A DNA stretch of 45,154 bases from the NCBI GenBank assembly GCA_018831055.1, contig JAHJRE010000234.1:1-45154 (forward strand). Reading direction: 5' to 3'. This document shows, one piece after another, positions 1-45,154 of the stretch. The translations under genes and the position numbers were made by a program. The stretch comes from Bacteroidota bacterium. Lineage in GTDB: Bacteria; Bacteroidota; Bacteroidia; Bacteroidales; B18-G4. Position 1 is the first letter of the stretch. Each line of letters begins with the position of its first letter. Under the pieces are notes generated by a model. The model was not told where the DNA came from. It ran no database searches and saw only the letters and a program-made list of their open reading frames with translations.

Positions 1-807
1 ATTGGCCATCAACTGTGAATGGGGGATGTTGTAAACAGGGATATTGGTAAGCACCTGCCATGCGCTGTCGCTCGTTACTGCCCTGAATTCACCACCGGAG
101 TATTCCAGTGTAACCGATTCCCCTGCGGCGGTGCCAACCAATACATGATGGGATATCACATTTACGGCTGCATCGCATACGTTATAGCTGTTGGCTATAT
201 CCAGGGCTTCCTGGATATTCGAAGCATGATCCAGTAATTCACGGATGAGTCTGGTAATAAAGATCGTGTCTTTGGAAGGGTCAATGGTGTATGCTATTCC
301 CTCATGCCAGGCCAGACCTGCCGCCAGGCCATGTTCATTGATGCCGTCAGGCACAAAATAGGCACATTTCAGCAAGTGCAGCTTTTGCTGGAATGTCAGA
401 TTGGGGTAATTCGTCCCTACGGCATAACCCATATCGCTCATCCTGGTAAAGGCCATGGATGTATAACCATCCGGGGGATGATACCGGACCAGCATAACGT
501 CATTCTCAGGATTGTCAAAGTTTCTGCCGAAAATCAGATTGGAAGGATCCCCTTTTGCACTGAAAAGACTGCATTTGAAGTCTTCATAACCGGATCTGCC
601 TCCTGTATATATTTCATCCAGGATGTCAAGAAGCTCATTATAGTCGCCGGTATAATCCATTTTGTAGAATTCACCTACAGGTGCGAAGGTGTTAAGGGTG
701 GCTACGGTATCAATTCCGTCGCGGTGTTGTGCCCGGCCTGAACTCCATACCAGTATTGAAAGGAAAATGGTCAGGGCAAGCAAGGTTTTGTAATTTGTTT
801 GTTTCAT
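1..807 (-). CDS. Secreted Ntn-type linear amide C-N hydrolase (choloylglycine hydrolase / acyltransferase-like), 3' end outside the window
   Basis: An open frame runs leftward from ATG at 805-807 and stays open to base 1, giving 269 codons without a stop; the C-terminus is missing. Residues 1-26 form a Sec signal peptide (hydrophobic stretch ending SSGRAQ). The sequence then resembles the linear amide C-N hydrolase / C45 acyltransferase group: FKCSLF around Cys79, the expected N-terminal nucleophile after self-cleavage, followed by a GRNFDNP motif (94-100) typical of the strands lining the Ntn active site. Family members hydrolyse amide bonds such as bile-salt or acyl-amino-acid conjugates; the substrate here cannot be told. 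It is divergent from the superoxide dismutase gene. The family call rests on motif recognition only, and the missing half prevents a length check. Confidence 0.7.
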   Translation of the reverse strand, partial: MKQTNYKTLLALTIFLSILVWSSGRAQHRDGIDTVATLNTFAPVGEFYKMDYTGDYNELLDILDEIYTGGRSGYEDFKCSLFSAKGDPSNLIFGRNFDNPENDVMLVRYHPPDGYTSMAFTRMSDMGYAVGTNYPNLTFQQKLHLLKCAYFVPDGINEHGLAAGLAWHEGIAYTIDPSKDTIFITRLIRELLDHASNIQEALDIANSYNVCDAAVNVISHHVLVGTAAGESVTLEYSGGEFRAVTSDSAWQVLTNIPVYNIPHSQLMAN

Positions 808-975
808 TGGGTAAAGGTATTGCGGTTTATTAAACAATAATAACCCAAGCCTTTTATATTATCCGGTATGTTTTTGCCTGTTGGCTGTTTGAACTTGCAA
901 ACAGCATAAATGCATTCATAAACATTTTCCTCCCGGTGTTGTTAATTATGTCGTAAACAGATAAACCTTTATACA

Positions 976-1659
976 ATGAAAATATTAAGATTACTACCCG
1001 TCATTGCAATGATTATCTTCAGTACCAATGTCAAAGCCCAGTTCACACAGGAACCTTTGCCTTATGCCTATGATGCACTGGAACCCTATATCGACGCACG
1101 TACCATGGATATTCACTTTAACCGTCATCATGCAGGATATGTAAAAAACCTGAATAATGCCGTTTCAGGAACCACACTTGAGAAAATGAGCCTGGAGGAT
1201 ATTCTGGTCAATGTATCTCAATACGATGTGGCCGTCAGAAATAACGGTGGAGGTCATTATAACCACCAGCTATTTTGGGCAATCCTGACTCCTGAAAAAA
1301 ATACCCAACCCTCAACGGAACTGAATAACGCAATAACATCCGCCTTTGGCAATATGGATGAATTAAAGGCAAAACTAAATAAAGAAGCGGCCTCCCGTTT
1401 TGGATCAGGATGGGCATGGCTTTATGTTAATGAAAATGGTGGTTTGGCCGTTTGCTCAACACCAAATCAGGATAATCCTTTAATGGATGTCTCCTCTTGC
1501 AAAGGGATCCCCATCCTTGGTATTGATGTTTGGGAACATGCCTATTATCTTAATTACCAAAACAAAAGAGGCGATTACCTGAATGCCATCTGGAGCCTTA
1601 TCAACTGGAAAGAGGTCAGTCGCAATTATGAATTGGCTCTTCAGGAACAAAAAAAGTAG
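976..1659 (+). CDS. Exported superoxide dismutase (Fe/Mn family)
   Basis: The 227-aa product converts superoxide to O2 and H2O2. Residues 1-21 are a signal peptide (hydrophobic core, then KAQ), so the enzyme acts in the periplasm or outside, unlike the usual cytoplasmic Fe/Mn enzyme. The mature part is full length: LPYAYDALEPYID at 28-40, and metal ligands His47, His97 (HYNHQLFW), Asp184 and His188 (DVWEHAYYL). NGGGH near residue 90 and the Gln in NQDNPLM (Gln165) fit the manganese or cambialistic subtype rather than the classic iron subtype. The gene stands alone, convergent with pgi and 59 bases from its end. ATG 976 is the only start that retains the signal peptide. Confidence 0.95.
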   Translation: MKILRLLPVIAMIIFSTNVKAQFTQEPLPYAYDALEPYIDARTMDIHFNRHHAGYVKNLNNAVSGTTLEKMSLEDILVNVSQYDVAVRNNGGGHYNHQLFWAILTPEKNTQPSTELNNAITSAFGNMDELKAKLNKEAASRFGSGWAWLYVNENGGLAVCSTPNQDNPLMDVSSCKGIPILGIDVWEHAYYLNYQNKRGDYLNAIWSLINWKEVSRNYELALQEQKK

Positions 1660-1717
1660 GCTGTAGAGATCTTATTACAGTTACGTTTCGAATTTAGTTT
1701 TGTTCGGGTTTTTTCAT

Positions 1718-3331
1718 TTATTTCCCCCTGTAGAAATTTATTAATGCATTGGTTGAACTATCATGGTTCAATGCCAATGTATCATCCGACAGCTCAGGTA
1801 TGATTTTTTGAGCCAGTACTTTGCCCAGTTCTACACCCATTTGGTCGAAGGGATTGATATCCCAGATTGCCCCCTGAACAAACACACAATGCTCATACAT
1901 GGCTGTCAGCTTCCCGAGACTCTCAGGATTCAGCTGCTCCAGGAAAAATGTGGATGATGGTTTGTTTCCCTCAAATACTTTGTGGTTGACAAGGTTTTCT
2001 GCAACGCCTTCCCCGCGGACTTCCTCTTCGGACTTTCCGAAGGCCAGGGCTTCTCCCTGCGCGATCATATTGGCAATGAGATAATCCTGGTGTGGGGGCA
2101 AGGGATGGAGAGGCTCACGGAAACCTATGAAATCGCAGGGGATTAGCTTGGTTCCCTGATGTATCAGCTGATAGAAAGAATGTTGTCCGTTGGTACCGGG
2201 TTCACCCCAGTAAACCGGACCGGTCTGGTAATCCACGGTTTTGCCATCGATAGTGACTCTTTTTCCGTTACTTTCCATCGTCATTTGCTGCAAATAGGCC
2301 GGGAAGCGCTTCAGGTAATTGTCGTAAGGGAGCACTGCCTGCGTTTGTGCCCCGAAAAAGTTATTGTACCAGATACCCAGCAGTCCCATGATCACAGGGA
2401 TGTTCTGCTCCAGCGGTGCAGTGCGGAAATGTTCGTCCATCTCGTGAAACCCCTTGAGCAATAAAGTGAAGTTTTCCGGACCAATAGCTATCATGGTGGA
2501 TAAGCCAATGGCAGAGGTCATGGAATATCTTCCTCCAACCCAATCCCAGAACCCGAACATGTTTTCCGTATCAATACCAAACCGGGCTACTTCCTTTTCG
2601 TTGGTGGAAACAGCTACAAAATGCCGGGCAATGGAAGCCGGGTCTTTGAGGGTGTTTAGCAGCCATGTCCTGGCCGTCATAGCGTTCGTCATGGTCTCCA
2701 GGGTAGTGAATGTCTTGGATGAAATGATGAAAAGCGTTTCCTCGGGATCCAGTCCGTAAACAGCTTCTGCAAAATCGCTTCCATCAACATTGGATACAAA
2801 CCGGAAGCTTAGATCCCTGTTGGAATAGTATTTTAATGCCTCATATGCCATCACAGGACCCAGGTCGGAACCTCCTATACCGATATTGATAATGTTACGG
2901 ATCCTCTTGCCGGAGTATCCTTTCCACTCACCGGAACGGACTTTCCCGGAGAATATCTTCATTTTGTTCAACACGGCGTGTACCTCAGGAACGACGTTTT
3001 TCCCTTCGATATTGATCACCTTATTTTCGGGTGCACGTAATGCCACATGAAGTACAGACCGGTTTTCGGTCGCATTGATCCTTTCTCCGGCAAACATGGC
3101 ATCGCGCCGGGTTTCAACACCTCTTTCCCTGGCCAGTTCAAATAGTAGTTTAAGCGTTGTTTCCGTGATCCTGTGTTTGGAAAAATCGAAAAGGATACCT
3201 GCTTTGTTTATTACAAACCGCTTGCTGCGTTCAGGATCTTTGAATAATTCCCGGAGGTTTTGGTTTTCTGTATCAGTATAATGGGATTTAAGTTTTTTCC
3301 ACGTTGGGCTTTTAGAAAGTAAGGGTTCCAT
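1718..3331 (-). CDS. pgi: Glucose-6-phosphate isomerase
   Basis: The 537-aa cytoplasmic enzyme interconverts glucose 6-phosphate and fructose 6-phosphate in glycolysis and gluconeogenesis. Its length matches the long bacterial/eukaryotic PGI class. Sugar-phosphate-binding segments [11 protein letters not shown] (149-159) and SSKTFTT (204-210) are present, with the PGI signature [14 protein letters not shown] (263-276) and second signature [12 protein letters not shown] (495-506). Catalytic residues are visible: Glu353 in MESNGK, His384 in GQHSFYQ and Lys504 in ELGK. It lies on the same strand as the efflux operon with only 50 bases between the TolC-like stop and its start, so readthrough from that operon is possible, although no functional link is known. 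Confidence 0.98.
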
Positions 3332-3381
3332 AAAAATTGTTTTAATTATTTTGACTGCTTATTGGCAATGTTAAGTTTTTT

Positions 3382-4695
3382 TTAACGAATCTCTTTATAC
3401 AACTCTCCACTGATCCTTAAGAGTTCCGTTTCGGCCTGTTTGGTACGGAATTGTGCCAGAAGTAATTGATATTGCGAATCAATCTGTTTTTGTTGGGTAG
3501 CCCTGAGATCGATATCGTTAATGGTTCCGAGCCTGTATTTTTCCAGGGCAACTTCTACGTTCCTCCGGGCAATCTCCTGGTTGGCGCTTTCAAGCCTCAC
3601 CAGTTCCAGGTTCGACAGGTATTCGTTATACAGGATATAAATACTGTGATGTACATCCAGGATGCTTCTTTCGTGACTGATTTCAGCTGAATTGATGTTA
3701 ATCCTGGCATTCCTGATGTTTCTGCTTGTATTGAAACCATTGAAAAGATTATAGGATAACGTGAACCCAAAGGAAGGGCCATATGCCTGATTATGTTCCA
3801 GATATCCGGTTTGTGCACTTAGCTGGTTATATCCGTATGCAGCATTGAAATTCAGGCGGGGGTACCTGTCGCTTCTGATTTGTTTAAGATCAAGTTCTGA
3901 TATCAGTAAGTTCGTCCTTGAGATCATAAGATCGATATTCTGCGATGAACTTTGTTCAATCAGATATTCGTATTCCAGCGGCTCGAGAAGGTCAATAATA
4001 TCGGTAACTTCAAAGGAAAGTCCCGGTTCCCTGCTAAGAAGCTGGTTTAGATTGGCTTTGGCATTTTTCAGGGCGGCAACCTGTTGTATCAGCCTGTTGC
4101 TGTCGGCATTAAGGTCGACCGATGATTGCAGCAAGGTAAGTTCCGATTCGGATCCGAGCTTAAACTTGGCTGCTGCTATGGTCTTTCGCTGAAGAGATAG
4201 ATCCACGGCTTCCTGGAGTACCTTCATCATTTTTTTTAACTGCACAATACTGTAGTAATTAAGTACTATTGCAGACACAGTACTTTCCACCAGCATCCTT
4301 GCCTCCAGTTCGCCCATCCTTTCCATTTCACCAAGCATCTCTTTCGTGGTGAACATACTAAAACCATCGAAAAGTGTCCACGATAATGCGATATTACCAC
4401 TCAGTGAAATATTCCGGGCATTTTTGACATTCCTTTCCGTTCCTGCAAAGGTTTTTTGGTTGGTTGTATTGTAGGTGTTATTATTAGCGGCATTCAACGA
4501 CAATTCAGGAAGAAAACCGGCATTGCCCAGGGTGTTGTTGTTCCTGGCAATTTCCATTTCGTTTCTGCTGATGCTAATGGAGAAATTGTTCTCAAGACCG
4601 GTTTGAATGGCATCGAAGAGGGTAAGTGTATCCTGGGCCGGGCTTTCCGTAAGGATTAGTATAGACAGAAAAAACAGTATGACCGTATTTTTCAT
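3382..4695 (-). CDS. TolC-family outer membrane efflux channel
   Basis: This 437-aa protein is the outer-membrane exit duct of a tripartite efflux pump. A signal peptide covers about residues 1-20 (hydrophobic core ending SPAQ), followed by the TolC-like start TLTLFDAIQTGLENN. The rest consists of two related halves with long alpha-helical, coiled-coil-prone segments. The second half closes with the usual outer-membrane-efflux pattern YRLGTINDIDLRATQQ, then a long helix containing QAETELLRISGELY. Length agrees with the family. Its start overlaps the stop of the RND pump gene by 4 bases (4692-4695), indicating translational coupling as the last efflux gene of the operon. The substrate cannot be predicted. 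Confidence 0.92.
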   Translation of the reverse strand: MKNTVILFFLSILILTESPAQDTLTLFDAIQTGLENNFSISISRNEMEIARNNNTLGNAGFLPELSLNAANNNTYNTTNQKTFAGTERNVKNARNISLSGNIALSWTLFDGFSMFTTKEMLGEMERMGELEARMLVESTVSAIVLNYYSIVQLKKMMKVLQEAVDLSLQRKTIAAAKFKLGSESELTLLQSSVDLNADSNRLIQQVAALKNAKANLNQLLSREPGLSFEVTDIIDLLEPLEYEYLIEQSSSQNIDLMISRTNLLISELDLKQIRSDRYPRLNFNAAYGYNQLSAQTGYLEHNQAYGPSFGFTLSYNLFNGFNTSRNIRNARININSAEISHERSILDVHHSIYILYNEYLSNLELVRLESANQEIARRNVEVALEKYRLGTINDIDLRATQQKQIDSQYQLLLAQFRTKQAETELLRISGELYKEIR

Positions 4696-7600
4696 GATGA
4701 TATTTCTTTTCGGGCTAAAGATTTTCTCATTCGTTTTCCTGATAAATATGTATACAATGCAGGGATAACATAAAGTGTAAGGATCAGCGAGAAAATCAAC
4801 CCGCCGATAATGGTTATACCCATTGGGATACGGCTTTTTGATGCTGCTCCGAGGGCCATCGCGATGGGTAAGGCACCCAGGGCAGTGGCAAGGCTGGTCA
4901 TCAGGATGGGTCGCAGACGGCGTGTTGCAGCGTCAATCACAGCTTCCTTTAAATCCAATCCTGCCGCTTTCCGTTGGTTCGCAAATTCTACGATCAGGAT
5001 GCCGTTTTTGGTCACTATGCCTATCAGTACGATCACCCCGATCTGGCTGAAAATATTGATGGTTTGTCCGAACATCCAGAGCGATAACAATGCCCCTGCA
5101 AGGGCCAGGGGTACGGTGAACATGATGATGAGCGGGTCGCGGTAACTTTCAAATTGAGCTGCCAGTACCAGGTATATCAGGACCAGGGCCAGCAGGAAGG
5201 CAAACAAAAGACTGCTGGAGCTGTCTTCATATTCCTTGGAAGTACCGGCCAGAGCAGATGAAAAAGTATCATCCAGAGTCTCCGAAGATATCCTGCGCAT
5301 TTCTTCAATGCCCTGGCCCAGCGTTACTCCTTGCGCCGGAAGTGCCGATACGGTTGCGGATACATAGCGGTTGTAACGGTATAATTGCGGAGGATTGATC
5401 TGGTTGCTGAGCTTGACCAGATTGTCCAGTTGTATCATCTTGCCTGTATTGCTTCTCACATAGATGCTGCTTAGATCCAGGGGATTATCGCGATTTGTCC
5501 GGTTGGCTTGCCCGATAACCTGATACTGTTTATTGTTCAGGATGAAATACCCGAACCTCTGCCCGCTAAAATAAAACTGCAGCGTTTCAGCTACATCCCT
5601 GACATTGACGCCCAGCGTGCGTGCCCTGTCACGGTCAATTTCTACTGCCAGTTCCGGTTTGTTGAATTTCAGGTTCAGGTCGCTAACCTGGAATTTATCG
5701 CTTTGCTGCACTTCTTCCATGAATCCCGGCAATACCTCGCGAAGACGGTCAAAATTGGGAGCTTGTATCACAAACTGCACAGGCAGGCCAAACCCTCGTG
5801 AACCTCCTATGGTTTGCTCCTGGATAACATAACTGCGTGCAAAATTATACTTGCTGACAACACCCGAAAGCATATCAGCTATCTGCTGCTGGGTCCGGTC
5901 GCGCATAGCAGGGTCAGAAAGACTAATCCTTAAAAATCCGCTGTTTATGGATCCTGAAGCCCCGAAACCGGGAGATGTTACTGCCAGGATGGCTTGCTTT
6001 TCCGGGATCGTATCAGCAATGGCAATTAATTCTTTCATGTAATCATCCATCAACTCAAAAGAAACGCCTTCGGGGGCAGTGGAAAACACCGATAATCTGC
6101 TTTTATCTTCCAGCGGGGCCAGCTCTGAAGGTATCATTGACCCAAAACCAAGGATCATAGTAAGAGCTATTGCTATGATAACCAGCGATAACCAGCGTCT
6201 TTGTATGAAACCACGCAACGACCAGTTATATCTGTCAATGAGGTAATTCATCCAGTTCTCCGTTGTTCTGAAAAAGCGCTTGTGTTTCTTTGTTGGGCGG
6301 AGCATCCTGGAACTCATCATCGGTGTCAGGGTTAGTGAGACAAGGGCCGAAACTAGTACCGCACCGGCCACCACAATCCCGAATTCCCTGAATAATCGTC
6401 CCGTGAGACCACTAAGGAAGATGATCGGCAGAAACACTGCGGCCAAAGTGATGGTGGTTGAAATGATCGCAAAATATATTTCTTTGGAGCCTCTGTGCCC
6501 GGCTTCTACGGGATCCAGGCCTGTCTCGACTTTATGGAAGATATTTTCAAGCACAACAATGGCGTCATCCACAACCAATCCGGTTGCCAGGACAATTCCG
6601 AGCAAAGTGAGGATATTGATCGAAAAGCCGGCGATATACATGATAAAAAATGCACTGATGAGGGAGATTGGGATGGCAATAACCGGGATTATAGTCGTTC
6701 GCCAGTTGCGAAGAAAAACAAAAATTACAAGTACTACCAGGCTAAAAGCGATCAGTATTGTTTCTTCCACCTCCGTGATGGCCTTACGAATGCTGGTGGT
6801 TGTGTCAATGGCATAACCCAGTTTTATATCCGGGGGCAGGTCGATACTGATTTGTTCAACTCTTTTATATACTTCATCGGCAATGCTGATCTGGTTGGCC
6901 CCGGGTTGCGGGGTTACTACGACACCCACCATGGGTAAGCCTCCATTGCCACGCAGGATGGCTTTCTCATTTTCAGGAAGTAATTTGGCTTCCCCTACGT
7001 CCTGCAACCGGATCAGTATACCATCCGAATCGCGGATGATCATACGGTTAAACTCTTCAGCAGTGGTGAGGCGTCCCTTGGCACGTATGGCTAACTCTGT
7101 CCCGTAGCCTTCAATAGCCCCGGTGGGTAATTCAACATTTTCACGGTTGAGGGCAAGGCGTACATCCCCGGGTGTCAGGCCGTAAGCGGCAAGTTTTGCA
7201 GGATCAAGCAGCAGTTTGATGGAATATTTCTTCTCACCCCAGATCCTTACCTCACTAACTCCTTTGATGGTCTGCAAGCGCTCTTTGAATACATTGATGG
7301 CAAAGTCGGTAAGATCCATAAGGTCGCGGCTGGAACTTTGTATGGTCAGAGCCACAACCGGAGTGGCATCGGCATCAGACTTGGTAACAATCGGAGGATC
7401 GGTATCTGCCGGCAGATTGCGGATGGCACGGGAAACACGGTCGCGTACATCATTGGCAGCCGCCTCCATGTCAGTGCCTATCTCAAACTCTACGGTGATG
7501 GTACTCCTGCCGTCGCGACTTACAGAAGTGAGGGAACGGATGCCCGCAATACCATTTATGGATTCCTCCAAAGGCTCCGTGATCTGCGACTCCATCACAT

Positions 7601-7769
7601 CGGCATTTGCCCCCACATAACTTGTGGATACCGTTACAACCGGTGGATCAACACTGGGATATTCCCTTACGCCGAGGAAAGTGAATCCGATAATCCCAAA
7701 TAAAACCAGTACAATGGAGATCACAGTCGCTAATACCGGACGTTCTATGCTGACAGATGCTATATTCAT
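4692..7769 (-). CDS. RND-family efflux pump, inner-membrane subunit (HAE1/AcrB-like)
   Basis: The 1025-aa polytopic protein is the proton-driven pump of an AcrB/MexB-type exporter. It has the canonical layout: TM1 (about 11-31), a first large periplasmic porter/docking loop (32-335), TM2-6, TM7, a second periplasmic loop, and TM8-12. The proton-relay pair Asp401-Asp402 is in GLVVDDAIVVLEN on TM4, and the relay Lys is in GIVTKNGILIVEF on TM10. N-terminal ERPVLATVISIVLVL and GVREYPSVDPP are typical of multidrug-type HAE1 pumps; the charged helix signatures of heavy-metal (HME) pumps are not seen. It overlaps both neighbours by 4 bases. Specific substrates are unknown; hydrophobic drugs, bile-like compounds or lipids are possible. 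Confidence 0.96.
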   Translation of the reverse strand: MNIASVSIERPVLATVISIVLVLFGIIGFTFLGVREYPSVDPPVVTVSTSYVGANADVMESQITEPLEESINGIAGIRSLTSVSRDGRSTITVEFEIGTDMEAAANDVRDRVSRAIRNLPADTDPPIVTKSDADATPVVALTIQSSSRDLMDLTDFAINVFKERLQTIKGVSEVRIWGEKKYSIKLLLDPAKLAAYGLTPGDVRLALNRENVELPTGAIEGYGTELAIRAKGRLTTAEEFNRMIIRDSDGILIRLQDVGEAKLLPENEKAILRGNGGLPMVGVVVTPQPGANQISIADEVYKRVEQISIDLPPDIKLGYAIDTTTSIRKAITEVEETILIAFSLVVLVIFVFLRNWRTTIIPVIAIPISLISAFFIMYIAGFSINILTLLGIVLATGLVVDDAIVVLENIFHKVETGLDPVEAGHRGSKEIYFAIISTTITLAAVFLPIIFLSGLTGRLFREFGIVVAGAVLVSALVSLTLTPMMSSRMLRPTKKHKRFFRTTENWMNYLIDRYNWSLRGFIQRRWLSLVIIAIALTMILGFGSMIPSELAPLEDKSRLSVFSTAPEGVSFELMDDYMKELIAIADTIPEKQAILAVTSPGFGASGSINSGFLRISLSDPAMRDRTQQQIADMLSGVVSKYNFARSYVIQEQTIGGSRGFGLPVQFVIQAPNFDRLREVLPGFMEEVQQSDKFQVSDLNLKFNKPELAVEIDRDRARTLGVNVRDVAETLQFYFSGQRFGYFILNNKQYQVIGQANRTNRDNPLDLSSIYVRSNTGKMIQLDNLVKLSNQINPPQLYRYNRYVSATVSALPAQGVTLGQGIEEMRRISSETLDDTFSSALAGTSKEYEDSSSSLLFAFLLALVLIYLVLAAQFESYRDPLIIMFTVPLALAGALLSLWMFGQTINIFSQIGVIVLIGIVTKNGILIVEFANQRKAAGLDLKEAVIDAATRRLRPILMTSLATALGALPIAMALGAASKSRIPMGITIIGGLIFSLILTLYVIPALYTYLSGKRMRKSLARKEISS

Positions 7770-8848
7770 TGTGCTGGTTGCATGGAATTGTTTACGGGTA
7801 AAATATTTACCTGGATGGGCATGTTTTCCCTGATCTGCAAAAGACCGGTCGTGATCACCGTATCCCCGGCCATCACCCCCTGTACGATCTCAACCTCTCT
7901 TTCCGTCCTCATCCCGCTTTTTACATAAACCGGTCTTACATGACCGTTTTTGGCAAGGAATATCTTCTCTCCCCGTATGTCGGGGATGATGGCCTCACTC
8001 GGGACTAACAACGCATCAGGGATATTCGCCAGAAAAACCTCTACCCGCGCAAATGCTCCGGGCACAAGCATAAATTTTCCGTTGCTGCAATAGGCCCTGA
8101 CCGTGAATGTCCTTGTGCCCTGATTAATACGGGAATCAACAGCGTATACTTTCCCGCTGAAGATACTGTCAATGCCTACCAGCTCAAATCGTATCAAGGT
8201 ACCCTTGTCTATCCTGCCCTGATATTTCTCCTGAACGGCAAACTCTACCCTTACCGGGTCATAATCCTGAAGGTGAGTGATCAGGGTGGCAGGGGAAACA
8301 TAAGCACCCGGACTGACCATTCTTAGTCCTACTTTACCGCTGAATGGAGCTGTAATATTGCACTTGGCAATCTGAGATCTGAGGAGTTCAATCTCTGCTT
8401 CTATGATTCCTAACTGATTTACAGCTACATCGTATTCTTCCTGGCTTACCGCATTCATTTCCAGGAGTTTGGTTTTTCTGAAAACATCATCTTCAGCAAG
8501 CTTCTTCTCAAGCTCAAGCTTTTTCAGCTGAGCCTGAAGCTCACTGTCATTTATCCTTACCAGGAGGTCGCCTTTGTTTACCCGGCTGTCTTCTGAAAAA
8601 TTGATTGAGGTTATCCTTCCGGATATCTCCGTCCTTATGTCAACTTCCTCATTGGCAAGGATGGTTCCTGTTACGCGTAACTTTTCTTCAAGTTCCCGCG
8701 GATGCAATACAATCCCGTCAACGACAAGCATTGTTGTATTCCTTAAAGCCGATCCCTGTTCTCTTTCACCACAGGAAAAAAACAAAGGGAATAATAATAG
8801 GAAATATAAACCTTTGTTTTTCAGGATTAAATTTTTGTTCTTAAACAT
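7766..8848 (-). CDS. RND efflux periplasmic adaptor (membrane fusion) lipoprotein
   Basis: The 360-aa adaptor joins the RND pump to the TolC-like channel. ATG at 8846-8848 was chosen because it starts directly at a lipoprotein signal peptide with lipobox FFSC (Cys26); the frame stays open to 8905 but that extension adds an implausible 19 residues. Domain order is the first half of the biotinyl-lipoyl fold (about 62-102, with SGRITSINFSEDSRVNKGD), a helical hairpin (104-162), the second lipoyl half (NITAPFSGKVGLRMVSPGAYV, cited as family pattern at 164-184), then beta-barrel and membrane-proximal domains. Its stop overlaps the RND start by 4 bases, so it opens the operon. Confidence 0.94.
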   Translation of the reverse strand: MFKNKNLILKNKGLYFLLLFPLFFSCGEREQGSALRNTTMLVVDGIVLHPRELEEKLRVTGTILANEEVDIRTEISGRITSINFSEDSRVNKGDLLVRINDSELQAQLKKLELEKKLAEDDVFRKTKLLEMNAVSQEEYDVAVNQLGIIEAEIELLRSQIAKCNITAPFSGKVGLRMVSPGAYVSPATLITHLQDYDPVRVEFAVQEKYQGRIDKGTLIRFELVGIDSIFSGKVYAVDSRINQGTRTFTVRAYCSNGKFMLVPGAFARVEVFLANIPDALLVPSEAIIPDIRGEKIFLAKNGHVRPVYVKSGMRTEREVEIVQGVMAGDTVITTGLLQIRENMPIQVNILPVNNSMQPAQ

Positions 8849-8882
8849 ATTGCTTGAAGATCTTAGATGCAGAATAATCTTA

Positions 8883-8890
8883 CAAAAGTA
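8883..8890 (-). promoter_or_regulatory. Candidate -7 element of the RND efflux operon promoter
   Basis: On the minus strand the bases read TACTTTTG, an exact match to the Bacteroidota housekeeping -7 consensus TAnnTTTG, 34 bases upstream of the adaptor start. No clean -33 TTG lies at the usual distance, so this is a motif-based guess. Confidence 0.4.
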
Positions 8891-9085
8891 AGTAAACAAA
8901 ATCAATGCGTGTTTGGTTAATTTGCGTGTTGGTTTTTCTTAATTTTACTTTATATGTAATTGGGAAGGATAATAAATGGATGCAGGCCGCAAGTAACAGG
9001 GTTCAAGGAGTGATCCGTCACTTTTAAAATGTAGTTCTTTATTGAATTTGGATAAACGGTTTTGCTTAACAACCATAATTCAGAT

Positions 9086-10168
9086 ATGCACAAAATGATC
9101 GTACGAAACACCATGATGCTTATCATCATTTCCATTGCCTTTCTGGCTTGTAAGCCGGTAAACCGGGAAACGAATAACCTTCGTTACCCGGTTGACACGA
9201 TTGGGTTTGCCCATCTCGACTATCAGATGGACAGCATTATGGAGAGATTAACCAGGAATCATGAGCAAAATCCTGAAACATTCCTGGATATGCCCAAAGT
9301 GGTTATTTCTCCTCACGATGATTATGCATTTGTTGGCAACTTATATCCTGAAACCCTGAAGAATATCAGAGCCACAACTGTTTTTCTTTTTGGTGTTGCC
9401 CACAAAGCCAGACTGCTTGGCCTTGAGGACCAACTCATTTTCGACAGTTATGATTGCTGGAAGGGACCGTACGGCGATGTTAAGGTGTCGGAAATAAGGG
9501 ATATGCTTAAGCAGCAATTGCCGCCAGGACTATTTGTGGTGAATGATTCCATGCACCAAATGGAGCATTCCCTGGAAGCTTTGATCCCTTTCCTTCAGTT
9601 TTATAACCGGGATGTGCAGATCATTCCCGTATTGGTGCCATATATGTCATACAACAGGATGGAGGATATCGCGAAGCCTTTGTCTGAGGCTATTAGGAGT
9701 GTACTCGTTGATAAAGGTTTGGAATGGGGTAAAGATTTTGCCTTTGTAATCTCAACCGATGCGGTACATTACGGTGATGAGGATTGGGGAGGGAAGAATT
9801 TCGCGGTATACGGGACCGACAGTGCCGGATATGCGAGAACTCTTGCTCATGAGAAAATGATCATGGATACCTTATCAGGAAACCTTAGCCCACGTAAGAT
9901 AAAGGCTTTCTGTGAGTTTACCGTTGATGAAAATAACTACCATGAATACAAATGGACATGGTGCGGCAGATATTCGGTGCCATTGGGATTGCTGACGGTA
10001 TTTGAATTGAATGAAGCAACCGGGAATAAGCCGTTGGCCGGAACGATTATCGGTTATTCCAACAGCATCAACCATCCTGTTTTAAAAGTGGATGACCTTG
10101 GAATGGGAACAACTGCTCCGGCAAACACGCATCATTGGGTTGGTTATGCTTCAATTGCTTATAAATGA
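9086..10168 (+). CDS. MEMO-family lipoprotein (AmmeMemoRadiSam system protein B-like)
   Basis: The 360-aa product begins with a lipoprotein signal peptide and lipobox FLAC (Cys22), so it should be membrane-anchored outside the cytoplasm. The remainder is a MEMO/LigB-like fold: SPHDDYAFVG (His77), LFGVAHKARLL (His106), STDAVHYG (Asp225, His228) and WTWCGR (Cys293). These correspond in order to the His/His/Asp/His/Cys pocket known from MEMO1. The usual partners (AMMECR1 and a radical SAM protein) are not adjacent, and MEMO proteins are normally cytoplasmic, so the lipoprotein form is unusual. The frame opens at a TTG at 9062, but ATG 9086 gives a proper signal peptide. It is convergent with the next gene, 27 bases apart. 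Molecular function is unknown. Confidence 0.8.
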   Translation: MHKMIVRNTMMLIIISIAFLACKPVNRETNNLRYPVDTIGFAHLDYQMDSIMERLTRNHEQNPETFLDMPKVVISPHDDYAFVGNLYPETLKNIRATTVFLFGVAHKARLLGLEDQLIFDSYDCWKGPYGDVKVSEIRDMLKQQLPPGLFVVNDSMHQMEHSLEALIPFLQFYNRDVQIIPVLVPYMSYNRMEDIAKPLSEAIRSVLVDKGLEWGKDFAFVISTDAVHYGDEDWGGKNFAVYGTDSAGYARTLAHEKMIMDTLSGNLSPRKIKAFCEFTVDENNYHEYKWTWCGRYSVPLGLLTVFELNEATGNKPLAGTIIGYSNSINHPVLKVDDLGMGTTAPANTHHWVGYASIAYK

Positions 10169-10195
10169 CCGACAGCAACCTCAATTGATATTGAT

Positions 10196-10621
10196 TTAGC
10201 CGGCCAGCACCACCATAAGAAAGACAAAAATTACAAAAAACATGGCGATGATTTTCAGCCGCCATTTAGCCAGGTCTTTTTCCAGCAGGGCATCTATGAG
10301 CAGGAAAATGCCGGAAAGAAGTATGCCGATATCGGCAAACCATATTACAGTTGCGGCTCCTGGCCAGTGCATGACCTTAAACATCAAAGCCAGCAATGAA
10401 ACGATCAGTGCCAGGGAAACAAAAATCCCGTTAAATCGCTCAAAGCCGGTCGCAAGCTTGCCAAGAAATGAGGAGATCATCAAAATAAATAATAAAATGC
10501 TGGCCAAAGCACCTACCGCGATCAGAATGTTTGCCCCCGGCCAGTGATTTGTTTTGAAAAATGCACCCAGTAGCAATAAAACCGGGGCAATAAAAGCGAA
10601 AATCTTAATGTATTGTTTCAT
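10196..10621 (-). CDS. Small membrane protein with two GldL-like HWPGA motifs
   Basis: The 141-aa protein is almost entirely hydrophobic, with about five predicted membrane segments (roughly 5-21, 31-53, 66-80, 93-111 and 121-139). It contains the same motif twice: FKTNHWPGA at 22-30 and FKVMHWPGA at 81-89, each at the end of one membrane helix and before the next. That motif resembles the transmembrane hairpin of GldL, the inner-membrane motor subunit of T9SS and gliding, but the long cytoplasmic GldL tail is absent and no gldK, gldM or gldN is nearby. The internal repeat suggests duplication of a two-helix unit. No function can be assigned. The gene stands alone between MEMO (convergent) and the TPR gene (divergent). 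Confidence 0.75.
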   Translation of the reverse strand: MKQYIKIFAFIAPVLLLLGAFFKTNHWPGANILIAVGALASILLFILMISSFLGKLATGFERFNGIFVSLALIVSLLALMFKVMHWPGAATVIWFADIGILLSGIFLLIDALLEKDLAKWRLKIIAMFFVIFVFLMVVLAG

Positions 10622-10857
10622 GATTTTAATGATTTGGGTAGCATTTAAAAAAAATCATATTTATCTTTTCCCTAAAGTTAGCATAACAAGCGGCCTTTGA
10701 ATTTGCCCACTTTTACTTTTTGCATACAATATACAATATTTTTTATACAGGTTCGATACTATTATCGAATTAGCTCGCCGAACTCCTTAAGCATAAACTG
10801 GATAAAAATCGAATGCCCGGTTTTATATTCAAATACATATGCGTATCGATTAATTTT

Positions 10858-10865
10858 TATATTTG
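10858..10865 (+). promoter_or_regulatory. Candidate -7 element for the TPR regulator gene
   Basis: TATATTTG matches the Bacteroidota -7 consensus TAnnTTTG exactly and ends 30 bases before ATG 10896. No obvious -33 TTG was found, so confidence is limited. Confidence 0.4.
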
Positions 10866-10895
10866 TAAAAGAAATCCTAAGCCTGCCATGTTCTG

Positions 10896-12716
10896 ATGAG
10901 AGAAGACTTAGTCCGTTCGTTATGTCAATGTGCCTGCCCGTTTATTAAATTATTAAAATTCGGATGTGTGCTATTTTTAGTGCCTGGGATTTTCTATGCC
11001 CAAACTCCTGATGAATCAGCGCTATCAGGCTTGCCCGACGATACTGTAAAAATTCATCTTCTTCTTGAATTGGGTGAGCAATACTGCAGTATTGAAAACG
11101 ATAAAGCACTGGCTTACCTCCAGGAAGCATTTGCGCTTGCTACCGCCTCCAATTATGAGCAGGGTACAGGTAGAAGCTTGCTGTGGCAGGGACGGGTATA
11201 TTATTACAAAGATGACTACAAACTGGCTGAAAAATATTACGGTCTTGCTGAAAATGCGATCAGCAAAAGTGATGATAAAGAATCTATGGTCCTGTTGTCG
11301 TTTTTCATGGGTGAGTCTTGCAGGATACAAGGTGATTATATCAATGCCCTGAATCATTATAAAAATGTTTTGGAGTTATCAAAAATGGCTCCTAATAATA
11401 TCCTCTCCTCTGCTTCGTATATGGCTATGGGAAACATCCTTGTGGCAAGGAAAGACCCGGTTAAAGCACTTGGGTATTTTCGTGAAGCCCTTAGAAGGAA
11501 AAAAGAGATTGGAGATAATTTCGGAATTGCCTGTGCAATGCTCCAGTTTGGAGAAGCATACGAAGTTCTCGGGCAACATGATTCTTCCCTCTTTTATTAT
11601 AAGAAAAGCCTTGAGATCAGGGAGCAGCTTGGCATAAGCCGTGTAATTGCCAGTTCTAAGTATGCTCTTGCCGGTTTGTTGATCTCCATGGGAAGGTACG
11701 AAGAAGCCATTGTTTACCTCCTGGATGCCCGGGATCGTTTTGCTTCACTGGATGAAAAGACCGGCGTCTGCATTACCAGTTATCGGCTGGCCAAGGCTAT
11801 GAACTATCTCGGTAATAAGGAAGGAATTAAACTGGCAGAGGAAGCCCGTGAAATGGCAGCCGGGATAAACAACCCTGCCCTGGTGAGTAAAGGATTTCTC
11901 ATTTTGTCAGAAATATTTTACCATAATGGCCGGTACGATGAGGCCTATGATTTCCTGGCAAGTCATAAAAAAATGGATGATAGTCTTTTCACTGCAGAAA
12001 AAGAACGTACACTGGTGGAATTTGAACAAAAGTTTCAGTCGGAACAAAAAGATAATAAAATAGCCCGGCTTAAAGACGAAAGCAAAATCCAGAAACAGAA
12101 TATCCTCTTGCTGAGCATTTCCAGCTTTACCTTGCTGGCCATCCTTTTTTTCGTGGCCATTTTGTTCCGGTTAAAATCACAGGCTATGAAAAAGAATGCA
12201 CTGCTAATGGAACAGCAAAGCTTAATCATGACCCAGGAAAGCAGGATCAGGGAAAATGAGAACCGTTTGCTTCAGGAACAACTGGAGTCGAAAAACAGGG
12301 AACTGGCATCCAAAGCTCTGGAGATGATCCGTTTTAATGATACAATTACAAGTATTATCGATCAGCTTGAAAAACTTAACAGCAAACCCGGAGCGGATAT
12401 AGAAATGTCAGAATACATTAAAAGGATCATCCATGAGCTGGAAAATAATAATAAGCAGAATATCTGGAACGAATTCGACAAGATATTCAAGAATATCCAC
12501 TCCGGCTTTTATCAGCGCCTGCTCGAGTTATGTCCCGATCTGACCCCTACGGAGATCAAGACAGCCGCCTTACTGAAATTAAACCTTACCACCAAAGAAA
12601 TTGCTGCAGTTACTTTTAAATCAGAGGGAGGGGTTAAGACAACCCGCTATCGCCTGCGTAAAAAACTGAATTTATCAAGCGAAGATAATCTCATCCCATT
12701 CCTGATGCAGTTATAA
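10896..12716 (+). CDS. TPR-repeat membrane signalling protein with LuxR-like C-terminal HTH
   Basis: This 606-aa protein has a signal peptide (to about Ala35), then about eight tetratricopeptide repeats between residues 50 and 360 (for example NALNHYKNVLELSK, KALGYFREALRRKK, SSLFYYKKSLEIRE). One transmembrane helix follows at about 403-425, then a coiled-coil (430-475, 480-520) and a C-terminal helix-turn-helix (549-592: LTPTEIKTAALLKLNLTTKEIA, then TTRYRLRKKLNL). The layout is the Bacteroidota one-component sensor in which extracytoplasmic TPRs signal through one helix to a LuxR/GerE-like DNA-binding domain. No kinase or receiver domain is seen. Ligand and target genes are unknown; the genes just downstream are candidates by position only. 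Confidence 0.85.
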   Translation: MREDLVRSLCQCACPFIKLLKFGCVLFLVPGIFYAQTPDESALSGLPDDTVKIHLLLELGEQYCSIENDKALAYLQEAFALATASNYEQGTGRSLLWQGRVYYYKDDYKLAEKYYGLAENAISKSDDKESMVLLSFFMGESCRIQGDYINALNHYKNVLELSKMAPNNILSSASYMAMGNILVARKDPVKALGYFREALRRKKEIGDNFGIACAMLQFGEAYEVLGQHDSSLFYYKKSLEIREQLGISRVIASSKYALAGLLISMGRYEEAIVYLLDARDRFASLDEKTGVCITSYRLAKAMNYLGNKEGIKLAEEAREMAAGINNPALVSKGFLILSEIFYHNGRYDEAYDFLASHKKMDDSLFTAEKERTLVEFEQKFQSEQKDNKIARLKDESKIQKQNILLLSISSFTLLAILFFVAILFRLKSQAMKKNALLMEQQSLIMTQESRIRENENRLLQEQLESKNRELASKALEMIRFNDTITSIIDQLEKLNSKPGADIEMSEYIKRIIHELENNNKQNIWNEFDKIFKNIHSGFYQRLLELCPDLTPTEIKTAALLKLNLTTKEIAAVTFKSEGGVKTTRYRLRKKLNLSSEDNLIPFLMQL

Positions 12717-12861
12717 ATACCCTGTTTTATTTTGCTGTTATACTGCCTGTTACAATGATTGTGACTTTTTGAAACCCTTCCTGAAACTTTTATAAGACCT
12801 GTGAAATTTTTGCTGCGGTTATCCCACCCATACATTTGCCATTAAAAGGGTGATCAAGCAA

Positions 12862-13002
12862 ATGGAAGGGAAAAATCAAAAACCATCGAAGGGGAAAAAG
12901 ACCGCCGAGGATAAAGATAGTATTGCCGAGATCCGGAAGAAGATCAAACAGCAAAAAAGTGCTCTTATGAAAATTATTCGAAACATTCAGAAGGAAACAT
13001 AA
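12862..13002 (+). CDS. Putative 46-aa lysine-rich small protein
   Basis: A short frame opens with ATG at 12862 and closes with TAA at 13000-13002, just 20 bases before the next gene. The product is very basic in its first 15 residues (KNQKPSKGKKTAEDK) and then forms one amphipathic, coiled-coil-prone helix (SIAEIRKKIKQQKSALMKIIRNIQ). An AAAAGGG stretch lies about 12 bases upstream. It resembles no family I know. Support is compositional and positional: it fills the gap between the TPR regulator and the lipoprotein on the same strand. It could equally be a chance frame. Confidence 0.45.
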   Translation: MEGKNQKPSKGKKTAEDKDSIAEIRKKIKQQKSALMKIIRNIQKET

Positions 13003-13022
13003 TCAACTTAAACCAATTTATT

Positions 13023-14072
13023 ATGAAGAAGTACACATCTTTTCTTTTTATGATCCTGATAGCCGTCTCAACACTGGTTTCTTGCCAGAAAGACGAGGAA
13101 GAAGATCAGGAAACGACAGAAATTTTAGACAACTCGCTTATCATTGCTCAGTCAACCGTATCACAGTATGTCATTGTTTCACCATCAACAGGTATTGTCC
13201 TGGCAAAAGTACAGCCCAATGTTATAGGTTTGGAAGACTGGGTTCTCGGTTACATGAGCCAGAAGGCCGTTATTACAAGTAAGGAACCTGGTGGCAGCTT
13301 TGTTAAGGTGATCTATACCTGTAGCAGGACTACCGGAGATAATCTCTTTCAGGTTACCAGTGAAGATGATTTTGATGTCATGCAGATGGATGTTTCCCTC
13401 GTCGGACCCAATATTGTTTTCGCTGCTCAGGAAGTGGGAAATGAATCCAACGACCAGATTCACAGGATTAACGAAGATGGCTCCGGTTATCAGCAACTTA
13501 CATTTAAGGATGAAGGCGTTGTATGCCCTGGCAGGGTTGCCACAAAAATGGTTTTTGCCTATATGCCCTGCTGGTCACCCAATGGAACCAAAATTGCCTT
13601 TAACGGCAAACTCCGGGAAATAGACACCAACCATCCGCACGATGCCGTGATCATCATGGATTCAAATGGTAACAATAAACAGGTACTTTTTAGTGTACCC
13701 ATGGAGGAAGCAAACTATAAGGATATATGCTGGACCCATGATGGAAAATTCCTCATTTTTCTGATGAATGAAGGAAATGATGTTAAAGTGAAGGTGTTGA
13801 ATGTTGACAATCAGGCGATGACAGACATTTCCAGCCATCTTATGGTAAACGGTTTGCATACGACCAATCTCTGGTCATCACCTAACTCAAATAAAATTGC
13901 ATTTAATAAATATGAACCGGGTGGGGGAGACCTTTATGTGATCGGGTATTCTGTGACCGATACCGATCAATTTGTGATCAACAGCGGATACACAATACTT
14001 GCATCTCATGCAGTGACAGGTCTGCATTTTGGCAAACCTAACTGGCAGATCTTCCCTATTGATAACAATTAA
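13023..14072 (+). CDS. Lipoprotein with TolB/WD40-like beta-propeller repeats
   Basis: The 349-aa product starts with a lipoprotein signal peptide ending LVSC (lipid-modified Cys21), followed by an acidic linker (KDEEEDQETTE) typical of exported Bacteroidota lipoproteins. The rest is rich in propeller-blade patterns: DQIHRINEDGSGYQQLTF, WSPNGTKIAFNGK followed by DAVIIMDSNGNNKQVLF, WTHDGKFLIFLMNE, and WSSPNSNKIAFNKYEPGGGD followed by LYVIGY. These are TolB-like (PD40) blades. Such proteins usually act as surface binding scaffolds; no catalytic residues are recognised. It is co-directional with the T9SS protein, 24 bases apart, so the two probably share a transcript. Confidence 0.75.
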   Translation: MKKYTSFLFMILIAVSTLVSCQKDEEEDQETTEILDNSLIIAQSTVSQYVIVSPSTGIVLAKVQPNVIGLEDWVLGYMSQKAVITSKEPGGSFVKVIYTCSRTTGDNLFQVTSEDDFDVMQMDVSLVGPNIVFAAQEVGNESNDQIHRINEDGSGYQQLTFKDEGVVCPGRVATKMVFAYMPCWSPNGTKIAFNGKLREIDTNHPHDAVIIMDSNGNNKQVLFSVPMEEANYKDICWTHDGKFLIFLMNEGNDVKVKVLNVDNQAMTDISSHLMVNGLHTTNLWSSPNSNKIAFNKYEPGGGDLYVIGYSVTDTDQFVINSGYTILASHAVTGLHFGKPNWQIFPIDNN

Positions 14073-14096
14073 TAACTAACCAATAAAAATATTGCC

Positions 14097-15137
14097 ATGA
14101 AAAGAATCAATACTTTAATTATTAGCATGTTGTCGGTTGTTTTGACCTATGGACAGATCACCCTGAACAGCACTTACAACCTTCAACCCGGAGACACTTA
14201 CCGGTATGATATTTATGATGAGGTGCAATCCATTGATCCCGGCCCTGCGGGTGCAGGTGTCCAGTGGGATTTTGGCAGCATCACCGGGGGGACTTTTATT
14301 GCCGGGGAACCCGCTATTTGCGTGAATCCGGCAGGAACACCATTCGCCGATTCTGCCACTGTCGCCGGCGCAAATATTTGCACCCGCCCCAATGGTACCG
14401 ATGATGGCGCTTATGCTTATTATCTCATGACCTCAGGAGAACAAGTCCTGCTTGGAATAGGCGCTTATGAATCAGGAAATGTATCTTTTTGGCACTATGA
14501 TGATGAACAGGTGGCTATGGAATACCCTATTACATATGGGGGTGCATTTAGCGATAATTTTGATATGAGATTGTTCAGTAGTGGTATAGGGTCCTATTTC
14601 ATGCGTGACTCCGGTAGTATTCATGTTCAGGCCGATGCCTATGGGAGCCTCATCACACCGGTAGCAACATATAACAATGTGTTACGTATTACTGAAACAA
14701 GCAATACTTATTCTTGGATGAATTTCGGTTCGGGGTGGACTTTCACAGGGAACTCCGATATGATAAGTTATTACTGGTTTGCGGAAAATATCAAGGTTCC
14801 GGTTTTCACAATTATTGAATTTGTTGGCTTTGCGGATTATTCCGTTCATTATCTCGTTGATCATAATTTCCCGTCAGGAGTAGGAGAAAATGAGATTCCC
14901 TCTGTCAAAATATTTCCGAATCCGGTAAATGAGACATTATACTTCACACCTGAGGAAAGCATGATATCTGTTAGTATCTATTCCATTGAAGGCAGGATGA
15001 TGAAAGAATGTCAAAATGAATTCAGGAAGGGAATCCTGCATCAACTGGATGTCGGGAACTTGCCTTCCGGAGTGTATGTTCTTGAAGGGAAAAATATTGA
15101 TGGAATATGTGTCACGAATCGCTTCCTGAAGCGATAG
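14097..15137 (+). CDS. Secreted protein with T9SS type A sorting domain, unknown function
   Basis: The 346-aa protein has a short signal peptide (cleavage after LTYGQ, about residue 20), a central region of about 240 residues rich in Gly, Asp and aromatic residues that I do not recognise, and a C-terminal T9SS sorting domain from about residue 265: IPSVKIFPNPVNETLYF, then LPSGVYVLEGK and terminal TNRFLKR. It should cross the outer membrane by T9SS and be released or anchored at the surface. It lies directly after the propeller lipoprotein and is followed by a Rho-independent terminator, so the pair forms a small operon, perhaps including the 46-aa frame. Confidence 0.8.
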   Translation: MKRINTLIISMLSVVLTYGQITLNSTYNLQPGDTYRYDIYDEVQSIDPGPAGAGVQWDFGSITGGTFIAGEPAICVNPAGTPFADSATVAGANICTRPNGTDDGAYAYYLMTSGEQVLLGIGAYESGNVSFWHYDDEQVAMEYPITYGGAFSDNFDMRLFSSGIGSYFMRDSGSIHVQADAYGSLITPVATYNNVLRITETSNTYSWMNFGSGWTFTGNSDMISYYWFAENIKVPVFTIIEFVGFADYSVHYLVDHNFPSGVGENEIPSVKIFPNPVNETLYFTPEESMISVSIYSIEGRMMKECQNEFRKGILHQLDVGNLPSGVYVLEGKNIDGICVTNRFLKR

Positions 15138-15155
15138 TAAATTCAACATTATCTC

Positions 15156-15191
15156 GCGGGGCTGCTTATATCAGGTGGCCCCGTTTTTTTT
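15156..15191 (+). terminator. Rho-independent terminator after the T9SS protein gene
   Basis: CGGGGC at 15157-15162 pairs with GCCCCG at 15178-15183 across a 15-base loop and is followed by eight T residues (15184-15191). It sits 19 bases past the stop at 15137, the expected place for the end of the lipoprotein/T9SS transcript. Confidence 0.8.
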
Positions 15192-15303
15192 GCCCTGATT
15201 CCTGAAATAAACCTTATTGCGGGATTAATGGATTTATCTATATTCCGGATTCTTAAGAGGCTCTTTTAATTAAGCTGCCATTAAAGAAGTTCCACAGCTT
15301 TTT

Positions 15304-15311
15304 TATCTTTG
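15304..15311 (+). promoter_or_regulatory. Candidate -7 element for the 210-aa membrane protein gene
   Basis: TATCTTTG matches the Bacteroidota -7 consensus TAnnTTTG and ends 29 bases before ATG 15341. It follows the terminator of the previous transcript, so an independent promoter is expected here. Confidence 0.5.
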
Positions 15312-15340
15312 TTAGTGTGAATATATAAAAAAATCGTTCT

Positions 15341-15973
15341 ATGAAAAGATTCTGGTGGTTTTTATTTGGCCTGATGATACTGTATATGTTAGGTATCATA
15401 ATCCTTTCCCTGATAAATTTCGATGGATGGGTAATGCCTCTTTATGAGGATATTTATGGTCCTTCCCATTTGTTTGCCCTGAACACAACCCTTACCATGT
15501 TCCTGCTTTGGGCCTCAGCCCTACTTTTCATTGTTAATGCCATGTCGGAAAGCATGTTGGAAAACAGAAAAAGGAAAATTATTTTTTACCTGAGCCAGGC
15601 CCTTATCTTTTTCTACCTGGGCTTCGACGACCGCTTCCGGATCCATGAAGGGATTGGAGATGTTTTTGCCTTTGATGATGCATTTGTGATCATTTTCCTT
15701 GGCCTTGTGGAAGTCCTGATACTGGTATTCTATGAACGAATATTAAAACAACCTCTCGTTAAATGGAGATATTTGCTGATAGCAGGAATATTCTTCGCAA
15801 TAATGGCGGTTGCAGACCTCAAGTCCTTACCGCTGGAAAAATATGGGATCAACGATACGCTGGTAGAAGATATCCCCAAAACCTGGGCGGCATTTTTCCT
15901 GATGATATACCCCCTTGATATACTTCTTTCCAGGATTAAAGAACTAAGGGAAAAATCAGAAAGAAGTTACTGA
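15341..15973 (+). CDS. Polytopic membrane protein of unknown function (six helices)
   Basis: The 210-aa product has about six transmembrane helices (roughly 4-26, 48-68, 79-93, 114-130, 142-158 and 186-198). Between helices three and four is a polar motif FDDRFRIHEGIGD (residues 95-107), and a second acidic patch, NDTLVEDIPKTW, precedes the last helix. Asp-Asp, His and Glu clustered at one membrane face could bind metal or substrate, but I recognise no family, so no function is proposed. The gene stands alone, with its own candidate promoter, and is convergent with the FNR-like regulator. Confidence 0.75.
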   Translation: MKRFWWFLFGLMILYMLGIIILSLINFDGWVMPLYEDIYGPSHLFALNTTLTMFLLWASALLFIVNAMSESMLENRKRKIIFYLSQALIFFYLGFDDRFRIHEGIGDVFAFDDAFVIIFLGLVEVLILVFYERILKQPLVKWRYLLIAGIFFAIMAVADLKSLPLEKYGINDTLVEDIPKTWAAFFLMIYPLDILLSRIKELREKSERSY

Positions 15974-16038
15974 GTAATATCTTGATATGAGATAGTTTGA
16001 AGATTTTTTGTTTATTCAATAATTTTGTTTCGATCTGA

Positions 16039-16755
16039 TCATCCAATCTCGCTGATCCTTTTTAGTAATGGCATGTTGATGATGGTCAGCATGCTTCCCT
16101 CAATCTTTATCAGCTTATTGTCCTTAAAATCTTTAAGCACTTTCACTACACTCATGTTTGACATACCGGTCAGTTCCCCTAAGTCCGCACGTGAAAGAGA
16201 TAACTTATAAACCGGGCTTTTGTATATCTCCTCCGATAAATAGATCAAGGCATCGGCCAGCCTGCCGTTAAGCTGTTTGTACATAAGATTGGCAAAGTGC
16301 TGGAATGTGGAATTAGTGCAGTGATTCATGGTTTTAATAATCTCAGCCGCAAACTTCCCGTTATTTTCTATCAGATTTTTAATAATACTGTTCTCAATTA
16401 CACAAATGGTTGTATTCTCTATTGCCTGGGCAGTGTATCCGTATACTTTGTTCCCATAAACAGATGGCAACCCTATCAGAGTCCCTGGTGGTAAAATGTT
16501 CAACACAAGGTTTTTCCCCGATCTGGGTATTTCCATGTATATTTTTACAATTCCACTTTTGATGAAGTGTACATTGTTGGCAAACAAACCTTGTTTGAAA
16601 ATAACCTCTCCAGGCTTAAAGCTCAACTCAACTCTGTGATTGTCGCTCATTATCAGCTCCTGTTCACTAAGTTGATTGAAGCAGGAAGATTTATTTCCGC
16701 AAGCCAGACATGAATCAATCTGTTTCTCCGGTATTACCTCATTGCTGATAGACAT
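16039..16755 (-). CDS. Crp/Fnr-family regulator with FNR-type four-cysteine arrangement
   Basis: The 238-aa transcription factor has an N-terminal cysteine cluster, a cyclic-nucleotide-type beta-barrel sensor domain (about 38-125), a dimerisation helix (126-160) and a winged HTH (about 184-232). Cys16, Cys19 and Cys25 have the same CxxCx5C spacing as Cys20/23/29 of E. coli FNR, and Cys118 lies at the same distance from them as FNR Cys122, so an oxygen-sensing [4Fe-4S] cluster is plausible. The recognition helix (SNMSVVKVLKDF) lacks the FNR ExxSR signature, so a different DNA site is expected. It is divergent from the 12-gene oxidoreductase operon with 170 bases between the starts, making that operon its most likely target. 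Confidence 0.9.
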   Translation of the reverse strand: MSISNEVIPEKQIDSCLACGNKSSCFNQLSEQELIMSDNHRVELSFKPGEVIFKQGLFANNVHFIKSGIVKIYMEIPRSGKNLVLNILPPGTLIGLPSVYGNKVYGYTAQAIENTTICVIENSIIKNLIENNGKFAAEIIKTMNHCTNSTFQHFANLMYKQLNGRLADALIYLSEEIYKSPVYKLSLSRADLGELTGMSNMSVVKVLKDFKDNKLIKIEGSMLTIINMPLLKRISEIG

Positions 16756-16762
16756 CTCTTTT

Positions 16763-16774
16763 ACAGGATACTGT
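16763..16774. promoter_or_regulatory. Small palindrome ACAG-GATA-CTGT in the regulator leader
   Basis: The perfect 4+4 palindrome with a 4-base spacer lies 8 bases upstream of the FNR-like start and just downstream of its predicted transcription start. It could be an autoregulatory half-site pair, but short palindromes of this length arise often by chance. Confidence 0.2.
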
Positions 16775-16785
16775 TAATGTAATTG

Positions 16786-16793
16786 CAAATATA
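16786..16793 (-). promoter_or_regulatory. Candidate -7 element of the FNR-like regulator gene
   Basis: On the minus strand the bases read TATATTTG, matching TAnnTTTG, and end 30 bases before the regulator ATG. The spacing resembles other candidate promoters in this window. Confidence 0.45.
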
Positions 16794-16893
16794 TTAATTC
16801 TATAAGCCGAAATACATGAAAATCCGGATCTGTTTATATTCAGGAGTTGGTCTGATTATATGCCGTTACTTATTTTTCAATGAATCATCCGGG

Positions 16894-16901
16894 TACTTTT
16901 G
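16894..16901 (+). promoter_or_regulatory. Candidate -7 element of the Mrp/Mbx-type oxidoreductase operon
   Basis: TACTTTTG matches the Bacteroidota -7 consensus and ends 24 bases before ATG 16926, the first gene of the operon. The -33 position holds only a T-rich stretch (16870-16878). Weak -33 matches are common at activator-dependent promoters, which would fit control by the divergent regulator. Confidence 0.45.
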
Positions 16902-16925
16902 CTGAAATACGAATTTTCATAAAAT

Positions 16926-17420
16926 ATGAAACTTAAATCATTGACCCTGTCTGTTTTAACATTTTTCGTTATTTGGGTTTTACTGAATAACAGCCTTTCA
17001 GGGGAAGTGGTCATGATGGGGGCCATTCTTTCCGTTGCCATTGCTTTGATCTTTTGCAAGGCGTGTAATTTGTTCAACGATATTAAGTTGAATCCCAGGG
17101 CTCTGTGGCATTGGTTCCTATTCTTTATCGTCTTTCTATTCGAACTTGTCAAAGCAAATCTTGATGTAGCCAGACGTGTAATATCTCCGAAACTTCCCAT
17201 TAATCCTGGAATAGTAGAGGTAAAAACAAAGTTAACGTCTCAACTGGGCAGAATGATCCTTGCTAATTCCATTACCCTTACTCCTGGAACTTTTACTGTT
17301 GAACTCTCAGGAGACAGGATTTTTATTCATTGGATCGATGTGAAAGGTAAAAATATAGAGGAGGCTACGGATTTGATTGTGAGAAAATTTGAAAAACATC
17401 TGGAGGTAATTTATGGTTGA
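16926..17420 (+). CDS. mrpE: Mrp-type cation antiporter subunit E (MnhE/MbhA-like)
   Basis: The 164-aa membrane protein has two or three N-terminal helices (about 5-47 and 60-80) and a soluble C-terminal region carrying the family hallmark ANSITLTPGTFTVEL (about 113-127), as in MrpE/MnhE and archaeal MbhA. It belongs to the Na+/H+ translocating module shared by Mrp antiporters and Mbh/Mbx membrane oxidoreductases. It is the first gene of a 12-gene operon and overlaps the next gene by 8 bases. Having E, F and G first, before B and C, is the Mbh/Mbx order rather than the MrpA-G order. Confidence 0.92.
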   Translation: MKLKSLTLSVLTFFVIWVLLNNSLSGEVVMMGAILSVAIALIFCKACNLFNDIKLNPRALWHWFLFFIVFLFELVKANLDVARRVISPKLPINPGIVEVKTKLTSQLGRMILANSITLTPGTFTVELSGDRIFIHWIDVKGKNIEEATDLIVRKFEKHLEVIYG

Positions 17421-17673
17421 CATAATTTTAACAATATCAGGTATAATAATATTGGTAAGCCTGATATTATCATTATACCGTTTCTTCTGGGCAGAATCGC
17501 TCTTTGACAGGGTGATCGCCTTCGACATTATGACCATTATCTCAATCTCGATCATCGCCCTGATCACTCATTTTTCGGGCAGGCTAATCTATATCGATGT
17601 TGCTATCATTTATGGATTGCTTAGTTTCCTCGGGGTTATAGTTGTGGCCAGATACCTTGAAAAAAGTTTATAG
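17413..17673 (+). CDS. mrpF: Mrp-type cation antiporter subunit F
   Basis: The 86-aa protein has three transmembrane helices and the family patterns FDRVIAFDIMT (31-41) and YIDVAIIYGLLSFLG (60-74) of MrpF/MnhF (MbhB). It is a structural part of the ion-translocating membrane module. It overlaps mrpE by 8 bases and is followed by mrpG after 2 bases, which fits strict co-translation. Confidence 0.92.
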   Translation: MVDIILTISGIIILVSLILSLYRFFWAESLFDRVIAFDIMTIISISIIALITHFSGRLIYIDVAIIYGLLSFLGVIVVARYLEKSL

Positions 17674-17675
17674 AC

Positions 17676-18041
17676 ATGGAGATCATAGATATCATTGGTG
17701 CGTTTATCACGCTTATCGGAGCAATCTTTCTTTTGCTTGGGAGCATCGGATTGATTCGAATGCCGGATGTTTTCACTCGTATTCAGGCTGGAACCAAGGC
17801 TTCTACACTGGGTACCATACTTACCCTGCTAGGAATAGGGATTATCCATTCTGAGGTTCTTGGGAAATTTTTCCTACTGATAGTATTCATCCTTATCACA
17901 AACCCCATTTCTTCACATCTGCTTGCCCGTGCAGCCCATTTTACTAAGGTTAAAAAATCGGAATTGACGGTTATTGACAGGCTGAGCCTAGATCAGGATG
18001 ATATAAATGAATCAGATACTTTAAATCAACAAGAACTATGA
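17676..18041 (+). CDS. mrpG: Mrp-type cation antiporter subunit G
   Basis: The 121-aa protein carries the MrpG/MnhG (MbhC) signature GLIRMPDVFTRIQAGTKAS (about 25-43) and TNPISSHLLARAA (about 75-87), with three membrane helices. The C-terminal 30 residues form a polar, acidic tail (DQDDINESD) beyond the conserved core. Its stop overlaps the start of the next gene by 4 bases. Role: a small subunit of the Na+/H+ antiporter module. Confidence 0.92.
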   Translation: MEIIDIIGAFITLIGAIFLLLGSIGLIRMPDVFTRIQAGTKASTLGTILTLLGIGIIHSEVLGKFFLLIVFILITNPISSHLLARAAHFTKVKKSELTVIDRLSLDQDDINESDTLNQQEL

Positions 18042-18277
18042 ACCTGTTACTCATAATTATATTATGCCTGGTCATGCTTGTGATGGCAATTACCGCTATA
18101 GCTCAGAAAAAGCTGACCGTAGCTGTTATTGCAAGCGGGATGGTAGGACTGATGGCATCGGTACTCTATTTGTTGATGGCCGCACCCGATGTGGCCATGA
18201 CTGAAGCCGCTATTGGAAGCGGACTTACAACTGTCCTGTTTTTCTATGTTTTGTTTAAAATTAAAAAAACACAATGA
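18038..18277 (+). CDS. MbhD-like antiporter subunit (DUF4040; equivalent to part of the MrpA C-terminus)
   Basis: The 79-aa, three-helix protein has the motif APDVAMTEAAIGSGLTT (about 49-65), diagnostic of the DUF4040/MbhD unit, which is fused to MrpA in ordinary Mrp antiporters but separate in Mbh/Mbx complexes. The conserved Glu of MTEA sits in the helix proposed to form part of the sodium pathway. Its separate existence is one reason to place this operon with Mbh/Mbx. It overlaps both neighbouring genes by 4 bases. Confidence 0.88.
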   Translation: MNLLLIIILCLVMLVMAITAIAQKKLTVAVIASGMVGLMASVLYLLMAAPDVAMTEAAIGSGLTTVLFFYVLFKIKKTQ

Positions 18278-18975
18278 TCCGGAATTTTGTCATATTGCTC
18301 ATTCTGGCCGGCCTGGCAGTGATATTTATCAGTCTGTTCGGGAATCACGACAGCAATTCAGGCCTTTCGCCATTGGCTCAACATTATGCCGACCGGGGAG
18401 CAGAAGAGGTGGGCGCTGCCAACCTGGTTACTGCAGTGGTGGTCACTTACAGGGGCCTTGATACCCTTGGAGAAGTGACTATACTTTTTTTGGTTGCCGC
18501 CATTGTCAGCTTTTTCCTGAAAACCAACGGTAAAGTGAAAGAGGAAGAGAAAAAGCGCGAAACCAGCGAAATAATGCTGACAGCCTCAAAATTGCTCCTG
18601 CCGATTGTTATTTTGCTCGGGGTCTACATTTTTATCAACGGCCACCTTACTCCGGGCGGTGGATTCCAGGGGGGAGCCGTGTTGGCTACAGCCTTGGTAC
18701 TGGTATTGATGGCTAATCCTGAGTTCTCGTTAAACCATCATATCATCGCTACCATTGAGTCGATCTCCGGGATAGTATTTGTTGCTGTCGGCGTGCTGGG
18801 GCTTTTGCTGGCCGGTGGTTTCCTGGATAATAGAATATTGCCCCTCGGGACTTTGGGGGAATTGTTCAGCGCTGGTGCTATCCCGGTGATCTATTCCTTC
18901 ATAGGCTTGAAGGTAGGTGCCGAGCTTTCCAATGTGCTGTCCCGCTTCCAGATTATTCAAAAGGAAGAAATGTAA
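18274..18975 (+). CDS. mrpB: Fused MbhE/MbhF-like subunit (MrpA tail plus MrpB)
   Basis: The 233-aa protein joins two units. Residues 1-85 match the MbhE-like piece (GAANLVTAVVVTYRGLDTLG at 47-66, then EVTILFLVA), which in Mrp antiporters is the end of MrpA. Residues about 100-233 are a MrpB/MnhB domain with PGGGFQGGAVLATALVL (127-143). A charged linker (KVKEEEKKRETSE) separates them. In Pyrococcus Mbh these are separate E and F proteins, so this is a natural fusion. It continues the operon, with an 18-base gap to mrpC. Confidence 0.88.
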   Translation: MIRNFVILLILAGLAVIFISLFGNHDSNSGLSPLAQHYADRGAEEVGAANLVTAVVVTYRGLDTLGEVTILFLVAAIVSFFLKTNGKVKEEEKKRETSEIMLTASKLLLPIVILLGVYIFINGHLTPGGGFQGGAVLATALVLVLMANPEFSLNHHIIATIESISGIVFVAVGVLGLLLAGGFLDNRILPLGTLGELFSAGAIPVIYSFIGLKVGAELSNVLSRFQIIQKEEM

Positions 18976-18993
18976 TTTATTAATACTTGTTCA

Positions 18994-19350
18994 ATGGATA
19001 TTATCGCATTAATAACCGCTTTTGCACTGATACTGATTGGCCTGTTCGGCATTCTGTCAAACAGGAACATCATTAAGATCATTATCGGGTTTTCTGTCCT
19101 GGATACCGGACTCCACGTGCTGATTGTCACACTGGGATATATCAGAGGCGGTACAGCTCCCATCCTGGATGATTCAGTTGGATTAACCCAGGTTTCTCAA
19201 AAAGTGGTGGATCCCCTTCCTCAGGCCCTGGTGCTTACTGCCATCGTAATCGGGTTGGGTGTGACCGCTCTGATGCTGGCCTATGCCCTGAAAATGTACC
19301 AGGCTAAAAAGTCGCTGAATATTGATGATTATAAAGAATTAAAAGGATAA
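18994..19350 (+). CDS. mrpC: Mrp-type cation antiporter subunit C (NuoK-like)
   Basis: The 118-aa, three-helix protein is the NuoK/MrpC (MbhG) homologue, with the family motif DPLPQALVLTAIVIG (72-86) and a conserved first half (LIGLFGILSNRNIIKIIIG). It links antiporter-like subunits in the membrane arm. ATG 18994 follows an 18-base gap after mrpB, and the gene ends 10 bases before the large antiporter fusion. Confidence 0.92.
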   Translation: MDIIALITAFALILIGLFGILSNRNIIKIIIGFSVLDTGLHVLIVTLGYIRGGTAPILDDSVGLTQVSQKVVDPLPQALVLTAIVIGLGVTALMLAYALKMYQAKKSLNIDDYKELKG

Positions 19351-19360
19351 TCCTTTAAGC

Positions 19361-22300
19361 ATGATTACTATGGATCCGATCTCTCCGATATATATCATTG
19401 CTGTTTCGCTGGGAATAGCTTTTTTGATGGGTGTGCTGGGAAAATCAACGAACCGTTTTTCGTATTTTCTTTTGCTGGGAGGCCTGTTGTTCAACGCGGT
19501 CGTGTCGTTTCAGTGGGTTTATTACCTGCTTCATGATCTGACAGGGCCACAGAACATTTTTACCGCCGGGTTTAAACCTCCTTTTTCCATCAACCTTTTC
19601 ATGGGCATTGAAGAGTCAGTGATCTCAGGAATGATAAACCTTGCCGGCTTGCTGGGTGCGGTTTATATGGCCCCAGCCATGAAAAAGAACGGTACAGGAA
19701 GCATGATGGTTTTCCTTGTGCTCTTCATGAGCCTGAATGTGATTTCCTTATCCCGCGACCTTTTTAACATATTTGTGTTCCTGGAAGTAGGAAGTATTGC
19801 CGTTGCCGGACTTGTCATCCTTGAGAAAGGCCTCCATGCCGTTTCTGCCGGGTTTAAATATATGGTTGCTACCAGTGTGATCGGAAGTATCCTCCTTATC
19901 GGAATCATCTTCATGTACTCGTTTACCGGATCGCTTAACCTTGACCAGATCATCGGGGATTCTACCCTTTTCAGACAAGGTGCAATGATTTCCCTGTTCC
20001 TGATCCTGATAGCTGTAATCCTCGAATTAAAACCGTTTCCGGCTAACGGGTGGGCACTGGATGTTTACCAGGCCGCTCACCCTGGCTTGTCTGCCATGCT
20101 TTCTTCCGCTGTTGCTACGGCTAATCTTTATGTGTTGTATAAGTTTTCAGGAATGGCTTCGGAGGGATTATTACACTTTCTGAGCCTGATCGGTTTGCTG
20201 ACTTTTGTCGGATCCAACTTCCTGGGTATCAATCAAACAAATGCCAGGCGCCTGCTTGGGTATTCTTCTGTCGGACAAATTGGGCTGCTCGTGGCAATTA
20301 TCGGTTTGTTACCTCATTCCGGCAATAATTTTAAAATGATTTTTATCGGTATCCTGGCCAGCCACTTTTTCGCCAAAGCGGGCTTGTTCTGGCTCGCAGG
20401 TATTGTCAGGATGGATGAGCTGAAGAAATGGTCTGCACTTCGCCAAAAACCGGTGCTGCTGTTCCTGTTTATCACTTTTATTTTAGCACTCACGGGGTTT
20501 CCCCCATTCCCTTCATTTTGGGGGAAATGGCAGTTGGTGATGGAACTGGCTAACCATGGTCAAATTGCTGCCATCATTGCTTTGCTGGTGGGTTCGGTTT
20601 TTGAAGTCGTTTATTTGTTTCGATGGATGGGTTACTCCATCAAGCTGGATACGGTCGAATTGCCAAAGGTGAACATTTCTGAAATTATACCGGTTATCCT
20701 CTTCGGCTTGGGTCTGTTTATCAGCGGGTATTATATTTCCCAGGAAACCGCTTTTGGAGATACCATCAACTTTTTGCCAATACTCGTGGTTGTCGTTCTG
20801 TTACTGGTCGATTTTCTTCCGGCGTATATTAAAAACACACTTTCCATACTGGCCACAGGATGGTTTGCATATCTTCTCCTGCCAGGTCAGGATCTGTTGA
20901 AGCAGATCTTTACGGTCATTTTCCTGGTTGGGGGAATCTTAACACTCATCCCGGGTTATCAGGTAAAAGGGAAAAGGGCCGGTTTCTACCCGTCTGCCAT
21001 GCTGATGTTCGGGGGTCTGGCTCTGCTGCTGGAAGCCGAAAACATGCTGCAGTTCTTTTTTGCATGGGAGTTAATGACCATTGGTTCGTATTTTCTGATC
21101 ATACGTGGGAAAAAATCCATGGTTCATGCATATAGCTATATCTTGTTTTCCGTTGGTGGTGCATATCTGATCCTGCTTGCTTTTGGAATGGCTTCCATTG
21201 GGAATACCGGACTAAGCCTTAACCTGCTTTCACAGATTGGATACTACCCTGCTGTTGCCCTTGCTTTGCTGGCGGTTGGGTTCATGACCAAGACCGCCTC
21301 CCTTGGACTGCATATCTGGCTCCCGGGCGCCCACGGTGAAGCTGAATCCGATGTTTCCCCGATGGTTTCAGCCATCCTCCTGAAGGCCGGGGTATTCGGA
21401 TTGATCCTGCTTATGCTCTCTGCAGGAGGTGAAAACAACCCTTATGAATATCTGTTTTATATTCTGGGATGGATTGGCGCCTTAACCGCCCTGGTTGGTA
21501 ATCTTGGGGCTGTCTTCCAGGAAGATGCCAAACGCTTGCTGGCCTATTCAAGTATTGGACAACTCGGGTACATCCTGTTTGCATTTTCTATCATGTCGCA
21601 GCTAGGATGGCTAACCGGATTTACCTATACCATTAACCATTTCATGTTTAAAGCCATTCTCTTCCTGGCTGTTGGGGGGATCGTTTTGCGCCTTAATACT
21701 CACAATATGTACGAAATGGGGGGGCTTATCAAAAAAATGCCTTTCACTTTTATTGCCCTGCTGATCGGGATTATAACGCTTGCCGGCATTCCGCCTCTTT
21801 CCGGGTTTGCAGGTAAGTGGCTCTTTTACAATGCAGTGATATTAAAAGGATGGTACTTTCAGGGGGCCATTGTGTTCTTCGCCGGTACTATTGCATTCCT
21901 TTACTGTTTTAAACTTATTTATTCCATTTTCCTGGGACAATTGAAGGATAACCACAGGAATGTGAAAGAATTGCCTTTCTGGTATCTGCTTCCGCAATAT
22001 GTATTGATATTGGGAATTATGGTTTTCTCAGCCAAACCTGATTTACTATTGAAACCTTTAGGAATCGCCCTTTCATCGGCTTTCCCATCTGACCCCCTTA
22101 CCTGGAATGGAACCACCGCCATCAGTAAACTGGGATACTGGGATGCCACAACGATCATGATGGTCATCGGGGTGATGTTTGTGATTTTACTGGGCTGGCT
22201 GATGTTGATGAGCCGCAAAGCCCAAAAGGTTAAACAATTTAATATAGTATATGCAGGGGAGAGGCCGGAACGCCCTGAACTGACACATGTTTCTCATAAT

Positions 22301-22498
22301 ATTTATGCAGGATACAATAAAGCGCTCGGGTTCATTGTAGAGCCGGGAATCACCAATTTCTGGAACTACATCACGAATACCCTGGAATCGTCCGGTAATT
22401 TTATCCGGCAACTATACAGTGGTAACGGGCAAAGCTATATCATTCATTTGGTATCATATATAGTTATAGTTTTTATCATTTACATAAGTGGCATATAG
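19361..22498 (+). CDS. Fused double antiporter-like subunit (two MrpD/NuoL/M/N-type domains)
   Basis: The 1045-aa polytopic protein contains two complete proton-antiporter (NuoL/M/N, MrpD, MbhH-type) domains in one chain. Domain 1 spans about 1-430, with the TM5 Glu in FVFLEVGS (Glu142) and the TM7 Lys in LELKPFPANGW (Lys224). Domain 2 spans about 540-960, with the TM5 Glu in FAWELMT (Glu570), the TM7 Lys in FMTKTASLGLHIWLPGAH (Lys644) and another Lys in SAILLKAGVFG (Lys675). A few extra helices join them (440-535), and the C-terminus is a soluble segment plus one last helix. P. furiosus MBS has two such pumps on separate chains (H and H'), and Mbh has one. I infer two ion-translocating steps here. 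Start ATG 19361. Confidence 0.9.
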   Translation: MITMDPISPIYIIAVSLGIAFLMGVLGKSTNRFSYFLLLGGLLFNAVVSFQWVYYLLHDLTGPQNIFTAGFKPPFSINLFMGIEESVISGMINLAGLLGAVYMAPAMKKNGTGSMMVFLVLFMSLNVISLSRDLFNIFVFLEVGSIAVAGLVILEKGLHAVSAGFKYMVATSVIGSILLIGIIFMYSFTGSLNLDQIIGDSTLFRQGAMISLFLILIAVILELKPFPANGWALDVYQAAHPGLSAMLSSAVATANLYVLYKFSGMASEGLLHFLSLIGLLTFVGSNFLGINQTNARRLLGYSSVGQIGLLVAIIGLLPHSGNNFKMIFIGILASHFFAKAGLFWLAGIVRMDELKKWSALRQKPVLLFLFITFILALTGFPPFPSFWGKWQLVMELANHGQIAAIIALLVGSVFEVVYLFRWMGYSIKLDTVELPKVNISEIIPVILFGLGLFISGYYISQETAFGDTINFLPILVVVVLLLVDFLPAYIKNTLSILATGWFAYLLLPGQDLLKQIFTVIFLVGGILTLIPGYQVKGKRAGFYPSAMLMFGGLALLLEAENMLQFFFAWELMTIGSYFLIIRGKKSMVHAYSYILFSVGGAYLILLAFGMASIGNTGLSLNLLSQIGYYPAVALALLAVGFMTKTASLGLHIWLPGAHGEAESDVSPMVSAILLKAGVFGLILLMLSAGGENNPYEYLFYILGWIGALTALVGNLGAVFQEDAKRLLAYSSIGQLGYILFAFSIMSQLGWLTGFTYTINHFMFKAILFLAVGGIVLRLNTHNMYEMGGLIKKMPFTFIALLIGIITLAGIPPLSGFAGKWLFYNAVILKGWYFQGAIVFFAGTIAFLYCFKLIYSIFLGQLKDNHRNVKELPFWYLLPQYVLILGIMVFSAKPDLLLKPLGIALSSAFPSDPLTWNGTTAISKLGYWDATTIMMVIGVMFVILLGWLMLMSRKAQKVKQFNIVYAGERPERPELTHVSHNIYAGYNKALGFIVEPGITNFWNYITNTLESSGNFIRQLYSGNGQSYIIHLVSYIVIVFIIYISGI

Positions 22499-23407
22499 AT
22501 GGAAATTTCTGTGAGCAAAATACTCTGGACATTACTCGGGTTATTTATCGTTCTGAACTGGGGACTGATCATGGGAGGGATCATGCGGAAAATCGTTGCC
22601 CGGGTGGGTAAACGATACGGCATCCCGGTATACCAGCCTTACATCGACCTGATCAAAAACTATGCTATCAGGTCGCAGATCACCCACGGGGTTATGTTTT
22701 ACCTGGGACCTGTCTTCCGGCTTTCAGGAGGTGTCGGGATCTTTCTCTTCCTGCCCTTAATCTTTGGTTCACCACACTGGTCAAATTTCTCTTTTTCCGG
22801 CGACCTGGTGCTGATCCTTTACTTCCAGTTTTTCGGTATGCTGGGTATGGCCCTGGGGGCCGGAGAGGGTGGACACCCATATTCTGCTATCGGTATCAGC
22901 CGCGGACTGTCGCAGTTCACCGCTATTGAAGTCCCGATGACCCTGGCCGTCATATCCCTGGCAATACAATACCAGACTTTGTCAATCTCCGATATTGTAG
23001 CTGCCCAGCAAGGCGGAATAACATCCTGGACCCTGGTAACAAACCCTTTTGCAACCATCGCAGCCATGCTGTCACTGCTGGGAGCTTTCGGACATTCCCC
23101 TTTTGACCTGGTAAAAGCGCCTAACGAGATCCCCATCGGACCACCCACGGAATACCACTCTACCTACCTGGGTGTCCTGCGCACCAATGCAGCCATCTTA
23201 CATGTGGTGGAAGCCGTACTCTTCATGAACCTGTTCTTTGGCGGCGCAAACAACTGGTTCGAACTCATCCTGAAAACATTCCTTATTTATTTCTGGAGTG
23301 TTTTTGTCGGGGTCGTTTTCCCAAGGTTCAGGATAGAACAGTCGGTGCGTTGGTTCCTGAAAGTACCACTGCTGTTGGGCATCATTGCGATTATCATATT
23401 CATTTAA
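22499..23407 (+). CDS. NuoH/MbhM-like membrane anchor subunit (complex I subunit 1 family)
   Basis: The 302-aa membrane protein belongs to the NuoH/HycD/MbhM family, the subunit connecting the peripheral redox arm with the ion pumps. Visible family segments are GIPVYQPYIDLIKNY (about 41-55), EVPMTLAVISLAIQY (about 144-158), HSPFDLVKAPNEIPIGPPTEY (about 199-219; pattern only) and the C-terminal PRFRIEQSVRWFLKVP. Length matches the hydrogenase/Mbx branch. ATG directly follows the stop of the antiporter fusion with no gap. The acidic loops near the quinone chamber of complex I are short, as in ferredoxin-dependent relatives. Confidence 0.9.
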   Translation: MEISVSKILWTLLGLFIVLNWGLIMGGIMRKIVARVGKRYGIPVYQPYIDLIKNYAIRSQITHGVMFYLGPVFRLSGGVGIFLFLPLIFGSPHWSNFSFSGDLVLILYFQFFGMLGMALGAGEGGHPYSAIGISRGLSQFTAIEVPMTLAVISLAIQYQTLSISDIVAAQQGGITSWTLVTNPFATIAAMLSLLGAFGHSPFDLVKAPNEIPIGPPTEYHSTYLGVLRTNAAILHVVEAVLFMNLFFGGANNWFELILKTFLIYFWSVFVGVVFPRFRIEQSVRWFLKVPLLLGIIAIIIFI

Positions 23408-23423
23408 GAAAACCGGGCACAAC

Positions 23424-24092
23424 ATGAAAGAGACAACAAATAACAACAAATTTCTTCATGAAGAAAACAAACCGCGCAAAGTGCTTGCGCCCGACGGGAG
23501 TATCATTGAGATCGACCCGATAAGAGATTACTTCTGCGAAGATCGCCCGCAGGTTTCAAAGCCGGGAAATAAGGTGGTAGAGAGATTCCTGAACTGGGCA
23601 AGGGCAGAATCGATATGGGTTTTGGGGTTTGGGACAGGATGCGGAAGTATAGAGATACCTCCCCTGATGACCCCGCGCTTCGACGCTTTTCGCTTCGGAG
23701 TGCAGACTCGCCCTACCCCCCGGCAGTCAAATGCTTTTATCATTTCCGGTTACCTTTCGGTGAAAACCCTCAAAAGGGTTATCCGAAGCTATGAACAGAT
23801 GCAAAACCCCAAGTATGTGCTTGCCCTGGGCAGCTGTACCATCAATGGGGGTATGTACTGGGATAGCTACAATACCATCAACAGGCTTGATCATTATATG
23901 CCGGTGGATGTTTATATTGCCGGTTGTATGCCACGCCCCGAAGCATTGCTCGCAGGGTTCATGAAACTCAAAGAACTGATAAAACAAGGCAAGGCCGAAA
24001 ACGCCAATAAATATATCGAGAACCTTGATTGGTACAAAGCCAACCAGAAAAAGATCATCAAGGATTGGAATATGCCCGATTATAACTGGTAA
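23424..24092 (+). CDS. NuoB/MbxJ-like [4Fe-4S] subunit lacking one cluster cysteine
   Basis: The 222-aa soluble protein is related to NuoB and hydrogenase small subunits, which carry the terminal (N2/proximal) [4Fe-4S] cluster. Ligand cysteines are Cys73 (in GTGCGSIE), Cys138 (GSCTINGG) and Cys168 (AGCMPRPEALL). In complex I the first site is a tandem Cys-Cys; here position 74 is Gly, leaving three ligands. A three-Cys, site-differentiated cluster is the feature reported for the sulfur-reducing MBS complex. The N-terminal 60 residues are a polar extension. ATG 23424 was preferred over an upstream TTG at 23385 that lies inside the NuoH-like gene. Confidence 0.88.
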   Translation: MKETTNNNKFLHEENKPRKVLAPDGSIIEIDPIRDYFCEDRPQVSKPGNKVVERFLNWARAESIWVLGFGTGCGSIEIPPLMTPRFDAFRFGVQTRPTPRQSNAFIISGYLSVKTLKRVIRSYEQMQNPKYVLALGSCTINGGMYWDSYNTINRLDHYMPVDVYIAGCMPRPEALLAGFMKLKELIKQGKAENANKYIENLDWYKANQKKIIKDWNMPDYNW

Positions 24093-24095
24093 ATC

Positions 24096-24623
24096 ATGAA
24101 AAAAATCATAGATAAAATAGGCTATAAGTTCAACCTTTCGGAAATCCAATATCAACGGGATAACCTCACTTTCTTTACCATTGATAAGGAAAGCGTGGTT
24201 CAAATGCTTACATACCTGCGTGATTATGAGGGATTCAGCCATTTTGTGCTTATGACCGCCGTGGATTGGATTGAAGACGGTTTGTTTCAGTTAACCTATA
24301 TCCTGAATAATCCCAAGGAAAAGGTTGACATAGGCATTCGTACCGTGATATTGCGGGAAAAGGCGGAAATGACCACTGCTCATCATTTGTGGAACCAGGT
24401 GGCAACGTACCAACGGGAATTGAAGGAGATGTTTGGTATACACTTCCCGGGAAGTCCGCGTATCAACGAGCCTTTCCTGCTGGAAGGATGGGATGATATC
24501 CCGCCAATGCGCCGGGATTTTGACACGAAAAAATATTCAGAAGAAACATATTTCCCTCGTCCGGGACGCAAGACCCATGACCCGGCTGAGTACATGAAAC
24601 AAAAACTATATCCCAATGAATAA
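24096..24623 (+). CDS. NuoC/MbxK-like subunit
   Basis: The 175-aa soluble protein is a NuoC (30-kDa) family member: LMTAVDWIED (52-61), the signature TYQRELKEMFGIHFPGSPR (about 104-122) and WDDIPPMRRDF (about 132-142). It has a structural role holding the NuoB- and NuoD-like subunits of the peripheral arm. It begins 3 bases after the NuoB-like stop and overlaps the NuoD-like gene by 8 bases, so the three redox-arm genes are translationally coupled. Confidence 0.9.
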   Translation: MKKIIDKIGYKFNLSEIQYQRDNLTFFTIDKESVVQMLTYLRDYEGFSHFVLMTAVDWIEDGLFQLTYILNNPKEKVDIGIRTVILREKAEMTTAHHLWNQVATYQRELKEMFGIHFPGSPRINEPFLLEGWDDIPPMRRDFDTKKYSEETYFPRPGRKTHDPAEYMKQKLYPNE

Positions 24624-25809
24624 AATGCATTGGCTGGATCCGGGATACGACCGCGCCAATTATCCTGAGAAAAGAAGCGATGGTAGCTTTGTGGTGGATA
24701 AGGCATCGCAAAAATTTGTGAAAATATGGCAGGGGCCCAATCATCCCGGTGTCACAGGAAACATGTCTATCGAACTGACTGTGAGTGGGGATGAGATTAT
24801 AGAGGCAAAAACTCATGTTGGATATCTGCACCGTGGTTTTGAGAAACTTTTTGAACGGAGGAAATATATACAGGTCTTCCCTACCTGCATCCGTATGTGT
24901 GTTGCCGAACCTGATTACAACGAGTATAACCTTGCCGCCGGCGTCGAGGAACTGGGTGGAATAGAGATTCCGGAAGCAGCTTCATGGTTGAGAACCTTAG
25001 TCCTTGAGATGGCACGCCTGCAGTCATTGCTGAGGGTTGTCCCCGGACAGGGCGGGACCACAGGGCTTGGTATCGGTGTACAATGGGGTGTTTATCTTCG
25101 GGATCTTATCCTGGATCGTTTTGAGGAACTGACCGGCGGCCGTGTCTATCATATGTTTATTATCCCGGGTGGTGTCCGGGGCCTGCTCCCATCCGGTTTC
25201 AGAAAAAGGATGAAGGAAAACCTTGCTGATATTGATGAGTTTATCGGTAATATCGATAAAGTGATGTTTAACAATGCCGTTTTTAAAAAGCGAACGGTAG
25301 GTGTTGGAATCATTGATCCCTCCTGGGTAGACAGCTACGGTATAGTAGGCCCCAATGCACGTGCTGCCGGGTTTAAAAGAGATGTGCGAAAGGATTACCC
25401 CTACCTGAAGTATAAGGAACTTGATTTTGACCCTCAGACAGCCACTGAATCGGATATTTACACGCGATCACGCATCCGTTGGCACGATCTGATCATGACA
25501 GTCGATCTGATCCGGCAGATCCTGGATAAAATCCCGGACCAGGGAGATATCAGAGCCAAAACCCCCAATGTGCTTCACTGGAAACTGCCCAAAGGTGAAA
25601 CTTATGTCCGATCCGAATCATCACGTGGGGAATACGGGTTTTACATGGTATCCGACGGATCGGCTTACCCCAGGAGAATCAACCTTCGCGGGCCAAGCTA
25701 TACTCATGCGGTTTCCCTGCTGGAAAAAATGCTGATCGGTGCTAATATTGCTGATGTTGCCAGTATCATGGTTTCCTTGCAAACCTGTCCGCCCGAAATT
25801 GAACGTTAA
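24616..25809 (+). CDS. NuoD/MbxL-like catalytic-type subunit with remnant NiFe-site cysteines
   Basis: The 397-aa protein belongs to the NuoD / group 4 hydrogenase large-subunit family: GPNHPGVTGNM (40-50), GYLHRGFEKLFERRKYIQ (69-86) and DLIMTVDLIRQILDKIP. Hydrogenases need two CxxC motifs for NiFe. Here the N-terminal site is CxxxC (Cys91, Cys95, TCIRMC) and the C-terminal site keeps one Cys (Cys391 in TCPPEIER), so a NiFe centre is unlikely. Complex I relatives lack these cysteines, so this is not a typical NuoD either. An intermediate pattern of this kind is what I recall for archaeal MbxL. The acceptor is unknown. It overlaps the NuoC-like gene by 8 bases. Confidence 0.88.
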   Translation: MNKMHWLDPGYDRANYPEKRSDGSFVVDKASQKFVKIWQGPNHPGVTGNMSIELTVSGDEIIEAKTHVGYLHRGFEKLFERRKYIQVFPTCIRMCVAEPDYNEYNLAAGVEELGGIEIPEAASWLRTLVLEMARLQSLLRVVPGQGGTTGLGIGVQWGVYLRDLILDRFEELTGGRVYHMFIIPGGVRGLLPSGFRKRMKENLADIDEFIGNIDKVMFNNAVFKKRTVGVGIIDPSWVDSYGIVGPNARAAGFKRDVRKDYPYLKYKELDFDPQTATESDIYTRSRIRWHDLIMTVDLIRQILDKIPDQGDIRAKTPNVLHWKLPKGETYVRSESSRGEYGFYMVSDGSAYPRRINLRGPSYTHAVSLLEKMLIGANIADVASIMVSLQTCPPEIER

Positions 25810-25817
25810 CAATCTTA

Positions 25818-27635
25818 ATGAATGACGGTATGAGTTCGATTAAAGATATATTATCCCCGTTTACCGCCTGGAAAAACCTTTTCAAGGAACCGGTGACCAT
25901 CAAAGATCCTTTGAGGGAAAGGCCAGGTGCTCCCCGTTACCGGGGATTTCATAAGAATGATGTGAATGCATGCATAGGATGTGGAACCTGCGAGTCGATT
26001 TGTGAAAATGAAGCCATCGATATGGTGCCTGTGGAAGGATTTAACCCAAAAGATGGCGATAGCGGCCTGCGACCAAGTATCGATTACGGTCGCTGCTGCT
26101 GGTGCGCTTTGTGCGTTGACGTTTGCACAACCGGTTCACTAACCCTGTCGAACGAGTATACCTGGGTGGATACCGATTCGGATAATTTCAGGTTTATACC
26201 CGGTATTGACAGGAAATCATGGGAAAATAATGAGCCTGGCTGGAAAAAACCGGGTAACGGATATGAATTATATGACCTTGAACGGGTGAAGATGGAACAC
26301 CTCGGGCCTGAACAACGCGATGAATCCTTTATCGAAATCATACAAGGTTTCTCGAAAGAACAGGCAGAGAAAGAAGCCGACCGCTGCGTGGAATGTGGTA
26401 TCTGCACTGCTACATGCCCGGCCCACATGGGCATCCCTGAATATATCAAGGCAATCAGAAACAACGACCTCGAGGAAGGATTACGCATTTTGTACGAAAC
26501 AAACCCTCTTCCCGAAATCTGCGGACGTATCTGTACCCATAAATGCGAAAGTGTTTGCTCTCTCAACCACCGTGGTGAACCTATCTCAATACGCTGGCTG
26601 AAAAGATATATTGCCGATCAGAACCCTGCAGAAAAGTATAAGGAGATCCTGGAAACTGACACCGTTAACAAAAATGGAAAGAAGGTAGCCATCATCGGAT
26701 CCGGGCCTTCAGGACTGTCGGCAGCCTACTATTTATCTAAGATGGGATACGAGGTGGAAATCTTTGAAAAATTGCCTCAGGCGGGCGGTATGATGCGATT
26801 TGGAATTCCTGAATACCGTTTACCTTACGACCAGTTGGATAAGGATATAAATTATATTTTATCGCTGGGTGTGAAGATACATTACAACATAACCGTTGGT
26901 AAGGATATCACCCTGGATAAAATGGGAAAAGAATTTGATGCCGTTTTTGCCGGAACCGGTTTGCATCTTGGACGCAGCACCCGTGTTGAAGGAGCAGATC
27001 ATCCGCACGTTTACCAGGCCATTGAACTTCTCCGTAAGATAACCCTTGAGGAAGAGATCCATGTGGCTGAGAAAATTGTGGTTATTGGCGGAGGGAATGT
27101 AGCTATGGATATTACCCGTTCGCTGGCACGCTTGCAAAAGCAGAAATACGGAAAAGTGCAGGTCATCGCTACCAGCCTCGAAGTGGAAGAACAAATGCCT
27201 GCCGATCGTGAAGAAGTGGTAGAAGCGCGTGAGGAAGGAGCCACCATTTTCCCGGGATGGGCCCCGCAGAGAATTGAAATCCGGGATGGTAAGATAACCG
27301 GACTGCATGTTGTCCAATGCTTATCCCTGTTCGATGCCGAAGGTAAATTCAACCCCCAGTGTAACCTGGATAATGCCCGATTCTTCGAGGGAGATATGGT
27401 TGTGGAATCAATCGGACAAGGTATGGATCTGAGCTATATCTCTGAGGATATCAAAGAAGACCTTGAAATGGGACCACGAGGCAGGATAAAGGTTAATGAT
27501 TATTTTCAAACCAGCGTTCCGTGGTTATTTATGGGAGGCGATACTATCCAGGGACCGGATGTTATTCACGGTATTGCCAACGGCCATAAAGCCGCCCTCG
27601 GTATCGATAAATATTTATTTGGCGACAAAAACTAA
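25818..27635 (+). CDS. NuoI-type ferredoxin fused to GltD/PreT-like NAD(P)H flavoprotein
   Basis: The 605-aa protein joins two modules. Residues about 1-125 are NuoI/MbxN-like, with two [4Fe-4S] sites: Cys52/55/58/62 (CIGCGTCESIC) and Cys93/96/99/103. Residues about 150-605 are a glutamate-synthase-small-subunit/PreT-like flavoprotein: Fe-S motifs Cys190/193/196/200 and Cys235/239/243/247, FAD-binding GSGPSGL (294-300), NAD(P)-binding GGGNVAMD (424-431) and FAD-closing GGDTIQGPDVIHG. In related Mbx and complex I operons NuoI is separate, so the fusion wires an NAD(P)H-FAD unit directly to the membrane complex. Nucleotide preference and direction cannot be read from sequence. ATG 25830 is an alternative start. 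Confidence 0.9.
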   Translation: MNDGMSSIKDILSPFTAWKNLFKEPVTIKDPLRERPGAPRYRGFHKNDVNACIGCGTCESICENEAIDMVPVEGFNPKDGDSGLRPSIDYGRCCWCALCVDVCTTGSLTLSNEYTWVDTDSDNFRFIPGIDRKSWENNEPGWKKPGNGYELYDLERVKMEHLGPEQRDESFIEIIQGFSKEQAEKEADRCVECGICTATCPAHMGIPEYIKAIRNNDLEEGLRILYETNPLPEICGRICTHKCESVCSLNHRGEPISIRWLKRYIADQNPAEKYKEILETDTVNKNGKKVAIIGSGPSGLSAAYYLSKMGYEVEIFEKLPQAGGMMRFGIPEYRLPYDQLDKDINYILSLGVKIHYNITVGKDITLDKMGKEFDAVFAGTGLHLGRSTRVEGADHPHVYQAIELLRKITLEEEIHVAEKIVVIGGGNVAMDITRSLARLQKQKYGKVQVIATSLEVEEQMPADREEVVEAREEGATIFPGWAPQRIEIRDGKITGLHVVQCLSLFDAEGKFNPQCNLDNARFFEGDMVVESIGQGMDLSYISEDIKEDLEMGPRGRIKVNDYFQTSVPWLFMGGDTIQGPDVIHGIANGHKAALGIDKYLFGDKN

Positions 27636-27640
27636 TCAAC

Positions 27641-28627
27641 ATGGATGTTTCAGTAAGTTACATGGGATTATCCCTGAAGAGCCCGATTATTGTCGGTAGC
27701 TCATCCCTGACGGAAAATGTGGAAAATTCTATTGCCTACCAAAAAGCTGGCGCTGGTGCCATTGTCTTAAAATCGCTTTTTGAAGAACAGATCCTGCATG
27801 ATGTCGACGAACAACGTCTGAACAATATGTACGGCTCGTTTAACGATCAGGAATACTATGCTATGTATTTCAGTAAAAAGCACAACCTGACTCAATACGT
27901 AAACCTGATCAAAAAAACGAAAGAAGCACTCGATATCCCTGTCATTGCCAGTGTCAATTGTGTGACGGCAGATGAATGGATTGCCTATGCGAAAATGATA
28001 GAAGATGCAGGAGCAGATGCCCTTGAAGTAAACCTCTTCCTGCTCCCGGCCGATGTAGATATCTCCGGCCTGGAAAAAGAAGCTATTTATTTTGAGATCA
28101 TTGAAAAGATCGGAAATGCCATTTCCATTCCCTTTTCCCTGAAAATAAGCTTCTATTTCTCAGGATTGGCCAATTTTGTCTACCAATTATCTAAAACAAA
28201 AGCCTCTGCTGTTGTTTTATTCAACAAGTTTTACAGCCCGGATGTGGATATAGAAAAGGAAAAAGTAATATCAGGAGATGTGCTTAGCTGTAAAGAACTA
28301 AATACCATGACACTGCGATGGATCGGTATCCTGTATGATAAAGTTAATATTGAACTGACGGCTTCCCGTGGCATCTTTACAGGGGAACACGTGATAAAAA
28401 ATCTGCTGGTCGGTGCTCAGGCTGTTCAGGTAGTATCAGCAATTTACAAGGAAGGACCAAAGGCCATTGAATCTATGATGAATACGCTGACTGATTGGAT
28501 GCTCAGGCACAATTATGATACCATTGCAGATTTTCGCGGAAAAGCCAGCCAAAAAAATATAAAAAGGCCTGTACTTTATGAGCGTACCCAATTTATGCGC
28601 TATTTCTCGGATGCAGGGTATAAATAA
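27641..28627 (+). CDS. Dihydroorotate-dehydrogenase-like (PreA-like) FMN protein lacking the active-site Cys
   Basis: The 328-aa protein is a TIM-barrel member of the DHOD/PreA family, with N-terminal LSLKSPIIVGSSSLTEN, PVIASVNC (100-107), and a C-terminal phosphate-binding part around GIFTGEHVIKNLLVGAQAVQVVSAIY. At the catalytic loop, where DHOD has NxSCPN, this protein reads NLFLLP (131-136), so the catalytic Cys is absent and dihydroorotate or pyrimidine oxidation by the usual mechanism is doubtful. It begins 5 bases after the NuoI-GltD fusion. In dihydropyrimidine dehydrogenase a GltD-like and a DHOD-like unit work together, so this pair may form a flavin module for the membrane complex. 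Confidence 0.85.
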   Translation: MDVSVSYMGLSLKSPIIVGSSSLTENVENSIAYQKAGAGAIVLKSLFEEQILHDVDEQRLNNMYGSFNDQEYYAMYFSKKHNLTQYVNLIKKTKEALDIPVIASVNCVTADEWIAYAKMIEDAGADALEVNLFLLPADVDISGLEKEAIYFEIIEKIGNAISIPFSLKISFYFSGLANFVYQLSKTKASAVVLFNKFYSPDVDIEKEKVISGDVLSCKELNTMTLRWIGILYDKVNIELTASRGIFTGEHVIKNLLVGAQAVQVVSAIYKEGPKAIESMMNTLTDWMLRHNYDTIADFRGKASQKNIKRPVLYERTQFMRYFSDAGYK

Positions 28628-28794
28628 TCTTTTCTTCCCTTACTGCTTGTAACAGATCCTGGATTTTATTGCAAAACCATAATTGCAATTATATCTATTT
28701 ATGCGTAATTTTAACGAAATTATCATTTGTCGCAAAGTGAACCATGCACTTGTGAGTTAAAAGTGATGATTCAAAACGTATAAAAATCTGAAAA

Positions 28795-31005
28795 ATGAGA
28801 TCCCTGATATCCTGTTTGGTCATTGCCTTAATTATCCCCTTTTCTTTTTCCCAGAAAAATGTATATAAAGGCAAATATTTTAATGATATTGCTGCATTTT
28901 CAGAATCCCCAGCATTAAGGGATGTTGTACCAATCTCCCCCGAACCCCAAAGAACCATTGCGGAAGAATTCAATCACATGCAAAAAGGGCTTCCGGTTGC
29001 TCCCTATAACGCCAGTCCTATTGTGCGGAATCATATCCTAGATGAACTGAGTAATGATCCTGTGGAAATAATCCATAATTTCGAGGGAGTGGGCAATGTA
29101 AATATGCTTCCCAATCCGGATACAGAAGGCGATGTGGGGATAAATCATTATATACAGATTGTAAAAAGCTCATTTGCCATTTGGGATAAGAGCGGCGATC
29201 TGCTGTATGGTCCGGCGGATAATAAAACTCTTTGGGCTTCACTTCCCGGGCCCTGGCACGATAAAAACTGGACCGATCCAGTTGTCATCTATGACCCCAT
29301 AGCCGACCGTTGGATCGCCACCGCCATGGTTTATGACCTTTACGTGGAATACTGGGAGATGATTGCCGTTTCAACCGGTCCGGATCCGCTCGGCTCATGG
29401 TATTGCTATGCCCTGCACTTTACAGGAATGCCCGATTATCCCAAAGTGGGGGTCTGGTCAGATGGCTATTACCTGACTATCAATGAATATTTTATCTCAA
29501 CCTCTTTTAGCTACCTGGAAGGTGCCGGTTTGCTTGTTTTTAACAGGGATGATATGATCAATGGCAATCCGGACCCCGCTATCCTGCATTTCCTGGCGGA
29601 TGCTCCTACCCAGTTCTTTCTTACTGATCCGGCCAGCTTCCTGCCGGCAGATATTGACGGCCCACCCCCACCTGAAGGCACGCCCCATTACCTGGTTACC
29701 ATCCGTGATGATGCCTGGGGATATGATTTCGACCATATCTGGCTGTGGCAGTGTATTGTTGATTGGGACGATACGGCAAACTGTGTTTTCGAGGAGGTGG
29801 CGAAACTTGAGACTGAGCCTTTTGATGCCAACTGGGACAATGGTGTCGGATGGGTTACCCAACCCAATACGGGTACAAAGCTGCACGGATTGGGTCAGTT
29901 CATGATGTATCGCCTTCAGTACCGCAATTTCGGGGATTACCAGTCGCTGCTTTGCAACCATACCATTGATGTCGGGAATGACCACGCGGCTGTCAGATGG
30001 TATGAGTTACGCAAGCATGATTCCGACTGGGAAATATTTCAGCAAGGAACATTTGCACCTGACGCTGACAGCCGTTGGATGGCAAGCGTTGCAATGGATA
30101 AAGACGGAAACATTGGCCTAGGATATAGTGTTTCCGGGACATCTACCTATCCTTCCATCCGGTTGAGCGGGAGGAACTATTATGATACGCCCGGAACCAT
30201 GACCTTTGCGGAGGCAGAAGTCGTAACAGGTGAAGGAAACCAGGCAACGAATGTCCGATGGGGCGATTACAGCATGATGGGCGTAGACCCCTCGGATGAC
30301 CTTACTTTCTGGTATACCCAGGAGTACCTTCCCTATACAGGATGGAATACCTGGCAAACCCGTATCGCTTCATTTCAGTTGCATAAAAACCTCACGCCTT
30401 CAGCTGACTCCCTGGTCTTTGAAACTATAGAGGAATGTATGGATGGGAAAGAAATTTCCTGGAAAAACAATTCTTCCTATGAGGTTACCATCACAGATAT
30501 TGAACCGGAGGGATATTTTAATGGTCCGGCCGCATGGTACATCGACCCATGGCCAATTTCCCTGCCTGTAATCCTTCAACCGGAAGATTCACTGGTATTT
30601 AAGGTTAAGATTGATTTCCCGACCGATCAAATCCCTGGGTATATTTCAGATACCCTCGACCTGACAACAGATTACAAGGTTCACCGTATCCCTGTTTTTG
30701 TCAATGATGATCTGCTTACAGGGGTTAGAGGTACTCCAGGAAAGGATCATTCACCTGTTGTAATAATCCGCCCCAACCCATTTATAGAGCAAACAGAGAT
30801 ACAGGTTGATCTTTCCGGGCCAGGAATCACTGAAATAATCCTTTACGATATCAGTCTTGTTGAAGCGGGAAAGATCCAGCCTGCAGAATACAAAATGGCC
30901 GGGCAATACCGCTATGACGTGGGTCATGGGCTTCCAAAAGGGGTGTATATTTTGAGAATCCGGTTTCAGGATGAGATCGTTGCAAGGAGGTTGGTTAAAA
31001 TCTGA
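28795..31005 (+). CDS. Large secreted T9SS protein of unknown function
   Basis: The 736-aa protein has a signal peptide ending FSFSQ (about residue 20). Its central 500 residues are rich in Trp, Tyr and Asp with propeller-like stretches (DPIADRWIATAMVYD, GSWYCYALHFTG, PDYPKVGVWSDGYYLTINEY), resembling proteins that carry a sialidase-like or BNR-like fold. A choice-of-anchor or Ig-like segment at about 535-640 follows, then a T9SS sorting domain from about 655 (IIRPNPF, LPKGVYILRIRF and the end RRLVKI). It is probably surface-exposed. No catalytic residues are recognised. The 3' end overlaps the convergent GH95-like gene by 11 bases. Confidence 0.75.
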   Translation: MRSLISCLVIALIIPFSFSQKNVYKGKYFNDIAAFSESPALRDVVPISPEPQRTIAEEFNHMQKGLPVAPYNASPIVRNHILDELSNDPVEIIHNFEGVGNVNMLPNPDTEGDVGINHYIQIVKSSFAIWDKSGDLLYGPADNKTLWASLPGPWHDKNWTDPVVIYDPIADRWIATAMVYDLYVEYWEMIAVSTGPDPLGSWYCYALHFTGMPDYPKVGVWSDGYYLTINEYFISTSFSYLEGAGLLVFNRDDMINGNPDPAILHFLADAPTQFFLTDPASFLPADIDGPPPPEGTPHYLVTIRDDAWGYDFDHIWLWQCIVDWDDTANCVFEEVAKLETEPFDANWDNGVGWVTQPNTGTKLHGLGQFMMYRLQYRNFGDYQSLLCNHTIDVGNDHAAVRWYELRKHDSDWEIFQQGTFAPDADSRWMASVAMDKDGNIGLGYSVSGTSTYPSIRLSGRNYYDTPGTMTFAEAEVVTGEGNQATNVRWGDYSMMGVDPSDDLTFWYTQEYLPYTGWNTWQTRIASFQLHKNLTPSADSLVFETIEECMDGKEISWKNNSSYEVTITDIEPEGYFNGPAAWYIDPWPISLPVILQPEDSLVFKVKIDFPTDQIPGYISDTLDLTTDYKVHRIPVFVNDDLLTGVRGTPGKDHSPVVIIRPNPFIEQTEIQVDLSGPGITEIILYDISLVEAGKIQPAEYKMAGQYRYDVGHGLPKGVYILRIRFQDEIVARRLVKI

Positions 31006-33304
31006 GGGGGGTGGTGAGGGATACTTTTTGCCCTTGCAAGGTCTCTATGATGATGGAGTCATCCTCAATGTAAAATGATTTCTCCCCGGAGATTTTAAAT
31101 TCCCCCTTAAAGGGATTTTTCAGGATTATTTTGCCTCCTCTTTCAGGGGAAATTTCAATCTTTTCAATATTCCCTTCCTTCATTTCAGCAGATATCAAAA
31201 AGCCTCCTTCAGCTCTTAGCTTTGTAAACCGGATATCGACCCATGATGCCGGGATAGCAGGAAACAGGACAACTTTTCCTATATGGCTTTGAAGAAGCAT
31301 CTCCTGTAATCCTGCTGCGAATGCAAAATTGCCTTCGAGTGTGAATGGCCTGTATTTGAAGCTGGAATAACCCCGGTTATATTGCTCCCCGTTAACATGG
31401 AATGAGTTTATGGAACAGAAGTTTTCAGCAAATATTCTCAGAGAATTGGCTGCACCTTCACCATCCAGTGCCCTGGCCTGGATGTTTCCCAGCCAACTGT
31501 AAGAATAACCCACCCAGGCAGCGGTTCCATGATCAAGAAGGTTGTTTATGGATTTGGATACTATATCCCGGGAAGTTTCCCCTTGAGACACATCAATTAG
31601 CCCCAGAGGATGGATAGCCATCAAATGGGAAAAATGTCTGTGGGATTCAGTAAAAGGCATGCCGGGCACTACCATTAAACCTGTTTCTTCATCCACCGCC
31701 AGGTCAGGCCATTCCTTCCCGATACTGTCCCATTTGGCAGCATCTGCTGAATATCCCAATTCCTCCGCCAGCTCGGCTGCTTTTGCAAAAGTCCAATGTA
31801 TCAATGAAAGATCGAAATTGCTGGTTTGGTCAAACCAGGCCTGAGGTGAGTTATCAAAGATTTCAGGACTGGAACTCAAGGGGAGTTTTCTTTTACCGTT
31901 TGAATTTTTTACGGAAAGCTCATCCAGGTGAACTGCTACATCGTGCAGCCAGGGATAGGCTCGTTTTTCCAGGAATTCTTCATCTTTCGAGTAACGCCAG
32001 TGCAGATAAAAGTGTTGAGCCAGCCATGCAGAGACTGTCGGGCCGAATGAATACTGTATCCAGCCTCCCATTGGCTCGCCGGCCAGTGTGCTAACTCCGG
32101 GAACATTCAAACCGTTTGTTCCGAAATACTCTTGAGTATACTTCCTGAAAGCAGGTTTGCAACTCCAAAGCCAATCAAGAAACCCCTTTTCCAGATCCAA
32201 ATGGTTGGAAGAATATGCCGGCCAGTAACTTAGCTGGGTGTTGAGGTCATGGTGAAAGTCTCCTTTCCAGGGAGGAATGTTGCCATTGTCGGCGGTCCAG
32301 ACTGCCTGTAATGAAATAGGAGGGGACCCCTGACGCGCAGTTGATCCGAATTTATACATCTCAAGATACCATTGCCTCTGCAGAACGGAATCGGGGATGA
32401 TAATGCTTGATTGACCCCAGAAATCCCCCCACCACTTTTTATGTGTCGAATAATCGTTATGATATCCTGATTGAAGATGAGAATCCGTTATGTCAGACGC
32501 GTTTTTATTCTCTTCCGATCCAGGGTAAGAAGAGCTGATGCTCCAACATCCGTATTGGGTTTTCGCTGATCTTTGCCATTGGATGGCGATCATATAAGAG
32601 AACCCTCCCCAGCCATCCTGCTCATAAGTAATGTTAGCTTCATTTTCTCTGATTCTGCCTTTGTCATATCCAAGGCTTCCCAGGTTATTCCCGCTTACGG
32701 AGTTCCATTCTCCTGAATCAGTCAATGATTTATACGGCGGAGGCTCCAGTTCCGGTCGTATGGATTGCCCGGTGCCCTCAAACCAATACCAGCCAATCGG
32801 CTCCGTCGCATGGATAAAAGAACAGAACTTTACCCCACTTTCCCACGTGATCTCGCAAAGGGCGTCGTAAACAGATAAACGAACGGATTTTATCTTTCCC
32901 AGAGATGAGATGTCGAATTCAATGGCTCCCGCCGGAATTTTTGTAGGGCCGGGATTAACCTCATAAGGCTGATCAAATAATTTCTGAACCTCCCCATAGT
33001 TATTGTTTTTCCATTGGTCATGTACCCAGGAAAATTTCCACTTTTCCCCGGAAAAGTTTTCAATGGGCCGAAGATCCCATAGATCTGCACGGTCGAGTGA
33101 TATCCTTAACTTCCCGTCGCTCTGCCACAGTAATGCACCCAGCATACCGTTCCCTAAAGGGATGGCTTCATCCCACCGGCTGGCAAGGCTGTCGCTGACA
33201 AGATCATAATCCTGTAAATGACAGGATGGCGATTGCCTGCAACTGTTTGAGGTCGCTAATATCAGGAAATAAACCACTATCAAACCTACCCTGGAAGCAA
33301 TCAT
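30995..33304 (-). CDS. GH95-like glycoside hydrolase lipoprotein
   Basis: The 769-aa product starts with a lipoprotein signal peptide (lipobox SNSC, Cys22). It then has a GH95 N-terminal beta domain (RWDEAIPLGNGMLGALLW, 43-60), an (alpha/alpha)6 catalytic barrel (GDFHHDLNTQLSYWPAY, 348-364) and a C-terminal beta domain. The catalytic acid corresponds to Glu481 in SSSPE, and SHRHFSHLMAIHPL (554-567) is typical of the family. Known GH95 enzymes are alpha-1,2-L-fucosidases or alpha-L-galactosidases. The barrel motif reads DLN (353-355) where characterised fucosidases have two Asn, so the substrate may differ. The frame opens at TTG 33364; ATG 33304 fits the signal peptide better. No SusC/D genes are adjacent. 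Confidence 0.82.
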   Translation of the reverse strand: MIASRVGLIVVYFLILATSNSCRQSPSCHLQDYDLVSDSLASRWDEAIPLGNGMLGALLWQSDGKLRISLDRADLWDLRPIENFSGEKWKFSWVHDQWKNNNYGEVQKLFDQPYEVNPGPTKIPAGAIEFDISSLGKIKSVRLSVYDALCEITWESGVKFCSFIHATEPIGWYWFEGTGQSIRPELEPPPYKSLTDSGEWNSVSGNNLGSLGYDKGRIRENEANITYEQDGWGGFSYMIAIQWQRSAKTQYGCWSISSSYPGSEENKNASDITDSHLQSGYHNDYSTHKKWWGDFWGQSSIIIPDSVLQRQWYLEMYKFGSTARQGSPPISLQAVWTADNGNIPPWKGDFHHDLNTQLSYWPAYSSNHLDLEKGFLDWLWSCKPAFRKYTQEYFGTNGLNVPGVSTLAGEPMGGWIQYSFGPTVSAWLAQHFYLHWRYSKDEEFLEKRAYPWLHDVAVHLDELSVKNSNGKRKLPLSSSPEIFDNSPQAWFDQTSNFDLSLIHWTFAKAAELAEELGYSADAAKWDSIGKEWPDLAVDEETGLMVVPGMPFTESHRHFSHLMAIHPLGLIDVSQGETSRDIVSKSINNLLDHGTAAWVGYSYSWLGNIQARALDGEGAANSLRIFAENFCSINSFHVNGEQYNRGYSSFKYRPFTLEGNFAFAAGLQEMLLQSHIGKVVLFPAIPASWVDIRFTKLRAEGGFLISAEMKEGNIEKIEISPERGGKIILKNPFKGEFKISGEKSFYIEDDSIIIETLQGQKVSLTTPLRF

Positions 33305-33431
33305 ATTCGAAAGAACACTGCTCAATCTTAAAATATGGGTTTTTTGAGTTGTTGTCGTGAACAATTCTTTGTAGATTAAATTTTAAACATACTTATAATG
33401 AAATCTTATGTTGAGTTTTCTTTAGAATTGA

Positions 33432-34589
33432 TTAAAGTAAATTCAGATATTTCTCCAGAAAAACATTCAACCCACAAACCCTGAAATTACCCGATAGCAA
33501 ATAGTCCTCATCCTCATTATTGATTATTATGTAGTTTTGATCGGTATTAAGAAATTGCACAGCTTCCGTATTTCCTCTTGATGGTTTTATCCCGGATCCA
33601 AATTTGATTTCTATTCCGGCTATTGGAACATCCGCTTTTGTAATTACCAGGTCAAGTTCTGCTCCGTCATGAGTCCTGAAAAAATATACTTTGCGATTTG
33701 CCGGTAGCAATGGTAAAATCTGTTCAATAACAAACCCTTCCCAGGAAGAACCTTTCTTCGGATTTCCATACAATTGCTCTTTATTGTCAATTCCATTAAG
33801 ATAATGAAGCACACCGGAATCACGGATATAAACTTTTGGAGACTTGACCAATCTTTTTTTCGTATTGGAGTGAAAAGGTTTTATGGTTCTGATTAAAAAT
33901 GCATCTTCAAGAAATGAGATGTACTTTTTAATTGTATGTACACTTAAATCCAGACTTTTACCCAACTCCGAATAATTTACAATATTTCCATGATAATGAG
34001 CAAGCATGGTCCATAGTTTTTCCCCTGTTATCCGGTCACCGGTGAACCCAAGATTAGGTAAATCCCTTTCAAAATAGGTTTTTACAAAGTTATTCATCCA
34101 TTGGATCCAATATTTTTCGTGCAGAAAGGGATCAGGAAACCCTCCTTTTACCCATAACTGGTTAATCTCATGTTCAGGAAAGATTTCCGGGACTAAAAAC
34201 GGAGTAAGCTCGTAATAAGCAATTCTACCCGCCAATGATTCAGAACTATCTCTTATCAAATCAGGTGATGCGGAGCCAAGTAACAGAAACCTTCCCGGCC
34301 GCCTTTTTTGGTCAATCAGGCCTCTGAGTATTGGAAAAAGGTCTTTTTTCCTTTGTACCTCATCAATTATAACCAATGCATCTGTAAACTGTTCAAGATA
34401 GGTTTCAGAATCTTCCAGCTTCACAAAATCATTTGTTAACTCCAGATCAAGATATATTGATGATTTGAACTTATTTTTAATGTGCCTGGCGAGCGTTGTT
34501 TTACCAACTTGTCGGGGCCCGATAATAGCAACGCACGGAAATCCTTCGAGGAGATCAAGGATATGCTTTTCTGATAATCGCTTAATCAT
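33432..34589 (-). CDS. AAA-type ATPase with DUF4143 C-terminal domain
   Basis: The 385-aa protein has a Walker A motif GPRQVGKT (24-31), Walker B LVIIDE (72-77), sensor GSAS (105-108), a middle winged-helix region (about 200-245) and a DUF4143 domain with a nuclease-like core: SWEGFVIEQILPLLP, then RTHDGAELDLVI and GIEIKFG (D/E-x-K type). This family is abundant and variably present in Bacteroidota; a role in DNA or toxin-antitoxin-like processes has been suggested but none is established. It stands alone and starts within a few bases of a strong candidate -7 element that abuts a 53-base inverted repeat, suggesting autoregulation or leaderless transcription. Confidence 0.88.
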   Translation of the reverse strand: MIKRLSEKHILDLLEGFPCVAIIGPRQVGKTTLARHIKNKFKSSIYLDLELTNDFVKLEDSETYLEQFTDALVIIDEVQRKKDLFPILRGLIDQKRRPGRFLLLGSASPDLIRDSSESLAGRIAYYELTPFLVPEIFPEHEINQLWVKGGFPDPFLHEKYWIQWMNNFVKTYFERDLPNLGFTGDRITGEKLWTMLAHYHGNIVNYSELGKSLDLSVHTIKKYISFLEDAFLIRTIKPFHSNTKKRLVKSPKVYIRDSGVLHYLNGIDNKEQLYGNPKKGSSWEGFVIEQILPLLPANRKVYFFRTHDGAELDLVITKADVPIAGIEIKFGSGIKPSRGNTEAVQFLNTDQNYIIINNEDEDYLLSGNFRVCGLNVFLEKYLNLL

Positions 34590-34593
34590 TTGA

Positions 34594-34601
34594 CAAATTT
34601 A
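34594..34601 (-). promoter_or_regulatory. Candidate -7 element of the DUF4143 ATPase gene
   Basis: On the minus strand the bases read TAAATTTG, matching TAnnTTTG, and end only 4 bases before the annotated ATG at 34589. Transcription would then start at or next to the ATG, giving a leaderless mRNA. Alternatively the true start codon is further downstream. Confidence 0.4.
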
Positions 34602-34654
34602 CTAAATAAAACTAATAATTTGAATCCTGAGTTCAAAAATTTAGTTTTATTTAG
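34602..34654. repeat. Long AT-rich inverted repeat (23 + 7 + 23 bases)
   Basis: Left arm 34602-34624 and right arm 34632-34654 pair at 20 of 23 positions across a 7-base loop; only the three central positions of each arm mismatch. The outer core is CTAAATAAAACT on the left and AGTTTTATTTAG on the right. It directly abuts the candidate -7 element of the ATPase gene, so it covers the -15 to -65 promoter region and could be an operator. Confidence 0.7.
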
Positions 34655-34727
34655 ACGGGCTAATAATTAATCGAAACAAGATGATGTAATGAAATCGCGC
34701 TATACTATAACTCCAGCTGTTAATTTT

Positions 34728-34759
34728 CCTGTAACCTGCAACCTGCAACCTGCAACCTG
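34728..34759. repeat. Intergenic heptamer tandem repeat, copy 1 (CCTG[C/T]AA)
   Basis: Four full units (CCTGTAA and three CCTGCAA) plus a partial CCTGA lie in the gap between the ATPase and cold-shock genes. The same unit recurs at 39784 and 41744. The array is intergenic and in no reading frame of note. Confidence 0.85.
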
Positions 34760-34793
34760 ATCCTCATCATCCCGCCTCCCCACTTAAAATAAG

Positions 34794-35264
34794 CTATTTC
34801 TCCTCTTCGCTTTCTCTAAACAGCTTTACATTCATGGCGGAAGGACCTTTCTGACCGGCTCCAACCTCAAATACCACGAGATTCCCTTCTTTGATATCTT
34901 CTTCGGTATTGTTTACATGTACAAAGACACTTGCTTTGGATTCAAGGTCTTTGATAAATCCATAGCCTTTTGAATCATTGAAAAAGCTTACTACGCCTTT
35001 TCTAATCTGGTTGCCTTCTCTTTTTGTTTGTTGAATGGGAACGCTGATCACAATATCTTCAGCCTTGATCACTTCTTTTTGGGCCGGGTCGGGGGGGGTG
35101 TCGGTGATTCTGCCATGCTCATCAACATAGGCGATCATATCGTCAAGACTGCTGTTTTTCTCGTTTTCTTTCCTGGCAGCCCGTTTCTTTTCTTTTTCTT
35201 TTCTTTTTTTCTCTTTCCTGGTTCTGACGTCTTTTTTATTGAATGATTCCTGAGATCTTCCCAT
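34794..35264 (-). CDS. Cold-shock-domain protein with lysine/arginine-rich N-terminal extension
   Basis: The 156-aa protein has an N-terminal 45-residue segment dominated by Lys, Arg and Glu (KEKKRKEKEKKRAARKEN), a linker, and a C-terminal cold-shock domain from about residue 87: RKGVVSFFNDSKGYGFIKD (RNP1 KGYGFI) and ASVFVHVNN (RNP2 VFVHV), ending KGPSAMNVKLF. CSD proteins bind single-stranded RNA and act as RNA chaperones; the basic extension should add non-specific RNA or ribosome affinity. It lies downstream of an RRM gene on the same strand with a terminator hairpin between. The same RRM + CSP pairing recurs at 42.1-42.6 kb. Confidence 0.9.
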   Translation of the reverse strand: MGRSQESFNKKDVRTRKEKKRKEKEKKRAARKENEKNSSLDDMIAYVDEHGRITDTPPDPAQKEVIKAEDIVISVPIQQTKREGNQIRKGVVSFFNDSKGYGFIKDLESKASVFVHVNNTEEDIKEGNLVVFEVGAGQKGPSAMNVKLFRESEEEK

Positions 35265-35325
35265 AAATTCTTTTGTTGTTATGACTTTTTAAGGTGTTTT
35301 TAATATACTACCATACAATAATAAA

Positions 35326-35373
35326 AAATGCCCTGTGCCCATTCCCGGGGGAATGGGCAGGGCCAATTTTTTC
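35326..35373 (-). terminator. Hairpin terminator between the RRM and cold-shock genes, possibly bidirectional
   Basis: GCCCATTCCC (35337-35346) pairs with GGGAATGGGC (35349-35358) and is extended by GCCCT (35330-35334) with AGGGC (35359-35363) across a 2-base bulge. On the minus strand it is followed by an ATTTTTTAT run, and on the plus strand by a run of six T (35367 onward), so it could stop transcription in both directions. Confidence 0.75.
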
Positions 35374-35404
35374 ATAATATAAATGCAGCTTGATGTTAAA
35401 TTTA

Positions 35405-35659
35405 TCAATAATTGTCCTTACGGGGCCTTGCTTCATTCACCGTAAGCGGTCTGCTGTTGAAGTCTTTACCATTGAGCGACTTTATGGCATTATTGGCTTC
35501 TGAATCATCTTCCATGACAACAAAGCCAAAGCCTTTGCTCCGGCCACTAAACTTATCGGTAATTATCCTTGCAGATTCTACCTGTCCAAATTCACTGAAT
35601 ATCTTTTCCAGTTGCTGTTCTGTAACCTTGAAATCAAGGTTTCCTACATAAATGTTCAT
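35405..35659 (-). CDS. RRM-type RNA-binding protein (copy 1)
   Basis: The 84-aa protein is a single RNA recognition motif: RNP2 IYVGNL (3-8) and RNP1 KGFGFVVM (about 42-49), with the usual beta-alpha-beta-beta-alpha-beta pattern and a short basic tail ending PRKDNY. Small stand-alone RRM proteins are common in Bacteroidota and Cyanobacteria, often cold- or growth-regulated, and bind mRNA. It is closely similar to the 86-aa protein at 42111. A leader of about 150 bases with a hairpin precedes it. Confidence 0.95.
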   Translation of the reverse strand: MNIYVGNLDFKVTEQQLEKIFSEFGQVESARIITDKFSGRSKGFGFVVMEDDSEANNAIKSLNGKDFNSRPLTVNEARPRKDNY

Positions 35660-35963
35660 TGTGTTTTAAAATTAAATTATCAAACTACATGGACTGAACC
35701 TCCTGTGATTGTTACAGTTCCATGTTTTTCGGATTCAAAATGAAGAGCTAAAATTTCTAAATTCTATGGAGGATATTAGAAATAATTGCGCATTGTCTTA
35801 AATCAGAATTTTGCAAAGATACACAAATAGTTTGCATAATTATACTATTCTGAAAAACATATAGAGAAAACCAAAGGATTTGAATCCGAAAAATAAAATA
35901 GAAGCTATGTAATGTATATCCCGGAATGAATAGGAAATTAAGATCCCTGGTGTCTCTGGTTTG
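35660..35963 (-). other. Intergenic region: RRM (copy 1) leader with hairpin and promoter
   Basis: These 304 bases hold no gene. Close to the RRM start, CATGGACTG (35688-35696) pairs with CAGTTCCATG (35715-35724) with one bulged base. On the minus strand the loop contains AGGAGG (35699-35704), a rare strong SD-like string 40 bases from the ATG. A -7 element lies at 35814-35821. The remainder, to the stop of the endonuclease gene, shows nothing recognisable. Confidence 0.5.
35814..35821 (-). promoter_or_regulatory. Candidate -7 element of RRM gene copy 1
   Basis: On the minus strand the bases read TATCTTTG, identical to the candidate element of the second RRM gene at 41855-41862. It would give a 5' leader of about 145-150 bases, long as for many cold-shock-type genes. 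Confidence 0.5.
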
Positions 35964-37040
35964 CTATTTGATGATTTTAAACGATTTCGTTAATCCTGTA
36001 GTTGTGTTTGAAATTTTCAGGAAGTATATGCCTTTCCTGAGAAAAGCTGTGTTAATGTAAACTCTGCTTTCATTTTCAATAATCCCTGCTTCAACAGCTT
36101 GTCCTGTTATACCGGTTAAGCTTATGTGGATTTGATTTATATCATTATTATCGGTCATCCTGATATTCAAAACATCAGTCACAGGATTGGGATAAACAGA
36201 TACCCATGCTAAATTATCGGACTTCTCCATAATGGCTGTATAAAACCAGATTACCTCCACATATTCAGGATGATCGATAAAAGGGTTCCTGTTTCCCTGA
36301 ATATCATAAACAGTGTTATTTCTATCGGTTTCTTTTGAGCTGACCGGATCGGCCATATGCCAGTCCCAAAGCAGCTCAAGTGCCCAGGGTTTTGGCTGGG
36401 AACCATTGAACATATCACTACCCGGCCATGTAATGTCTTCTTCATAATAGCGGGTAGCCATATAGAAAAAACCGCGGGCAAGGTCTCCTTTGTATTCATC
36501 AATGGGCTCAAAAACAGTTCCTGAATAACCCGGGGAAATGCAATTGCCCAATTTTGAGCTATTTAAGGATGTCCAGCTTGCATTGCCAACTTCACCATAG
36601 GGATGATTGCCTCTCTGTCCGTTTACCCATCCATCGGTCGGATAAATGTGAAAAAGATCGGAGTACATCGGGTAGATTTCACCGCCAAACCAGCTTTTTG
36701 GGAAACTATGCTCACGGTTGTAGCAATCCCCTTCCTGGGTATAATTTCCGCACTGATCGGTAATGAACGTGTATTGATATGGCGGTGTGCCCCCCGGAAT
36801 GTCGGAGTATATGTCCCAGACTTTTCCATTGGGCTTTTGGTCGGTCAGTTCAAACAGTTCCCAGAGCTCTCCATAGGTTACGGTAGTATGATCATCGATG
36901 ATGTCATGCAATGCCTCCTGCAGCATTGTTCCGTTTAAGCCTGCAGCATTGTCGTAATACCCGGGCGGGATCTGGCCTATTCCTTGCTGAAAGGCAATGA
37001 GAATAATTATGACAATATAAAAGTGCTTGAATAAACTCAT
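35964..37040 (-). CDS. Secreted endonuclease I with T9SS sorting domain
   Basis: This 358-aa product (counted from ATG 37040) has a signal peptide (residues 1-23, ending GIGQ), an endonuclease I (EndA/Vvn, His-Me finger) catalytic domain, and a T9SS C-terminal domain from about residue 280 (VYPNPVTDVLNI, KGIYFLKI, KSFKIIK). Catalytic motif NREHSFPKSWF contains Glu110 and His111. DLFHIYPTDGWVNGQRGN (128-145) carries the metal-binding Asn. Family enzymes degrade DNA and RNA non-specifically and are disulfide-stabilised (Cys97, Cys106 seen). Likely role is extracellular nucleic-acid scavenging. ATG 37070 is an alternative start with a longer N-region. Confidence 0.9.
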   Translation of the reverse strand: MSLFKHFYIVIIILIAFQQGIGQIPPGYYDNAAGLNGTMLQEALHDIIDDHTTVTYGELWELFELTDQKPNGKVWDIYSDIPGGTPPYQYTFITDQCGNYTQEGDCYNREHSFPKSWFGGEIYPMYSDLFHIYPTDGWVNGQRGNHPYGEVGNASWTSLNSSKLGNCISPGYSGTVFEPIDEYKGDLARGFFYMATRYYEEDITWPGSDMFNGSQPKPWALELLWDWHMADPVSSKETDRNNTVYDIQGNRNPFIDHPEYVEVIWFYTAIMEKSDNLAWVSVYPNPVTDVLNIRMTDNNDINQIHISLTGITGQAVEAGIIENESRVYINTAFLRKGIYFLKISNTTTGLTKSFKIIK

Positions 37041-37361
37041 GGCGTTAAGAGTTGTGACTTTATTTATCATGCGTATAGTTGTCCTACAAGGCGTAAAATT
37101 AAATAAATTCCAATAGATGGAGGATTATCTTGTTGATTACACATGAAGTTATTTGAATATAACAGAAGTGCTTGATAGGGGTAAAAATATGTCGCGGTTT
37201 CAGTTGTCCATAATTGAACATAAATTAAATTTTTTGAACACTTTTTCGATCATTTTTCTAAATAATAGTTACCTTAATGAATAGACAAACAACGCATTAC
37301 ATAAATGGCATATTTTTAGGTATTTATCCTCTGTCAGTGCCATTAACCAAAACAAATAGTC
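37041..37361. other. Divergent intergenic region, endonuclease / permease
   Basis: About 320 AT-rich bases between the endonuclease (-) and the permease (+). I found no convincing promoter match, repeat, RNA or frame here. TATTTTTA at about 37311 is only a partial match to the -7 consensus. Confidence 0.4.
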
Positions 37362-39758
37362 ATGTTCAGAAGTTTTTTGATATCAGCTTTCCGCAATATT
37401 TTCAAGTATAAGACTTTTTCGTTTATAAATATTGCTGGATTATCCATTGGTATTGCCGTGAGTATTTTTGGTTTCCTTTATGTTTACCATGAGCTTAGCT
37501 ATGATAAATTCAATAAGAATTCAGAGAAAATATACCGGATAGCTGTGGATGCGCTTATCGGAAGTACGGATATTTACCAGACTTTTACTCCTGCTCCCAT
37601 GGCTCAGGCCTTGTACAATGAGTTTCCCGAAATCGACAAGGTTTGCCGTATTACCAATCCTACAGAAATTGAATATACTGTTGGCGAAAAAAACTACCTG
37701 ATAGAGAATACCTTTTATACAGATTCAACATTTTTCGAAATATTTACATTTCCTGTTGTATACGGTAAAACATCAAAGCTTCTGAACGAACCGTATACTG
37801 CTGTCCTGACAAAAAGTACCGCGGTAAAATTATTTGGAGACAGGAATCCTGTAGATGAAATCATTGAAAAAGACAGTACGGTTTTTAAAATTATTGCAGT
37901 TGTGGAAGATGTCCCTGCAAATTCACATTTTAACTTTGATCTGGCATTGTCATTGACAAGCTTTGATGGCATGTATAATGACAATAACTGGTTCAATAAT
38001 AATTTCAGAACCTACATCATGACCCATGAAAATGCGGATGCGGATAATATTCAGGAAAGATTGCCGGATTTTACTGATAAATACCTTTTTAACGGCAGAT
38101 ACTCGGAGAACACCGCAAAAGGGAACAAATGGGTGTTATATCTTCAATCCCTGGAGTGTATTCATCTGGATTCACATATCAGAGGGGAGTTTAAGCCCAA
38201 TGGGAACAGGGAGTATGTTCAGATTTTCATGATCGTTTCGATCTTCATTTTACTGATAGCTTGTGTCAATTTTATCAATTTGTCGACAGCCCGTTCCGCT
38301 ACAAGGGCAAAAGAAGTGGGTATACGAAAGGTTGTGGGTTCAAACAGGAGAATTCTTTTCTGGCAGTTCTTCGGAGAATCTATGCTTATAACCTTCTTTT
38401 CTTTGTTAATTGCTTTATCCATCGTGGAAATTGTCATTGGTCTTTCCGATTTTACAGGACTTGATTTTTCCATGTCCTATCTGAGCAATCCATATACCAT
38501 TCCGCTGCTGTTACTACTGGTATTGATTGTGGGAACAATATCAGGAATCTATCCTGCTATGGTACTTTCTTCATACAGACCATTGGTGGTATTAAAAGAA
38601 AAAGGCATCACCAGTAAAGGTGCAGGTTGGTTCAGATCCGTTCTGGTGGTAATTCAATTTACAATCTCGGTAGGTCTTATTGTAGGCACTGTAGTGATCT
38701 CAAAGCAGTTAAACTTATTGCAGAATGTTAATCTTGGCTTTGATAAAGAGCATGTTGTAACTATTGAAAATGTGGACTTGCTGAAGGGTAACACCAGGTC
38801 CTTCATTCATGATATCAAGCAATTATCCTTTGCGGAGGAAGCCTCAAATGCCCACCGCCTGCCCGGAATGAGATTGATCAACATAGGCTTTGGTGTCAAC
38901 AATTTTGAAACAAACTTTTCCCTGAATCTCATCCTTTGCGATGAAAATCTTTTGGATGTATTGAAATTTGAGTTGCTTGCAGGAAGATTCTTCTCCGGTG
39001 ATTTCCCTACCGATACAGCCGCTATCGTTATCAATGAGTCTGCAGTAAAGACATTGGGATGGACCGTTGAGGAGGCATTGGGACAAAAGCTGAATGACTG
39101 GTCACCTGAAAGGAATATGTTTCATGTTATAGGTGTAGTGAAGGATTTCTATTATGAATCAAAACACAATAAGATACAACCCATGGGATTTTTACTTTAC
39201 GAAAGGTGGTTTGGGAATGGGACGGAACTGGCTGCAATCAGGATGAAACCCGGCGATACTAAATTTCAGCTTACTGAAATAGAAAAAATCTGGAACAATT
39301 ATGGTTCGGAAATACCCTTTAAATACTCCTTCCTGGATAATGAATATGATGCAATGTACAGAAATGAGATGACAACCCAAAAGCTATTCATTACATTTTC
39401 CTTCCTGGCAATTTTTATAGCCTGTCTGGGCCTGCTCGGTCTGGCATCCTTCATCATTATGCAAAAGACCAAGGAAATTGGAATCCGGAAAGCATTGGGC
39501 TCATCATTATTTGGAATTTACTGGTTTATATCTCAGAAATTTGGCAAATGGGTTATCATTGCTAACGTTATAGCTATTCCACTTTCATGGTTTTTAATGA
39601 AACGCTGGCTCGAAAACTTTGAATATCGCATCTCAATAAGCTGGTGGATATTTCTGCTTGCCACAGTGATTTCTATCTTAATAGCATTACTTACAACATT
39701 TTATCAAACAATCAGAGCTTCAAGGGCAAATCCCGTAGACGCACTACGCTACGAATAA
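37362..39758 (+). CDS. FtsX/MacB-type ABC transporter permease (orphan)
   Basis: The 798-aa protein has the MacB_PCD plus FtsX arrangement typical of Bacteroidota: an N-terminal membrane helix (about 18-42, NIAGLSIGIAVSIFGFLY), an extracytoplasmic domain (45-280), three helices (about 285-405, with RAKEVGIRKVVGSNR at about 314-328), a second periplasmic domain (450-670) and C-terminal helices after TKEIGIRKALGSS. The two GIRK motifs are the coupling helices that contact the ATPase. No ATP-binding gene is adjacent, so its partner is elsewhere. Such permeases act in mechanotransmission (lipoprotein or peptide release) rather than classical transport; the substrate is unknown. Confidence 0.9.
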   Translation: MFRSFLISAFRNIFKYKTFSFINIAGLSIGIAVSIFGFLYVYHELSYDKFNKNSEKIYRIAVDALIGSTDIYQTFTPAPMAQALYNEFPEIDKVCRITNPTEIEYTVGEKNYLIENTFYTDSTFFEIFTFPVVYGKTSKLLNEPYTAVLTKSTAVKLFGDRNPVDEIIEKDSTVFKIIAVVEDVPANSHFNFDLALSLTSFDGMYNDNNWFNNNFRTYIMTHENADADNIQERLPDFTDKYLFNGRYSENTAKGNKWVLYLQSLECIHLDSHIRGEFKPNGNREYVQIFMIVSIFILLIACVNFINLSTARSATRAKEVGIRKVVGSNRRILFWQFFGESMLITFFSLLIALSIVEIVIGLSDFTGLDFSMSYLSNPYTIPLLLLLVLIVGTISGIYPAMVLSSYRPLVVLKEKGITSKGAGWFRSVLVVIQFTISVGLIVGTVVISKQLNLLQNVNLGFDKEHVVTIENVDLLKGNTRSFIHDIKQLSFAEEASNAHRLPGMRLINIGFGVNNFETNFSLNLILCDENLLDVLKFELLAGRFFSGDFPTDTAAIVINESAVKTLGWTVEEALGQKLNDWSPERNMFHVIGVVKDFYYESKHNKIQPMGFLLYERWFGNGTELAAIRMKPGDTKFQLTEIEKIWNNYGSEIPFKYSFLDNEYDAMYRNEMTTQKLFITFSFLAIFIACLGLLGLASFIIMQKTKEIGIRKALGSSLFGIYWFISQKFGKWVIIANVIAIPLSWFLMKRWLENFEYRISISWWIFLLATVISILIALLTTFYQTIRASRANPVDALRYE

Positions 39759-39783
39759 CATGGTATACATGTCGGATCGTTAA

Positions 39784-39818
39784 CCTGCAACCTGCCCCCT
39801 GCCCCCTGCAACTTGCCC
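39784..39818. repeat. Intergenic heptamer tandem repeat, copy 2 (CCTGC[AA/CC]-type)
   Basis: Five consecutive 7-base units (CCTGCAA, CCTGCCC, CCTGCCC, CCTGCAA, CTTGCCC) sit 25 bases after the permease stop. They are degenerate relatives of the CCTGCAA unit at 34728 and 41744. Confidence 0.75.
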
Positions 39819-39927
39819 CCTTTTTCCCCCTCTGCTTTTCATTCAGTATCCCTCAGAATTGAACGGATTTTGTCGTACGTTTTTTGTAAATTCGATTCGT
39901 TTCTGAAACAAAACAATAAGTAATACT

Positions 39928-41583
39928 ATGAAAAGGATATTCAGCATTCTTCCGGTTTGTTTATTTTCCTTATTTGCTTTTTCCCAACATACCTTTAATC
40001 CGGTTACCCAGGCAGTTGGACTGGAGGTCAATACCCAAAACCTCGGGCAGGCTGTTGGCTGGGGGGACATCGACAATGATGGTGACCTTGACCTTGCCTA
40101 TTCCTATTCCAACCCTGCGGAATTTAAACTTTACAGGAATGATGAAGGGATGTATACCGATATTACCACTGTTGCAGGCCTGACGGGCATCAGCGCCTGG
40201 ACGATAATTTGGGCTGAGGTTACGGGTGACACCCTGAATGACCTTATAACAAGAAGCAGCCTTTACAGAAATAATGGTGACTACATTTTCATATTTGCGG
40301 GAAATATCGCCGGACAAATCAGTTCGGTTGCAGATTTTGATAAGGATGGGAACCTTGATCTTTTCGATAGAAGCCTGCCAGGAATTAAAACTGGTGATGG
40401 ATATGGAAATTTTACGATTGAATATCCATTGGATGTTCAAGGCGTCAGGTCAACGGTTTGTTTCGATTTTGACCTCGACGGAGATATTGATGTTTTTGCA
40501 GGAACAAGTGACCAATACGAAAACAAGCTTTTCAGGAATGACGGGAACATGGTTTTTACGGATGTTACAAACGGCTGCGGAATGGTTATGCAAAATGATA
40601 TTTATGGTGTTGCTGCAGGAGATATCAATAATGACGGGTATCCTGATATTTATGCGGCGGTTCATAAAGACCAATTGGAGGATCCCGGGAATTATCTTTT
40701 CCGTAATAACGGTGATGGTACTTTCAGCGATATTACTACGTCAGCTGGCACCATCGGTCAACCTTCAACGAGAACTGCCAGTTTCGCTGATGTAAACAAT
40801 GATGGCTGGCTCGATATCCTTGTCGATGATCATTATCATGGCAATTTTCTTTACCTGAACAATGGTGACGAAACCTTCGATGAAGTAGCCGATGAATTGA
40901 ATATCAGGGATGTCGTAACTTCCTGGGAGATCGGAGGGGATTACTTTGGCACATCCTGGGGTGATTATAACCTGGACGGAGCCATAGATTTTTTCGGTTC
41001 CGGCCATATGAGCAGGCAAAAACTTTATGAAAACCAGAATTGCCCGAACAATTTCCTGAATATTGAACTAACAGGTACGGTATCCAATTACAATGCCGTT
41101 GGAACCCGTGTTGAGGTCATTACAGGAAGCATGCATACATATCATACCGTAATTGCCGGTGACGGCGGAAATAATTTTCACAGTTATCCGCTTGAAATCG
41201 GACTGGGTGATGAAACTACAGTGGATGAGATCAGGATCTATTGGCCCAACAGTGATGTTCAATACTTGTATGATATTCAGGCAAATACATTTTTAAAAGT
41301 AACGGAAGGCAATCCGGTTTCGGTTTCGGGAGAAGGAATTCCTGGTGATATGGAATTATTTCCGAATCCTGCAACAGAAACAGTAACTTTCAGCATCAAC
41401 ACATTTTTCTCAGAACCGGTTGAGATAACCATATTCAGCTCTGATGGCCGTGCTTTGATTTATGAAAAAATTGAGATAGCCGGATCGTACACCATTCCTG
41501 TTCGACACCTGGCAGGCGGTTTGTATGTTGTCAGGATTCATTCCGCTAAATATTCGAATGTGAGTAAACTGATCGTTAAATAA
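39928..41583 (+). CDS. Secreted FG-GAP/VCBS repeat protein with ASPIC/UnbV and T9SS domains
   Basis: The 551-aa protein has a signal peptide (ending FAFSQ, residue 20). At least six FG-GAP-like calcium-binding loops follow (DIDNDGDLDL, DFDKDGNLDLF, DFDLDGDIDVF, DINNDGYPDIY, DVNNDGWLDIL, DYNLDGAIDFF), giving an integrin-like seven-bladed propeller. An ASPIC/UnbV domain comes next (about 365-465: FLNIELTG, NAVGTRVEV, DEIRIYWPN), then a T9SS sorting domain (about 470-551: MELFPNPATETV, GGLYVVRIHS). Expected location is the cell surface, with a probable binding or adhesion role. It is monocistronic as far as can be seen, with an inverted repeat 51 bases after the stop. Confidence 0.92.
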   Translation: MKRIFSILPVCLFSLFAFSQHTFNPVTQAVGLEVNTQNLGQAVGWGDIDNDGDLDLAYSYSNPAEFKLYRNDEGMYTDITTVAGLTGISAWTIIWAEVTGDTLNDLITRSSLYRNNGDYIFIFAGNIAGQISSVADFDKDGNLDLFDRSLPGIKTGDGYGNFTIEYPLDVQGVRSTVCFDFDLDGDIDVFAGTSDQYENKLFRNDGNMVFTDVTNGCGMVMQNDIYGVAAGDINNDGYPDIYAAVHKDQLEDPGNYLFRNNGDGTFSDITTSAGTIGQPSTRTASFADVNNDGWLDILVDDHYHGNFLYLNNGDETFDEVADELNIRDVVTSWEIGGDYFGTSWGDYNLDGAIDFFGSGHMSRQKLYENQNCPNNFLNIELTGTVSNYNAVGTRVEVITGSMHTYHTVIAGDGGNNFHSYPLEIGLGDETTVDEIRIYWPNSDVQYLYDIQANTFLKVTEGNPVSVSGEGIPGDMELFPNPATETVTFSINTFFSEPVEITIFSSDGRALIYEKIEIAGSYTIPVRHLAGGLYVVRIHSAKYSNVSKLIVK

Positions 41584-41633
41584 ATGAAATGTATTCTGTG
41601 ATTTCCCCTGCACCTTTATCCCGGAAAGTAAAA

Positions 41634-41685
41634 AGTCACAATAGATTTATGAAATTGGGGCTTTCTAATGTGCCCTATTGTGACT
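41634..41685 (+). repeat. Inverted repeat, 11-bp arms
   Basis: AGTCACAATAG (41634-41644) is perfectly complementary to CTATTGTGACT (41675-41685), with a 30-base loop that can pair further (GGGC with GCCC). It lies 51 bases after the FG-GAP gene stop without a clear T-run, so it is a weak terminator candidate or a 3' mRNA-stabilising hairpin. Confidence 0.6.
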
Positions 41686-41730
41686 ATTGTGGTTTATATT
41701 AAATGAATATCAGGAATGATTAATAACAAG

Positions 41731-41792
41731 TTACAGGTTGCTACCTGTAACCTGCAACCTGTAACCTGTAACCTGAAACCTGCAACCTGCAA
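41731..41792. repeat. Intergenic heptamer tandem repeat, copy 3, with inverted first unit
   Basis: Seven units of CCTGNAA (41744-41792: TAA, CAA, TAA, TAA, AAA, CAA, CAA endings after CCTG) are preceded by one copy in reverse orientation. TTACAGGT (41731-41738) pairs with ACCTGTAA (41743-41750), so the array begins with an 8-bp hairpin. Confidence 0.85.
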
Positions 41793-41831
41793 CCCTTTGT
41801 TAATGTTTCCCGATACTCATATAAAATAAAA

Positions 41832-41862
41832 TTAGCTTTCTGATAAATATAGTGTATCTTTG
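41832..41862 (+). promoter_or_regulatory. Candidate promoter of the RRM-CspA operon
   Basis: TATCTTTG at 41855-41862 matches the -7 consensus TAnnTTTG, with a weak TTAG at 41832-41835 as -33 (19-base spacer). The predicted mRNA would have a leader of about 240 bases before ATG 42111. Confidence 0.5.
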
Positions 41863-41969
41863 CAGCAAATTATGGTTTGATAATTTGTGCATTTAGCTGC
41901 TGATTCCTTCCTGATCATTGGTTTATAACTGCCCGATTTTTAAATCCCCTGATTAGTAATTATTTAACA

Positions 41970-42086
41970 GATAGGAATGCTTTAAATAAGTTTGGCTTGT
42001 TTTTAATAATGCGTTGCGAAAATAAGATTGAACAACAGCAATGCACTCATAATAAATGATGCATCCAAACAAAAGTAATTCCTATC
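41970..42086 (+). promoter_or_regulatory. Structured 5' leader of the RRM-CspA operon (possible RNA thermosensor)
   Basis: GATAGGAAT (41970-41978) is perfectly complementary to ATTCCTATC (42078-42086), extended by CTTT/AAAG after a small internal loop. Inside, TGCGTTGC (42010-42017) pairs with GCAATGCA (42038-42045) with one G-U pair. The outer arm ends 24 bases before ATG 42111. Long structured leaders that sense temperature are established for cspA-type genes; function here is inferred. Confidence 0.5.
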
Positions 42087-42110
42087 TCAAACATTTAAAC
42101 ATTTAGTAAG

Positions 42111-42371
42111 ATGAACATTTATGTAGGAAACCTCGATTTTGATGTAAAAGACGAGGAGCTTAGGGAAATATTCGAAGAATATGGAACTGTGGATACCATT
42201 AAGATTATTTCTGACAAATATACCGGAAGAAGTAAAGGCTTTGGTTTTGTGTCAATCCCGGATAATAGTGAAGCAAATAAGGCCATTAAAGGTCTGAACG
42301 GGACTACACTGGGAAACCGTGAAATAACCGTTAATGAAGCCAAGCCAAAGAAAGATAGTTTTTACAATTAA
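42111..42371 (+). CDS. RRM-type RNA-binding protein (copy 2)
   Basis: The 86-aa single-RRM protein has RNP2 IYVGNL (3-8) and RNP1 KGFGFVSI (about 42-49), ending in a basic tail (AKPKKDSFYN). It is closely similar to copy 1 at 35405: both begin MNIYVGNLDF and share GRSKGFGFV and the ITVNEA/LTVNEA region. It should bind single-stranded RNA and help mRNA stability or translation at low temperature. It is followed after 10 bases by cspA, so the two are co-transcribed, and is preceded by the structured leader. Confidence 0.95.
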   Translation: MNIYVGNLDFDVKDEELREIFEEYGTVDTIKIISDKYTGRSKGFGFVSIPDNSEANKAIKGLNGTTLGNREITVNEAKPKKDSFYN

Positions 42372-42381
42372 TCAATGCATT

Positions 42382-42582
42382 ATGGAAAAAGGAAAAGTAA
42401 AATGGTACAATGAAGCCAAAGGTTTTGGATTTATTGAGACCAATAACGGCAACGACCTATTCTTTCATCGTAGTGGTCTGGTCAGCTCCTATGCTGTACT
42501 TGAAAACGACGAAAAGGTAAGATTTGAAACAAAGGAAGGCCCGAAAGGACTGTACGCCGTGAACATTGAATCTGAAAAATAA
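42382..42582 (+). CDS. CspA-family cold-shock protein
   Basis: The 66-aa protein is a minimal cold-shock domain: GKVKWYNEAKGFGFIE (RNP1 KGFGFI) and DLFFHRSGL (RNP2-like LFFH), ending KGLYAVNIESEK. It acts as a single-stranded nucleic acid chaperone. ATG 42382 was chosen because it gives the exact family N-terminus; an upstream ATG at 42334 lies inside the RRM gene. It is the second and last gene of the RRM-CspA unit, closed by a strong terminator. Confidence 0.95.
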   Translation: MEKGKVKWYNEAKGFGFIETNNGNDLFFHRSGLVSSYAVLENDEKVRFETKEGPKGLYAVNIESEK

Positions 42583-42984
42583 CAGTTTTATATAGAAACT
42601 ATTATATTCTCAAAAACCCAATACAACCCATCTGGTTGTATTGGGTTTTTCTTTTTCAGGATGTCGGTAATCCTCAAACCTCACCAAAGGATTGTCTGCC
42701 TTTTATCGATTTGGTTGCAAATATTCTAAAAACCGGAATTTACGCATCGGATTGATTGTAAGCAATTTGAGATACCCGGGAAATTGTTACAAGGAAAAAA
42801 GATGTTAAGATTTACCAATCTTACCAAGAAATCGGGAATGAAAATCTCTCTTTCCTGAAAAAAAAGTGATCTTTAAGCATTAAAACCAAATTAGCCTTTT
42901 AAGTCGATCAACATTTTAATTGTACGTTTCAAGTAACCTTCACCGGATTCTGTTAGGGGAAATGGTTGAAATAAAAATCTGATT
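42583..42984. other. Intergenic region between cspA and the LamG gene
   Basis: Apart from the terminator at 42612-42656 I see no gene, repeat or RNA in these 402 bases. No convincing -7 element for the downstream LamG gene was found. Confidence 0.4.
42612..42656 (+). terminator. Strong Rho-independent terminator after cspA
   Basis: A perfect 17-bp stem, 42612-42628 pairing with 42634-42650, around a 5-base loop (CATCT), is immediately followed by CTTTTT. It lies 29 bases after the cspA stop. The arms begin with A residues and end with T residues, so it may also work on the opposite strand. Confidence 0.92.
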
Positions 42985-45154
42985 ATGGGCCAAAGAAAAC
43001 TTTTGATTTCCTTGCTGGTTGTATTTGGCTGGCTGGGTGTTATTGCACAGAACAACTGCCTGGAGTTTAATGGAACTTCACAATATGTGTCAGTACCCGA
43101 TAATAGTTCGCTTGATCTGTCATCGGCCATGACCCTCGAGTTTTGGGTCTATCTTTCAGGCACTGATGGCAAAGTAGTACTATCTAAATCGAATAGTGAT
43201 GCTGATGAGAATTTCAGGATTTATATCAAGCAAGCGGATGATCAAATTTATTTTGATTATGGCAACGAGACCCAATATGCACAAACCTATGAATTCACAC
43301 TGAATTTATCCACCTGGTATCATATGGCTTTTTCCGTATCCGCAGGAAATCCTGGAAAGATTTACGTGAACGGAGTTGAAGCCACAACCTATAGTCCTGC
43401 AGTAGCAAATGCGCCTACACCAATTCCAACAAATACCCATGCCATGGAAATTGGAGGAGGTACTGCATATCCATCATATTTTGCCGGAAAGCTTGATGAA
43501 GTCCGCATTTGGAACGACATCCGCACCGAAGACGAAATCCGCCAGAATATGTACCGGGAATTGCCTGATCCGGCATCAGAAACAAACCTTGTTGCCTATT
43601 ATAAGCTAAATTCAACCAGTGGAACAACTGCAACAGATTCCAAAGGAAGTAATACAGGAACCCTGACTAATATGACTGGCAGCGAATGGCAAACCTCTTC
43701 TGCTATATTTGGTCCGAAAAATTGTTTAGAATTTTCTGGCGCCACTGAACATGTGAAAGTCGCAACATTAAGCCCATCTTTCACCCAGGGAACAATTAGT
43801 TTTTGGATAAAACCAAAAGCAACTCCTGTAAACCATGCAAGGGTACTTTCAGATTATTGGGATGATGATGAAATTTATCTTTCTAGTGGCGTGGGGAAAG
43901 TAGCAACCTGGCATATGATTGATGGAGATGAATTAATGTCATCAAATCCTTTGCCTAATAATAAATGGACACATGTTGCAATTACTATGGATAATTCAAG
44001 TTCAAAGCTTTACATAAATGGTGTGTTAGATGATGAGTCAGGTCCATCAGATACTGATATTTCAACGGATTTCGAAATTGGGGGTTATAGTACTAGTGGT
44101 AATTATGAAGTAGTTAATGGCTATTTGGATGAGTTCCGTATATGGAGTGTTGTTCGAACAGAAAAGGAAATCCGTGAATATATGTGTAAAAATCTTACAG
44201 GAAATGAAGATAACCTAATCGCATATTATAATTTTGATAATGTTTCAGGAATTACCCTTCAGGATTTTTCAGGTAATGGTAATGATGGTACATTAACCAA
44301 CATGGACAATTCAGACTGGGTATATTCCTCTGCATACAACTTCTGGCTGAACACCTCATCTTCTTCCTGGTCAACGGCAACGAACTGGAGCCGGGGTAGT
44401 GTTCCTCTTGTTAATGGGACTGCCAACCTGGGTATATTCAGTTATAGCGGAGGAACCGCACCGGTATTTGCCAATTCCAGTGAAGATAGTTTTGATAATG
44501 TTGTATTGGATATGTCTTCTGACTGGAGCCTGGGTGACTGGATACAAATAAAAGGAAATCTAATATTAGAAAGTAATATGGATTTGAATGGCAATAGTAT
44601 TTATCTTATAGAAAATGCCATGCTGGTAGAAGATGAAGGACGCCTTTACGGAAGTAGTGGAAACATACAGATTTCACGAATCCTGAACAATATAAATGAA
44701 AATGTTGCAGGACTGGGAGCAGAAATTTCAACCAGTGCTAATATGGGATACACAACAATTTCACGAACCCACTCAGCTTCATCTAATCCGGTGAGTATTG
44801 AAAGAAACTATAATATCGTTCCCTCGAATAATTCCGGTTTAAATGCCACCCTGGCGTTTCATTATCACGAAGATGAACTGAACGGACAGGCAGAAAACGA
44901 CCTTGTTTTGTATAAATCCTCAGACGGTGCGAACTGGTCGCGCCAGAATAGTTCATCTGTCAATACTAATGCCAATATAATAACTTTAACAGGAATTGAT
45001 GGGTTTTCGCATTGGACAGCCTCAGAAGGACATTACCTTACAGGAAATGCACTCGATTTTGATGATGCCTCCAGCCAGGATGTTCTTATTCCAGATCATG
45101 ATGATTTTGATTTCACTACAAATTATACTCTTGAAGCATGGTTCTATTATACAG
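42985..45154 (+). CDS. Large LamG-domain surface protein, 3' end outside the window
   Basis: The frame opens at ATG 42985 and remains open to the window edge (723 codons). Residues 1-22 form a signal peptide (ending GVIAQ). Two concanavalin-A/LamG-like domains follow, at about 25-205 (LEFNGTSQYVSVPDNSSLDL, closing with FAGKLDEVRIWNDIRTEDEI) and about 245-425 (CLEFSGATEHVKVA, closing with YLDEFRIWSVVRTEKEI). A region of about 270 residues comes next, beginning FWLNTSSSSWSTATNWS, then the start of a third LamG domain at about 692 (ALDFDDASSQDVLIPD). Such Bacteroidota proteins are usually very long and end in a T9SS domain, not visible here. Probable role: surface carbohydrate binding or adhesion. 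Confidence 0.88.
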   Translation, partial: MGQRKLLISLLVVFGWLGVIAQNNCLEFNGTSQYVSVPDNSSLDLSSAMTLEFWVYLSGTDGKVVLSKSNSDADENFRIYIKQADDQIYFDYGNETQYAQTYEFTLNLSTWYHMAFSVSAGNPGKIYVNGVEATTYSPAVANAPTPIPTNTHAMEIGGGTAYPSYFAGKLDEVRIWNDIRTEDEIRQNMYRELPDPASETNLVAYYKLNSTSGTTATDSKGSNTGTLTNMTGSEWQTSSAIFGPKNCLEFSGATEHVKVATLSPSFTQGTISFWIKPKATPVNHARVLSDYWDDDEIYLSSGVGKVATWHMIDGDELMSSNPLPNNKWTHVAITMDNSSSKLYINGVLDDESGPSDTDISTDFEIGGYSTSGNYEVVNGYLDEFRIWSVVRTEKEIREYMCKNLTGNEDNLIAYYNFDNVSGITLQDFSGNGNDGTLTNMDNSDWVYSSAYNFWLNTSSSSWSTATNWSRGSVPLVNGTANLGIFSYSGGTAPVFANSSEDSFDNVVLDMSSDWSLGDWIQIKGNLILESNMDLNGNSIYLIENAMLVEDEGRLYGSSGNIQISRILNNINENVAGLGAEISTSANMGYTTISRTHSASSNPVSIERNYNIVPSNNSGLNATLAFHYHEDELNGQAENDLVLYKSSDGANWSRQNSSSVNTNANIITLTGIDGFSHWTASEGHYLTGNALDFDDASSQDVLIPDHDDFDFTTNYTLEAWFYYT

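Follow-up and report, generated by a model that had tools for sequence, protein, structure and literature searches.

The window, i.e. the whole 45,154-nucleotide stretch of DNA analysed here, carries a gene, of a kind present in many anaerobic bacteria, that joins a NuoI-type ferredoxin domain to a GltD-type NAD(P)H flavoprotein module in one chain, and this fusion is the last core gene of a 12-gene operon for Mrp and complex-I-type subunits (16926-27635). For the encoded complex we propose an ion-pumping, NAD(P)H-linked MBS-type sulfane reductase with linear electron flow, a proposal to which we give about an even chance of being correct and for which we infer the cofactor use, the substrate, the direction and the pumping. 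The features of the fusion subunit are the following:

25818..27635, + strand: fusion subunit, 605 aa, NuoI/MbsN-type 8Fe ferredoxin domain plus GltD/NfnB/StnC-type FAD-2x[4Fe-4S] NAD(P)H module
25968..26135, + strand: NuoI-type dicluster domain, residues 51-106; C52, 55, 58, 62 and C93, 94, 96, 99, 103, all invariant
26322..26630, + strand: Fer4_20 domain, residues 169-271, with two GltD-type [4Fe-4S] sites; C190, 193, 196, 200, 235, 239, 243, 247
26601-26603, + strand: Lys262, in the Fer4_20 domain, at the position of the NfnB Glu ligand and of StnC Lys170
26679..27569, + strand: Pyr_redox_2 FAD/NAD(P) double Rossmann domain, residues 288-584
26817-26819, + strand: R334, in the Pyr_redox_2 domain, counterpart of NfnB Arg187
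27087..27182, + strand: nucleotide site GGGNVAMD...T452-S-L454-E455, with L454-E455 at the site of the NADP 2'-phosphate Arg pair of other-type relatives

The original prediction had placed NuoI-type and GltD-type halves in one chain, and indeed the ORF runs from an ATG start through 605 codons as a single continuous frame with zero internal stops. All of the motifs named in advance are present in its translation, namely four cysteine groups (residues 52-62, 93-103, 190-200 and 235-247), GSGPSG (residues 294-299) and GGGNVAMD (residues 424-431). Pfam matches comprise Fer4_9 (51-106), Fer4_20 (169-271) and Pyr_redox_2 (288-584), and among profile models those for NuoI match residues 9-125 and those of the GltD type about 150-604. 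Comparison with homologues points to the in-frame ATG of codon 5 (25830) as the possible true start of the fusion. All 17 of the 17 cysteines are invariant in 86/86 aligned sequences, from which we conclude that the motif pattern of the fusion is not due to chance; the FAD and dinucleotide motifs are likewise invariant among the aligned relatives.

The fusion had initially been considered unusual when set against the separate NuoI-like subunit of known systems, a view that did not hold, since the architecture is already catalogued in Thermotoga maritima and hundreds of other genomes. The NCBIfam model NF010590 (PRK13984, 'putative oxidoreductase') spans the window fusion end to end (residues 7-603; model positions 7-609 of 611) with a full-length match of 907.8 bits, which is below the curated cut-off of 946. 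We therefore file the window fusion as having the same architecture as NF010590/PRK13984 only, i.e. by its sequence as a close relative just under the cut-off; among 14 named control genomes, T. maritima alone has the family, with a match above it. The fusion itself is known to databases, and an undescribed architecture is ruled out given that NF010590 covers it in full length, while no function for the NF010590/PRK13984 family was found in the literature searched. A scan of GTDB contigs returned at least 566 fusion relatives, of which the best 80 were taken further, and the phyla within these best 80 of at least 566 are Bacteroidota (including Prolixibacter type strains), Spirochaetes, Cloacimonadota, Neomarinimicrobiota, Fermentibacteria and Delongbacteria. 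The fusion was present in 44/295 genomes drawn evenly across the order of the window. Contigs of viral origin gave pattern matches, yet none of them encodes a fusion relative.

One uninterrupted frame of 595-669 aa was found at 86/90 loci, the exceptions being two contig ends (L103, L074), a frameshift (L040) and a different gene (L105). The fusion is also intact in a one-contig genome (G367) and in the RefSeq genomes of Prolixibacter strains (L024, L025), which together bears out the continuity in independent assemblies that the original prediction had left to be checked. That an assembly error or a frameshift has joined two genes is next to impossible in view of the same architecture at >80 loci, cultured strains and a one-contig genome included, and of a curated full-length family model; two joined genes or another artefact are ruled out by the independent genomes.

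The other genes of the operon and those adjoining it are:

16039..16755, - strand: Crp/Fnr-type regulator, divergent, CxxCx5C N-terminus, adjoining the operon start
16926-17420, + strand: MrpE (NCBIfam)
17413-17673, + strand: MrpF (from operon position and sequence read by eye)
17676-18041, + strand: MrpG (from operon position and sequence read by eye)
18038..18277, + strand: MbhD/MbsD-type subunit
18274..18975, + strand: MbsE-type (MbhE + MrpB) subunit
18994..19350, + strand: MrpC/NuoK-type subunit
19361..22498, + strand: fused double antiporter subunit, 1045 aa, NuoN-type half plus NuoM/MbsH-type half
22499..23407, + strand: NuoH/MbsM-type membrane anchor
23424..24092, + strand: NuoB/MbsJ-type subunit with three proximal [4Fe-4S] cluster cysteines, open iron site predicted
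24096..24623, + strand: NuoC/MbsK-type subunit
24616..25809, + strand: NuoD/MbsL-type subunit that lacks the quinone residues H38/Y87 and, like MBS, has two residual NiFe-site cysteines
27641..28627, + strand: DHOD-like FMN-type protein (PRK07565), 328 aa, 5 bp downstream of the fusion gene

The preceding complex gene is NuoD at every fusion locus whose contig extends far enough upstream. Neither NuoE/F/G genes nor an NfnA gene are present in the window operon, and this gene content agrees with the prediction that a membrane enzyme of the Mrp/complex-I type without NuoE/F/G genes carries an NAD(P)H-FAD module on its NuoI-type entry subunit.

We take the core of the complex to be of the MBS type, since its peripheral subunits, in a comparison made against PDB sequences only, resemble those of MBS much more than those of MBH or complex I. 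The scores against P. furiosus MBS (6u8y) are 224 bits for NuoB (next 131), 292 bits for NuoD (next 195), 160 bits for the MbsE-type subunit (next 63) and 88 bits for the NuoI half (next 52, among NuoI-type chains). MBS, known as an archaeal enzyme driven by ferredoxin, is regarded as an evolutionary step between membrane hydrogenases and complex I. Diagnostic features of MBS are a three-Cys proximal cluster and the absence of the equivalents of Nqo4 His38/Tyr87, and its catalysis is independent of the residual NiFe-site cysteines (PMC7684303). The window NuoB has three proximal-cluster cysteines as equivalents of MbsJ C28, C93 and C123, within motifs (GTGCG, GSC and GCMPRP) that are kept in relatives; among 74 NuoB homologues the first is found in 69/69 listed, the second in 74/74 and the third in 73/74. 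The equivalents of the quinone residues His38/Tyr87 in the window NuoD are Thr and Val, and among NuoD homologues the His38 position is Thr in 84/84 and Tyr87 occurs in none of the listed variants. Both residual NiFe-site cysteines (MbsL C85 and C385 equivalents) are present in the window NuoD and are not universal among relatives. A group 4 [NiFe] hydrogenase (MBH) was rejected, the four NiFe-site cysteines of the large subunit being incomplete, and of the features of complex I (Nuo) the quinone-site residues and the NuoE/F/G input genes are missing.

General homology to complex I would also suit an NAD(P)H:quinone oxidoreductase, i.e. complex I with a different NADH module, as would the own genome of the window, in which no second NuoD and so neither complex I nor a group 4 hydrogenase, nor any other second complex-I-type enzyme, was found. 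However, the Thr and Val at the His38/Tyr87 positions of the window, the lack of His among the homologues and of Tyr among their listed variants, and best matches to MBS rather than to complex I make quinone reduction quite improbable.

Compared with P. furiosus MBS/Mbx (6u8y), the MBS-type complex of the window has in common the subunit types apart from the input module, the three-Cys cluster, the loss of the quinone residues and the one-chain MbsE. In contrast, MbsN of P. furiosus is a separate 208-aa ferredoxin-accepting subunit, whereas the window joins its MbsN type to a GltD-type flavoprotein; in the window lineage, moreover, one chain holds both large antiporter subunits, unlike in P. 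furiosus. Since the MbsN equivalent is fused to a GltD-type module, the complex is an MBS variant and not plain MBS.

In the reaction that we propose, NAD(P)H would reduce the FAD of the fused GltD-type domain, from which electrons would pass in line through the two GltD-type [4Fe-4S] clusters and the two NuoI-type clusters to the three-Cys proximal cluster of the NuoB subunit. The open iron of this cluster would reduce sulfane sulfur in polysulfide or in some related S-S bond, and this reduction would power the Mrp/antiporter-type membrane arm to move H+ or Na+, with NADH as the probably preferred input in the window lineage and NADPH in the sister lineage. The weakest points of this sulfane-reductase reading are the small redox span of NADH, the substrate and the cluster-to-cluster path (model pTM 0.70). 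The potential of polysulfide lies near -270 mV. That of NADH in cells is about -280 mV (PMC9304861). This small difference would provide little energy to drive the pump, except where the sulfide level stays low or a donor of lower potential supplies the electrons. Induction of T. maritima mbxA by sulfur (4.4-fold, PMC9431562) counts in favour of sulfane reduction. No sulfur-metabolism gene is regularly found beside the operon.

MBS receives electrons from ferredoxin at MbsN (PMC7684303), and such an input would be kept in a ferredoxin:NAD(P)+ oxidoreductase, in which reduced ferredoxin would feed the NuoI-type clusters and electrons would end on NAD(P)+ at the fused FAD, coupled to pumping. 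This was the first proposal for P. furiosus Mbx (PMC6349859, PMC2678158), and electron transfer from ferredoxin to NAD(P) is energetically favourable. On the other hand, the conserved NuoB/NuoD chamber and the open proximal cluster would be left without a role and the job is already covered by Rnf, which the own genome carries (L106), so that we consider ferredoxin oxidation unlikely, if worth keeping in mind. In known relatives, the NuoB/NuoD chamber is where catalysis couples to pumping.

The path through the fused FAD can be compared with two characterized flavoproteins. NfnB has a conserved Gx2ER motif, two Arg on the NADP 2'-phosphate and Arg187 at the FAD N5 (PMC6405883), and its FAD-proximal cluster is ligated by the Glu of that motif, whereas in StnC this cluster is ligated by Lys170 and the FAD is non-bifurcating although the Arg is kept, without N5 contact (PMC10482914). 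The position of the NfnB Glu ligand corresponds in the fusion to Lys262, which is Lys in 86/86 aligned sequences and aligns with K170 of the NfnABC large subunit (9bov_A); R334, the equivalent of Arg187, is also found in 86/86, and StnC has the same Arg without contact to the FAD N5. By analogy with StnC, these residues suggest that electron transfer through the fused FAD is linear.

The original prediction had raised flavin-based bifurcation as in NfnB. In such a scheme, one electron would go from the fused FAD along the Fe-S chain to the membrane arm and the other to a high-potential acceptor, a role for which a separate NfnA or the DHOD-like FMN protein could serve. Bifurcation would solve the energy shortfall, and it is in keeping with the invariant R334 as the equivalent of the N5-binding Arg187, with the flavin-type protein gene adjoining the fusion in about half of the loci and with the NfnAB genes beside the complex in one genome, where NfnA, NfnB and DHOD-like genes lie directly upstream of a B-type operon (L154:582-4019). 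Nevertheless, 86/86 sequences have Lys where NfnB has its Glu ligand, a trait shared with the non-bifurcating StnC, which retains the Arg, and the operon is without NfnA; both points argue against it. Moreover, NfnAB is adjacent to the complex at the L154 locus only and is not a general neighbour, and the DHOD-like family is too widespread to be specific, all of which makes bifurcation a long shot. Bifurcation and quinone reduction are thus each contradicted at a residue position that was tested.

With regard to the cofactor, the Arg pair for the NADP 2'-phosphate is replaced by Leu-Glu (L454-E455) in 83/83 sequences of the window lineage and kept in the sister lineage, so that an NfnB-type NADPH site is missing from the window lineage. 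In the predicted fusion model (pLDDT 79, pTM 0.70), the C-terminal half of which matches NfnI-L with a TM of 0.85 normalised to the target, L454-E455 directly follow strand 449-453, the second of the nucleotide domain. The position after this strand is the usual place of 2'-phosphate or ribose recognition. Taken from sequence and model, the module of the window lineage probably prefers NADH, and that of the sister lineage, with its Arg pair, is predicted to use NADPH.

Similar modules occur in other contexts. StnC of StnABC and the NfnABC large subunit (8oh5_C, 9bov_A) share with the fusion a GltD-type NAD(P)H-FAD module feeding Nuo-type Fe-S clusters and a Lys in the place where the FAD-proximal cluster is ligated; they are, however, soluble and joined to a NuoG-type domain, whereas the fusion has a NuoI-type domain and a membrane pump and has lost the Arg pair in the window lineage. 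In addition, StnC partners a HydBC-type StnAB module, whereas the window operon is without NuoE/F genes. NfnB/NfnL (5jca, 4ylf) have the fold, the FAD site and the N5 arginine residue in common with the fusion, which differs in the Lys for the Glu ligand, the Leu-Glu for the Arg pair and an operon without an NfnA partner. E. coli AegA/YgfT likewise carry a ferredoxin-type domain ahead of a GltD-type domain in one chain (PMC8097209), but with another ferredoxin domain, formate-dependent urate use and no membrane pump. Finally, dihydropyrimidine dehydrogenase and PreT-PreA bring together a GltD-type module, an 8Fe ferredoxin part and a DHOD-type protein, as does the window, in which, by contrast, the ferredoxin part is NuoI-type and belongs to a membrane complex and the DHOD-like protein is without the NLSC catalytic Cys.

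The two types of nucleotide site largely follow two kinds of operon. The 105 fusion sequences divide into 86 with L-E and 19 with YRRR, and most YRRR forms (B) constitute a distinct lineage with two separate antiporter genes, whereas the antiporters are fused in the A lineage; one operon of each kind is present in genomes G208, G315, G407 and G254. Three loci (L141-L143) combine an A-type core and a fused antiporter with a YRRR flavoprotein. They nest inside the A lineage in the NuoB+C+D tree, and forcing all YRRR rows together was disfavoured, with a p-AU of 0.023 for this tree and of 0.045 for the membrane subunits. In the tree of the GltD half with the nucleotide segment left out, the separation of the same three loci from all L-E rows is fully supported, and placing their GltD half with that of their core relatives was rejected at 2.6e-67; the NuoI-half tree allowed no decision on a swap (p-AU 0.71). 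These trees suggest that, in three genomes, the fused gene has likely exchanged its flavoprotein half. Alternatively, an early A branch may have kept an ancestral YRRR form, because the core rejections are of moderate strength and the trees had already been seen when the group was named. Speculatively, and with considerable doubt on our side, the NAD(P)H half might be exchanged between NADH and NADPH types while the pump stays constant, which would allow an MBS-type sulfane-reducing pump to run on either pool, with some genomes having both, and the DHOD-like flavoprotein might provide a second electron exit or entry.

If the sulfane-reductase proposal is true, there is a widespread bacterial form of MBS wired directly to NAD(P)H and a second route, other than NuoE/F/G, by which a complex-I relative can gain nicotinamide input. 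Given the contrast between Arg pair and Leu-Glu, and four genomes that hold both kinds of operon, the choice of cofactor can be tested directly in cultured Prolixibacter and Thermotoga. A description of the fusion as MBS/Mbx input was not found in the literature searched, the reach of which did not extend to older papers on the T. maritima mbx operon. Nor did this incomplete literature contain the assignment to an MBS-type operon, the StnC-like Lys signature, the split of the cofactor site or the likely module swap, all of which may have been described earlier.

Around the operon, a DHOD-like gene lies directly 3' of the fusion in 39/74 loci with enough sequence and opens several B-type operons. 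These two placements favour a functional tie to the complex, which is weakened, as is the candidacy of the gene as a specific partner, by the commonness of the family (PRK07565) in the order (238/295 genomes; five copies in the own genome). By eye, the window protein (27641-28627) is without the class 1A DHOD NLSC catalytic Cys and keeps likely FMN-site lysines. A Crp/Fnr-type homologue, divergent and within 1.5 kb, is found at 15/38 related operons, and it is possible that this protein regulates the operon. Putative promoter and terminator sites in the window were no more frequent than in shuffled sequence. A small gene that by eye resembles a CBS-domain pair, absent from the window, recurs just downstream of the fusion or of the DHOD-like gene at 21/74 loci (including L035, L037, L048, L050, L061, L063 and L080) and is a possible nucleotide-sensing regulator. 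At two Spirochaete loci, a short ORF right after the fusion (L091:11813-12268, L094:5502-5936) is, by eye, possibly rubrerythrin/ferritin-like. The own genome also carries a separate NfnAB pair beside a Stn/NfnABC-like cluster (L105, G000:C103), in which NfnAB is followed by NuoE/NuoF-like proteins and then by a 1234-aa GltD-NuoG/Fdh-like protein. Elsewhere in the window, an RND efflux trio is encoded at 3382-8905 on the - strand, comprising an OEP, an AcrB-type pump and an HlyD/CusB-type fusion protein.
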